Source of the DNA: Phycisphaerae bacterium
GTDB lineage: Bacteria > Planctomycetota > Phycisphaerae > Phycisphaerales > SM1A02
Assembly: GCA_002683195.1 (NCBI GenBank)
Contig: NYSW01000059.1
Location: 30,767-78,616, forward strand
Direction: 5' to 3'
Length of the DNA: 47,850 nucleotides
A model generated the notes under the pieces. That model searched no databases. It saw nothing but the letters and a program-made list of their open reading frames with translations, and was not told where the DNA came from. This document shows positions 1-47,850 of this stretch, one piece after another. A program made the translations under genes and the position numbers. Numbering within the stretch: the stretch's first letter is position 1; each line of letters begins with the position of its first letter.

Positions 1-271
1 GGTACCGAGAATTCCTGAAAGGCTGAGCGGACCCGTCACATTCGCCGATAAAAACGGCTCCTCCGAATCTTTGTGCCAATTTCATGCAAATAACGACCTA
101 CGGGGTTGGATTCTTCGTGGGAGCAGATACGATCTGAAGAGTCACGCGACTGTTCCCCGCTGACTTCCCGTTCCTGTCCGACCAAGATCAGTCAATCCCG
201 ACTGGCTCGACATCGGGCGTCGACCCTCCCGTTGGGTCGGACAAGTTCTCTTCCCGTAAGGAGACTCAGAT

Positions 272-802
272 ATGGACAAGCGTTTCGTCCTTTCCGCCGC
301 TGGCTTCGCCGGCGCCGCCGTTGCTGCCCCTGCCCTCGCGCAGGATGCTCAGCTCACCCTTCACCTCGATTACTGGGCCGGCGAGTACGGCATGAATGCC
401 AGCAATGACAACGGAGACGCCTTCAGCGGCCTCCTGTCTAGCAGTGCCCTCGTGCTCTTCTCCAGTGGTAGCGTCATCGCCTCGGCGTCGCTCAACCTCT
501 GGAACCCGCTGGCCTCCAGCCCCTACACCTCGGGCTATCGCTACGACGTCGGTCTCACCAACGCCACCGGCGCCTGGGACATCACCCTGACCGACAGCTA
601 CGGCGACGGTTGGGCGTGGGCCGGTGTCTCCGGAGCCGACGCCTTCGTGGCGACCGACCTCCAGAACTCCGAAACCTACAGCATTGGTTTCGCGAGCGGT
701 TCATCCGCCACCGGCAACTTCGTTGTCACCGGTGTTCCGGCCCCCGGCGCCCTGGCCCTCCTCGGCCTCGCTGGTCTCGCCGGTCGTCGCAAGCGAGCCT
801 GA
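272..802 (+). CDS. Secreted PEP-CTERM-like sorted protein
   Basis: A 176-residue exported protein of unknown function. It begins with a Sec signal peptide (Lys/Arg at residues 3-4, an Ala-rich core, and a cleavage candidate after ALA near residue 23). It ends at about residues 155-176 with VPAPG, a short Ala/Leu/Gly transmembrane stretch and RRKR, the layout of PEP-CTERM-like C-terminal sorting signals. The middle is rich in Ser, Ala, Trp and Asp, without cysteines, and contains TDSYGDGW, a motif seen in several secreted beta-sandwich proteins. The ATG follows a good ribosome site (aaggaga, 8 nt upstream). The gene stands alone before a strong terminator. Export and C-terminal anchoring are well supported. 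The ligand or role is unknown, and no exosortase gene lies in the window. Confidence 0.85.
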   Translation: MDKRFVLSAAGFAGAAVAAPALAQDAQLTLHLDYWAGEYGMNASNDNGDAFSGLLSSSALVLFSSGSVIASASLNLWNPLASSPYTSGYRYDVGLTNATGAWDITLTDSYGDGWAWAGVSGADAFVATDLQNSETYSIGFASGSSATGNFVVTGVPAPGALALLGLAGLAGRRKRA

Positions 803-842
803 GTCCTCGGACTCCTGCAAGCTTCGTGACTGCACGACGCGT

Positions 843-887
843 AAAAACCCACCGACCGGTCCCTCGGGACCGGTCGGTGGTCTTTTT
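843..887. terminator. Bidirectional Rho-independent terminator
   Basis: A perfect 15-bp GC-rich stem (849-863 with 66-80 of the same hundred) closes on a 2-nt apical TC. It is flanked by an A5 run on the left (843-847) and a T run on the right (83-87). It can therefore end transcripts of the secreted protein on the plus strand and of the convergent sulfotransferase on the minus strand. Confidence 0.93.
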
Positions 888-958
888 GTCGAGCGGTCGA
901 GATGCCAAACTGTCGAGCACGAACTGCCGAACGTCCCGGACGGAACTCCCGACGGAAC

Positions 959-2458
959 TCAGAGGTACGGTTCAAGGCGGTCGATCAACGGCCCCAGGTG
1001 CTTCTCGTAGTTTCGCCAGCGTCCCTTGGACGTCGTGTACATCTTCTGCTGGACCTGCTCGTAACTGAGCGTCGAGGCCAACCTGCTCGATTCGTGGAAT
1101 TCCAGGCACGCCTTGTCGAAGGCGACATCGAGGAACTCGAGTAATCGGCGGGTCTGATGTTCCTGATCAGCGACCATGTCTTCGTAGTGCATCTCGATCA
1201 TCGGGACCTCGAGCACCTCCGGCCAGTACTTCTGCATCTGGTGTCGAGCGATCCAGGTCCGGCCGAGGGTCTCCAGCGAATTCGTGTAGCCATGGCCGCT
1301 GGACAGCAGATTCATGGTGTAGCACGACACGCAGTTGTCCAAGGCGTTCCGGAACAGGTTGACCACCCGCATCTTCGGCAACGCAAGCGACATCATTCCC
1401 AGCTGCAGGTGCATGCCCAGCGACTTGTTCGAGAGATACCGCCGGCCATTCCCCAGGCCCTGGGTCTGGTTTTCGTAGATGCGGCCCAGCGCGTTGGCGT
1501 CGGACACCCGCAGATCCACCATGCTGGTCGGGAACGGCAGGAATGAATCGGTGAGCCGGGGGACCGCGACCTGGACGAAACTGCTGGCCGAGAGTTCCCC
1601 CCCCATGGCGACCTGCGGATGCATCCCGAGGATGGTGTCGAGCAATGTCGTCCCGCTGCGGGGATTCCCGAGGATGACCAGCGGTTCACTGCTGACTTCG
1701 TCGGCGTGCGCGAGCTGCGGTGCCATTTCCTTGGTGAACACCGCCCGGGTGTCCGCGAGCACCTGTTCGTACTGATCGATGTCCCAGACCTGACCGTCGT
1801 CCTCGTGGGCCTTGGTGGCCGCCGCCCAGGCACCGTCGTAATCTCCGAGCCGATCCCGATACTTGGCCAGAAGGAACAGCGACTCTCGGAACTGGGGAGC
1901 GTCCTTTTCCGGAAGGCTCTTCGCCTCGATCGGATCCACGAGATCCGAGAGAAGACTGGCGGCACCTTCGATGTCTTTTCTCGCCGCCAGAAGCCTCGCC
2001 TGCAAGTAGCCCCGAACGGCGGGTCTGGTTTCATGCGTCTCGGGGGAACTCAGAAGCAGGCCTAGATACTTTTCCGCTTCGTCGACGTCCCCGATCCGCT
2101 CCAGACTCTGCGTTATCTTGGCCAGCAATCCCGAGCGACCGGGTTGGAGCGTGAACAGTTCGTTTCCAAGTCGACGAACCTGATCTGCATCTCCCAGCGC
2201 CACACTGCAAGTCATCGCCTGAATCAGTAACGGGACATCGTGCGGCGTGGACTCCAACAATTCCAGCATGATCCGGTACGCAGAAACATTGTCCCCCCAC
2301 TCGAAGAACGCGTCGGCCTGTAGTCGCCGAAGCCTTGGATCATCCGGATGGGATTCCTGCAGCGAGCCCAGCCGCTCCTCCGCGAGATTCCTCAAGTTAT
2401 TCCGAACCAGCTCTCGAATGCGAGCGATTTCTTCGTCGACGGGATCAGGCGTTTTCAT
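959..2458 (-). CDS. TPR-containing sulfotransferase family protein
   Basis: A 499-residue protein. The N-terminal half (about 1-240) is helical and TPR-like, with recurring LxxL/ALGD patterns. From about residue 258 it becomes a PAPS-dependent sulfotransferase domain. The 5'-phosphosulfate loop is visible as GNPRSGTT (about 263-270), followed by HPQ and GGE. A later RNALDNCVSCY stretch matches the RxxxD/S 3'-phosphate-binding element. This layout is common in bacterial TPR-sulfotransferases related to tyrosylprotein and heparan sulfotransferases. The acceptor (protein, glycan or lipid) cannot be told from sequence. The ATG at 2458 has no obvious Shine-Dalgarno site. The gene is divergent from the trigger-factor-like gene and convergent with the PEP-CTERM-like gene. 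No signal peptide is seen, so it is probably cytoplasmic. Confidence 0.88.
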   Translation of the reverse strand: MKTPDPVDEEIARIRELVRNNLRNLAEERLGSLQESHPDDPRLRRLQADAFFEWGDNVSAYRIMLELLESTPHDVPLLIQAMTCSVALGDADQVRRLGNELFTLQPGRSGLLAKITQSLERIGDVDEAEKYLGLLLSSPETHETRPAVRGYLQARLLAARKDIEGAASLLSDLVDPIEAKSLPEKDAPQFRESLFLLAKYRDRLGDYDGAWAAATKAHEDDGQVWDIDQYEQVLADTRAVFTKEMAPQLAHADEVSSEPLVILGNPRSGTTLLDTILGMHPQVAMGGELSASSFVQVAVPRLTDSFLPFPTSMVDLRVSDANALGRIYENQTQGLGNGRRYLSNKSLGMHLQLGMMSLALPKMRVVNLFRNALDNCVSCYTMNLLSSGHGYTNSLETLGRTWIARHQMQKYWPEVLEVPMIEMHYEDMVADQEHQTRRLLEFLDVAFDKACLEFHESSRLASTLSYEQVQQKMYTTSKGRWRNYEKHLGPLIDRLEPYL

Positions 2459-2526
2459 AGTCTTTAGGTTATCGTCTTTCTACCGTGATTCTCGGCCAGA
2501 GAATCTGCCAGAACCCGAGGAACTCC

Positions 2527-3813
2527 ATGAACGACGCCGCCGGATCCGCTGATGATTCACCGAATTTCGACCACGGAGAGATCATCCTGACCAGCTCGGA
2601 AATCCATCCCAACCACTGGAGAATGGAAGCCGAAGTGCCGGCGGAACAAGTGAAACGATTCGGCCGACAGCTCCGCGGGGTGAAGCCGGACATCCATCCC
2701 CAGGAAGTGGCGACCCTGTTGGTGAGCGTGTTGGTGGATGAAGGTCTCGACCGGATCGGTCGGACTTCCTACATCCACCGAACCCTCACCCCGGAAACGG
2801 AAAGTCCGATTCTCCATCCGGAGAAACCATTCTGCGGAAGTTTCGACGTGGACGGGTTCGCCCAGCCCCAGTGGCCGGATTTCTCCGCGATCAAGATCCG
2901 AGAGGACTCGATCGAAGTCACCGACGCCCTGGTCGAGCAGGAGATGTTGGACCAGCGTCTGGACGCCGGAACGCGGACCCCACTGGAAGGCCCGCTCAAG
3001 GCCGGAGATGAGATCGTGGCAGATGTGCTCGCCCGGATTCCAGGCCATGAAAAGCCGGCCATCGAAGTCTCGGGAATCACCCTCCGGATTCCCGATCGAG
3101 ACGGGTTCCTGAACACCGGAGGAGTCCTGCTCCCCGGCGGAGAATCCCTGCACGGCCACCACGCGGAAGAGAACGTCCGTTTCACTTCCAGCCTCCCGAC
3201 GAATCTCTTCGACCCCGAACTGCAGGGACAGCCACTCGAGGTCGACATCAGGATCACGTCGGCGACGCGGGTCTCCCCCGCGACCGAGGAGTTCGTGGCG
3301 GCACAATACGGTTCACCCAACGTCGAGATCCTCAAGACCCAGATTCGATTCGCGTTGAAGCAACGACTCGCCGACGAGCAGAACAAGACCATCTTCGAGC
3401 AGTTCCTGCCTCAACTGCAGAAGATGGTTCCAATCGAGTTGCCCGACTTCGCCATCGAAGAGATGACGAAGAAGAAGAGGCTCCCGCCCCTGCTCGAAAA
3501 ACTCCGAGCGAAGGGCCTCGATGAAGAGGCCACGAAGAAGGCCGTTCAAAAAGCGTGGCCTTCCATGAAAGCCGATGCCCACAGGGTTTTCGGGCGGCAA
3601 ATCCTGGTGAAGATGCTGGCCCAACATCTCAAGGTGCGGACCTCGGAGGAGGATCTGCTCAAGACCATTCGATTCGAAGCCGCCCGACTCGGAAAACGAC
3701 CGGAAGACCTGAGGAAAGAACTGGTTGACAACGGCACCATCGGCCCCTACTCGGAAAAGACGCTTGAATTGAAGATCGCCTCGACCTTGCAGTCCCACAT
3801 CACCGAGGGCTGA
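2527..3813 (+). CDS. Trigger factor-like chaperone/PPIase homologue
   Basis: I call the start at ATG 2527, which follows GAGGA at 6 nt spacing. A GTG at 2485 would add 14 residues without a clear ribosome site. The 428-residue product follows the trigger factor plan. An N-terminal domain carries a WRMEAEVPAEQV strand-helix element. A central FKBP-like region follows (about residues 145-255). A long helical C-terminal arm includes an EILKTQIRFALKQRL helix and a VPIELPDFAIEEM segment, as in trigger factor C-domains. The ribosome-docking signature GFRxGKxP is absent: the corresponding stretch reads RGVKPDIHP. It may therefore be a diverged trigger factor or a paralogue that no longer docks conventionally at ribosomal protein L23. 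No clpP/clpX genes follow, unlike many tig loci. Confidence 0.8.
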   Translation: MNDAAGSADDSPNFDHGEIILTSSEIHPNHWRMEAEVPAEQVKRFGRQLRGVKPDIHPQEVATLLVSVLVDEGLDRIGRTSYIHRTLTPETESPILHPEKPFCGSFDVDGFAQPQWPDFSAIKIREDSIEVTDALVEQEMLDQRLDAGTRTPLEGPLKAGDEIVADVLARIPGHEKPAIEVSGITLRIPDRDGFLNTGGVLLPGGESLHGHHAEENVRFTSSLPTNLFDPELQGQPLEVDIRITSATRVSPATEEFVAAQYGSPNVEILKTQIRFALKQRLADEQNKTIFEQFLPQLQKMVPIELPDFAIEEMTKKKRLPPLLEKLRAKGLDEEATKKAVQKAWPSMKADAHRVFGRQILVKMLAQHLKVRTSEEDLLKTIRFEAARLGKRPEDLRKELVDNGTIGPYSEKTLELKIASTLQSHITEG

Positions 3814-3840
3814 TTCCGAGGGACGAACAGGCCATGAACG

Positions 3841-3874
3841 GGCTCGAATCGAGCCTCAATCGGGCCTCAATCGG
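3841..3874. repeat. Small hairpin plus 11-bp tandem duplication
   Basis: Between two convergent genes lies a short inverted repeat (GGCTC-GAATC-GAGCC, 3841-3855). It is followed by two exact tandem copies of GCCTCAATCGG (3853-3863 and 3864-3874). The hairpin may act as a weak terminator, but there is no T run. The duplication looks like a simple local slippage event. Confidence 0.5.
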
Positions 3875-3951
3875 GCATGGACCGAAGCTGATCGCCGAAA
3901 GACGATTCGTATCCGCCGACTCGACCGCCCCCCGAGTCCACATGGCCAAAT

Positions 3952-4716
3952 TCACGGAACCACCGGCCCCGTGGTTCCCAGATGCAATCCCCGCGCCGAC
4001 AGGCCCGCGGAATCGTGGTGCCACGCGAGCCCGGCGCGTCGAAATGCTTCGCCGATCTCTTCCACGCTGAAGATGCTGATCAGATGCGGCTCGACCCGAT
4101 GCTCCACGCCATCGACCGTGGCCGAAAGGTAGTGAAACTCCAGTTGAAGCCGTCGCCCATCGATTCGCGGCACGTCCATGCGAACCAGTTTCAGGTCCTC
4201 CGAGTCGATCACGTTCATCGCAGGACGGCCGGCGACCACGACCTCGGGCGTGAGAAAAGGCTCCACCACCAGGAGTCCGCCATCGGCGACCCGATCCGCC
4301 ATTTCCCCGATCGCCAGCTCGAGTTCTTCGAGATCCCGCATGTAGGCGATGGCGGAGAACAGACAGGTCACGACGTCGAAACGTCCGTCGGCATCACTGG
4401 CGGGAATCGTGGCCCCGCGAGTTCGTTTCAACGACCTCATGTCGCCGACCTCGAACGGCACGCATGGACACCGTGCTGCCGCGACCTCGAGCATCGCGGG
4501 ATCCAGATCGATTCCGACTCGATCGAACTCGGGCAGGTGCGCGAGATGACGACCGGTGCCACAGGCGACATCCAACCAGCGGGGCCGCCTCCCCATCGTT
4601 TCGGGCGAGAGACCGTGCCCGGCGAAGATTCTCTGAAGCTGTCGAGACTCGTCCACGTAGTCCTTGCCCTGGGCGTCGTAGACGAGGTCATACCAGTGCT
4701 GGGACTCGTGAAACAT
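3952..4716 (-). CDS. Class I SAM-dependent methyltransferase
   Basis: A 254-residue Rossmann-fold methyltransferase. The SAM-binding motif I is LDVACGTGRH (48-57). A GIDLDPAML motif II and a GDMRSL/FDVVTC region place the adenine contact and post-motif strand. The N-terminus (YDLVYDAQGKDYVDES, from residue 9) resembles the aminosugar N,N-dimethyltransferases of the TylM1/DesVI type. That similarity gives a hint of substrate class but does not establish it. No sugar biosynthesis genes sit beside it: neighbours are a trigger-factor-like gene (convergent) and the metalloprotease (upstream on the same strand). It is probably a soluble enzyme. The fold assignment is firm; the substrate is unknown. 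Confidence 0.85.
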   Translation of the reverse strand: MFHESQHWYDLVYDAQGKDYVDESRQLQRIFAGHGLSPETMGRRPRWLDVACGTGRHLAHLPEFDRVGIDLDPAMLEVAAARCPCVPFEVGDMRSLKRTRGATIPASDADGRFDVVTCLFSAIAYMRDLEELELAIGEMADRVADGGLLVVEPFLTPEVVVAGRPAMNVIDSEDLKLVRMDVPRIDGRRLQLEFHYLSATVDGVEHRVEPHLISIFSVEEIGEAFRRAGLAWHHDSAGLSARGLHLGTTGPVVP

Positions 4717-4784
4717 GGCTCGAGGCTATCGCCAAGAGCCGGATCCGGGAAGGACGGGCCCGCCCGAACCGCCCTCGCGATCGC

Positions 4785-7700
4785 TCAAGGCGTATCCGGA
4801 GGGCAGGAAGCGCCCCAGGAAAGGAAGAAGATTCCAAAGTCCGCACCATCGACCACCGCGTCACCGTTGAGGTCACCAAGGCACGGTTCGTCGGGCGAAC
4901 CTGACTGACACGGTCCCCAACTCACGAACAGAATCCCCAGATCGGCGCCGTCGATCAATTCGTCTCCGTTGAAATCCGCATCACAGTTGGCCGAAAGGCA
5001 ATCATCGGGAACGCCATCACCATCCAGGTCGGTGGAGTTGCCGAGAAAGATATCGACCGAGTCATCGATGCCGTTCTCATTGCAGTCCGTGAAGGGACGA
5101 ATGAACAACGCGTAGACCACGCCGGAAAGGATTCCGGCGTCATCCGCATCCGGCGCGCCCGCAAAGAGCTGGCTTCCGACGATCGCCACCGAGCCGCCGA
5201 ACTCGTCACCCGCACGAAGATCCTGGGGCGAACCGATGAACTCGATCGCGGACCAGTCGTCGTCGTCGATCAGGCCGAAGACCGCCACCGCACCGACGTT
5301 CTCGAGCAGGACCTCATCCGGATCGACGGGGCTCATGCGATCACGCCCCGGAATACCGACCGCGATCCTGGTTCCGCTGCAGGCGACCGAGGCGCCGAAG
5401 TTGTCTCCGAGCTCGAGTCCGGGGGTTGCCAGAACCTCCACTTGGACCAGCTCGTCGGCTACAAATCGATACGCGCCGGCCGCGCCCAACGTGCCACGAG
5501 CCAGTGGAGCGCCGATCACGGCCTTGTCCTCGTAGATGGCCAGGGCCGCGCCGAACCGACCGCCGGAGTAGATGCCGTTCACCACGGGACCCGCTGACAC
5601 CACGAAGACGTCTTCACTCCGGAAGAACGCATACGGGGCCACCGAACCGAGTTCACCGCCACTGAATGGAGCACCGACCAGCAACCCCTGGGCAAGACTG
5701 TCTGGAAGCACCGACAAGGCCAGCGTCGAGCCGAATCGATCGCCTGCCTCGACTCCTTCGAAGATTTCAAGGAGTTCGAAAGTCGTAGTCGAAGTCCGCT
5801 GATACACGTAGACCATGCCCGAATCGATCTCTCCGGTCGCCGTCTCCTGGAGCGGAGCTCCGACCGCCACCAGATCGCCGGCCACTGCGACCGCGGAACC
5901 GAAGAAGTCATTGCCCAGAAGCGTGTCCGGTTGCAGGACCTGAACCCGGCAATAACCTCCACCCTGATTCACCCAGATCTCCGCCCGACCTGCGAGCGGG
6001 ATCGTCTCGACCACCTCTTCCTCGCCTTCGTCGTTGATCTCGGTCACGATTCTCGGTGAATACGGCGCCCCGATGACCAGCATGTCCTCCCACGCCGACA
6101 CGCTTTCTCCGAAGCGATCGCCCTCCTCGAGGTCGGAGGGTGAGAATTTGGCGTCCTGGAACCAACCGACATCGGGGACGTCGTCGACGGCATCGACGAA
6201 TCCGTAGACCGCGCCCGCATTCTCTCCGAGGGCATCGTGCCGGCTCGCACCGGTGAACATCCGGACTCCGTCGGTGGTGATCGAACCTCCGAAACCATCG
6301 AACGCACCGAGGCTCGACGCCACGAGACGTCCGGAGGTCGTGACCTGCTCGGGGACCTCGCAGAAATACGCGACGGTGCCGGGCATCGTCTGGCGGATGA
6401 CGCTGGCGTTGTCCGCCCATCGATTACCCGGATCATCTTCCGGACTGCCGGTCGCGACTCCGGCCAGTTGAACCTCGGGGTTGGAGTAGTTCAAGGAGAC
6501 GGCTCCCGGTCCGTACGCCATCAGCGTGCGACGACAAGCGGGGAACTGGACTTCATTGATCCATCGCCACCCATGGTTCCAACTCGGTGCTTCGGAGGCC
6601 GGGCCGGTTTCATCCGGGCGACAGCATTCGAAGACCGTTGGTTCCCAGGGCACGCAATCCGTCGGCTCTCCGCAGCCCCCTCCATCACCGGCCGCATGGC
6701 AGCACCCGATGTTGTGGCCGAATTCATGGGCCAGCAGCGTGTATCCCATACAGCCCCAGAGCAGATTGTTGAAGGCCGACCCCGGGGAATCACCGGTCCC
6801 GAGATAGGCGACACCGCAATAACCGCCACCCCCGCTGGAGTTGGTGATCAGGGAGCAGGCGTCGGCTCCGACGTCGGCGCGAATGAGGTGGATTTCGTCC
6901 ATCACGCCGTCATCAACGCCCGCGAACAGACTCAGGATCTCGCCACTGTCCTCGTTCTCCCAGTCAACGGGGGCGACCAGAACGGCTCGGACCCCGAACG
7001 CGAGATCGGAGTTCTCCATCGCCTGCGTGGTGTTGGCGCACTCCAGGACGCACTTCGTGGCGATCACCAATGGTGCGTCATCGGGATCCTCCCCTTCCCC
7101 GATCAGTGCCGCCTCGACTTCAGCGAGAACCGGTGGGGTGTAGAAGAATGCGAGGTCGGCGATGCTGGCGGCACAGCTCGCGCACTCGAGTTCGTCCTCG
7201 TCACCGAATCGGGCCAGGTTCTCCGCGGGGGCCTCGGGCGGCTGAGGCCCGAAGATTCCGGCATCGCGAACCGTTTCGACGTCGGGGCCGTCGGGCATGG
7301 TCAACGTACCGCCGCAACCCGGCATGTCCGATGCCTTGGCCGTCGGACGCATCCGACCTCGGCCCATCGGCTCGAGCGTCCATTCAAACGCATCGCCGAA
7401 CGCCGGTGACTGCAACCAACCCGCAAACATGTCGCCGCGGCTGGCCAGGGTTCCGACGCCATCGGCGTGATCCAGAGAAACGAGCCGCCACCAGCGGTCC
7501 TGCCCTCGCTCCCGTCGAGCATCCAGAATCTCGTACCGTTCGGTGACCCCGATTCCGGTTCCGATCGCGATCACGTCGCCGACCGTCAGATTCCGGGCCA
7601 GTGTGGGATTGAAGCGGATGTCGCCGTCCGAGGCCGGTACCAACGAGAGCGCCAGCGGTTCCGTCACCGGGACCACCGCCGCGGGTGCCGGCGTGGGTGC

Positions 7701-7883
7701 AGCCGTGGATGCTGGCCGCGCGGTACGCACGGCCGACGTCTTCACCGCGGGTGCCTCCCGGACGTTCGTACCACGCTTCGGGGGCGCGGGCTCGGTGGCG
7801 ACCGCGAAGCTCGCACCCACGGCCGTGACCAGCCCCAGAGTGACCACTGCGAGCTGACGAAGCGAATTGAGGCTGCTCTTCAT
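4785..7883 (-). CDS. Secreted zinc metalloprotease with FG-GAP repeats and dockerin pair
   Basis: A 1032-residue exoprotein. It has a signal peptide (about 1-28), a Pro/Ala-rich linker and a propeptide-like region. A reprolysin-type (M12-like) metzincin domain carries the zinc site HEFGHNIGCCH (about 386-396) and a downstream LMAY Met-turn followed by NYSNPEV and GVATG, typical of this family. About seven FG-GAP repeats follow, each with a FGxxVA...GAP signature (for example GDRFGESVS, NDFFGSAVA and GDEFGGSVA), predicting an integrin-alpha-like beta-propeller. The C-terminus holds two dockerin-like EF-hand segments (DFNGDELIDGADLGI and DLNGDAVVDGADFGI), each ending in SWG. Start: ATG 7883 with GGAGA upstream. 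It lies directly downstream of the secretion operon terminator, so it could be a substrate of that machine (inference). It is probably a cell-surface or secreted protease. Confidence 0.88.
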   Translation of the reverse strand: MKSSLNSLRQLAVVTLGLVTAVGASFAVATEPAPPKRGTNVREAPAVKTSAVRTARPASTAAPTPAPAAVVPVTEPLALSLVPASDGDIRFNPTLARNLTVGDVIAIGTGIGVTERYEILDARRERGQDRWWRLVSLDHADGVGTLASRGDMFAGWLQSPAFGDAFEWTLEPMGRGRMRPTAKASDMPGCGGTLTMPDGPDVETVRDAGIFGPQPPEAPAENLARFGDEDELECASCAASIADLAFFYTPPVLAEVEAALIGEGEDPDDAPLVIATKCVLECANTTQAMENSDLAFGVRAVLVAPVDWENEDSGEILSLFAGVDDGVMDEIHLIRADVGADACSLITNSSGGGGYCGVAYLGTGDSPGSAFNNLLWGCMGYTLLAHEFGHNIGCCHAAGDGGGCGEPTDCVPWEPTVFECCRPDETGPASEAPSWNHGWRWINEVQFPACRRTLMAYGPGAVSLNYSNPEVQLAGVATGSPEDDPGNRWADNASVIRQTMPGTVAYFCEVPEQVTTSGRLVASSLGAFDGFGGSITTDGVRMFTGASRHDALGENAGAVYGFVDAVDDVPDVGWFQDAKFSPSDLEEGDRFGESVSAWEDMLVIGAPYSPRIVTEINDEGEEEVVETIPLAGRAEIWVNQGGGYCRVQVLQPDTLLGNDFFGSAVAVAGDLVAVGAPLQETATGEIDSGMVYVYQRTSTTTFELLEIFEGVEAGDRFGSTLALSVLPDSLAQGLLVGAPFSGGELGSVAPYAFFRSEDVFVVSAGPVVNGIYSGGRFGAALAIYEDKAVIGAPLARGTLGAAGAYRFVADELVQVEVLATPGLELGDNFGASVACSGTRIAVGIPGRDRMSPVDPDEVLLENVGAVAVFGLIDDDDWSAIEFIGSPQDLRAGDEFGGSVAIVGSQLFAGAPDADDAGILSGVVYALFIRPFTDCNENGIDDSVDIFLGNSTDLDGDGVPDDCLSANCDADFNGDELIDGADLGILFVSWGPCQSGSPDEPCLGDLNGDAVVDGADFGIFFLSWGASCPPDTP

Positions 7884-8365
7884 CTGGTTCGATTCTCCGG
7901 ACGACCCACGATCGGATCGCCGTACGTTCCACGCATTTGAACGGCCCGGCCGGACCGATCCAATCCCCCTTCGACGACTCGAAGAGGGCGATTCATGATC
8001 CTAGCGGGCTCATCGCCGACACCGCCGACGAACCACCCGATCGGAAAGACTTTTCGGCCTTCGATACGCAGCCGAATCCTCCACGGTTCATCATGACCCG
8101 GCATCACCTCCGGGCCACCGCAGAGAGCCTCGTCCGACGAGTTTCCACGCTCCAGCGTCCGGAAAGCATCACTCCGGGCCGCCCAAACCGCATCATCGGA
8201 GTTTTCCACCCTCCGACCCGGTCTACGACCGTCCCGACGACCGCCGATTTCGGCGCAAAAGCCCGCGTCCCCCAAAGCGCTGGACGAGCGTGGCGAGGAC
8301 GCGGGTGTGGTTGGAACGGAATGTCGCACTGGACGGAGCCTCGGATGCCCGGGCTCCGACCGAAG
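7884..8365. other. Noncoding spacer between secretion operon and metalloprotease gene
   Basis: These 482 bases hold no convincing gene. The open frames here have Arg/Ser/Pro-rich shadow composition and no family signature. The right part carries the operon terminator hairpin. The left part should hold the metalloprotease promoter, but I see no clear -35/-10 pair. Confidence 0.7.
8255..8305 (-). terminator. Terminator of the pseudopilin operon
   Basis: CCCGCGTCC (8262-8270) pairs perfectly with GGACGCGGG (8297-8305). The 26-nt loop itself contains a small CGCT/AGCG hairpin. Read on the minus strand, the stem is followed by CTTTTGCGCC. It sits 60 nt past the stop of the giant GspK-like gene, so it most likely ends that operon. 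The T run is short. Confidence 0.65.
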
Positions 8366-11300
8366 TCAGTTGGGGAGTTTGCTGAAAAGCTTGATCTCCG
8401 GCTCATCACCGGGTCGGTCACACCTGGACCGGTCGACCACCATCAGATATCTCGAATCATCGACGATGAACGCCGGATCCGTGGCGTTCCACACGCCACT
8501 CACCGGATTCTGCTTGAACGACCGAATCTTCAGATGAACGCTGAAGGTGTCGCTTCGAACCGAGACGAGATTCGAAATGCCGGCAAACAGCATGTTGACT
8601 TCCTCGGCATCACCCGCCACCACATCAGGCAGTTCCTGGACTTGGGGTGTGCCGGGGTCACCTTCTTCGTACATCGTCCATTGAACCGGCTGGCGGTCCA
8701 CCGAGAGCCGTGCATCCAGCTGCAGCCCTTCGGACCAGCCAAGGCGAAGTAGATCGAAGGCGGCGGGAACCCCCGCCTGTCCGACGTTGAATTCACCATC
8801 GAACGTCTCGAGTCCGAGTTGCCCACTCAGGGATCCGAAGTTTCCGGCCGCCGCACTGATGCCCGAAGAAGCTCCGAGCCAGGTATCTCGCACTTGATCA
8901 TTAACTGGGTTTCCGCCGCGGTCCACCAGCAGCAACTCCCCGATCGACTCGATCCCACTGGTTCTTCTCATCCCGGGGAAGTACCCGACGTTGCCATTCA
9001 GCTCGGGATACTGCGGTACCCAGTCCGCCATGGATTGAGATGCGTTGCCCTCGGAAAACGTCCCTCGATCGAGGAAGAACGGCAGGAACCATCGGTCATC
9101 CGCTTGGGTGATTTCAGGCGTCGTGAACTCGTTGAGTCGAGTCGCCCACGTCGCCCCGTCCCGATAGCGAGCGATCGACTCGGGAACTCGAATGAAGTTC
9201 GAATTGCGATTGGCAGTGGTTTTCGGCAGCATTCGTCCGTTGGCGAGCGATGAATTCACGTCACCCTTGGTGATCCCATTCGCCCGCACCGTCCGGGTCC
9301 AGAGCTCAGCGGTGTTGAACTCATCGTAGAAATCATTGATCACCAGTCGACTCATATGCGGGAGCGTCCGCATCACTTCCGGGCTCGCCGTGTTGAGATT
9401 GATCAGACCCGGGGTGCCCTGACCGGAGAAGCCGGCGGCATTCCCGAAACGCTGATCCTTCTCGTACAGGACGTCGGCGGGGTCCACGGCGTCATTGAAC
9501 ACATCGAGGCGATAATTCGAACCCGGCCCGTCACAGACCAGACCATCGAGGAATCCGAGTCCCGCGGGCAGCTTTGGTGTCCACGGCGCCCCGACCGCGG
9601 CAACCTCCAGGACCTGCGTATTCGGGCGGAAGGCGTTGACCGCACCATTGACCGGATCCGTCAGAGCCCCGGGGTCCGCCCGGTACCGATTGATCCGGGC
9701 GTTTCGAACTTCGGGGTATCCCTTGGTGTCGTTCTCGTCATTCAACCGCACGGGGAAGAGATCGTCCGACCGGTTGGAAGCCATGATTTCCGAGAACGTA
9801 CTCACCGTCTCGAAACCTCGAATCGAAAGGATCTGATCCTGCACTCCGTTGACCGCGTGACCCCAGATGAAGGCATTCAGGACCTCGCCCACCTGCTCGA
9901 TATCGTCGTCCTTCTGGAGCATCTGCAACGGCATCGCCCAGCATTCGCGCTCCAGCCAGATTCGGTCGTAATTTTCGGCCCCCTGGTTTCCACGACTTCC
10001 GTTCGCGAGTTCCTCGGGCTTCTGACCTTTGTCCATCAATATCCAGTTCTGAACCAGTGCCGCTGGACGGCCGGGCCAGGGAGCGAGTGAATTCTCTCGG
10101 AATCCCCCGTCATTCACGACCGGGAAGCCAGCGTCGTAGTCGACCGACACGGGCTGGACTCCGGGAGTTCCGATCACCGCCGTGGCGGTGCTCAGATTGA
10201 CCGGCTTGCCGCGGATCACGAAGAAGTCCGCCACGAATGGTCCAGCCGCCGCATTGAAGTTCAAGGCCAGGGGCGAAAGATAGTTCCGGACGATCCAAGG
10301 TCGACCTCCGGGACTGTTCCCATCCGGATCGTCGCTCCAGAGAATCGCGCGGCCCTTGACTTCCCGTTCCACCCCGGATTCTTCCAACGCGGTCTCCGAG
10401 TTCTGGCTGAAGTCGTCGCCGGGCAGGATCGAGTAGACGAATCGCGGATTGTTCTCCGACATGTCGTAGATGCCATTGCGATTCGCATCCCAGCCCCACG
10501 CTCGCGCGGCCCGGACGTAATTGACGAAGGCATCGTCGGACGCCAGACGAATTCCGGCCCACTTGTTTCGGCCGGGATTCAAACGCTCGAAGACGAATCC
10601 GGGCTCGGGCGGCTGGAAGTCCGGCGATTCGCCGAGTGCTTCCATGTCATCCTTGAAATCGATTTCATCGCCCGTCTGATCATTATCGAGTCGATCGATG
10701 CAGTACAGACGTCCTTCGTTCTGGAAGGGTGCGACGTTGGGGTCGTAGGTGTTCGGATTCAGCGTGTACCGGTAGAGCTCCACCGATTGATCGAGATTCG
10801 TGAACCAGTCGTCCGCATCAAGGTTGAGCAACGGCTGGATGGGCGGCGTGAATTCGTCGCCCGTCTCGGGAGAGGTCAGGATGTACGTCTTGGGTGACGC
10901 GTCCACCACGATCGTCTCGTGCCTGAATGGCTCGAGACTGGGATCCCAGCCGAACAGGGCGCCGGGCTCGATATCGAGGAAGTCCCGCCACTTGGCATGG
11001 AACTCCGAGTACGGGATGCCGAACTCCGATTCGAATTCACTTCCGAGGTCGTCGATCTCCGCGGGAGGAATCACCCCGAAGACGATCGCGGTTCGCGGCG
11101 CGTCGGGCTTCGTAGGGCCCAGGTACAACTCGTCGGGGGTGTAGAACGGGAACGATCGACCGTCCGCCTTGATCCGAGGATGCGGAGACGGAAGCTTTCC
11201 AAAGTTGAGGGTCCGTGTGATGGTCTCGTTGTTGGTCGAACCCTCCCGACCGGTCTCCCCGATGCGGATGAAGATGTCGTGCAACGGCACCGGCGCGTCG

Positions 11301-14300
11301 AAGGGATTCGCCAGTTGCACCGCGAAGATGACGGCCGGCTTCTTCCGACGGTCCACCCAGTGTTCGCCACTCCCATCGAATCCCGGCGGGATCTTCGATC
11401 GCCAGGTGTCGGAATCGAACTGCGGAGCGGGCAGGTTGTTCGTCTCGCAGAACTGTTCGTATCCATCGTCCTTGAGCTTGTCGACATCTTCATCGGTCAT
11501 CTTCCCTCGGGGATAGACCATCGAGAAGTACGACTCCATGATGAACGGTTGCTTCTCAAGCCCGGGAAAGACCAGATTCCGGAGATCGTTCGGCATGCCG
11601 GCGTTGTCTTGCGGCGACAGACGCGGCGCGAATTCCGGATAGATGGGGGCATCCACCAGGATCGTCCCCTCCGCCGGCGTGCCGGCGGTGTAATCGTGGG
11701 CGATGACCGGTCGCAGCCGACGATCCCGCATCGAATCGATGTTGGCCGCCCAACTTGCTGCCGCCAGTTTGGACTTCTGATACGCCAGAAGATTGAACGG
11801 TTCGTTCTGGAAGTTCGAGCCGAAGTAGCTCTGGTGATACCGATCGGTTCCAGCATCGGTGAACCCCGCCATCGACTGGTCGAGCAGATCCTGAAGCGAC
11901 CATCGGAAGCGGAAAGCCCGATCCAACTCAAGCGTCCGGCCGAGTCCCGGGCCCAGCGTCTCCGGTGAGTAATACTCCCCAAGGCCAAGGCCACCGATTC
12001 GAAACGGCCCGCGGAAGAATGCATCGTTCGGATCGTTGGAATCACCCGCATAGAGCCGAGTTTCATAATCCGTCACGCGAGCATCGAGCGCTCCGCGGAG
12101 GTCCAGCTTTCGGCGCGACGCCTCGTAGTCCGCCCGAGCCATCTCCAACTTGATGTCAAACGGCGCCGCGGAGTCGGCGAGTCGTCCGAACGCAAGGCGG
12201 GGAAGGAATGGATTGAAGTACGGGCTCGGGGTCAGGGACAGCGGCCGAAGATCATTCCGGGTTCCCGAGATCGTGGTCGATCGGTGCCGGACATCGCGAA
12301 GAAGCTCGCTGGCATCGAGTTGATCGCCGGATCTGGGGTCACCGTTGATGAGTCCGTAGGTTGGTCCTACGAACGGATTCTTCCGTCCCGGAGGGGTCCC
12401 TTCTCGCCAGTCGTCGATGTCGTCGCGGTCTTCCACGCCGAGATAATTCTCGACCGACTCGGATCGCTGCAACGTCGATCGGAAGATGTTGGTACCCAGC
12501 GAAAACGGTCGATTGATCGTGCGTTCGAGCGAACTCACGACGGGCCCGTAGTTGGAGGCCTCGAACATCCTCAATTCCAGTTCGTCCGCCGAGGCGAACC
12601 CCCTGGTAGGTGCCAGTCCGACCGCCAAGGAATCATCGTTCGGGTTTCCAGCGTTGCCGAAATCAATCCGGGCGAAGAAACCGCCTCCATCCTGACGGCG
12701 GTTGAAGTATCGAACTCGATCAGCGCGGGCCTGACTCCGAGTGCTGATACCCGGGGCCGCGACCAGGACGGATTGGAATGGAGCCTCGAAGTTCGCTTCT
12801 TCGAGGGCGAGTACACCGGTCTGCCGGAGCCAGGTCGGGGAGTTGATGTCGCTGCTGCCGGTATCGCCGAAGAGCCTCGGATCCCAACCGGTCTGCACCC
12901 CACTCGTGTCGAGCCTGCCGTAGCGAAAGGGAAAGAACGTCTCGCCTTGGAGGTAGTCGAAGTTCCAATTCGATGCGTGGCCGGTGAGATCACCATGCGA
13001 ACTGGTCGGGATGGCGGGCCAGATGTTCTGGGGGTCCGCAAACAGTCCGACCATCGTGTCGTTCTCATCCATCTCTGGATTGAGCGACCCGGACCCGATC
13101 TCCCCGGGGAGTACGAGTCGACTCGCGAGCGCGACGTCCGCCGGCGTGTGCCCCGCGGTGCTCCATCGATCGAAGCGGGTCGCGGTCTGAAGGTCGACTC
13201 GGGATCCGTTGTCGACCACGGAAACGCCGACCACCTGCCGCACGCCATCCTCACTGGTCCCTGGAACCACGAACCAGAACGAGTCGGTGAAGCCGTCACC
13301 ATCGGTATCGGTCAAGGTTCGCTCGATCTCGGCCCGCGGTGGCCTGACGTTCAGGGCCAGCTGTGAAAAAGCATCTTGCCGCGGACCGTAGTCGTTCAGC
13401 CGAAGGAAGTTCGGGAGTGCCTGTTGCGGATTCGTCAACGCCCTGAAATAGTCGGCCGGGGGACTGAACCAGGCGTTTCTTCGCTCGCTGAATTCCTCTG
13501 CGGTGTCGAAACCAGCGGGGATCAGGAATGGCAGCCACTGCTCGTAGGGTGTCTGCAGGGCCACTGGAACCCCGAGGTCCAGATAGTCCTGCCCCGGGCC
13601 GAGCTGAGTCGACGCCGTGGCGGTGATGGTGTTCGCATCGATGTCGGAGATGTCGGGGCAAACTCGCCAGCCGTTCTCTGCGCTCGCGGGCCAGGAGAGG
13701 TGACGCCAGTGGGTGAACCCAGTGGCCACACCGCCGTCGTACCGACGTTCCGGCTCGGACGAGCGAAGCCAACGAGAATCACCGAATCCCGGGTTACCGA
13801 TTGGATTGTCGTCTCCGGGCAGAAGCCCGCCGGCCGGAGCCCCCGCACCGAAGGGGAAGGCGATCTGGATGTCGTTCAGTCCGGAATCCGGCCAGTTCGT
13901 CCACGCCCGAGTGGCGTAAGGCGCGTGGTTGTACGGAAAGAACGGTCTAAAAACCCCATTGGCATCCACCTGACCCTGCGGGTCGACTCCGTAGCGGGCG
14001 ATGTCAACCGGAATCTGATCCGGACTCCCATTCCCGTCGAGATCGATCCCGTAGTTGATCGACCACTCATTGACTTGAAGCCGGGGGCCGGCGGAACTCG
14101 CGACACCCGACAGGGAGTTCAGCCCCGGATCGGACTGGTCGACCAGGGCGGGAAAAAGCCCCTTGGCGATGTCGCGTGAAATGACGCCCGCCACCAGATG
14201 AGATCGATCCTCCCGGTCGACCGCCTTCCGCTGGGCGGCGGCGATGACCCGGCCCCCCTGGGCGCGAGAGATGTACGCGGTGGCGATGATCACCAGCAGC

Positions 14301-14383
14301 ACCAGAATCGCGGTCACGAGGACCAGCGTGTTTCCACGGGCCTGCCTGGCCTGACGTCGGTAGTGGTTTCGGACTCGACTCAT
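8366..14383 (-). CDS. Giant GspK-like minor pseudopilin (2005 aa)
   Basis: The ATG at 14383 overlaps the upstream gene's stop as ATGA. A longer in-frame start at 14509 would put 42 unrelated residues before the pilin leader. Residues 1-15 are basic, then RG|NTLVLV starts a hydrophobic helix (about 18-38) ending in ISRAQGG. Like GspK, it lacks the Glu at position 5 of mature pilins. Near residue 1660 comes GLINLNTASPEVMRTLP, the helix-hairpin-helix element of GspK, and near 1940 SNLVSVRSDTFSVHLKIRS, like the end of GspK proteins. GspK is usually about 300-350 residues; here about 1600 residues of Asp/Pro/Asn-rich sequence separate leader and GspK core. It is the last gene of the pseudopilin run. 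GspK caps the pseudopilus tip with I and J. I expect a tip adhesin or tip scaffold, but the insert itself is unrecognised. Confidence 0.8.
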   Translation of the reverse strand: MSRVRNHYRRQARQARGNTLVLVTAILVLLVIIATAYISRAQGGRVIAAAQRKAVDREDRSHLVAGVISRDIAKGLFPALVDQSDPGLNSLSGVASSAGPRLQVNEWSINYGIDLDGNGSPDQIPVDIARYGVDPQGQVDANGVFRPFFPYNHAPYATRAWTNWPDSGLNDIQIAFPFGAGAPAGGLLPGDDNPIGNPGFGDSRWLRSSEPERRYDGGVATGFTHWRHLSWPASAENGWRVCPDISDIDANTITATASTQLGPGQDYLDLGVPVALQTPYEQWLPFLIPAGFDTAEEFSERRNAWFSPPADYFRALTNPQQALPNFLRLNDYGPRQDAFSQLALNVRPPRAEIERTLTDTDGDGFTDSFWFVVPGTSEDGVRQVVGVSVVDNGSRVDLQTATRFDRWSTAGHTPADVALASRLVLPGEIGSGSLNPEMDENDTMVGLFADPQNIWPAIPTSSHGDLTGHASNWNFDYLQGETFFPFRYGRLDTSGVQTGWDPRLFGDTGSSDINSPTWLRQTGVLALEEANFEAPFQSVLVAAPGISTRSQARADRVRYFNRRQDGGGFFARIDFGNAGNPNDDSLAVGLAPTRGFASADELELRMFEASNYGPVVSSLERTINRPFSLGTNIFRSTLQRSESVENYLGVEDRDDIDDWREGTPPGRKNPFVGPTYGLINGDPRSGDQLDASELLRDVRHRSTTISGTRNDLRPLSLTPSPYFNPFLPRLAFGRLADSAAPFDIKLEMARADYEASRRKLDLRGALDARVTDYETRLYAGDSNDPNDAFFRGPFRIGGLGLGEYYSPETLGPGLGRTLELDRAFRFRWSLQDLLDQSMAGFTDAGTDRYHQSYFGSNFQNEPFNLLAYQKSKLAAASWAANIDSMRDRRLRPVIAHDYTAGTPAEGTILVDAPIYPEFAPRLSPQDNAGMPNDLRNLVFPGLEKQPFIMESYFSMVYPRGKMTDEDVDKLKDDGYEQFCETNNLPAPQFDSDTWRSKIPPGFDGSGEHWVDRRKKPAVIFAVQLANPFDAPVPLHDIFIRIGETGREGSTNNETITRTLNFGKLPSPHPRIKADGRSFPFYTPDELYLGPTKPDAPRTAIVFGVIPPAEIDDLGSEFESEFGIPYSEFHAKWRDFLDIEPGALFGWDPSLEPFRHETIVVDASPKTYILTSPETGDEFTPPIQPLLNLDADDWFTNLDQSVELYRYTLNPNTYDPNVAPFQNEGRLYCIDRLDNDQTGDEIDFKDDMEALGESPDFQPPEPGFVFERLNPGRNKWAGIRLASDDAFVNYVRAARAWGWDANRNGIYDMSENNPRFVYSILPGDDFSQNSETALEESGVEREVKGRAILWSDDPDGNSPGGRPWIVRNYLSPLALNFNAAAGPFVADFFVIRGKPVNLSTATAVIGTPGVQPVSVDYDAGFPVVNDGGFRENSLAPWPGRPAALVQNWILMDKGQKPEELANGSRGNQGAENYDRIWLERECWAMPLQMLQKDDDIEQVGEVLNAFIWGHAVNGVQDQILSIRGFETVSTFSEIMASNRSDDLFPVRLNDENDTKGYPEVRNARINRYRADPGALTDPVNGAVNAFRPNTQVLEVAAVGAPWTPKLPAGLGFLDGLVCDGPGSNYRLDVFNDAVDPADVLYEKDQRFGNAAGFSGQGTPGLINLNTASPEVMRTLPHMSRLVINDFYDEFNTAELWTRTVRANGITKGDVNSSLANGRMLPKTTANRNSNFIRVPESIARYRDGATWATRLNEFTTPEITQADDRWFLPFFLDRGTFSEGNASQSMADWVPQYPELNGNVGYFPGMRRTSGIESIGELLLVDRGGNPVNDQVRDTWLGASSGISAAAGNFGSLSGQLGLETFDGEFNVGQAGVPAAFDLLRLGWSEGLQLDARLSVDRQPVQWTMYEEGDPGTPQVQELPDVVAGDAEEVNMLFAGISNLVSVRSDTFSVHLKIRSFKQNPVSGVWNATDPAFIVDDSRYLMVVDRSRCDRPGDEPEIKLFSKLPN

Positions 14384-16074
14384 GACGCATCCTCCGGAAG
14401 ATCCTGCACCCGTCGCGGCAGTGGAATCGTGAACTGAATGGTCCGCCCACCTTCGATCGCACCCTTGGAATCGTGAATCGTGGCGGTGATTCGCACGGCC
14501 GACGGCCACGGGGTGTAATCCCCGCGGAGGATCGGCCAGGAACCGTTGTTGTTGGCCAGCACGATCGGTCGACCGTCCGATTCGCGAACGAACGGCCGAT
14601 CACCGTTGAGGCCGAAGTAGGCGTGGTAACGACGAATCTTGTTGGATCCATATCCGTCGACGTAGTCGCCGCTGCCTTCGATGCACTGCGCGATCCGAGG
14701 GAGCATGGTCATGAGCGGCTCGAGACCGGAAGTGTTTGCTGGAAGATTGGGAGGTCCGCCCTGGAAGATGTTCCCGTCGTCGTAACTCAGAGGCGGGTGC
14801 AGGCGATCGGGCCGGCTCAGATCAAAGGCTCGACCGACGCCTCGAGACGAATTCCCGGTGTCCAGTCCGAACCACGGCGTGAGTGCATCCACGTCACTGA
14901 TCGGCCCATTCGTTTCGCGGCCCACCGCCGGACGGTCTCCACCTCGGGTCGAGAAACCTCGCATCGTGCCCTGGATTCCGGTCGCCGGATCGATGTCGAG
15001 TTCACGCCCGGTGCCATCGGCCCAGGTCCAGTCGATCGAGAAGGAAGAGCAGTTCCCCAGCAGGGTGTTCGCGGTGAGGAGCGCGTCCTCCCGCGTCAAG
15101 GACGCTGGCCGCTTCTCGGTTCGTGGTCGATAGTTGAAGAGAAGATTCGCGAGCCTCGAACCGGCTTGGGCCGGATCCAACCCGAGCTCGCGGATGAAGT
15201 CTCGAAACTGCGACGCGTCGGTGGAAACCACGTCGACCCTCGAATCTCGAGCCGACGAGTCCAGGAATCGTATGTTCCCGTTTTCTTCGACTTCCAGACG
15301 CCTTGCCGCATTCGGGGCCATCGTGTTCGGATTCGAAAGGTAATGCCCGGTGTTGTCATCCCCGTCATCGGCCATCAAGAGTTCCTGCCGCCCCATCGCC
15401 CACTGCGCAGGGGCCGGTTGCTCCACGTTGACCCCACCGGCCGAGTTCCCGCTGGGCCAGCGAACCAGATCAGCCTGAGTTCCAAAGGCAGGCCGCCACC
15501 AGGGCTGCAGATAGATCCCGTTACCCGCCACGGGCTGGACCACGTCAAGCGGATCCGGCGAGACCGGGGCGTAGGGCAGTTGGAATCCGTGACCGTAGTA
15601 GATGATCGACCCGGTCGACTGCGGGGTCGGCGCCTCGCCACTGTAAAGACCGCTGGCCGTTTCGACGTACGAGCTCATTCCGCGAGTCTGCCGGCTGATC
15701 GTCAGATCCTCGGAGAGAAACATCATCTGATCGCAGCGGAACCAGTGATCGCTCGCGAACGTGGGATCGAGCAGACGCTCCGGGGCTCCGAAGTCCGACA
15801 TGACATCGTTGCGAACCGCGACGCACTGAACCAGCATCACGCCCTCGCCGGAGATCTGATCGAGATCCGAGCGGACCAACCCTTCGAGGGCGGCCGCCTC
15901 CTGGAGAATCGACGCATTCCCCTCTCCGTTGGCGACCACGGTGCTGGCGGTACCGAAGATCCGGCCGACCGCGAGGATGATGACCAGCAGCACGACGACC
16001 GCCACCATCAGCTCCGTGAGCGTGAAACCCTCGATGCTTCGACCGAAATACGATTGTTCGTGACGCCTCTTCAA
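14380..16074 (-). CDS. GspJ-like pseudopilin, oversized (564 aa)
   Basis: The type III leader ends in EG|FTLTELMVAVVVLLVII (cleavage at about residues 17-18, Glu5 present), followed by one hydrophobic helix. After the helix comes LQEAAALEGLVRSDLDQI. The RxDLDxI pattern is characteristic of PulJ/GspJ proteins. The usual GspJ is about 200 residues; this one is 564, with a large extracytoplasmic domain rich in Gly, Asn and Asp. The start lies 2 nt after the upstream stop and the stop overlaps the next start (ATGA), which indicates translational coupling. It is predicted to be inserted in the inner membrane, processed by a prepilin peptidase not in this window, and incorporated at the filament tip. 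Confidence 0.8.
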   Translation of the reverse strand: MKRRHEQSYFGRSIEGFTLTELMVAVVVLLVIILAVGRIFGTASTVVANGEGNASILQEAAALEGLVRSDLDQISGEGVMLVQCVAVRNDVMSDFGAPERLLDPTFASDHWFRCDQMMFLSEDLTISRQTRGMSSYVETASGLYSGEAPTPQSTGSIIYYGHGFQLPYAPVSPDPLDVVQPVAGNGIYLQPWWRPAFGTQADLVRWPSGNSAGGVNVEQPAPAQWAMGRQELLMADDGDDNTGHYLSNPNTMAPNAARRLEVEENGNIRFLDSSARDSRVDVVSTDASQFRDFIRELGLDPAQAGSRLANLLFNYRPRTEKRPASLTREDALLTANTLLGNCSSFSIDWTWADGTGRELDIDPATGIQGTMRGFSTRGGDRPAVGRETNGPISDVDALTPWFGLDTGNSSRGVGRAFDLSRPDRLHPPLSYDDGNIFQGGPPNLPANTSGLEPLMTMLPRIAQCIEGSGDYVDGYGSNKIRRYHAYFGLNGDRPFVRESDGRPIVLANNNGSWPILRGDYTPWPSAVRITATIHDSKGAIEGGRTIQFTIPLPRRVQDLPEDAS

Positions 16075-16076
16075 AG

Positions 16077-17384
16077 TCAGATCTCCCTCACGGTGACGTA
16101 CACGGGTTCAAGACTCACGCCACGACGGTCCGCGGGTGGAACAAACCAGATCGACCGAACTTCCGAGGCCTTCTCCACCCAGTCGTCCTGGCCGACGACC
16201 AGACTGGGACTCACGATCGACGAAGAGGCTCCTTGAGTGGGGATCGGACGGGCCAGGCGAACCGGTCCTTGGGAACCGGTTCGTCGTCCCTGCACCACTC
16301 GATGGATTCGACCACTCGGATCGAGAAGCCATTGGCCCGGCGACTGCCAACCGTCCCAGACCGGGTCGAGAACCACATCGCTGTCCGCCAACGATGGCCT
16401 GGTGCCCGGTACGAACGCCGGTCCGTATTCCGCGTCGCCTTGGGGCGTTAGCGGTTCGTAGCCCCCGAGGGCACCACGCAGGGGGAGGTCCAATCGAGCC
16501 GGCAATGGCGGGTTGGTGAAATTGAAACCCGATCCGGTGGCGCGATACGTCTCGCCACCACTTCCGATGACCCGGTAGACGAAGATGGCGACCTGCACCC
16601 GACCCTGGAACCGACGGAACATGCAGTCCCAGACGTACTGCGGTTTCGCGGGGAACTGATCCGGACCTCCTTGGACGGCGGCGACCGTTTCGAAACCGGT
16701 TCCCGCCGGCCAGCAGCGTTCTTCCTGAGTGATCGTGATGCGGGGTTCCACTTCGGATTCGGCGAATCCAAACCGCCGACGATTGAACGGGATGCCGTAC
16801 AGAAACGCACCGGCATCAGAGCCCAGCTGGGGACCCGCAAGCGGATTCCCGTCCACCACGAATTCCGTGGTGGTCGACGATGACGGCCAGTCGTTCGAGC
16901 CGCTTCCTGGATTGCTGCTGGATGATCGGACGTACCTTGACGAGAAGACATCGATGTCCCCGTAGGACGTCTGAACGACCGCCGGCAACGGCGGCCCGGT
17001 CGCAGGGAAGACGCACATGGAGGGACGAAGCCATGGCCAGTCGCCGAACTGGGTGGAGGCATCAAGCAGATCGAGATTGCGAAGCGTCGGACTGATACCG
17101 GAATCGGTCCACTCCTGCACCTGCGGCTGAAACACTCCGAACTCCTCGAAGGAACCGAAATCATCCTGCGACACTTTCGAGCGAAGGATCGAGAGTGCCG
17201 ACTCGGCCACCACCGGGCCCAGAACATCATCCTGAGCCCGTCGTTGCTGAATGATGCCGGCGGGGAACACGGCAGCGACAGATATCACGCCCACGCCGAG
17301 GATGAAGATCGCCAGCAGCAATTCAATCAGCGAAAAGCCGCGTGCCGCCCGTCTCGTTCCTTGGTTCGAATGCGTCCTGATCAT
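16077..17384 (-). CDS. GspI/PilV-like pseudopilin, oversized (435 aa)
   Basis: The leader is basic (TRRAARG) with cleavage predicted before FSLIELLLAIFILGVGVISVAAVFPAG. The pattern FSLIE...ILGVG is the usual GspI/PilV signature. A GspI is normally near 120-130 residues. Here the mature part continues for about 400 residues with no recognised domain, several Trp/Pro-rich stretches and paired Cys. It overlaps the upstream gene by ATGA (17381-17384). The role is inferred from family: the I subunit starts the I-J-K tip complex of type II secretion pseudopili. Assignment to I rather than another minor pilin is supported mostly by the N-terminus and gene order. Confidence 0.78.
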   Translation of the reverse strand: MIRTHSNQGTRRAARGFSLIELLLAIFILGVGVISVAAVFPAGIIQQRRAQDDVLGPVVAESALSILRSKVSQDDFGSFEEFGVFQPQVQEWTDSGISPTLRNLDLLDASTQFGDWPWLRPSMCVFPATGPPLPAVVQTSYGDIDVFSSRYVRSSSSNPGSGSNDWPSSSTTTEFVVDGNPLAGPQLGSDAGAFLYGIPFNRRRFGFAESEVEPRITITQEERCWPAGTGFETVAAVQGGPDQFPAKPQYVWDCMFRRFQGRVQVAIFVYRVIGSGGETYRATGSGFNFTNPPLPARLDLPLRGALGGYEPLTPQGDAEYGPAFVPGTRPSLADSDVVLDPVWDGWQSPGQWLLDPSGRIHRVVQGRRTGSQGPVRLARPIPTQGASSSIVSPSLVVGQDDWVEKASEVRSIWFVPPADRRGVSLEPVYVTVREI

Positions 17385-18313
17385 GGTCTCGATACCTCTG
17401 CCACACCGGTGTAGCGGTTGAAGAAGATTGGTACGCCTGCACTTTCGACCCAGTTCGTCACGTCACTGATCCGTCGCTCGTCCTGCGCGGTGACCTGCCC
17501 CCCGGAAGGGGCATTTCCGCTCGCCGGAACCCAATTGGCTGGATTCCTCGCTTCGCGGAGTGCCTCGTCATCGAAGACCGCGAGCCACTGGACCGGATGG
17601 AGGTCGACCTCGTCCCCCACCGCGTCGTAGACGACATACTGGTAGGAGCCGCTGTAATTGTTTCCAACGCCAACGATGTTCGCGACCCCGTCACGATTGA
17701 AGTCGATGAAGGGCCAGACCGTGGAGCCACTCCCTCCCGCGCCTCGGACATTTCGAGTGATGAGGGTCCCATCCGAACTGAACATCACGCCGATCATCCG
17801 GCCTGGTTCGCGGGTGTAGATCCTGCCCGCCTCCAGTTGCCATTCGCCCCCGGGCTGCGTCGCCCAAAGACCGTCTTCTCCCGGGGCGTCGTCCGCATAG
17901 GCGACGGCACTCAACGGCCCGGCGACCTTGATGCCCCGCGGTAGTTCCGCGAACGAGAAACCGGGGACCGGGGAATAGCGTTCTTCGAAGAGGTAGTTGT
18001 CGTCGAAGATCGGGTACATCTCCCCCGTCGACTCGGCGAGCACCATTTCAACCCGTTCCCCTTCGGAAACCGCGGCCTCATCGACCTTCACCACGAACGC
18101 GAGAAGCACCGTGACGTTGTTCTGAATCGCATAGGCCCTCGCCCCACCGAGGGCGGCGACCACTTGGTTGACTCCGGAACTCAGTCGGGCTTCCTTGCTG
18201 ATCTGGCTCACGCTGATGCCGGTGAGAACCGCCAGGAGAACGAGAATCCCCATCACCACGAGGAGCTCGATCAACGTGAACCCACGCCGGATGTAGGGTG
18301 CGACATTCCGCAT
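17381..18313 (-). CDS. GspH-like pseudopilin (310 aa)
   Basis: A clear prepilin: RRG|FTLIELLVVMGILVLLAVLTGISVSQI, with Glu5. It is followed by a SGVNQVVAALGGARAYAIQNN helix, the pattern of GspH/FimT-type pseudopilins (residues selected for 'ARxxAIxxN'). It is 310 residues against about 150-190 for typical GspH. The extra length lies in the C-terminal globular domain. The start overlaps the preceding stop (TGATG at 18311-18315) and its own stop overlaps the next start (ATGA). It is predicted to be a minor subunit of the filament, with one membrane helix before assembly. Confidence 0.82.
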   Translation of the reverse strand: MRNVAPYIRRGFTLIELLVVMGILVLLAVLTGISVSQISKEARLSSGVNQVVAALGGARAYAIQNNVTVLLAFVVKVDEAAVSEGERVEMVLAESTGEMYPIFDDNYLFEERYSPVPGFSFAELPRGIKVAGPLSAVAYADDAPGEDGLWATQPGGEWQLEAGRIYTREPGRMIGVMFSSDGTLITRNVRGAGGSGSTVWPFIDFNRDGVANIVGVGNNYSGSYQYVVYDAVGDEVDLHPVQWLAVFDDEALREARNPANWVPASGNAPSGGQVTAQDERRISDVTNWVESAGVPIFFNRYTGVAEVSRP

Positions 18314-19185
18314 CAGGAATCTCCCGGCTTGTAGGAGTAGACGTTGTCCAGAGCCGCTTCCCGCCGGCTACCGGACTCGCAGTAACGCTGGCCCAGCAGG
18401 CCATCCGGCCCCGCACTCACGAACAGGATGTTCCCGTTGCGGCAGACTCCGACCATGTTCTCCATCGCGGTCCGAATCGTGCCATCTTGATCCGGTATCC
18501 GGAAAGAGGCCCCGTCGGCATCCGACTCACGCCAGGCTCGACCCGGGAAAACCACCGCCACCGTGGCTCCCCAGGGATCCACCAGCTTGGTGAGCGGGGG
18601 AAGTGGATTGCCTTCGGAGTCAAGCGAGGTCACTTCGTCGTACTTGACTCGCTGAAGGAGCGACGGGTCGAGACGAGCGATGATGTCTTCCGCGGACTGC
18701 GTCCGTTGCAGGAGATTGAACAAGGCCACGGTCTGCTTTTCCCAGCCCCGCGGGTCTCCCGATGCGTCACAGGCAGTCGTGTTCGTGTTGATCCCCTGAT
18801 TGAAATACGCGATGGTGCCACCCTCGCGAAAATAATTGCCGGGGGTGTTTTCCAGATTCCGATAGCCGAGGCCGACGAAATCAGAATTGTGGGGGATGTC
18901 CCAGTTTCCGGGATCATTCAGGCTGCCACCTGGAACCGATTCACGCTGAGCTCGAGAGGCGATCGGACGACCGACCGCTTGCTCGTACTCCTGGACCGCA
19001 CTGGACAGGTTGGCGAACGCGGACTGCAACTGCCTTGCCTCATTCTGCTGGATGAGCAGCGTGCTCACCGCGAGCACCAGCGAGAGCAGCGCGATGATGA
19101 TCCCGATCACCACTACCAGTTCGACCAGGGTGAACCCACGGCCCCCGTCACGGACGCGACGCCGAAGAATGCTCTGATGCCTCAT
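18313..19185 (-). CDS. GspG-like pseudopilin (290 aa)
   Basis: The prepilin leader ends GRG|FTLVELVVVIGIIIALLSLVLAV with Glu5. The first mature helix continues as NEARQLQSAFANLSSAVQEYEQAVGR, as in major pseudopilins of the GspG class, where a long amphipathic helix packs in the fibre core. It is roughly twice the length of a classical GspG (about 140-150). The start overlaps the upstream stop as ATGA. It could be the main shaft subunit or a minor pilin. Two GspG-like genes in a row make it hard to say which is major. Confidence 0.78.
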   Translation of the reverse strand: MRHQSILRRRVRDGGRGFTLVELVVVIGIIIALLSLVLAVSTLLIQQNEARQLQSAFANLSSAVQEYEQAVGRPIASRAQRESVPGGSLNDPGNWDIPHNSDFVGLGYRNLENTPGNYFREGGTIAYFNQGINTNTTACDASGDPRGWEKQTVALFNLLQRTQSAEDIIARLDPSLLQRVKYDEVTSLDSEGNPLPPLTKLVDPWGATVAVVFPGRAWRESDADGASFRIPDQDGTIRTAMENMVGVCRNGNILFVSAGPDGLLGQRYCESGSRREAALDNVYSYKPGDS

Positions 19186-20228
19186 GGTCCGATCTCCACG
19201 ATGTTGTCACGATTGAATTCATCGACGTCGACCCGGTCTTCGAGATTCACCCGACGATCCGGGCCATGACTCATCAGAGCGAACTCGCCGGCCTTCAACT
19301 GGGGTGAGGTCGCGGTGTCGCCGGAAGCGTCGCCAATACCGTCCGTCTGCACGCCTTCCTCGAACGCCCAGGGCCGCAGCGCGAACACATCGTCGAGACC
19401 GAGCCCCGAAGCCACGCCTGCTTTCGGATCACCCCCGAGATAGGGGTTCCGGTAGTAGCGGATCGGCGTTCCCCAGTAGTCCAGGATCACCTTGGGACGA
19501 AATGCGTAGTCGTCGTCCTCGGGCAGGGCCACGGTGCCGTCGGGCCGCAGGCCACCGAGAAGATTTTCATCCTTGAGTTCCAGGTACGGGCCGTAGATCC
19601 GCCCCCTGATCAGCGTGGAATTCGAGATCGGAGGGCCGCCCTGCCGCTTGGCATTCCCAGGATTCCGGGCAGAGAATGTTCCGGGTGGGAAGTTCGATTG
19701 ATTGTTGAAGAGGGCGCCCCAGACCCCATCAGCGCCAGGTGCCCGAAACCCGATCGTCGGACTTTCGATCCAGCCCGGATCAGTATCTGCCGCCGAGTCG
19801 AATCCACCGATGATTCCGTATCCATCCGCGACGCGGTCGCCGTATCCGGTGAGATACTCGGCGGGCGAGGTCACGGAGAACCACCGCTGTCGACCGTCGA
19901 CCTCCGCTCCCGAAGGATCGTTGCTCCAATTCGGCGCGAGGATCAGATCTCGCGACCATCCGGGAAGGTTCTCCGGCGTGCCCACGCCCCCGAAGAGCGA
20001 GCCGTCGCCGAGCACCGGGGGCAGGTAGCCGTGATCCCCCTTGAACTGCGCGAGGCCGGCGGCCATCGAATTCAGCAGGAACCTGGTCTGGGCCTTCTGG
20101 GCCGTTCCCGCCGCCTGACTGAGGCCCACCACCAGAATCCCCACCAGGAGGATGATGATCGCGAGCACCACCAGGAGCTCCACCACCGTGAAGGCGTGTC
20201 GATCCGAAACTCGTCGTGAGACGGCCAT
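19182..20228 (-). CDS. GspG-like prepilin with Ala at the cleavage site (348 aa)
   Basis: The ATG at 20228 follows GGAGG at 8 nt. An earlier in-frame start would add 26 residues lying over a hairpin. The leader reads MAVSRRVSDRHA|FTVVELLVVLAIIILLVG, so the residue before the predicted peptidase cut is Ala, not the usual Gly. Glu5 is present. After the helix, QFKGDHGYLPPVLGDG resembles the conserved Tyr-Pro turn of GspG proteins. The protein is 348 residues, well over the 140-150 of typical GspG. It is the first pseudopilin gene and lies just past a perfect stem-loop that separates it from gspF. It is a candidate major shaft subunit. Confidence 0.78.
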   Translation of the reverse strand: MAVSRRVSDRHAFTVVELLVVLAIIILLVGILVVGLSQAAGTAQKAQTRFLLNSMAAGLAQFKGDHGYLPPVLGDGSLFGGVGTPENLPGWSRDLILAPNWSNDPSGAEVDGRQRWFSVTSPAEYLTGYGDRVADGYGIIGGFDSAADTDPGWIESPTIGFRAPGADGVWGALFNNQSNFPPGTFSARNPGNAKRQGGPPISNSTLIRGRIYGPYLELKDENLLGGLRPDGTVALPEDDDYAFRPKVILDYWGTPIRYYRNPYLGGDPKAGVASGLGLDDVFALRPWAFEEGVQTDGIGDASGDTATSPQLKAGEFALMSHGPDRRVNLEDRVDVDEFNRDNIVEIGP

Positions 20229-20253
20229 TCGATACCTCCGGAGGGCGTCCGGA

Positions 20254-20299
20254 CCGTCCCTCCGACTCGCAGTCGGAGGGACGGCACGGTGACGCCGTG
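20254..20299 (-). promoter_or_regulatory. Perfect intercistronic stem-loops upstream of pseudopilin genes
   Basis: A perfect 14-bp stem (20254-20267 with 20271-20284) closes on a CGC triloop. Immediately beside it is a second 5-bp hairpin (CACGG/CCGTG, 20285-20299). They fill the 74 nt between gspF and the first pseudopilin gene. No T run follows, so I favour mRNA processing/stabilisation or partial termination over a full terminator. Confidence 0.7.
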
Positions 20300-20302
20300 A
20301 AA

Positions 20303-21607
20303 TCACTGTCCCGAGACGGACTCGATCATCTTGACGAGCGGCAGGAAGAGAGCGAGAACGATCGCTCCGACGATGCCACCGAGAATCACCACCATGAAGG
20401 GTTCCAGCAGCGACAGCAACGAAGCGACCGCCACATCGACCTCTTCGTCGTAGTTGTCCGCGATCTTCATCAGCATGATGTCGAGATCGCCGGTCTCTTC
20501 GCCCACGTCGATCATGTTCACCACGATCGGATCGCAGACCTTCGCCTCGCGAAGCGGACCCGCGAAGGTCTCGCCGTCACGAATCGAATCATGGACGCTG
20601 CCGAGCGCCTTTTCGTAGATGTAGTTGCCCGAAGTGTCGCGGGTGATCAGGATCGCCTCGAGAATCGGGACGCCGGCACTGATCAGGGTGCCGAGGGTCC
20701 GGGTGAATCTCGCGATCGCGGTCTTCCGTATCAACCCGCCAAGCACCGGCAACCTCGCGAACACCACGTCGGTCGCCGCCTTGCCCGGTCCGGTGATGCG
20801 TATCAACTTGTACACGCCGAACAGCAGGAACGGCGCCAGCAGGATCCAGATCGCCCCCGGTACCGATTGATCCGGAGAGGAGTTCCCCGCGACCCACTTG
20901 GAGGCGTCGACCAACCAGAGCGTGAGGCCCGGAAGTTCGACGTCGAAGTCGTTGAAGATCTCCTGGAACTTCGGAATCACGAAGTACATGATGCCGGTCA
21001 CGATCAGCACCGCGATCGAGATCACCACCACGGGATAGATCAACGCACCCTTGATGCGCCGCTTGAGCCGCTCACCCTTCTCCATGAAGTCCGCGAGCCG
21101 CTGAAGGATGATGTCGAGGACACCACCAACCTCGCCCGCCGCCACCATCTTGGAGTAGAGCCGGTCGAACCCCTTGGGGTGCTTCGCCATCGCATCAGAG
21201 AGAGACGACCCCGACTCGACGTCCTCGCAGACGTCGTTCAGGATGTTCTTCAACTTGCCCGGTCGCTGCTGCTGCTCGAGGATCTGGAGCGATCGGAGCA
21301 GCGGAAGTCCGGCGTCCTGGAGGGTCGAAAGCTGACGGGTGAACGTCGTCATGGTCTTCGTGTTGACCTTGCCGATGCTCAGCGAGAAGCCTCGCCCCTT
21401 CTTCTTGGCCGCCTTGGGCGACTTCCCCTCCTTGGTGGCCTTGGCCTGCTTGGCGGCCCGGCCCTTCACCTTGAGCTCCTCGACGGAGGTCGGGAAATAC
21501 CCCTGGCCTTTCAGCTGCCCCTGGGCGTCATCGCGGCTTGAAGCCTCGATGGTGCCTTTCTGCTGCTTTCCGGCGGCGTTGACTGCTTCGTACTCGAAGG
21601 TCGGCAT
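20303..21607 (-). CDS. gspF: Type II secretion/type IV pilus inner-membrane platform protein
   Basis: A 434-residue GspF/PilC family protein. It has an N-terminal YEAVNAAGKQQKGTIEA domain, then TRQLSTLQDAGLPLLRSLQIL (the first T2SSF domain), a membrane helix (PVVVISIAVLIVTGIMYFVI), a second T2SSF domain beginning RFTRTLGTLISAGVPILEAI, and a final helix. MIDVGEETGDLDIML is a hallmark near the C-terminus. It sits in the inner membrane and couples the cytoplasmic ATPases to pilin insertion. Residues about 47-75 form a Lys/Ala-rich linker (KAAKKKGRG and similar) not found in compact family members. Only one F gene serves the two assembly-type ATPases in the cluster. The start ATG 21607 lies 55 nt after the upstream stop. 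Whether to call it GspF or PilC is open, because the cluster mixes both themes. Confidence 0.93.
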   Translation of the reverse strand: MPTFEYEAVNAAGKQQKGTIEASSRDDAQGQLKGQGYFPTSVEELKVKGRAAKQAKATKEGKSPKAAKKKGRGFSLSIGKVNTKTMTTFTRQLSTLQDAGLPLLRSLQILEQQQRPGKLKNILNDVCEDVESGSSLSDAMAKHPKGFDRLYSKMVAAGEVGGVLDIILQRLADFMEKGERLKRRIKGALIYPVVVISIAVLIVTGIMYFVIPKFQEIFNDFDVELPGLTLWLVDASKWVAGNSSPDQSVPGAIWILLAPFLLFGVYKLIRITGPGKAATDVVFARLPVLGGLIRKTAIARFTRTLGTLISAGVPILEAILITRDTSGNYIYEKALGSVHDSIRDGETFAGPLREAKVCDPIVVNMIDVGEETGDLDIMLMKIADNYDEEVDVAVASLLSLLEPFMVVILGGIVGAIVLALFLPLVKMIESVSGQ

Positions 21608-21662
21608 GACGTGTTCCTGGTCTTACTGGCGGATCGCCCACGCGGGCGACTCGGCGTGTGGA

Positions 21663-23426
21663 TCAATCCTCGGTGATGGTCTCGCGGACCACTTCGTCGA
21701 TCGTGGTCTGTCCCTCGTAGATGGACAGCAGTCCGGACTCCCGGAGCGTTCGCATTCCCCGCCTCCGGGCTTCGTTTCGAAGCACGGCGGTGGATGCCTG
21801 AGTCATGACCATCTCACGAAGCGTGTCGTCCATGGTCATGATTTCAAAGAGGGCCATTCGGCCTCGATAGCCCGTCTTCTTGCATTCGCCGCAGCCCCGC
21901 CCGCGATAGAAGGTCCGGCCCTCGACGTCGGAGGGCTGGAGCGAGAGCTCCATCAGTTCCTCTTCGGTGGGCAGGTATTCCTCCTTGCAACGGCCGCAGA
22001 TCCGTCGAACCAGCCGCTGGGCGACGATGGCCTCGACCGTGGCGGTGAGCAGGAAGTTCTCCACGCCGAGGTCGACCAGTCGAAGGATCGAACTCGGAGC
22101 ATCGTTGGTGTGGAGGGTCGAAAACACGAGGTGACCGGTCAGCGACGCCTGGATGGCGATCTGCGCCGTCTCGAGGTCTCGAATCTCACCCACGAGGATC
22201 ACGTCCGGGTCCTGTCGCAGGAACGACCGAAGCAATCCGGCGAAGGTCAGCCCCTGATCGGTGTTCACCTGACACTGGATCAGCCCGTCGATGTCGTACT
22301 CGACGGGATCCTCTGCGGTCAGGATCTTTCGTTCCGGTTCGTTGAGTTCGTTCAACGCCGCGTAGAGGGTGGTCGTCTTTCCCGATCCGGTCGGACCGGT
22401 CACCACCACGATGCCGTTGGGCTTGGTGATGAGGGATCGGACCCGTTCCAGTTCCTCGTCCCGCAGGCCGACGCGATCCAGACTCAACTGCACGTTCGAG
22501 CGGTCGAGCACCCGCATCACGACCGACTCGCCGAACATGGTCGGCAACACCGCGACCCGAAGGTCGATCTGCGTGTCGTGGCCCGGCAGGGTCAGCTCGA
22601 TACGACCATCCTGCGGCAGGCGGCGTTCGGCAATATCCAATTTCGCCATGACCTTCACCCGGCTCACGATCGGCAGGGCGAGACGCTTGTCGGGCGGCGC
22701 GATCTCGTAAAGAACGCCATCGATGCGATAACGCATCCGGAACTCTTCTTCGAAGGGCTCGAAGTGGATGTCGGAGGCCTTGTCCCGAATCGCGATCAAC
22801 AGCGTTTCCTGGACCAGTTGCACGATGGCGTTGTCACCGGCCGCCTCACTCAGGGTGTCGAGGTCGATCCCTTCACCCACGCCCTCCAGAGCCGTGATCG
22901 AGGAAGACTGCCCCGCTTCGGCGTAGATTTCGCCGAAGCCACTCCCCTTGGCGGCGTATCGCTCCTGGAGGATCTCGTCGATCTCGTCCTCGGGGGCCAA
23001 CACCGCCTTGACCCGCTTGAAGTTCAACATGTTGCGGAGGTCGTCGATCGCCGCGAAGTTGTCGGGGTTCTTGACCGCGATCGCGATCGACCGGGTCGCC
23101 GGATCGAATTTCACGGGGACGATCTGGTAGGTCGTCGCCGTGGTCGCCGGAATCGCGTCGAAGGTTTCGTCCGATATCTCACGACCGCGGAGCGTGATCT
23201 GCTCGATACCCGCTTGTCCCGCGAGGGCGTCACGAACATCCGCCTCGGTGACATGTCCGAGTTCGACGAGCAGTTCACCGATCTTGCGGCTTGGCTGATC
23301 CTGCTGCAGCGCCAGTGCCTCGTGCACCTGCTCGCGGGAAACCTTGCTCATCTTGGTGAGCACGCGGCCGAGTTTTCGACCTTTCAGTCCGCTGGTGCTG
23401 CTTCGGGTCCGGGTGGGCTGGCTCAT
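21663..23426 (-). CDS. gspE: Type II secretion/pilus assembly ATPase (GspE/PilB family)
   Basis: Start ATG 23426 (TGGAG about 9-12 nt upstream); the product is 587 residues. The N-terminal MshEN/T2SSE_N region contains KIGELLVELGHVTEADVRDAL (about 48-68). The catalytic core has Walker A GPTGSGKTT (344-352), the Asp box AEDPVEY (371-377), Walker B DPDVILVGEIRD (406-417) and the His box TGHLVFSTLHT (430-440). Two CxxC pairs, CGRC (477-480) and CGEC (512-515), form the zinc finger of GspE/PilB extension ATPases. It hydrolyses ATP to drive filament growth through GspF. It is the gene nearest to gspF and the most likely partner of the pseudopilins. A longer upstream reading frame exists but lacks family sequence. 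Confidence 0.93.
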   Translation of the reverse strand: MSQPTRTRSSTSGLKGRKLGRVLTKMSKVSREQVHEALALQQDQPSRKIGELLVELGHVTEADVRDALAGQAGIEQITLRGREISDETFDAIPATTATTYQIVPVKFDPATRSIAIAVKNPDNFAAIDDLRNMLNFKRVKAVLAPEDEIDEILQERYAAKGSGFGEIYAEAGQSSSITALEGVGEGIDLDTLSEAAGDNAIVQLVQETLLIAIRDKASDIHFEPFEEEFRMRYRIDGVLYEIAPPDKRLALPIVSRVKVMAKLDIAERRLPQDGRIELTLPGHDTQIDLRVAVLPTMFGESVVMRVLDRSNVQLSLDRVGLRDEELERVRSLITKPNGIVVVTGPTGSGKTTTLYAALNELNEPERKILTAEDPVEYDIDGLIQCQVNTDQGLTFAGLLRSFLRQDPDVILVGEIRDLETAQIAIQASLTGHLVFSTLHTNDAPSSILRLVDLGVENFLLTATVEAIVAQRLVRRICGRCKEEYLPTEEELMELSLQPSDVEGRTFYRGRGCGECKKTGYRGRMALFEIMTMDDTLREMVMTQASTAVLRNEARRRGMRTLRESGLLSIYEGQTTIDEVVRETITED

Positions 23427-23783
23427 GCCGGCGTACTCCAGGTCGCCTTCGAATCGGGGCGTCTGAGGGGCTGGGCGGCCATGGCCGCCCGGATGAAAAC
23501 GTCCCCTGCCATCCGTTGCCGCCGGACACGTGCCAGACGGACTCACCCCACATTCCGGCGGTTCGCCTCCACGAGGCGGATGACCGGATCCAAGGGCGCG
23601 GTTTCTTCGCAAAGGACGCGTACCCCGTCAGCCTATACGACGCCGATCGGGGTGTGTTGCCTGGCCATGCACACTCGGAACCGTACGACGGCCAGAGGCG
23701 CAGGATCAGGAAAAACAACCTTTCAGAGGGCTTTGGTCCGAACAGAACCCGAACCCAACGGGTTTTTCGAGCATTTCAAGGGA
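23427..23783. other. Noncoding spacer between pilT and gspE
   Basis: These 357 bases hold no convincing gene. Near gspE lies an 18-bp perfect palindrome (23473-23490). Near the pilT stop there is a weak AACCCG/CGGGTT inverted repeat. A TATAGG sequence on the minus strand (about 23631-23636) could be a -10 element, but its -35 match is poor. The size suggests that gspE-gspF-pseudopilins have their own promoter here. Confidence 0.6.
23473..23490. repeat. 18-bp perfect palindrome upstream of gspE
   Basis: GGGCGGCCATGGCCGCCC reads identically on both strands. It sits 47 nt upstream of the gspE start. It could be a dimeric regulator's operator or an 8-bp RNA hairpin in the leader. There is no T run after it in the minus-strand direction. 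Confidence 0.75.
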
Positions 23784-24908
23784 TCAGCCGGCCGAAGACT
23801 GTTCCGGGGCTTCGTCCAGTTCGCTACGGCCCACGGTACCGCCGGAACGATGCACCTTCTGGGTGAGATCAGCCGCGTCCTTGCCCTTGTCGACCATCTC
23901 TTCGGCCGAGATCAGACCTCGCTGGTAGAGGGACCAGAGGTGATCATCGAGCAACTGCATGCCGAACTTCTTACCCGTCTGGATCGCCGAGTCGATTCGG
24001 AACGTCTTGTTCTCACGGATGAGGTTGGAAATCGCCGGGGTGACCACGAGGAACTCGTAGGCCGCGACCCGGCCGGGCTTGTCGACCCGGGCGAGCAGTT
24101 GCTGGCTGAGCACCGCGATCAGCGCCACAGAGAGCTGGACCCGGACCTGCGCCTGCTGATCGACCGGGAAGGCATCGATGATCCGGTTGATCGTTCCCGA
24201 GGCACCGGTGGTGTGAAGGGTGGCGAACACGAGGTGGCCCGTTTCGGCCGCCGCGATCGCAGCCTCGATCGTCTCGAGGTCCCGCATCTCACCCACCAGG
24301 ATCACGTCCGGGTCCTGACGAAGGGCACGCCGCAGGGACTCCGAGAAGGTCGGGACGTCGGTTCCCAGCTCCCGCTGGTTGACGATCGACTTCTTGTGGT
24401 AGTGGTAGTACTCGATCGGATCCTCGGTCGTGATGATGTGCCGGTCCATGTTCATGTTGATGTAATCCAACATGGTGGCCAGCGACGTCGTCTTACCCGA
24501 ACCGGTGGGCCCGGTCACGATGAAGAGGCCTCGAGGGCGGCGGATCAGCTCCTTGCAGATGTCGGGGAGCCCGATCTCATCGAAGGTCAGAAGCTGGTTC
24601 GGGATCAGCCGGAGGACCATCGCGATGTCACCACGCTGACGGAACACGGACACTCGGAACCGGGCGGCGTCGCCGTAGGCGAACCCGAAGTCCGTTGATC
24701 CCATCTCCTGAAGTTCCTGCTGGTTCTTCTCGGGAGTCACCGACTTCATCAACGCCACCATGTCGTCGGATTCCAGAGTCTTGGTCTGGAGGTTCCGAAG
24801 CGAGCCATGCAGACGAACCGTCGGCGGGCGTCCCGTGGTGAGGTGAAGGTCGGAGCAGCTCTGCTTCACGACGGTGTCGAGCAGACGATCGATCTGGATG
24901 GTGGACAT
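23784..24908 (-). CDS. pilT: Twitching motility/retraction ATPase PilT
   Basis: A 374-residue PilT. An N-terminal PAS-like domain begins SDLHLTTGRPP (19-29). The RecA core has Walker A GPTGSGKTT (133-141), the Asp box TEDPIEY (161-167), Walker B DPDVILVGEMRD (199-210) and the His box TGHLVFATLHT (223-233). The retraction signature (AIxNLIRE in PilT) appears as AISNLIREN (292-300). It lacks the zinc CxxC pairs of extension ATPases, as expected. PilT hexamers depolymerise pili. Its presence between two assembly ATPases argues that at least one product of this cluster is a dynamic type IV pilus rather than only a secretion pseudopilus. Confidence 0.95.
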   Translation of the reverse strand: MSTIQIDRLLDTVVKQSCSDLHLTTGRPPTVRLHGSLRNLQTKTLESDDMVALMKSVTPEKNQQELQEMGSTDFGFAYGDAARFRVSVFRQRGDIAMVLRLIPNQLLTFDEIGLPDICKELIRRPRGLFIVTGPTGSGKTTSLATMLDYINMNMDRHIITTEDPIEYYHYHKKSIVNQRELGTDVPTFSESLRRALRQDPDVILVGEMRDLETIEAAIAAAETGHLVFATLHTTGASGTINRIIDAFPVDQQAQVRVQLSVALIAVLSQQLLARVDKPGRVAAYEFLVVTPAISNLIRENKTFRIDSAIQTGKKFGMQLLDDHLWSLYQRGLISAEEMVDKGKDAADLTQKVHRSGGTVGRSELDEAPEQSSAG

Positions 24909-24995
24909 GGCGAAGAACCGTGAAGGGGGACCTGGGCCTGAAGACTGGCCCGGAATGGTCGTGGGAAGAGGTGAGTTCGATTGAAACGACGTTGA

Positions 24996-26744
24996 TCAGC
25001 TGCCCTCGATCTCCGTGGGATCGAAACCTTCGATCTGAGCGAAGCGAGCGACCTCGTCCGGCGTGGTGGCGCCACGGAGGATCTTGACCTTTCCATCGCC
25101 CAGGAGACTTCTCATGCCACCGCGGATCGCCGCCTGGCGAACCGCGGAGATCGAGGCCCGCTCGAAGGCGAGCTCGCGAATCTCGGAATTCATGGGCATC
25201 AGTTCGAAGATCGCCTGGCGACCGCGATATCCCTTGCCGCCGCACTTCTGGCAACCCACGGCCTTGTGAATGCTTCCCGCGGCGACCTCGTCCGGGGAGA
25301 TGTTCACGAGCCTGAGAAGCTTCGCGTCGGGATTGTCGTCGAGTTGCTTGCAGTCGTTGCAGAGAATTCGAATCAGACGCTGGGCCATGATCGCCTGGAT
25401 CGAACTGGCGACCAGGAACGGCTTGATGCCCATGTCGACCAGACGCGTGATCGCGCTGGGAGCGTCGTTGGTGTGCAGGGTCGAGAACACGAGGTGACCC
25501 GTGAGGGCCGCCTGAATCGCGATGTCCCCCACTTCACGGTCTCGAATCTCACCCACGAGGATCACGTTGGGTGCCTGCCGCAGCATCGCCTTCAGGATCA
25601 ACGGGAACGTGAGACCGATGGACTCCCGGACCTGGACCTGATTGATGCCGTTGAAGTTGTATTCGACGGGATCTTCCGCGGTGATGATCTTCCGGTTCGG
25701 CTGGTTGAGAACGTTCAACGCCGAGTAGAGCGTGGTGGTCTTGCCGGATCCGGTGGGACCGGTGACCAGGAAGATCCCGTTGGGACGCCGGATGATCTTG
25801 TTGAAGACCTCGAGATTGTCCTCTTCGAAGCCGATGTTCGTGAGGCCGATACGGACCGAATCCGGTCGAAGCACCCGGAGCACGACGCTTTCGCCGTGAT
25901 AGGCCGGGCAACTGGAGACCCGGAAATCGACCTGGTCTCCATCGATCGGAAGCTTGATGCGACCGTCCTGGGGAACCCGCTTCTCGGCGATGTTGACGCC
26001 GGCCATGAGCTTCAGTCGGGCGAGCATCGCCTGCTGAAGCTTCTTGGGGAATTCCTGCCGGACGTGACACACGCCGTCAACCCGATAGCGGAGCGCAACA
26101 CGGTCGGACCGCGGCTCGACGTGAATGTCGCTCGCCCGACCTCGAACCGCTTCGATGATGAGCTCGTTGACCAGCTTGACGATCTTCGAGTCGCCCGCGT
26201 CCACATCGATCGAAGCATCGATCGAACTATCGACCGAAGCGTCGACCGAACGGTCGACGGACTTGTCGACCGTGACGTCGATCGAGGCCGCCCCTCCGAG
26301 GCTGGCGCCTTCGCCGCCTCCGAGGATCTCCGCGATCTGCGCGGGGACGCCGACCACGACGTCGAAATCTTCGGGAATCGCAAATCGAAGTTCGTCGATG
26401 ACATCGAGATCCATCGGATCCGGAACCATCACGCGAAGACGCCCGCTCTCCGTCGGCGCCAGGGGCACGATGCTCCGCTTCCGGACCAGAACGGCGTCCA
26501 CGAGGCTCATGTCCACCTGATTCGCACCATCAGCGGTATCAAGGTTGACGAAATCAAAGCCTTGCTGGGCGGCGAGGGCCTGAGCCACCTGCACGTCCGT
26601 CGCATGACCCTGATCGACCAGGACCTCGCCGAGTTTCTTCCCGGATTCCCGGGATTCAGCCTCGGCCGCGACGACGATGTCGTCGGTCACGAGACCCTGC
26701 TCGACGATGATCTCACCCAGCTTCTTTCGAACCTTCCTGGCCAC
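24996..26744 (-). CDS. Second extension ATPase (PilB/GspE family) with SVD-repeat insert
   Basis: I place the start at GTG 26744, preceded by GGAG at 7 nt. Longer in-frame starts lack family sequence. The 582-residue product has KKLGEIIVEQGLVTDD and KLGEVLVDQGHATDVQVAQA at its N-terminus (MshEN-type). It then has Walker A GPTGSGKTT (329-337), AEDPVEY (356-362), a Walker B with NVILVGEIRD and TGHLVFSTLHT. Zinc pairs are CNDC (462-465) and CQKC (498-501). Between the N-domain and the core (about 150-185) lies a Gly/Ala stretch followed by a tandem [ST]-[VI]-D-x repeat. In Walker B the usual RQDP is RQAP (Asp replaced by Ala before NVILVGE). It is the first gene of the cluster and is probably the PilB partner of PilT. 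Confidence 0.92.
   Translation of the reverse strand: MARKVRKKLGEIIVEQGLVTDDIVVAAEAESRESGKKLGEVLVDQGHATDVQVAQALAAQQGFDFVNLDTADGANQVDMSLVDAVLVRKRSIVPLAPTESGRLRVMVPDPMDLDVIDELRFAIPEDFDVVVGVPAQIAEILGGGEGASLGGAASIDVTVDKSVDRSVDASVDSSIDASIDVDAGDSKIVKLVNELIIEAVRGRASDIHVEPRSDRVALRYRVDGVCHVRQEFPKKLQQAMLARLKLMAGVNIAEKRVPQDGRIKLPIDGDQVDFRVSSCPAYHGESVVLRVLRPDSVRIGLTNIGFEEDNLEVFNKIIRRPNGIFLVTGPTGSGKTTTLYSALNVLNQPNRKIITAEDPVEYNFNGINQVQVRESIGLTFPLILKAMLRQAPNVILVGEIRDREVGDIAIQAALTGHLVFSTLHTNDAPSAITRLVDMGIKPFLVASSIQAIMAQRLIRILCNDCKQLDDNPDAKLLRLVNISPDEVAAGSIHKAVGCQKCGGKGYRGRQAIFELMPMNSEIRELAFERASISAVRQAAIRGGMRSLLGDGKVKILRGATTPDEVARFAQIEGFDPTEIEGS
26204..26284 (-). repeat. 12-bp-period coding repeat (SVD units)
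   Basis: About seven degenerate units of four codons encode S/T-V/I-D-x (for example KSVDRSVDASVDSSID). They form an acidic low-complexity linker inside the second ATPase, between its N-terminal and catalytic domains. GTCGA/ATCGA recurs each 12 bases. Confidence 0.85.
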
Positions 26745-26930
26745 GAAGCGACTCCGATCTTCGGATTCAAGGCTGAATCCGGGGGCTGAAGAAACCTGCC
26801 GGTGACTTCCACACGCGAGACGGGCCATCCGGCAGACCCTCCGCACCAGCCCTCGTGGCCGGCGCAGACCCTTAGTATGGCGCTCCCGGGCGGTCGCTGC
26901 AATCACGCGACCCCGACTGCCCTGCTCAAT

Positions 26931-27653
26931 GTGACCAATACCACACCCTCTCAGCCTGAAACGACCCCCACTTCCCGGCCACTCCGGGTCCTGGTGACCG
27001 CCGGACCGACCTGGGAGCCGGTGGATGCGGTCAGATTTCTCGGAAATCGGTCATCCGGCCGGCTGGGAGCCGAACTGGCCCGGGCCGCCGGGGATCTCGG
27101 GCACCTGGTCACGCTTCTTCGAGGCCCTGGGACCATCGATACGAGCTCACATCCGCGAATTTCCGAGGTTCGGTTCCAATCCGCGGCGGACCTCGACCGG
27201 GAACTTCAAAATCGCTGGCCGACCCATGATCTGCTGATCATGGCCGCGGCCGTGGCGGACTTCCGCCCCCTTCAGCGGCCAGACACCCCCCGGAAAATCC
27301 GCCGCTCGGACGGCGTTCACTCCCTCGACCTCGAACCAGTGCCGGATCTACTGGCCGGTCTCGCGGAAATCGACCACCCGGCCGGAACCCGGATCGGTTT
27401 CGCCCTCGAGCCCGAGGACGGTCTCCTGGAGGCTGCACGAGCGAAACTCGTCCGGAAGGATCTCCACGCGATCGTGGCCAATCCGCTCGAAACCATGGAT
27501 TCAGATCGAATCCTCGGGAGGCTCCTGCTTCGAGATGGCGGGGAGATCCAGCCTCCCCCGGGGCCGATCGCCAAACGCGACTTCGCGGACTGGCTGCTCG
27601 CCCGACTGGTCGAGCTTCACGAGGCCCGAGTCGAACAGCCCCCTCGTCACTGA
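26931..27653 (+). CDS. coaB: Standalone phosphopantothenate-cysteine ligase (CoaB)
   Basis: About 240 residues matching only the CoaB half of bifunctional CoaBC/Dfp. VLVTAGPTWEPVDAVRFLGN and RSSGRLGAELARAA form the nucleotide-binding start. MAAAVADFRP follows in the middle and KLVRKDLHAIVAN near the end. It joins cysteine to 4'-phosphopantothenate in coenzyme A synthesis. The flavin-dependent decarboxylase (CoaC) half is absent, so CoaC should be encoded elsewhere. The start is uncertain: GTG 26931 places the catalytic domain about 20 residues in, while ATG 26877 or 26802 would add non-conserved residues. No ribosome site is clear for any. It is divergent from the ATPase cluster. Confidence 0.85.
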   Translation: MTNTTPSQPETTPTSRPLRVLVTAGPTWEPVDAVRFLGNRSSGRLGAELARAAGDLGHLVTLLRGPGTIDTSSHPRISEVRFQSAADLDRELQNRWPTHDLLIMAAAVADFRPLQRPDTPRKIRRSDGVHSLDLEPVPDLLAGLAEIDHPAGTRIGFALEPEDGLLEAARAKLVRKDLHAIVANPLETMDSDRILGRLLLRDGGEIQPPPGPIAKRDFADWLLARLVELHEARVEQPPRH

Positions 27654-27721
27654 GCGCCTCCGCCATCGCTCGGGTACCTTTCCCTCGTCCTTCACCCCAC
27701 CCTCAGAATCAGGAGTTCTCC

Positions 27722-28741
27722 ATGTCGCTTCAACTTGGAATGATCGGTCTCGGACGCATGGGCGCCGGCATGGTCCGTCGCATGATGCAGGCCGGCGTTC
27801 GCTGCGTGGTCTACGACGTGAACCCTGACGCCGTGAAGGCGCTGGTCGCCGACGGGGCCATCGGGGCCACCGACATCGCGGACTTCGCTTCAAAGCTCGA
27901 AGGCAACAAAGCGGCCTGGATGATGCTTCCGGTCGCCCTGGTCGATGGCATGCTCGAAGAACTGGCCCCGCACTTCAGCGAGGGCGACATGATCGTCGAC
28001 GGCGGCAACTCGTACTACAAGGACGATCTCCGACGAGCCAAGAGCCTCGCCGAACGAGGAATCCGCTACGTCGATGCCGGCGTCTCGGGTGGCGTCTGGG
28101 GTCTGGAACGCGGCTACTGCCAGATGGTCGGTGGCCCCGTCGACGCGATCGAACATCTCGCCCCCGCCTTCGAAGCGTTGGCCCCCGGCAAGAACGCAGC
28201 GCCCATGACCGAAGCCCGCGACGGCCATGAGACCACTGCCGATCACGGCTGGCTTCACTGCGGCCCCAACGGCGCCGGCCACTTCGTGAAGATGGTGCAC
28301 AACGGCATCGAGTACGGAATCATGGCGGCCTACGCCGAGGGCCTCAACATTCTCAAGCACGCGGATGCCGGGAAGACCCAGCGGGACATCGACGCCGAGA
28401 CCACGCCGCTCCGAGACCCCGATGCCTACAAGTACGACCTCGATCTCAAGGAGATCGCGGAAGTCTGGCGGCGAGGGAGCGTGATCGGTTCCTGGCTGCT
28501 CGACCTCACCGCCTCCGCCCTCGCCAAGAGCCCCGACCTCGCGGAGTTCGGTGGCCGGGTGTCGGATTCGGGTGAAGGCCGCTGGACGCTGGAAGCCGCG
28601 ATCGACGAATCCATTCCCGCCCCGGTTCTTGCCGCGGCGCTCTTCGCACGGTTCAGTTCACGCGGGGAGTCGGACTTCGCCAATCAGATCATGTCCGCGC
28701 AGCGATTCGAATTCGGCGGCCACCACGAGAAGAAGGCCTGA
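27722..28741 (+). CDS. gnd: 6-phosphogluconate dehydrogenase, decarboxylating (short NAD-type)
   Basis: A 339-residue enzyme of the short GntZ/YqeC-type 6-phosphogluconate dehydrogenases (classical Gnd is about 470). GLGRMGAGM (9-17) is the dinucleotide loop. The acidic YDVNPD after strand 2 suggests NAD rather than NADP preference. DGGNSYYKDD, DAGVSGGVWGLERGY and GAGHFVKMVHNGIEYG carry substrate-binding and catalytic residues, including the Lys and Asn-Gly-Ile-Glu-Tyr set. The reaction converts 6-phosphogluconate to ribulose 5-phosphate and CO2. The ATG follows AGGAG. It may be cotranscribed with coaB (68-nt gap). No zwf is nearby. Confidence 0.94.
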   Translation: MSLQLGMIGLGRMGAGMVRRMMQAGVRCVVYDVNPDAVKALVADGAIGATDIADFASKLEGNKAAWMMLPVALVDGMLEELAPHFSEGDMIVDGGNSYYKDDLRRAKSLAERGIRYVDAGVSGGVWGLERGYCQMVGGPVDAIEHLAPAFEALAPGKNAAPMTEARDGHETTADHGWLHCGPNGAGHFVKMVHNGIEYGIMAAYAEGLNILKHADAGKTQRDIDAETTPLRDPDAYKYDLDLKEIAEVWRRGSVIGSWLLDLTASALAKSPDLAEFGGRVSDSGEGRWTLEAAIDESIPAPVLAAALFARFSSRGESDFANQIMSAQRFEFGGHHEKKA

Positions 28742-28779
28742 GCGGGAACCGAGCCCGCCCCTCCGATCATCGATCTTTT

Positions 28780-29670
28780 TCAGGCCGCGTCGCTCGTCGA
28801 CGCGGCCTGTTCGTTTCCACTCGTGACCGCGAGCATCGCGGATCCTTCGATCGCCAGGATCGCGAGGCCCGCGACCATCAGGAACACCGCGAAGATCCGC
28901 CGGAGTCGACGTTGCGGCAACCTGGCCCCGATGAGACCCCCGAGCAGTCCACCGACCCCGCCCAGAAGCAGGAACGCGCCGACGACCTTGAAGTCCATGG
29001 TCCCCGTCGCCTCGGAAGACTGATTCATCGCCTGGAGAAAACCGGCACCGCTCTTGGCCGCGATGATCAGAAGACTGGTTCCGACCGCAGTACGCATCGG
29101 AAGTCGAGCCAGCAGCACCAGGGCGGGCACGATCAGAAAACCGCCTCCGACCCCGACGATCCCGGTGAGCACGCCCACGAACGATCCCTCGAGCACCAAC
29201 AGCCCGCGGTCGCGGTTCGATCGGCTCCGCTGACTCTCTTCGGACGCCCGGCCGCCCCCACGAAACATCAGGCCCGCCGCCGCGAGCATCACCACCGCGA
29301 AGATCAACAACTGGACCGGACCGGCGATCCAACGCGATCCCCAGACGCCTGCCACCGTTCCCAGAATTCCCGGAAGCCCGAAGAACACCACGCTCATCCA
29401 GTCGACCTCGCGACGAATCATCGGGCGGATCGCCGCCAGCAGCGCAATGCCCCCCACGATCGCCAGACTTTCTCCGATCGCCGCCTTCGGATCATGGCCG
29501 AGGAGATAGACCAGGATCGGAACCGTGAGGATCGACCCCCCGGAGCCCAGCAGGCCGAGGCAGAGTCCGATCGCCATGCCACCCACGAGGGCGATCACGA
29601 CCGACGATCTCCATCGGCATCGCGAATCCCAGATCGACGGCAGACGTTCAACCGCACGAGATCGCTCCAC
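28780..29670 (-). CDS. TauE/SafE-family sulfite/anion exporter
   Basis: Up to 296 residues with about eight hydrophobic helices in two repeats. [20 protein letters not shown] and [20 protein letters not shown] are the duplicated TauE/SafE signatures, each followed by GTSLLII or GESLAIV. This family moves sulfite, sulfoacetate or other sulfur compounds across the inner membrane. The ATG at 29670 overlaps the upstream gene's end by 23 nt. A GTG at 29598, with GGAG about 10 nt before it, starts closer to the first helix and may be the true start. Its place directly after a persulfide dioxygenase/rhodanese gene fits export of sulfite made by that enzyme (inference). Confidence 0.88.
28781..28809 (+). 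terminator. gnd terminator embedded in the convergent tauE coding end
   Basis: A perfect 12-bp stem (28781-28792 with 28798-28809) and a 5-nt loop are followed on the plus strand by TTCGTTTCC. T5 also precedes it. The stem lies within the last codons of the convergent TauE-like gene, so it doubles as coding sequence. It is less likely to terminate on the minus strand, where an A run follows. Confidence 0.6.
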
Positions 29671-31072
29671 AACCCACTCGCGTCATGGCCGCCCAGCCAC
29701 CGGCGACGTTGACCGCGTCGAAGCCCCGCCGTCGTAGTTCGGATACCGCCATCGCGCTGCGAACTCCGCCGGCACAATGCACGTGAATCCGACTTCCGAC
29801 CGGTACTTCGTCCATCCGCGGCACCAGCCGGGTGTGCGCAATGTTCACCGCCGCTTCGAGATGACCGTCGTTCCATTCGACCGCCCGACGCACGTCGAGC
29901 ACCACGAGGTCGGGATCCGATTCGATGAGGTCGCGGAAGCCGGCGGCATCGACCTCCGGAGCCTCGTCCAGCGCGTTCCCCGCACCGGCGTACGCGGCCA
30001 GTTCGTCCGGCGTCGTCAGCCACGCGACGTCGTCGAGTCCGATCCTCACCAGATTCCGCGTCAGACGTTCGAACTCCTCCGCGGGCGCCACGATCCCGAT
30101 GCGTTCACCCGGTTCGACGTACGACCCGACGGTCGCGAGAAAGTTGATGCCCGGTCGAGTCCAGATGGCGCCCGGCAGGTGGCCCCGACGAAACTCCGAC
30201 CAGGGCCGGACATCGACCACCCGAACGCCGTCGAGTCGGCCACCGAGGTTCTTCGCAGTGATGATCTCCGGCGTCGGAAGCGATCCGAGCAACGGAACCC
30301 CATCCCGGTTCCAGGCCTTCATGCGAGCGAAGTAGGCGGGAGGTTCCGGCTGCCCCTGAAGAATGAAGTCCACGAACGCCTCTTCGTCGACCGCCAGTGA
30401 AAGCGATGGATTGAATCGCTTCTCGTAGCCGACCGTCGACTGCGGCACGGCGCCGAGCGCCTTGCCGCAGGCGCTGCCCGATCCGTGGGCGGGCCACACC
30501 TGAAGGTGATCCTCGAGATCGAGAAACGACCGTGCGCTCCCGGCCAGGATTCGGGCGGACGGTTCCATCATCCCCGACTGACCCGCCGCCGATTCCAGAA
30601 GATCAGGTCTGCCGAGGTCTCCGACGAACACGAAATCGCCGGTGATCATCCCCATCGGCGAATCGGCACCACCGCCCAGATCGGTCACCAGGAACGAGAC
30701 GTGTTCCGGGGTGTGGCCGGGACTGTGAACGGTGGTGAATCGAATGTTTCCCACCGTGAATTCCTCGCCGTCGGTCAGTTCGCGGTGCTCGTACCCGTCG
30801 AGCCATCCCGAACGCCAATCAGGTCCACCGAGGCCCGAGACGTGGACCGTCGCCCCGGTGCGCTCGGCGAGTTCACGCACGCCCGAGAGAAAGTCCGCGT
30901 GCACGTGGGTTTCGGCCACGGCCACGATCTTCAATCCCTGTTCCAACGCGAGGTCCAGGCAGCGGTCGACGTCGCGGGCGGGATCGATGACGATCGCTTC
31001 ACCGGTCTTCTGACAGCCGACGAGGTAGGTGGCCTGGGCGAGATCCTCGTCGTAGAGGAGTCTGAAGAGCAT
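29648..31072 (-). CDS. MBL-fold persulfide dioxygenase-like protein with two rhodanese domains
   Basis: Start ATG 31072 (GGGAGA upstream); 474 residues. The metallo-beta-lactamase domain (1-250) has HVHADF (56-61), HSPGH (116-120), GDFVFVGDLGRPDLL and a late His196, as in ETHE1-type persulfide dioxygenases. Rhodanese domain 1 (about 275-362) has IVAPAEE where the catalytic Cys loop should be, so it is probably inactive. Rhodanese domain 2 (about 375-470) has CAGGVRSA with Cys433 as nucleophile. The enzyme class oxidises glutathione or protein persulfide to sulfite, and the active rhodanese may hand over sulfane sulfur. It overlaps the TauE-like gene downstream, which suggests a sulfide/persulfide detoxification pair. 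It is divergent from the sulfatase gene. Confidence 0.92.
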   Translation of the reverse strand: MLFRLLYDEDLAQATYLVGCQKTGEAIVIDPARDVDRCLDLALEQGLKIVAVAETHVHADFLSGVRELAERTGATVHVSGLGGPDWRSGWLDGYEHRELTDGEEFTVGNIRFTTVHSPGHTPEHVSFLVTDLGGGADSPMGMITGDFVFVGDLGRPDLLESAAGQSGMMEPSARILAGSARSFLDLEDHLQVWPAHGSGSACGKALGAVPQSTVGYEKRFNPSLSLAVDEEAFVDFILQGQPEPPAYFARMKAWNRDGVPLLGSLPTPEIITAKNLGGRLDGVRVVDVRPWSEFRRGHLPGAIWTRPGINFLATVGSYVEPGERIGIVAPAEEFERLTRNLVRIGLDDVAWLTTPDELAAYAGAGNALDEAPEVDAAGFRDLIESDPDLVVLDVRRAVEWNDGHLEAAVNIAHTRLVPRMDEVPVGSRIHVHCAGGVRSAMAVSELRRRGFDAVNVAGGWAAMTRVGCGAISCG

Positions 31073-31217
31073 GGGGTCTCCCGAGATTCTTGACCGTGGG
31101 GGGTTCGAGGCCGCCGGAGGCACATCGGCCGACGGATCCGGAGGACCAGGGTGGTCCGACCGGCACTCGACGATGGGCGAGAGCCCACGTCGCATGTGCG
31201 AACCTTATCGTGCAACC

Positions 31218-32678
31218 ATGACCGACCGGCTCCCCCGCCTCCTCCTCCTCGCCCTCGCCGCCGCCTCCATGACATCCCCGCTCACGGTCGCGGACGACCC
31301 CCCCGCCCCGATCCGAGGGATCGTCTTCATCCTTGCTGATGATCTCCGAGCGGACTTCCTCGGCTGTACCGGTCGTAAAAACATCGAAACGCCCGCCATC
31401 GACCGGCTCGCGGCTTCCGGGACCCGATTTGAACACGCCTACTGCCAGGGTTCGAGATCACCGGCGGTCTGCCTTCCGAGCCGATCCCGAATTCTCACGG
31501 GAGGCAGCGACTGGAGCGTGCCGAACTGGCCCGCCGCCCAACGGGGGAACGACCTCCCTCTCTGGCCCGACGTTCTGCGGGACCTGGGCTGGCGGACCCA
31601 CCACGTCGGTAAATGGCACTGCGGAAGACCCTGGTTTGAACGAAGCTTCGAGAGCGGGGAATCCGTTCTGTTCGGGGGCATGGGAAGCCACTGGACATTG
31701 GAGGTCGAAGATCATCCACTCGTCGGCGACCCCGCGAAGCGACGACTCCGCCGCTACAGCACCGAGGAATTCGGTGGTGCCGCAGTCGACTTCCTGCGAT
31801 CACACGCAGCCGACGAACCCGACCGCCCTTTCGTTCTCTCCCTGTGTTTCACCGCGCCCCACGATCCTCGCACATCACCCGAGGAATCAGAGGCCGAGAC
31901 GCGGGCCGCGACGATCGGGCTGCCCGGAAACCTGCTTCCCGTCCATCCGTTCGACAACGGGGAAATGACCATTCGGGACGAGGAGCTTCTTCCCTGGCCT
32001 CGAACGACGACCGCGGTGCGGCGAGAGATCGCGTTGTACGAACAGATGATCGAAGCCATCGACCGACAGGTCGCCGCCGTTCTCTCCGCCCTCGACCAGA
32101 CGGGACTTCGGGACGAGGTGCTGGTGATCTTCGCCGGCGATCACGGACTCGCGCTGGGAAGCCACGGCCTGCTCGGGAAGCAGAACCTGTACGAGCACTC
32201 CATGCGGGCACCCTTGATTCTCGATGGCGCGGCGTTCTCGAACGGTGGCGTGCGACGGGACTTCGCTCATCTCCACGATCTGGCCCCGACGATCCTCGCC
32301 GCCGCCGGTGTATCGCCTCCCGACCGCATGGATGGTCAGGATCTGCATCGACCCACGGGGCGAGACGGCGTCCTGACCCGATATCGCGACGCACAACGAG
32401 CGTGGCGAGGCGACCGATTCAAGATCATCTGGTACCCCGCCATCGACCGCTGGCAGGTGTTCGACCTGTCCATCGACCCCGAGGAGATCGTCGATCTCGC
32501 CCGGGACCCGGGTGAAGCCGACCGAATCGCCGCCCTGCGGCGTGAACTTCAAGCAGCCCGTGATCGATGCGGCGACGATGCCATCCTGCTGGTCGAGGAG
32601 ACCAGGTCCGAGACTTTTGATGCGGAAGCCGCCAACGCGGCCCGATCCGCCAAACGACCGCACTGGAGACTCCGTTGA
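31218..32678 (+). CDS. Secreted sulfatase (arylsulfatase/iduronate-2-sulfatase-like)
   Basis: ATG 31218 gives 486 residues with a signal peptide (MTDRLPRLLLLALAAA, cleavage near residue 25). FILADDLRAD (38-46) carries the metal-binding Asp pair. CLPSR (85-89) is the Cys-type sulfatase motif, with Cys85 expected to become formylglycine. GKWHCG-type and FAGDHGLALGSHG stretches complete the active site. Planctomycetes are rich in such enzymes for removing sulfate from algal polysaccharides. The exact substrate is not predictable; the short form with HVGKWHCG resembles iduronate-2-sulfatase and choline-sulfatase relatives. It is cotranscribed with the next gene (4-nt overlap). A formylglycine-generating enzyme is not in the window. 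Confidence 0.92.
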   Translation: MTDRLPRLLLLALAAASMTSPLTVADDPPAPIRGIVFILADDLRADFLGCTGRKNIETPAIDRLAASGTRFEHAYCQGSRSPAVCLPSRSRILTGGSDWSVPNWPAAQRGNDLPLWPDVLRDLGWRTHHVGKWHCGRPWFERSFESGESVLFGGMGSHWTLEVEDHPLVGDPAKRRLRRYSTEEFGGAAVDFLRSHAADEPDRPFVLSLCFTAPHDPRTSPEESEAETRAATIGLPGNLLPVHPFDNGEMTIRDEELLPWPRTTTAVRREIALYEQMIEAIDRQVAAVLSALDQTGLRDEVLVIFAGDHGLALGSHGLLGKQNLYEHSMRAPLILDGAAFSNGGVRRDFAHLHDLAPTILAAAGVSPPDRMDGQDLHRPTGRDGVLTRYRDAQRAWRGDRFKIIWYPAIDRWQVFDLSIDPEEIVDLARDPGEADRIAALRRELQAARDRCGDDAILLVEETRSETFDAEAANAARSAKRPHWRLR

Positions 32679-33361
32679 ACCCGCTTGTGATTCCTCCCGG
32701 CCTTCCGATTCTCGCCCGCGGCAACGGGTGGGCGGTGGTGGTCAAGCCCGCCGGCCTGCGTTCCGTCCCCGGCCGAGCCGAGGACGCCACGGACTCGGTG
32801 CAGACTCGCATTCAGCACGTCTTTCCCAAGGCGGACGGAGCCATCACCCCCCATCGACTCGACGTGGAGACGAGTGGACTCATGGTGGTCGCCCTCAACC
32901 GGCGGGTTCTTCGTGGCATCGCTCGACAATTTGAAAAACGAAAGATCGGGAAGGCATACGAAGGCGTGCTCGAGGGCGAGGTCGAAGCGGAGAAGGGCGT
33001 GATCGAACTTCCACTTCGCGTGGACTGGCCCAACCGCCCCCGACAGATGGTCTGCCACGAAGAGGGGAAGCCATCCCGAACGCTCTGGCGGGTCCTGAAT
33101 AGAACCCCAGGTAGAACCCACGTGGAATTCCGGCCGGAGACCGGGCGCACTCATCAGTTGCGGGTTCACGCGGTCACCCCCGTCGCCGAAGGAGGCCTCG
33201 GCGCACCGTTCCTCGGCGACACCCTCTACGGAGATCCCGAATCCGCCCCTCGACTTCATCTGCACGCGACCCGGCTTTCATTCTTCGATCCGCAGCTCGG
33301 GGTGCCGATGCGATTCCACTCGGTGCCACCCTTTGGAATCGAACAAGACCGCGGAGGTTGA
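32675..33361 (+). CDS. RluA-family RNA pseudouridine synthase
   Basis: A 228-residue pseudouridine synthase. HRLDVETSGLMVVA (60-73) holds the catalytic Asp63. The KPAGLRSVPG strand and the RPETGRTHQLRVH motif are typical of RluA/RsuA-fold enzymes. No S4 domain is present, as in RluA/RluC-short or TruC forms. The start is TTG at 32675, overlapping the sulfatase stop (TTGA), with GGAG 9 nt before. The target uridine (rRNA or tRNA) is unknown. It lies only 13 nt before a tRNA-Leu gene. Pairing with a sulfatase looks like operon accretion rather than a shared pathway. Confidence 0.92.
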   Translation: MNPLVIPPGLPILARGNGWAVVVKPAGLRSVPGRAEDATDSVQTRIQHVFPKADGAITPHRLDVETSGLMVVALNRRVLRGIARQFEKRKIGKAYEGVLEGEVEAEKGVIELPLRVDWPNRPRQMVCHEEGKPSRTLWRVLNRTPGRTHVEFRPETGRTHQLRVHAVTPVAEGGLGAPFLGDTLYGDPESAPRLHLHATRLSFFDPQLGVPMRFHSVPPFGIEQDRGG

Positions 33362-33374
33362 TACCCTCCGACGG

Positions 33375-33460
33375 GGACCTGTGGCGGAATTGGCAGACGC
33401 AGCGGCCTTAAAAGCCGCGGCCGTGAAAGCGGCGTGAGGGGTCGATCCCCTCCGGGTCCA
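33375..33460 (+). tRNA. tRNA-Leu (anticodon UAA)
   Basis: An 86-nt class II tRNA. The acceptor GGACCTG pairs with CGGGTCC (one G-T), then discriminator A at 33460; CCA is not encoded. The anticodon stem GCGGC/GCCGC encloses CTTAAAA, giving anticodon TAA. A long variable arm follows. The T arm is GAGGG-GTCGATC-CCCTC. All elements fit leucine identity. Confidence 0.97.
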
Positions 33461-33470
33461 TTGAATCAAC

Positions 33471-34964
33471 GTGATTGCACTTTCAGAACATCGCGTGGTC
33501 CGAATCGTCGTCCTGTGCGCGCTCTACGTCGCACAAGGGGTCCCGTACGGCTTTCTCACGGTCACCCTGGCCGCAGCCCTGGTGGAGGGTGGACTCGATG
33601 CCGGCCAGATCGGGGGCATCTTCGCGCTCGGCACCTTGCCGTGGGCGTTCAAGTGGGTCTGGGGTCCGTTCGTCGATCGGTTCGGAAATTCCCGGTTCGG
33701 AAGACGTCGGCCGTGGATCCTCGTGGCCCAGGCTGGCATGGTCCTTTCGCTGGTGGCCATGTGGATGATTCCAGAACCCACCGTGGCGTTGGGTCTCCTC
33801 GGCACGATGGTGGTGATTCACAACGTGTTCAACAGCCTTCAGGACGTCTGCGTGGACGCCCTCGCGGTCGATCTTCTCCCCCCGGAGGATCGAGGCAAGG
33901 CCAGCGGGCTGATGTACGGGGCGAAGTATCTGGGAACCGCGATCGGTGGCGGCGGACTTTCCGTTCTGGCCTACCGGTACGGATTGCACTCGGCCTTCGC
34001 CGGCATGGTCGTGATCGTCGCCGCCATCGCCATGCTTCCACTCTTCACCGTGGAACGCCCGGGGGATGCCCCCTGGCCCGGGACCGGCCCGAGTGATGAC
34101 GCGACCTCGGATTCGGATCAGCCCCATCCCGAGAACGCGGCCCCCGCCTCCATCGGATCATTGCTCCGACAGCTCGCGCTGGCGTTCGGAAATCGACCGG
34201 CGATCGTGACCGCGGTGGTCGCGATGCTCGCCACCGCGGCGAGCGGCCTCCTCGCCCCGATCGGTGCCATCCTCTTCGTGCGGGAGTTTGGATGGACCCA
34301 GGAGGAATACGGAGCGACCACCGGAGGCGTCGCCGTCTTCGCGGGCCTGATCGGCTCGGTGGGTGGCGGCTTCCTCGCCGACTTCGTCGGTCCTCGACGG
34401 GTGGTCGCGGTCTGCAGCCTGATCCTCGGTGGTCTCTTGCTGTTCTTCGGGCTGGAAGTCATCCCGAAGCGAGTCACATCGACCGCGGCGGTCGAGATCA
34501 CCGCAGGGTCGAGTCCGGAGCTCGAACCCGACGGACGGAACGTTCTCGCAGCGTCGATTCCGCCCCTGGCCGAGCCAGTATCAACCACCACCAATGACGG
34601 GCTTGAAGGCGTGCCCATCGGCGACGCCCCCCCCTCCGCCGACCCCAGCACCGGAGATTCGACCTTCGTCGCCTATCTGATCATCGAGGCATTGCTGATC
34701 GGCGCCATCAACGCGGCCTTTTTCGCGGTCTGCTTCGGGGTCTGCCGACCGGAAGTGGCCGCCACCCAGTTCACCGCGTACATGGCCATGATGAACCTCG
34801 GAATGTCCGGTGCCCAGGGCCTTTCCGGGATGGTCGCCGCGTCCCAGGGCATCGCCGGCGCCTGGACCATCGGGGCGATCGCACAGTTCTCGGTCGCGGC
34901 CCTCATCCCCCTGACCCTGCTGACAACCCGGATAACCGTATCCGGACGTCCACAGAAGGGCTGA
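33471..34964 (+). CDS. MFS transporter, AmpG-like
   Basis: A 497-residue, roughly 12-helix MFS protein. YVAQGVPYGFLTVTL near the start, WVWGPFVDRFGNSRFGRRRPW in the loop between helices 2 and 3 and SLQDVCVDALAVDLL fit AmpG-type permeases, which import anhydro-muropeptides in Proteobacteria. About 55 polar residues (about 350-405) between two helices form an unusually long loop. The GTG start at 33471 lies 10 nt after the tRNA 3' end and has no Shine-Dalgarno site. The substrate is unproven. The gene probably shares a transcript with the tRNA and the pseudouridine synthase. Confidence 0.85.
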   Translation: MIALSEHRVVRIVVLCALYVAQGVPYGFLTVTLAAALVEGGLDAGQIGGIFALGTLPWAFKWVWGPFVDRFGNSRFGRRRPWILVAQAGMVLSLVAMWMIPEPTVALGLLGTMVVIHNVFNSLQDVCVDALAVDLLPPEDRGKASGLMYGAKYLGTAIGGGGLSVLAYRYGLHSAFAGMVVIVAAIAMLPLFTVERPGDAPWPGTGPSDDATSDSDQPHPENAAPASIGSLLRQLALAFGNRPAIVTAVVAMLATAASGLLAPIGAILFVREFGWTQEEYGATTGGVAVFAGLIGSVGGGFLADFVGPRRVVAVCSLILGGLLLFFGLEVIPKRVTSTAAVEITAGSSPELEPDGRNVLAASIPPLAEPVSTTTNDGLEGVPIGDAPPSADPSTGDSTFVAYLIIEALLIGAINAAFFAVCFGVCRPEVAATQFTAYMAMMNLGMSGAQGLSGMVAASQGIAGAWTIGAIAQFSVAALIPLTLLTTRITVSGRPQKG

Positions 34965-35247
34965 ATCACCGCAAGGTCGGCCAGTGTCCCTATAGTGTTC
35001 TTCCCGGATCGTCGCGGTCTTCAACCGCCGGCGGGCCGGCGGGCCAGCGTGCCCACCCTGATCCTGGTCCTCCCGCAGTGGAAAAGGACGTCGACGGACC
35101 CTGTCCGTCCGGATCGGCGGCGGTACGCAGCCCCCCATCTCTGTTGCCCAACCCTCCCGTCGGGGGGCTTGAAAAGGGTGACACCACGACCCCGTGGAAA
35201 TGGAGCCGTCGCTTCCGTTCCACCGAGCCGCTGGAGGCCCGTCCACC
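34965..35247 (+). promoter_or_regulatory. GC-rich leader of the radical SAM gene
   Basis: A 283-base stretch without a gene. TATAGT at 34991-34996 is a fair -10, though I see no good -35. From there a leader of about 245 nt would precede the ATG. It contains an 8-bp inverted repeat AGCCCCCC/GGGGGGCT (35129-35136 and 35162-35169; 25-nt loop) with no T run, and repeated GGCGGGCC blocks. It could be a structured RNA element, but it matches no riboswitch class that I recognise. Confidence 0.45.
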
Positions 35248-36669
35248 ATGATTTCTGAAAACCGACAAGCAGCTCTTCGCCCCGTCGACCAAGCTGGAGA
35301 CCGTCAGGTCGCCGACTTCGAGACCCCGCAGAAGTTCAAGGCTGTGACCCGAACCAATGTCTCGGCCTGCCCGGAATGGGAATCGCTGGATGACGATCTC
35401 CGAGAAGGCATCGAAGTGGTCTCCGCCGTCCTTCCCTTTCGCACCAACCAGTACGTGATGGAAGAGTTGATCGACTGGAACGCGGTTCCTGACGATCCGA
35501 TCTTCCGGCTGACGTTCCCCCACCGGGACATGCTCAGCCCCGACCAGTTCGATCGGATCAAGACCCTCATGGCCGGGGATGACAAGGATGCGCTCAAGGC
35601 GGCCATCCGCGACATCCAGCTCGAACTCAACCCGCATCCCGCGGGCCAGATGACCCACAACGTTCCCACGGTGAACGGCGAGCCGGTTCCGGGGATCCAG
35701 CACAAGTACGACCAGACCGTGCTCTTCTTCCCTGCCGCCGGCCAGACCTGCCACGCCTACTGCACGTTCTGCTTCCGCTGGGCCCAGTTCGTCGGACTCG
35801 ACGACATGAAGTTCGCGAACAAGGACATCGAGCAGCTGATCGGCTACCTCAAGGAACACCCCGAAGTCTCCGACGTGCTTTTCACCGGCGGCGACCCGAT
35901 GGTGATGAAGGCCAAGATCTTCGCCCGCTACATCGATCGCATTCTGGAGGACCCCGAACTCGGTCACATCCAGACCATTCGAATCGGCACCAAGAGCGTG
36001 GCCTACTGGCCGCAGCGTTACGTGACCGATGGCGATGCCGAAGATCTTCTGGACTGCTTCCGCCGCATCATCGCCAGCGGACGGACCCTGGCGATCATGG
36101 GTCACTATTCCCATCCGGTGGAACTCTCGACCCCCATCGCCCAGGAGGCGATCCGTCGCATCCGCGATACCGGCGCCAACATCCGGATGCAGAGCCCGCT
36201 GATCCGCCACGTCAACGACGATGCCGAGACCTGGGCCGAAATGTGGAACACCGGCGTGCGACTCGGTTGCATTCCGTACTACTTCTTCGTCGAACGGGAC
36301 ACCGGCGCCCGCGGGTATTTCGAAACCCCGCTCCACGAGTGCCACCGGATCTATCAGGAGGCCTACCGCCAGGTGAGTGGCATCGCCCGGACCGTTCGCG
36401 GCCCGTCGATGTCCGCCTTCCCCGGCAAGGTGCACGTCCTCGGGGTGCAGGACGTGGGTGGCGAGAAGGCCTTCGTTCTGGAATATCTCCAGAGCCGACG
36501 CGGGGATCTCGTCCGCCAGCCCTTCTTCGCCAAATTCGATCCGGAAGCGACCTGGTTCGACCAGCTCGAACCCCTGACCGAACGTGACGTGAAGTTCTTC
36601 CCCGGTTCCTGGCCGGAACTCACGGGCGAGGTCGAAGGCACCGTTCCGCTGACCGTCACCGCGGACTGA
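35248..36669 (+). CDS. KamA-family radical SAM protein (lysine 2,3-aminomutase-like)
   Basis: ATG 35248 follows GGAGG at 10 nt; 473 residues. The 4Fe-4S/SAM motif is CHAYCTFC (168-175, CxxxCxxC) followed by FRW. TGGDPMVM (213-220) is the KamA-type 'GGDPL' strand. The PLP-lysine motif of lysine 2,3-aminomutase (PGGGGK) is not present as such. The aligned position reads VGGEK (403-407), so Lys407 is the candidate PLP anchor. This could be an amino-acid aminomutase with a different substrate, or a related radical SAM enzyme. It stands alone between the MFS gene and a strong terminator, with a long leader. No lysine degradation genes are close. Catalysis would be cytoplasmic and oxygen-sensitive. 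Confidence 0.87.
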   Translation: MISENRQAALRPVDQAGDRQVADFETPQKFKAVTRTNVSACPEWESLDDDLREGIEVVSAVLPFRTNQYVMEELIDWNAVPDDPIFRLTFPHRDMLSPDQFDRIKTLMAGDDKDALKAAIRDIQLELNPHPAGQMTHNVPTVNGEPVPGIQHKYDQTVLFFPAAGQTCHAYCTFCFRWAQFVGLDDMKFANKDIEQLIGYLKEHPEVSDVLFTGGDPMVMKAKIFARYIDRILEDPELGHIQTIRIGTKSVAYWPQRYVTDGDAEDLLDCFRRIIASGRTLAIMGHYSHPVELSTPIAQEAIRRIRDTGANIRMQSPLIRHVNDDAETWAEMWNTGVRLGCIPYYFFVERDTGARGYFETPLHECHRIYQEAYRQVSGIARTVRGPSMSAFPGKVHVLGVQDVGGEKAFVLEYLQSRRGDLVRQPFFAKFDPEATWFDQLEPLTERDVKFFPGSWPELTGEVEGTVPLTVTAD

Positions 36670-36689
36670 CACCCGCCGAAGCAGATGAA

Positions 36690-36721
36690 GGGGCCGGTCC
36701 CATGGACCGGCCCCTTTTTTT
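36690..36721 (+). terminator. Rho-independent terminator after radical SAM gene
   Basis: A perfect 11-bp stem GGGGCCGGTCC/GGACCGGCCCC with a CAT loop is followed by seven T residues (36715-36721). It starts 20 nt after the stop codon. Confidence 0.97.
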
Positions 36722-36766
36722 CGAGTCGCCGACGAATACCCCGTCAGCGGAGCGCCGGCCGGGGCG

Positions 36767-38389
36767 TCAATCCGTGCCGATGGCACGGTCGTAGAACGCA
36801 CCGAGGTCCCGGTCCAAGGCTTCGCGACTCTCCTCGTGGACGTACATCATGTGACCCGCGGGGTAATACGCCCGTTCGATTCGTTCACGGTCCGAGGGCT
36901 CGAGCTCCATGTGGTTGAAGACCCAGTCCGCCGCGAAGGGCGGAGTCGCCATGTCGTACCAACCTCCGGCATGAAAGACTCGGAGATCGGCATTCCGCAC
37001 CATGGCCGAGCGAAGATCCGGCGCCACATCCACGTAGCGGTTCTCCCATCGCGAGTAGTCCCAGGGATGGACCCGGCCGGTGAGGATCTCGTAGGGAAGA
37101 TCACTGCGGAATTCGAGTTCGCGACGGACGTAGTCATTGAGGGCGGCGGTGTACGGCCCACGGATCGCTTCCATGCTGGGATCGAAGTCCGGGGACTGCC
37201 CGGCCGCCCGCACGTCCCGACCCTTGAATCTCGAATCGAGGCGACCGACGGTCTCCCGACCGGACCGAAGCAGTTCCTTCTGGAACGGTCCGCCCCAGAT
37301 CCGAAGGTCCCATTCGTCGAGGAATTCCGGTTCAAGCCCCGTGAGCTCCGCGAGCCCCGCGATCACGCCGTCCCGATCCTCCTTCGACAACGTGGTTCCC
37401 GCCGCGAGCGCCGGCATGTACCGCTTCATGGCGAATCCCTCCGCGGCTTCCACCACCGACTCCACCGTGGGGTATCGGTCGCGATCGACCCGACCGTGAT
37501 ACCAACCGGTGGCGGCGTAGGTCGGGAGGTAGAGCACATCCGGGAGAATGTTCGCGCGATTGAAACGAACGGTCCCGAAGTCCAGCACGCTGGAGATCAG
37601 AACCACGCCGTTGAGGAACATGCCGTGACGGGACTGAAGTTCATCCGCGAGCCACGCGGCCCGGGTCGTGCCGTAACTTTCCCCGGCGATGAACTTCGGC
37701 GAACCCCATCGTTCGTTTCGCGTGGTCCAGAGTCGGATGAACTCCGCCACCGACCTTCCATCCCGCTCAAGACCGTGGAAGTCGTGATGATCCACTCCGT
37801 CCTCGGCCCGGCTGTACCCGGTGGTGACCGGGTCGATGAACACCAGATCACTTCGATCCAGCAAGGTTGATTCATTGTCCACCAGTCCCCAGGGTGGTGG
37901 CGTCAAGGCGCCCGCATCCCCCATCTCCACCCGGCGAGGGCCCCACGCGCCCAGATGCAACCACACCGAACTCGACCCCGGCCCGCCGTTGAAACAGAAG
38001 GTGACCGGTCGGGTCGCCGGATCACACGGCCCCCAGGCCTCCACCCCTTCATCGGCGGCCGACCGCGGCCGTTCGGGCTCGAGCCTTTCGTACGAGACGA
38101 AGAAGACCCTCGCCTTGACCTCGCCATCGGGATCGTCGAAGAGCGGGAGCGTACCGGCGGTGGCCCGGTACCGAATCCGTTCTCCGTTCTTCAGGATCTC
38201 ATGTTCGGTCACCGAATCGACATCCGGCAGCAGCACCGGAGTGGTGCCATCCGTTCCGGATTCGATCGATTCCATCGTGGGGTCGTCATCGCCCGCGAAC
38301 GCCGGCTGAACGCCGACGACGGGAACGAGAACGGAGCAGGTCACCATCAGGCCGAGGGCGAACGTACCGGTGCAGAGGGTTCGGATCAT
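36767..38389 (-). CDS. Secreted S10 family serine carboxypeptidase
   Basis: A 540-residue exported peptidase of the alpha/beta hydrolase fold. The signal peptide spans about 1-32 (cleavage after AFA). FCFNGGPGSSS (131-141) is the oxyanion-hole signature of S10 carboxypeptidases. GESYGTTRA (236-244) carries nucleophile Ser238. GGWYDMATPP supplies Asp479 and AGHMMY His513, completing the triad. It would trim C-terminal residues from peptides outside the cytoplasm. The gene lies 50 nt downstream of the lectin-dockerin gene on the same strand, so they may be cotranscribed. Bacterial S10 enzymes are less common than the eukaryotic ones, but planctomycetes and acidobacteria have them. Confidence 0.92.
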   Translation of the reverse strand: MIRTLCTGTFALGLMVTCSVLVPVVGVQPAFAGDDDPTMESIESGTDGTTPVLLPDVDSVTEHEILKNGERIRYRATAGTLPLFDDPDGEVKARVFFVSYERLEPERPRSAADEGVEAWGPCDPATRPVTFCFNGGPGSSSVWLHLGAWGPRRVEMGDAGALTPPPWGLVDNESTLLDRSDLVFIDPVTTGYSRAEDGVDHHDFHGLERDGRSVAEFIRLWTTRNERWGSPKFIAGESYGTTRAAWLADELQSRHGMFLNGVVLISSVLDFGTVRFNRANILPDVLYLPTYAATGWYHGRVDRDRYPTVESVVEAAEGFAMKRYMPALAAGTTLSKEDRDGVIAGLAELTGLEPEFLDEWDLRIWGGPFQKELLRSGRETVGRLDSRFKGRDVRAAGQSPDFDPSMEAIRGPYTAALNDYVRRELEFRSDLPYEILTGRVHPWDYSRWENRYVDVAPDLRSAMVRNADLRVFHAGGWYDMATPPFAADWVFNHMELEPSDRERIERAYYPAGHMMYVHEESREALDRDLGAFYDRAIGTD

Positions 38390-38439
38390 GTGTGGATCCT
38401 ACCAGTCGCGCCGATTCGTCCGCCCGAGTGGCCAGTGGC

Positions 38440-40158
38440 TCAGGGACAGAAACCCCAGCCGACGAGCAGGAGTCCCACATCGGGGCCCGCCACGATGCCG
38501 TTGCCGTCCAGGTCCGCGGAACATCCCGCACACGGCCCCCACTGCGTGAGCATCAGGCCGAAATCGTTTCCGTCGGTCTGGCCGTCGCCGTTCAGATCGG
38601 TCGGGCAATCACCGGGGTCGACCTCGTCGAATTCGATGATGAAGGATCGTCCAAGCACATCATTCGACTGATCGTTGAAGGTGGGTGCCGGCCCACTCCC
38701 GAAGCCCGCCCCCATCGACGCGACCAGACCGTCGCCGCTCGACTCACCGAGGAGCCATCCGTCATAGTCCAGCGGCTCGTCGCCGAGCCAGGTCCAGACC
38801 CCGTTGATCTTCTCGAGCCCGATCATCGGACCGACGTTGATCGCCCCGACCGTCGGTTGGCTCCAGAGGGCCGTGAACACCATCAGGTTCTCCTGAACCC
38901 AGAGGCGTTCTTCATCGGTCTCGAAGGTGACCAGGTGACCACCGGCTTCTTCCGCCATCTGGCGGGCGGTGTCCCAATCGATCTCGGGATAGACGATCAT
39001 CGGCTGGTAGACATGCCCGTTGCCGCCGGACGAAACGGTCCATGCCACGCCGTCATCGAAGCCCGGATCCACATCGAATTCCAGGACCACCTGTCCGAAG
39101 TCGGCGTCGAAGCAATCGTTCCACTGGCCGTCGGCGTACAGCTCTCCGAAATTCTCGGGCGCCGGGTTGTCATTGGGTTCGCCCGCACGCCAATTGGTCC
39201 ACTTCAGAGGTTCGGAATTGATCCAGCCCCAACCGCCGGAAGGCTCCGCGGCACCCGAATCCTGAACGAGACCGAAGGCGGCCCGGTCGTAGACGTTGGG
39301 GTCGGAAACCCGGGCGAAATCACGAACGAAGTCGGATTCCGCGGGGGAGGCGGTGGTTGCGAGATCGGCTCCGAACCCAGCAGCGGCGAACTCGACCTGA
39401 TCGAAGGTCGAATCCTTTGCGATGGAGATCACACCGTAGGCATGGCCGTTGCCCCCATCGGCCGCGGTCCAGACCGGAAGGATCCGGGTGGGATACGGCG
39501 GAGGCAGTTCTCCGTAGGTGATCGAAATCGTGCCGCTCCCGACGGCTTCGCCGTAGCCGCCGACTCGAATCGCGTAGCTCTCGCCCGCGAGCGCCTGGAA
39601 AGTCATGAGCGACGAATAATTCGGACAGTCCGGCCCGTCATCGTTGCAGGCGATCAACGCGCCCCCGCAATCGAGATACACCGCGAGTCGCGAGTCGTAA
39701 TCGATCGTGCCACAAGTCGACACCGTCACACCGGTGTCCACGTCCGGCGTGAGTAGGAACCAGACGTCAGACGCGAAAGCCGTACCGAATCCTTCGTCGC
39801 ATTCACTTGGCAGCTCGGGTCCGTCGGGAGTCGCGCCCACGGTTGAAAAGATGAACGTGCCCTCCTCGACTTCGGTCGCATCGGCACAATTATCGTTTGG
39901 TTGGTCACCGCCGCCTCCACCACTCCCATCACAACTGTCGGCGGCGAAGGCGACGCAGGCATCGTCCCAGGCACCCTCACAACAGAACGCATCGATCTGG
40001 CAGACGGTCTGGCAGCAGTCCAGGTCGTCACAGCCCGGGGTGCCATTGGGCTGGTCGCACGCACCGGCCGCGGGATCACCGCAGGAATCACCGGCGAAAG
40101 AGAACATCGCGGGGGTCAGAATCGTGGCGAGAACGAGCGATCGGGTCTTGGAAAACAT
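38440..40158 (-). CDS. Secreted C-type-lectin-domain protein with dockerin-like tail
   Basis: ATG 40158 follows GGAG; 572 residues. Signal peptide 1-22. A Cys-rich motif (25-76) has spacing CC-x2-VC-x2-D-x-FCC-x3-WD-x2-C. A pre-peptidase-like beta domain (88-215) begins NDNCADATEV. Then come two C-type-lectin-like domains that each begin GGNGH-x-Y: CTLD1 (about 225-363) retains GEPNDN (326-331) and QWNDC, the calcium/sugar-binding EPN and WND elements. CTLD2 (about 370-512) lacks a clear EPN. The tail has two dockerin-like segments, DLNGDGQTDGNDFGLMLTQW and DLDGNGIVAGPDVGLLLVGW, each followed by GP or GF-Cys. It is probably a surface or secreted carbohydrate binder. It is cotranscribed upstream of the S10 peptidase and divergent from the TetR gene. 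Confidence 0.88.
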   Translation of the reverse strand: MFSKTRSLVLATILTPAMFSFAGDSCGDPAAGACDQPNGTPGCDDLDCCQTVCQIDAFCCEGAWDDACVAFAADSCDGSGGGGGDQPNDNCADATEVEEGTFIFSTVGATPDGPELPSECDEGFGTAFASDVWFLLTPDVDTGVTVSTCGTIDYDSRLAVYLDCGGALIACNDDGPDCPNYSSLMTFQALAGESYAIRVGGYGEAVGSGTISITYGELPPPYPTRILPVWTAADGGNGHAYGVISIAKDSTFDQVEFAAAGFGADLATTASPAESDFVRDFARVSDPNVYDRAAFGLVQDSGAAEPSGGWGWINSEPLKWTNWRAGEPNDNPAPENFGELYADGQWNDCFDADFGQVVLEFDVDPGFDDGVAWTVSSGGNGHVYQPMIVYPEIDWDTARQMAEEAGGHLVTFETDEERLWVQENLMVFTALWSQPTVGAINVGPMIGLEKINGVWTWLGDEPLDYDGWLLGESSGDGLVASMGAGFGSGPAPTFNDQSNDVLGRSFIIEFDEVDPGDCPTDLNGDGQTDGNDFGLMLTQWGPCAGCSADLDGNGIVAGPDVGLLLVGWGFCP

Positions 40159-40343
40159 GCGGGGCTCCGGGTGACCGAGGGGATTCTTCGGATCAGGACC
40201 TCCAAGATATGCCGTCCTTCCCTGATTACTGCGCGTCCGATCCGTCCTTTTGCCGGAAAGATGTCCAACCGATAATCCCGCCCCCCGAATACCGCCCGGA
40301 ACCGAACGGCTGCATCCGTCTCGGGTACCCTTTCGAACCCGAA

Positions 40344-40372
40344 TCAAACGCCTGTTTCAGACGCGCGTTTGA
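40344..40372. promoter_or_regulatory. Candidate TetR operator
   Basis: TCAAACGC (40344-40351) and GCGTTTGA (40365-40372) form a perfect 8-bp inverted repeat. The centres are 21 bp apart, two helical turns. The spacer holds a smaller CTG-TTT-CAG inverted repeat. It abuts the TetR gene start, so autorepression of the efflux operon is likely. Confidence 0.72.
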
Positions 40373-40373
40373 G

Positions 40374-41024
40374 ATGCCACCATCGGATCCATTCATGTCC
40401 TCCCGAGACGACATCCTGAACGCTGCGACTCGCTTTTTCGCGGACCAAGGCTACGACGGCACCGGGGTTCGGGAGATCTGCGCTGCGGCGAACGCGAACG
40501 TGGCGGCCATCAACTACCACTTCGGAGGCAAGGCCGCCCTCTACCACGAGGTCATCAAGCGAGCCTACGAAGCCTCGAGGGCGATTGCGATGCCGTCGCT
40601 GTCGGACCATCCAGACGCGGCCGAAGACGCCCTCGCCGCCTGGATCAGCTGGTATGTCGACCCCGGACCGGACGTGGGAAACGATCCGGCTCGACGCCTG
40701 CTGCTGAAGGAAGCGGCCAACCCGACCGCGGAATTGAACGATGTCGTTCGCTCCGTTCTTCACCCCGTCTATCGCGGGCTCGAGGAGATCGTCATGGTGC
40801 TGCTGCCTGCGAACGTCGATCCTCGCACCCTGAAGATCCAGTGCCTCTCGATTCTGGGGCAGTGCCTGATTCATCGCGTCTGCCGGGAGATGATCGACCG
40901 CCTCCCCGTGTCGCCCCCGCTGGGCCCCGAGGATGCGAGCGCCATCAGTTGCGTGGTCACCGCCAATTCACTTGCAGCCCTGTCCGCCGCCCGTCGCACC
41001 TCCACTCCGGAGCCCACGCCGTGA
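40374..41024 (+). CDS. TetR-family regulator, CecR/YbiH-like
   Basis: A 216-residue repressor (ATG 40374; ATG 40395 is an equally plausible start at MSSRDDIL). The helix-turn-helix is DILNAATRFFADQGYDGTGVREI, then NANVAAINYHFGGKAALYHEVI, the usual TetR DNA-reading motif. The C-terminal half, with RLLLKEAANPTAELNDVV and CLSILGQCLIHRV, fits the CecR-type (DUF1956) ligand domain. It overlaps the downstream outer-membrane factor gene (GTGA), so it controls, and is cotranscribed with, an RND efflux system. The inverted repeat at 40344-40372 is its likely site. The inducer is unknown. Confidence 0.9.
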   Translation: MPPSDPFMSSRDDILNAATRFFADQGYDGTGVREICAAANANVAAINYHFGGKAALYHEVIKRAYEASRAIAMPSLSDHPDAAEDALAAWISWYVDPGPDVGNDPARRLLLKEAANPTAELNDVVRSVLHPVYRGLEEIVMVLLPANVDPRTLKIQCLSILGQCLIHRVCREMIDRLPVSPPLGPEDASAISCVVTANSLAALSAARRTSTPEPTP

Positions 41025-42553
41025 GAATTCACCGCCCGGCGATTCTTCAATCCAGCATTCGGAAGTACCTCACGCGCTCCGCGGCTCCCGTCACGGCCCT
41101 GCTGGCCCTCGGTTGTTCGCCGCATGCGCTTCGACCGGAGGTGACCCCGGAAGTCCCGATCCCCGAAGCATTCGCGACCGATTGGGATCCGGAGGTCAGC
41201 TCTCCCTCGGACTGGTGGACCTCGTTCGAGGATGCCGGTCTCGATGAAGCGGTGACCACCGCCTTCCAGGGCAATCTCGGACTTCGGCAGGCCTGGGCGC
41301 GTCTGGCGCAGGCCCAGGCCCAGGCCGGGGTGAGCGGATCTTTTCTGTACCCGCAGGTCGACATCAACGCGGGAGCGGGTCGTTCCAAGTCGGTCTTCGA
41401 CGTGACCGGCCAGCAGTTCTTCGACAACCGGTATTCGGTCGGTCTGGGACTCAGCTGGGAGTTGGACCTCTGGCGAAAGATCGCCAACCGAGCCGAGGCG
41501 GCCACCTTGCTCGCGCTGGCCAGTCGCGACGATGCCGAAACCACCGCGCTCCTGCTCTCGGGCGGCGTCACCGACGCGTGGTTCTCGATCCAGGCCCAAG
41601 CCGCCCTGGTCAGGCTGCTCGAAGTCCAGCTCGCTTCAAGTCGAACGCTGCTTGAACTGGTCGAACTCCGATACGGACGGGGCGTGGGGACCGCCCTGCA
41701 GGTTCTTCAACAGCGGCTGCAGGTCGAATCGGTGGAATCCGAGCTACCCGACATCCTGACCCGACTGGCCATCGCCCGAAACGAACTGGCGGTGCTCATC
41801 GGGGTTCCGCCGTCACTGCTCGACGACACCGGATTCGATCCCGGCGATCTTCTGCCTGCACTTCCTCCTTCGCCTCGGCTCCCTTCGCCGCGACAACTTC
41901 TCGAACGCCGGCCCGACCTGCGGGCGTCACTGGCACGAGTCGCGGCCGCCGACCGGGAGATCGCGGTCGCGGTGGCGGATTCGCTGCCTTCGATCCGACT
42001 GTCGTTGTCCGGAGGCTTTCAATCCGGCAAGGGCGCCACGCTCCTGGACGAACCGATCTGGAGCGTCGCCGGCAACCTGGTGCAGCCCTTCTTCGATGCG
42101 GGACGCCGCGGGGCCGAGGTCGATCGCCGCGAGGCGATTCTTCGCGAACGCCTGGAATCCTTCAGTGAGCGATTCCTGGTCGCATTGCGCGAGGTGGAGG
42201 ATGCGCTGATCCGGGAGCGGAATCAGATCCTCTTGCTGGAACAGGTTCAAAGCCAGGTGGAAACCGCGCGAGCCGCATTGGAGGAAAGCGAACTCCTCTT
42301 CGCGAACGGCCAGACCGAATATCTCGATGTGATCACCGCCATTCAAGCGCTTCAACGACTCGAACGCCAGGAGATCGCCGTCCGCCAGGGACTTCTTTCC
42401 AATCGTGCGCGACTGCATCTGGCACTCGGCGGCGACTGGACCCTCGACCTCGAACCCCCGGTGGAACGCCCCCTCGCACCGGGCACGATCTCTCCCGACC
42501 CCTCCGAAACCAGCCTTCAGACCGTGCTCATCATTCCGGACGCCGACGCATGA
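41021..42553 (+). CDS. Outer-membrane efflux lipoprotein (NodT/TolC family)
   Basis: GTG 41021 overlaps the TetR stop (GTGA) with GGAG 8 nt before. The 510-residue product has a lipobox, LLALGC (Cys32). Two OEP repeats follow, with WWTSFEDAGLDEAVTTAFQGNLGLRQAWARLAQAQAQ at the first and RRPDLRASLARVAAADREI at the second. SPRQLLERRPDLR is a hallmark of NodT-like factors. It forms the outer-membrane channel for the adaptor and pump encoded next. The stop overlaps the next start (ATGA at 42550-42553). Confidence 0.93.
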   Translation: MRIHRPAILQSSIRKYLTRSAAPVTALLALGCSPHALRPEVTPEVPIPEAFATDWDPEVSSPSDWWTSFEDAGLDEAVTTAFQGNLGLRQAWARLAQAQAQAGVSGSFLYPQVDINAGAGRSKSVFDVTGQQFFDNRYSVGLGLSWELDLWRKIANRAEAATLLALASRDDAETTALLLSGGVTDAWFSIQAQAALVRLLEVQLASSRTLLELVELRYGRGVGTALQVLQQRLQVESVESELPDILTRLAIARNELAVLIGVPPSLLDDTGFDPGDLLPALPPSPRLPSPRQLLERRPDLRASLARVAAADREIAVAVADSLPSIRLSLSGGFQSGKGATLLDEPIWSVAGNLVQPFFDAGRRGAEVDRREAILRERLESFSERFLVALREVEDALIRERNQILLLEQVQSQVETARAALEESELLFANGQTEYLDVITAIQALQRLERQEIAVRQGLLSNRARLHLALGGDWTLDLEPPVERPLAPGTISPDPSETSLQTVLIIPDADA

Positions 42554-43869
42554 CTCTCGAATCCAACCCACCCCCCATGAACGACGCCCAGAAAACGACA
42601 TCCCCTCCCCCGCCACGAGTGATCCGAGCGACCATCGCGCTCATCCGCCTGGCGTTGCCTCTGCTGGTCATGGGAATCGCCATTCTGGGTGCGATGTACC
42701 TCCTCCAGTCCCGTCCGGCAGCCGCCCGGATCGAAGCCGAACCCCGCGCCGCACTGGTGGAGACGATTTTCGCTTCGCCCGGCACCGAGATCGCGGAGAT
42801 CATCGCCTACGGCACGGTGGAACCTCATCGGGAACTCCTGCTTCAACCCCAGGTCGGCGGCCAGATCGTGCGGATCAATGAAGATCTTCGATCCGGTGGT
42901 CGCATTCCCGCCGGCGAGATGCTCTTCATGATCGACCCCCGCGACTACGAGATCGCGATGATTCAGCGGGAGGCCGAAGTCGCGAACGCCGCCGTCGCGC
43001 TTCAGTTGGAAGAGGCTCGTGGCGATGTCGCCCAACGCGAGTGGGAACTTCTTCGGGACTCGATCAAGGTGTCCGATCAGAACGAGGGACTGGCGCTTCG
43101 CGGCCCCCAGAAGATCGAAAAGGAGGCTGCGCTCGCCGCGGCCCGAGGCCGACTCGAGAAAGCGGAACTCGACCTTGAAAGAACCACGATCACCGCGCCG
43201 TTCAACGGCATCGTGCTGGCGGATGACATCGAGATCGGGCAGGTCGTGTCGCCCCAGACCCGGGCCGCCACCATCGCCGGTACCGACCGCTTCGACGTGA
43301 TGGTCTCGGTCCCCCTCGACAAGCTCGAGTGGATCCGGGCGAATCCCGGCGACCCCTCTGGAAACTCGAACGCGCGGATCATTCAGGAACTCGGTGACGG
43401 ACGCTCCGTGGTCCGGCGCGGGCGAGTCGATCGAATCGTGGGCGAGGTGGAACGATCCGGCCGACTGGCCAAGGTTCGCGTCCTGGTCGAGGATCCTCTC
43501 GGTCTGGAAGCATCGGACGAAGCATCCCGGCCCGGGCTCCCCTTGCTTCTGGGCAGTTACGTTCGCGTCGAGATCGACGGCCCTTCCTTTGAAGATCTGG
43601 TGGAACTCCCCCGCTCGGTCATCCGAGACAATGGAAACGTCTGGATCTACGCGCCGGATGGACGGCTCCGGATCAGGCCGGCGAAGATCATCGTCGGGCG
43701 TCCCGACACCGTACTGGTCGAGGCGTTCCTTCTCCCCGGAGAGGAGATCGTGGCGAGTCCGCTTCCATCCGCCCTGCCCGGAATGCCGCTGGAAAGAATC
43801 GGTGCCGTCGGACGACCCGGTCTGAATACCGAAGCGAGCGAAACCGCCGCGGATCGAGGTGATGCGTGA
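42550..43869 (+). CDS. RND periplasmic adaptor (HlyD/membrane fusion family)
   Basis: A 439-residue adaptor. One N-terminal membrane helix (about residues 25-50) is followed by a biotinyl-lipoyl half-motif (GTVEPHRELLLQPQVGGQIVRI), an alpha-hairpin (EVANAAVALQLEEARGDVAQREWELL) and the second lipoyl half (ERTTITAPFNGIVLADDIEIGQVV). A beta-barrel and membrane-proximal domain complete it. It links the inner-membrane pump to the outer-membrane channel. Start and stop overlap the neighbours by 4 nt, so all three transport parts are translationally coupled. Confidence 0.93.
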   Translation: MTLESNPPPMNDAQKTTSPPPPRVIRATIALIRLALPLLVMGIAILGAMYLLQSRPAAARIEAEPRAALVETIFASPGTEIAEIIAYGTVEPHRELLLQPQVGGQIVRINEDLRSGGRIPAGEMLFMIDPRDYEIAMIQREAEVANAAVALQLEEARGDVAQREWELLRDSIKVSDQNEGLALRGPQKIEKEAALAAARGRLEKAELDLERTTITAPFNGIVLADDIEIGQVVSPQTRAATIAGTDRFDVMVSVPLDKLEWIRANPGDPSGNSNARIIQELGDGRSVVRRGRVDRIVGEVERSGRLAKVRVLVEDPLGLEASDEASRPGLPLLLGSYVRVEIDGPSFEDLVELPRSVIRDNGNVWIYAPDGRLRIRPAKIIVGRPDTVLVEAFLLPGEEIVASPLPSALPGMPLERIGAVGRPGLNTEASETAADRGDA

Positions 43870-46800
43870 TTCCGCGTTCTCAGAAGCGAGGAATCGTCGC
43901 CTGGATGGCCGGCCACCCGGTTGCCGCGAACCTCCTCATGCTCGCCCTCGTGATCGGAGGCCTGATGACCGCAGTGCGGGTCAAGCAGGAGGTGTTCCCC
44001 GAATTCACACTGGATGTGGTGGGCGTGAGCGTCACCTATCCGGGAGCGAGTCCCGAGGAGATCGAAGAAGGCATCGTGATCGTGATCGAGGATTCCGTCC
44101 GCGGCCTCGAAGGCGTGAAGAGAGTCACCAGTTCCTCCAGCGAGGGACGGGGCTCCGTGAGCGTGGAACTCCTGCTCAGCGCTGATCCTGATCGAGTACT
44201 CGCCGACGTGAAGAACTCCGTCGACCGCATCACGACCTTTCCCGAAGATGCGGAAAGACCGATCGTGAGCCTGTTGGAAAATCGCAACCAGGTCATGAAT
44301 CTCGCGATTGCAGGTCCGACCTCGGAGCGAGTGCTTCGAGAAACCGCGGAACGCCTCCGTGACGATCTTTCCGCCACCGAAGGAATCACCCTCGTCCAGC
44401 TGGGAACCGCCAAGCCACTCGAGATCTCGATCGAAATCTCGCAATCCACCCTCCGGACCTACGGCTTGACCCTCGATCAGGTCTCCGCCGAGATTCGTCG
44501 ATCCGCCATCGATCTTCCCGCCGGAAGCCTGAAGACCGACGCGGGCGAAATCCTCTTTCGAACCACCGAGCGTCGGGATTACGGCCGGGAATTCGCGGAC
44601 ATCGCGATCATCTCGAATCCCGATGGTTCCACCGTCCGACTGGGAGATCTGGCGACGATCGCCGACGGCTTCGCGGATCTCGATCTCCAGCCCGGCTTCA
44701 ACGGCGAGCCTGCCGCCACCGTCACGGTCTTCCGAGTCGGGGAGGAAACGCCGCTCTCGGTCTCCGCGGCGGTATTGGAGGCCCTGGAGAAATTCCGGAC
44801 CACCCTGCCGACGGGACTGGTCGCCGAGGTGATCCGGGACGACTCGATCGTCTACCGGCAGCGAATGGAACTGCTGATCAGGAACGCCCTCTTCGGGCTC
44901 GTCCTGGTGCTCATCATGCTCGGGCTGTTTCTGGAGCCTCGGCTGGCGTTCTGGGTGACCCTCGGGATCCCGATCTCGATCCTCGGCTCCTTCCTCTTCC
45001 TGAGCGGAACCAATGCTTCGCTCAACATGATCTCGCTCTTCGCCTTCATCGTGACGCTGGGGATCATCGTCGATGACGCGATCGTGGTCGGGGAGAACAT
45101 CTACGAGAAACGTGAACTCGGCATGCCCGCGCTGCAGGCGTCGATCGAGGGCGCCCGGGAGATCGCCGGCCCCATCACCTTCGCCATTCTCACGAACGTC
45201 GTCGCCTTCTCGCCCATGCTCTTCGTGCCCGGTGCCAGCGGCAAGCTGTTCATGCAGATCCCGGCGGTGGCGATCAGCGTCTTCATCGTTTCGCTGGTCG
45301 AATCGCTGCTCATCCTTCCCGCACACCTTTCACATGCCACGAAACCGAGCCTCTTCTGGCGGATCGCCGCGATTCCCAGCAGCGTCTTCACTCGCGGGCT
45401 GGACTGGTTCATCAAGCGGATCTATCGACCGACGGTCGCGGTCGCCATCCGCAATCGATACACCACCATCGCGACCGGCACCGGGATGCTGATCCTCGCG
45501 ATCGCGGTGATCGCCGGCGGCAGACTTCCCTTCACCTTCCTGCCGAAGATCGACGCGGACTTCGTGAACGTGAACGTACGTCTGCCGCTCGGGGTTCCGG
45601 TCGAACGAACCGCGGCGGTTCAGGAGCATCTCCTGGCCGCATTGGCCGAGACCATCGATGAGTCGGGCGGGCAGGCCGTGGTGGAGAGCATCTATGCGGT
45701 GCTTGGGAGTCAGGTGGGCGGCTTCGGACCCGTGGCGAGAGCCCAGAGCAGCGGAAGCAACCTGCTCGGCATCCAGTTCGAACTGGTCCCGGAATCCGAA
45801 CGCAACATCGACGTCACTGAATTCGGAAGACGATGGCGGGAGAACGCCGGGGACATCGCCGGCATCGAGACCATCTCCTTCAAGAGCGAGATCGGAAGAG
45901 CCACCGGTGCCGCGGTGGATGTTCAACTGAGTCACCGGGATCCCGGGATCCTCGACGCCGCCAGCATCGATCTTTCGGACCGGCTCACATCGTTCGACGG
46001 CGTGAAGGACATCGACTCCGGAGTGGCCCTCGGAAAACCCCAGTTCAATCTCGAACTCACGCCCGAAGCCCGGAGCATGGGACTCACCGCCCGCGATCTC
46101 GCGCGGCAGACCCGTGCGTTCTTCTTCGGATCCGAAGCACTCCGTCAACAACGTGGCCGGAATGAAGTCCGAGTCATGGTGCGGCTTCCGGACGAGGAAC
46201 GAGGCACGCTCCACACGGTGGAGACCGCGATGCTCCAGACGCCCAACGGCGGGGAGATCCCCTTCCGCGAAGCGGCGATCGCCTCCGAAGGGCGTGCCTA
46301 CACCACGATCAAGCGAACCGATGGCCGACGAGTCAACTCCGTCATCGCGGACATCGATCCCGATGTCGCCAATGGAAACGAGATCGCCGCGGCCCTGGAG
46401 ACCGATGTTCTTCCGGAGATGGTTCGAAAGTACCCCGGCCTGACATGGACCTTCGAAGGTGAACAGAGCGACCAGGCGGATTCGCTCGCCAGCCTGGGAC
46501 GAGGATTCGCAGCCGCGCTCTTCGTGATCTACGCCCTGCTCGCGATCCCATTCCGAAGCTGGATCCAACCCCTGGTCGTGATGGTGGCGATTCCCTTCGG
46601 CATCATCGGAGCCGTCTTCGGGCACCTCGTCATGGGTTACGGCTTCAGCATCATCTCGATCTTCGGAATCGTGGCCCTCTCGGGCGTGGTCGTGAACGAC
46701 TCCCTGGTGCTGGTCGTGACGATCAACGAGATGCGACGCAAGCGACCGGACCTCGGGATGACTCAGGTCGTCATCGCGGCAAGCCAGCGTCGCTTTCGAC

Positions 46801-47054
46801 CGATCCTGCTGACCAGCGTCACCACGTTTTTCGGACTCATGCCGATGGTGCTCGAGACCAGCGTCCAGGCGAGGTTCCTGATTCCCATGGCGATCTCGAT
46901 CGCCTTCGGCGTGATGTTCGCCACGTTCATCATCCTGCTGATCGTCCCCGCCCTCTACCTCGCGATCGAGGACGCCAAACGACTGTCCACCTGGCTCCTC
47001 TCCACCGATCGGGACGAAACGGGCCTGCCAGGGTCGACCTCACCGCAGGCCTAG
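43866..47054 (+). CDS. RND efflux permease
   Basis: A 1062-residue RND pump with a GTG start overlapping the adaptor stop. Helix 1 includes HPVAANLLMLALVIGG. The periplasmic domain begins VGVSVTYPGASPEEIEEGI. Helix 4 has GIIVDDAIVVGENIYE, so the two proton-relay Asp residues are kept. In the helix-10 segment GVVVNDSLVLVVTINE, the Lys found in AcrB is not present, as in a known RND subgroup. Two large periplasmic loops and about 12 helices are apparent. Exported compounds cannot be predicted. The AcrB-like (HAE) family is a better fit than metal CusA-type because the methionine ladder residues are not obvious. Confidence 0.93.
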   Translation: MIPRSQKRGIVAWMAGHPVAANLLMLALVIGGLMTAVRVKQEVFPEFTLDVVGVSVTYPGASPEEIEEGIVIVIEDSVRGLEGVKRVTSSSSEGRGSVSVELLLSADPDRVLADVKNSVDRITTFPEDAERPIVSLLENRNQVMNLAIAGPTSERVLRETAERLRDDLSATEGITLVQLGTAKPLEISIEISQSTLRTYGLTLDQVSAEIRRSAIDLPAGSLKTDAGEILFRTTERRDYGREFADIAIISNPDGSTVRLGDLATIADGFADLDLQPGFNGEPAATVTVFRVGEETPLSVSAAVLEALEKFRTTLPTGLVAEVIRDDSIVYRQRMELLIRNALFGLVLVLIMLGLFLEPRLAFWVTLGIPISILGSFLFLSGTNASLNMISLFAFIVTLGIIVDDAIVVGENIYEKRELGMPALQASIEGAREIAGPITFAILTNVVAFSPMLFVPGASGKLFMQIPAVAISVFIVSLVESLLILPAHLSHATKPSLFWRIAAIPSSVFTRGLDWFIKRIYRPTVAVAIRNRYTTIATGTGMLILAIAVIAGGRLPFTFLPKIDADFVNVNVRLPLGVPVERTAAVQEHLLAALAETIDESGGQAVVESIYAVLGSQVGGFGPVARAQSSGSNLLGIQFELVPESERNIDVTEFGRRWRENAGDIAGIETISFKSEIGRATGAAVDVQLSHRDPGILDAASIDLSDRLTSFDGVKDIDSGVALGKPQFNLELTPEARSMGLTARDLARQTRAFFFGSEALRQQRGRNEVRVMVRLPDEERGTLHTVETAMLQTPNGGEIPFREAAIASEGRAYTTIKRTDGRRVNSVIADIDPDVANGNEIAAALETDVLPEMVRKYPGLTWTFEGEQSDQADSLASLGRGFAAALFVIYALLAIPFRSWIQPLVVMVAIPFGIIGAVFGHLVMGYGFSIISIFGIVALSGVVVNDSLVLVVTINEMRRKRPDLGMTQVVIAASQRRFRPILLTSVTTFFGLMPMVLETSVQARFLIPMAISIAFGVMFATFIILLIVPALYLAIEDAKRLSTWLLSTDRDETGLPGSTSPQA

Positions 47055-47062
47055 CGCACAAG

Positions 47063-47091
47063 GACGGCCGGATCGCGAGGATCCGGCCGTC
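47063..47091. terminator. Stem-loop between convergent genes
   Basis: GACGGCCGGATC (47063-47074) pairs perfectly with GATCCGGCCGTC (47080-47091), loop GCGAG. It begins 9 nt after the RND stop and lies 33 nt from the end of the convergent gene. No T run follows on either side, so termination would be weak or Rho-assisted. Confidence 0.65.
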
Positions 47092-47123
47092 GAATGAACG
47101 TGTTCTTCGCACCGAGCGGTCGC

Positions 47124-47850
47124 TCAGGCGACTCGCTCGCGACGGCGCCGGACGCCGGCGGCACCCATGGCCAGACCGAGCAGACCACCCACGCCCGGAA
47201 CGGGGTTCTCGCCCGGGATCTGGGCCGCGATGCCCGGGTCGCTCTCGTACGCCCACCGATTGATGGTGAGCGAGAGGTTCCCACTCTCGTCCTCGCCAAG
47301 CGTGAGATCAAACCACCCGTAGTTGCTCGCTTCAACCCCGAGCCCGTCCAAGGGCACGGAGAAGCCGAGGAACGTACGACCATCCATGACGCCCTTGACT
47401 TCCGACTTCTGCTTGCTCTTGGTGTCGACTGTCTTGTTCTTCCCGCCCGCGGCGTAAGAAAGTCCCTTGAAGCTGGAACCGACCGAATCTCCGGGGTTGA
47501 AGTGCTTTGCCCCCTTGGTGATCGGATGAAGGGCGATCATCCCCGAGGCGGAGGATTTCGAGCCGAAACTGGCCGTCCACACGCTGAAGTTCCGGAAGCT
47601 GTTCGAATCGGTCGGGTTGGACCCTCCGAATCGGAGTCCGAAGAAGTTCACCGTGGCGCCGAGAGGCTCGAGTTCAAGGGCGCCTCCGAAGGTCGAGCTT
47701 GCAAACGTGCCCCCGAATCCTTCGACCGGCTGCAACGTGAAGGTCATACCCACGTCGTAGATCATCAGGTCCGCATGGGCCTCGGTCATGAGGCCCGCCG
47801 CGGCCACGGCTGCCAGCGATGCATACGACGTCAATCGGCTCGAAGTCTCG
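47124..47850 (-). CDS. PEP-CTERM-like secreted protein, 5' end beyond the window
   Basis: The frame stays open to the window edge. The in-frame TTG at 47832-47834 would give 236 residues, but the signal-peptide-like stretch (TSYASLAAVAAAGLMTEAHA) fits a start further upstream. The body is a predicted beta-rich domain with GxSVPLDG and a short NRWAYESDPG near the C-terminus, a recurring feature of PEP-CTERM-type proteins. The tail has PVPGVGGLLGLAMGAAG then RRRRER (VPxPG-like signal plus transmembrane plus Arg). Function is unknown; export and sorting to the surface are predicted. A short Lys-rich insert (KNKTVDTKSKQKSEVK) interrupts the middle. Confidence 0.8.
   Translation of the reverse strand, partial: ETSSRLTSYASLAAVAAAGLMTEAHADLMIYDVGMTFTLQPVEGFGGTFASSTFGGALELEPLGATVNFFGLRFGGSNPTDSNSFRNFSVWTASFGSKSSASGMIALHPITKGAKHFNPGDSVGSSFKGLSYAAGGKNKTVDTKSKQKSEVKGVMDGRTFLGFSVPLDGLGVEASNYGWFDLTLGEDESGNLSLTINRWAYESDPGIAAQIPGENPVPGVGGLLGLAMGAAGVRRRRERVA

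Follow-up and report, generated by a model that had tools for sequence, protein, structure and literature searches.

Background

Minor pilins are usually small, and in our view few parts of type IV filaments are as poorly understood as their tip complex. A pilin domain (GspK-like or other) combined with a large extra domain, and a proposed position at the tip, are described for ComZ of Thermus thermophilus, CofB and the streptococcal PilB/PilC; the multi-domain extreme named in the cited sections of the survey of modular pilins comprises 860 residues (PMC6561018, PMC8179133). From other planctomycete genera, dextran-binding pili-like fibres and uptake of macromolecules were reported, and the sections of that report dealing with the fibres do not name their genes (PMC5394234). 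Furthermore, the proteome of a Phycisphaera bin co-cultured with Synechococcus was reported to be rich in type IV pilus proteins, the kind of pilus not being specified in the part of the report covering them (PMC7029141); such proteins may thus be detectable.

Here we analyzed a locus within a stretch of 47,850 nucleotides of planctomycete DNA (the window). As judged from its sequence, it encodes large pilus subunits, conserved in numerous relatives, which are likely to assemble into an oversized head borne by a retractable fibre on the cell surface.

Composition and arrangement of the locus

All features described are located on the minus strand and coordinates refer to the window. Six prepilin-type genes (8366-20228) encode products of 290-2005 aa; these sizes, already given in the original prediction, were borne out by the gene calls. 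The set consists of two GspG-like prepilins, A (19182..20228, ATG at 20228; 348 aa, 336 mature) and B (18313..19185; 290 aa, 273 mature), the GspH-like H (17381..18313; 310 aa, 299 mature), the GspI/PilV-like I (16077..17384; 435 aa, 419 mature), the GspJ-like J with a TTG start (14380..16074; 564 aa, 548 mature) and the giant GspK-like K (8366..14383; 2005 aa, 1988 mature). As predicted, this GspG-G-H-I-J-K-like order is that of type II secretion, and the junctions consist of four overlaps (4 nt at A/B, 1 nt at B/H, 4 nt at H/I and at J/K) and one 2-nt gap (I/J). The H, I, J and K products have about 2 to 6 times the size common for these subunits. Judging by topology, the extra mass would lie entirely outside the cytoplasm.

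The predicted leaders were confirmed as [G/A]-F-[T/S]-x-x-E followed by a single hydrophobic helix in five of the six pilins, with Ala preceding the cleavage site in A. The leader of K reads G-NTLVLVTAILVLLVIIATAYISR and lacks Glu5, as does that of GspK. The N_methyl model passed its cut-off of 21.2 bits with H and I, whereas 17.7 bits were reached by A, 13.7 by B and 20.6 by J; TIGR02532 was above cut-off in H, I and J. Matches of A to TIGR01710 (3.7e-5) and of H to TIGR02596 (Verru_Chthon D; 1.1e-8) and TIGR01708 (5.5e-7) were all below cut-off. The ComGE, GspH and GspG models matched only the N-terminus of B. Conserved motifs are DYWG..PIRYYR, S.GPDR and DNIVE at the C-terminus of A, and DPWG..VFPGR, FVSAGPDG and DNIYS in B. 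In the I family PilV was matched by all 21 members scanned, in the J family gspJ by 7 of 21.

A point absent from the original prediction is that the pilin set is preceded by four motor and platform genes (20303-26906). These encode PilB1, a PilB/GspE-like extension ATPase of 636 aa with an MshEN domain (24996..26906; PF00437 6.7e-127, PF05157), a PilT-like retraction ATPase of 374 aa (23784..24908; TIGR01420), a second PilB/GspE-like ATPase with MshEN, PilB2, of 649 aa (21663..23612; PF00437 1.6e-138), and a PilC/GspF-like platform protein of 434 aa (20303..21607; T2SSF 5e-65). The Pfam domains PF00437 and PF00482 of the PilB- and PilC-like products are well above cut-offs. On the family level PilB and GspE are not sharply separated: TIGR02538 and TIGR02533 gave 564 and 539 bits for PilB1 (cut-offs 675.65 and 630.25) and 614 and 592 bits for PilB2, each below cut-off, and the platform protein reached 380 and 348 bits with PilC models (cut-off 700) and 379 with GspF (424). 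Since these PilB-, PilT-, PilB- and PilC-like genes precede the pilins, a retractable type IV pilus-like machine is favoured over an exporter.

Between pilC and gene A a perfect RNA hairpin of 14 bp was found (20254..20284; gap -44.0 kcal/mol); a 13-bp stem was reached in none of 2000 mononucleotide shuffles. A sigma-70 scan returned one site compared with 2.7 expected.

Conservation in related genomes

Of 7987 candidates scored, 236 proteins matched K with E<=0.001, and the 120 among the matches listed ranged from 1442 to 2878 aa. Of 127 confirmed relatives, 80 loci were kept. With K profile A3 (E<=1e-5) matches were obtained in 75/150 genomes of the class and in 11/149 of the phylum sample; these were mostly short blocks, long ones at E<=1e-114 occurring in 5/150 class genomes. 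The profile matches in both samples and the 80 relatives' loci rule out an oddity of one MAG.

The order PilC-A-B-H-I-J-K was kept in all 46 loci reaching PilC, with a J call of its own in 45. Of these 46 loci, 31 also contained PilT and PilB2, and PilB1 mostly lies beyond the flank covered in the 46 (fragments in 4 loci); in 16 of 20 further class loci PilB1, PilT, PilB2 and PilC were all found upstream of the pilins. Mature lengths were 309-454 residues for A and 211-308 for B (47 loci each), 272-336 for H (56 loci), 330-496 for I (61) and 445-722 for J (69, leaving out one fused frame, J of 2237 in L017). Gene order and length profile, proposed as the things to look for in other Phycisphaerae, are thus shared and describe a defined set with large domains. 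The narrow mature lengths and full-length alignments in relatives also speak against long domains that are of low complexity or vary freely. A low-complexity or annotation artefact was ruled out: K contains two borderline low-entropy windows (2.98 and 2.99 bits; threshold 3.0), and its conservation in 48 sequences extends along the entire protein.

In the class sample the same operon occurred with K graded from ~840 (836 mature) residues to >2,400. The H+I+J+K total is ~1,600 residues in small-K loci (e.g. L158) compared with >3,200 in the window. Between small and giant loci, full-length profile alignment reached 99.7% for J and 99.4% for I.

Length co-scaling and divergence along the operon

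Pilin lengths co-scale across lineages. Of 102 sources, 74 yielded K, which was complete in 60; among these, 50 loci, including the window, had at least three pilins upstream. In these 50 loci the Spearman correlation with K length was 0.73 for J, 0.81 for I and 0.63 for H. Independent contrasts on a PilC+PilB2 tree (43 loci kept; loci without PilC and a long PilB2 left out) gave 0.61, 0.79 and 0.55 (sign-flip p 0.0085, 0.0042 and 0.0040), and A co-scaled with K at 0.48 (p 0.02). The controls PilC (0.19, p 0.26) and PilB2 (-0.24, p 0.91) did not follow K, although the raw PilC length showed a weak correlation (0.33, p 0.03). With K >1300 aa only (36 loci) co-scaling was weaker: 0.43 for J, 0.60 for I and 0.30 for H (p 0.06, 0.056 and 0.11).

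Identity to the window tends to drop from A to K in all 26 loci in which the eight genes aligned over 60%, with means of 74% for PilC, 44% for A and 31% for K. The gradient is uneven, B (33%) lying below H (36%) and I (38%). A falling identity is expected if the outermost parts change fastest.

Both the scaling of A, H, I and J with K and the fast divergence of the later genes would also suit subunits with a mainly structural role, that is an elongated cap or brush crossing a thick envelope or matrix and binding no specific ligand. We regard this as very improbable, since 101 columns, including a DxDxDGxxD loop, are invariant in 48 K sequences, which suggests a specific function of K.

The giant K protein

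In Pfam and NCBIfam scans the K of the window gave no domain or family match, and a PDB search with the giant K profile found no match either. With small K the PDB search yielded just one CBM3 chain (E 0.02), which was taken as chance.

The hydrophobic N-terminal helix without Glu5 (residues 16-42; 14258..14338) is strongly conserved in the listed relatives holding it. The DxDxDGxxD loop DTDGDGFTD (residues 359-367; 13283..13309), a predicted calcium site, occurs in giant as well as small K, and in the 48 giant sequences D359, D361-G364 and D367 are invariant. A strand resembling a lamin-tail (LTD) domain was tentatively placed at residues 1018-1042 (11258..11332). Pfam LTD scored 3.5e-6 and 9.1e-6, both below cut-off, in two small K proteins chosen for the scan since precomputed matches had already flagged them; the mid-region alignment of giant and small K reached 58% and the LTD segment alone <5%. 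Towards the C-terminus follow a GspK/HhH-type motif, PGLINLNTASPEVMRTLP (residues 1658-1680; 9344..9412), and the block NLVSVRSDTFSVH...MVVDRS (residues 1919-2005; 8369..8629), which is common to small K and via small K to GspK.

T2SSK (Pfam) was matched by 1/24 giant K members and GspK (NCBIfam) by 3/24, the K of the window by neither. In profile alignments giant and small K matched with 99.3% over residues 1658-2005, 98.3% over residues 347-706 and 62% over the helix; a narrower 9-sequence profile retained the tie at the C-terminus only. Small K in turn matched a planctomycete GspK profile (22 sequences out of 30 loci fetched) with 98.3% and E 2e-14. The direct match between giant K and GspK was modest (89.5%, 31 columns). 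Based on this chain from giant K through small K to GspK, K is, on the evidence of these alignments, a GspK-type tip subunit bearing very large insertions; its fold and tip position are predicted from sequence.

The HhH-type motif also bears on a competence pilus, in which K would bind DNA by an inserted domain, like Thermus ComZ, and PilT retraction would bring the DNA to ComEC. ComZ is a precedent (PMC6561018, PMC8179133), and among the matches listed, the HhH model PF12836 was precomputed in 28 of 120 small K proteins, a lamin-tail match in 2/120, and 2/120 carried the name 'DNA uptake protein ComE-like DNA-binding protein'. In our own scan PF12836 was above cut-off in one of nine small K proteins (P0197, 5.2e-7). 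Yet GspK proteins in general possess an HhH-type motif. The hairpin of a DNA-binding HhH reads LPGIG; it looks absent here, because the giant K rows shown carry LPHMSRL or LPQMSRL, and LPWVS or LPWVA stands in most rows of small K. ComEC (PF03772) was present in 15/16 genomes but also in 10/14 control genomes and therefore says little. The low lysine content of the window pilins (0.7-2.0%) was also counted against DNA uptake. Altogether we consider a competence pilus unlikely.

Other pilus and secretion components

Among the window ORFs scanned with Pfam no secretin and no PilM, PilN or PilO was found, and GspC, GspL, GspM and GspD were absent from those scanned. Searching the window ORFs with the PilM, PilN, PilO and three secretins of relatives gave no match at E<=1e-3, with PilC as positive control. 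The large operons of relatives hold PilB1, PilT, PilB2 and PilC and not GspC/L/M/D. Secretins were found in 16/16 relatives' genomes and PilN in 13/16, and the relatives possess unlinked PilM-PilN-PilO-ATPase clusters and secretins. Such a cluster together with a TPR-secretin may serve the operon; both are candidates.

Downstream of K lies a gene for a reprolysin-like metallopeptidase with FG-GAP repeats (4785..7883; HExxHxxGxxH at residue 386). It could be the substrate of a type II secretion-like pseudopilus expelling folded enzymes, a reading with which the GspG-G-H-I-J-K-like order and the homology of K to GspK agree. Of 41 eligible loci, 10 have the peptidase directly downstream of K, and 9 of the 12 closest are among them. 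In the other 31 it was not counted beside K (in one of them, L011, it is present there but split over two frames), and we treat the peptidase as a neighbour without claiming it as a machine component. Against export stand PilT inside the operon, the secretin not found in the window and the lack of GspC, L and M among the ORFs scanned. Additionally, the genome of a relative with the large operon contains, apart from it, a T2SS-like locus in which short pseudopilins are accompanied by GspE and GspF, by a secretin and by a T2SSK match. We therefore hold export to be quite unlikely.

The original prediction had raised the case of short pseudopilins encoded elsewhere and used instead. By sequence, the first part applies to the genome of one relative (G002), which besides two copies of the large operon contains small sets with mature lengths of 113/132/182/273 and 124/176/329 aa and two more partial sets; the finding concerns their existence. 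The first two small sets adjoin their own PilB/GspE, PilC/GspF and secretin.

Proposed function

We favour, with some reservation, a retractable type IV filament with a greatly enlarged H-I-J-K tip that acts as a receptor head for an extracellular macromolecule or surface. PilB1/PilB2 and PilC would extend the filament, whose shaft would consist of the GspG-like A and/or B, and PilT would retract it. H-I-J-K would prime assembly and form the receptor head that caps the filament, K lying in the outermost position; with ~3,250 mature residues this head would have roughly 360 kDa (110 Da per residue). The ligand would most likely be a polysaccharide or the surface of a particle, and retraction would pull it to the cell. 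Capture of an extracellular polymer by the head is our best guess.

Of the suggestions made originally, that of a defined set sharing large domains was supported, and this set is probably a tip complex. Protein export was weakened and a retractable pilus favoured, because the operon PilT lies above the curated cut-off (450.4 vs 319.1 bits).

The operon is a concrete candidate for the planctomycete fibres. A doubtful, more far-reaching idea is that many members of the class, and perhaps other PVC phyla via Verru_Chthon cassettes, use type IV filaments with a giant heteromeric receptor head which in evolution enlarges as one unit and which reels in macromolecules, and that this is the basis of the dextran-binding fibres and of uptake. 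Since a graded K series (~840 to >2,400) exists in one conserved operon, it can be asked what the head binds, how it is fitted to a pilus and how it passes the outer membrane.

Comparison with known systems

The Verru_Chthon cassette families A-D (TIGR02600, TIGR02598, TIGR02599 and TIGR02596) are matched by the K, I, J and H families, respectively. Verru_Chthon A is itself giant, with a profile of 1296 positions; it was matched by 14/24 K members (E<=0.1, best 2.4e-5), and of five K proteins scanned one by one, three showed a collinear match at the C-terminus, the two others and the K of the window having none. Verru_Chthon B was matched by 9/21 I members (best 5.4e-5), with a stronger match to PilV in this family, and Verru_Chthon C by 15/21 J members (best 6.7e-4). 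In the window only H and J (0.0056) match these models, and K and I do not. All matches seen were below the curated cut-offs (35.4 bits vs 70 for H, 16 vs 256.5 for J, 16.5-18.6 vs 332.3 for three K members) and short where positions were shown. Unlike the Verru_Chthon surroundings, the window set goes together with PilB1-PilT-PilB2-PilC and with two GspG-like pilins: of 18 stretches around TIGR02600 matches in the phylum sample, one contained a PilC-like ORF and none PilB or PilT. A literature search by the cassette name found no paper. A function is hereby suggested for these NCBIfam families, and it is testable.

With GspH-I-J-K of type II secretion the locus shares the order, the leader types and, within K, the NTA/HhH motif and the strands at the C-terminus. 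It differs by PilT and two PilB-like ATPases, and the C/L/M/D components were not seen in the window. The type IVa pilus has PilB, PilT, PilC and prepilins in common with the locus, and the PilT-family ATPase adjoins PilB2/PilC in relatives; PilM/N/O and a secretin were not found in the window, and the operon has no short major pilin. Unlike in ComZ and the modular pilins, all four minor and both G-like pilins of the window are large. The extreme of 860 residues among modular pilins compares with 2005 in the window and up to 2878 among the relatives listed.

Organization of the operon and its conservation in relatives

On its minus strand the window carries an uninterrupted run of six prepilin-type genes (20228-8366), encoding two GspG-like proteins (A and B) followed by GspH-, GspI/PilV-, GspJ- and GspK-like proteins (H, I, J and K). 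The coordinates, lengths and junctions of the original prediction were confirmed, as was the claim of oversized pilins: with 348, 290, 310, 435, 564 and 2005 aa, respectively, all exceeded the usual sizes of classical (pseudo)pilins. Ordinary type III leaders, proposed for the whole set, were found in five proteins, each with Glu5; K lacks this residue. The C-terminal pattern of A and B is GspG-like. Upstream on the same strand lie PilB-like (PilB1), PilT, PilB-like (PilB2) and PilC-like genes (26906-20303). PilT exceeded its curated cut-off, whereas the PilB and PilC model scores were strong yet under theirs.

Among 7987 scored candidates, 236 K homologues were found at E<=0.001. The best 120 of these were 1442-2878 aa in length and were hypothetical proteins wherever the visible part of the name was given. 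An alignment of 48 K sequences showed conservation over the whole length, with variable insertions separating the blocks. Scanning of genome contigs confirmed 127 K relatives, and 80 loci were kept. Their titles, on which the taxonomy is based, were Phycisphaerae, Phycisphaerales, other planctomycete names and uncultured bacterium; a few of them, Kuenenia and Singulisphaera for example, probably reflect crude naming of bins.

All 46 of the 80 loci that reached PilC had the order PilC-A-B-H-I-J-K by stop coordinate, and PilT and PilB2 were additionally seen in 31. A, B, H, I and J were all present in 45; the exception, L017, gave no separate J call, as J shares one frame with K. The length profile recurred as well, with narrow mature pilin lengths. 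Complete K proteins (60 sources) ranged from 836 to 2460 aa with a median of about 1754 aa.

Identity of K

Single-sequence models matched the window-like giant K family weakly (T2SSK 1/24, NCBIfam GspK 3/24), and the window's own K matched neither. When nine K proteins were scanned with Pfam, one gave HHH_3 above cut-off and two gave a lamin-tail domain under cut-off; these two had been picked for the scan after earlier flagging. The shorter K of other class loci (small K) aligned to a 22-sequence GspK profile: the NTA/HhH motif together with the C-terminal strands gave 98.3% (E 2e-14), the N-terminal region 86%. Giant and small K aligned at the C-terminus (99.3%), and giant K aligned to GspK directly over a short motif (89.5%). 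From this chain of profiles K is predicted to be a GspK-type tip subunit carrying large insertions. A calcium-type DxDxDGxxD loop (K residues 359-367, window 13283-13309; block DADGDGIADS in small K) was invariant across 48 giant and 74 small aligned K sequences.

Small and giant loci compared

A nine-sequence K profile was searched against 150 genomes from the class to which G002 belongs (G002, titled Phycisphaerae bacterium, holds locus L003) and against a phylum sample of 149. It matched 75 and 11 genomes, respectively. Long matches (E<=1e-114) occurred in five class genomes; the remaining ones were mostly short, with at most three collinear blocks (helix, DxDxDG block and C-terminus). PilB1, PilT, PilB2 and PilC preceded the pilin run in 16 of 20 fetched class loci. 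Only PilB2 and PilC of these machine genes were seen in L160 and L174, and none within the stretches taken for L168 and L170; the scan printed no K for L162 and L163. Several class loci encode a K of just 840-1000 aa or so, with J and I proteins of roughly 210-390 aa.

Along their length, small and giant families aligned at 99.7% for J and 99.4% for I, the two families to which this full-length comparison applies. For K the alignment was in three blocks, and a narrower profile (A3) linked the C-terminus only. On these alignments the J, I and K families of small and giant loci are judged homologous, and an older operon was therefore probably enlarged in the window's clade; shrinkage in the small-K loci would be the alternative direction.

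Co-scaling and divergence of the pilins

Pilins were assigned by position, counting backwards from K. Over 50 loci the lengths of J, I and H correlated with that of K (0.73, 0.81 and 0.63). When relatedness was taken into account by independent contrasts (tree of 43 loci), the values were 0.61, 0.79 and 0.55 (sign-flip p 0.0085, 0.0042 and 0.0040), and 0.48 for A (p 0.02). The controls PilC and PilB2 gave 0.19 (p 0.26) and -0.24 (p 0.91); raw PilC length correlated weakly with K (0.33, p 0.03). When K had to exceed 1300 aa (36 loci), co-scaling was suggestive only (p 0.056-0.11). In 26 loci the pilins diverged more from the window than the machine proteins did. Divergence tended upward from A to K in all 26, not smoothly, since the mean identity of B was below that of H and I. 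Co-scaling and gradient are compatible with one physical complex with K outermost, although neither proves it.

Pilus or secretion system

The presence of PilT favours a retractable pilus. Relatives' PilM, PilN, PilO and three secretins matched no window ORF, and relatives carry unlinked candidates for secretin and alignment proteins. A check for short pseudopilins elsewhere revealed smaller pilin sets at separate loci of G002, with secretins and a T2SSK match nearby, judged by coordinates. Since these sets come with an ATPase and platform protein of their own, the large operon is an additional machine in this genome. G002 carries it twice: L103 (G002:C13:28000-47900) is a second, diverged PilB1-PilT-PilB2-PilC-A-B-H-I-J-K copy beside that of L003, with the same length profile and K within a 2591-aa open frame.

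Secretin domains within very long open frames (2431-5086 aa) were observed in 11 of 16 relatives' genomes (G001-G016; e.g. G002:C12:240185, G015:C23:487493). In G002 some 23 kb separate it from a PilC/GspF gene, and pilins are near. These may perhaps form a giant secretin system of their own.

Neighbouring elements

The gap separating pilC from the first pilin gene contains a perfect hairpin of 14 bp that lacks a T run (20254-20284, minus strand). Four of 40 relatives (L009, L011, L013 and L022) had stems of 11-13 bp of different sequence at the same place; in the remaining ones the stem was at most 8 bp. A role in processing or stabilizing the mRNA is conceivable. Directly downstream of K, a reprolysin-like metallopeptidase with FG-GAP repeats (4785-7883, minus strand) has a C-terminus that appeared dockerin-like by eye. 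Of 41 eligible relatives, 10 had it adjoining K, among them 9 of the 12 closest; the pilus may have it as cargo or partner. A 635-aa protein (38440-40347, minus strand) carries a C-type lectin-like domain (Pfam); the two adjoining ORFs (40344-40874, 40871-41599) had no Pfam matches.

Proposed function and comparison with known systems

Members of the H, I, J and K families weakly matched families D, B, C and A, respectively, of the Verru_Chthon cassette (NCBIfam, four families); the window's own I and K did not, and the I family matched PilV more strongly (21/21). TIGR02600 had matches in 51 of the 149 phylum-sample genomes, none over cut-off, and those listed all fell within roughly the first 80 positions of the model. 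The matching open frames measured 89-2113 aa, mostly above 1000 aa. Around these matches 18 stretches were fetched, seven of which yielded no row; some contained other pilins and one (L153) a PilC-like ORF, and the scan found no PilB or PilT in them. A search for the cassette by name found no paper in the literature collection used. Read from the family models, the cassette would be the counterpart of this H-I-J-K set in further PVC bacteria.

Most likely, H-I-J-K would prime a filament built of A and/or B and be displayed at its end, and a bound target would be drawn in through PilT retraction. A DNA-binding HhH is expected to have a glycine-rich hairpin. Because this hairpin was absent from K in the alignment rows printed, we weakly prefer polymer or surface capture over DNA as the putative target of the head. 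Among studied systems ComZ, which binds DNA, is the nearest parallel (PMC6561018), and modular pilins binding proteins or glycans are a further one (PMC8179133). Dextran-binding fibres of planctomycetes are described, without genes in the available text (PMC5394234), and the genes that a verrucomicrobial isolate over-expresses on alginate include one for a pseudopilin (PMC13274419).
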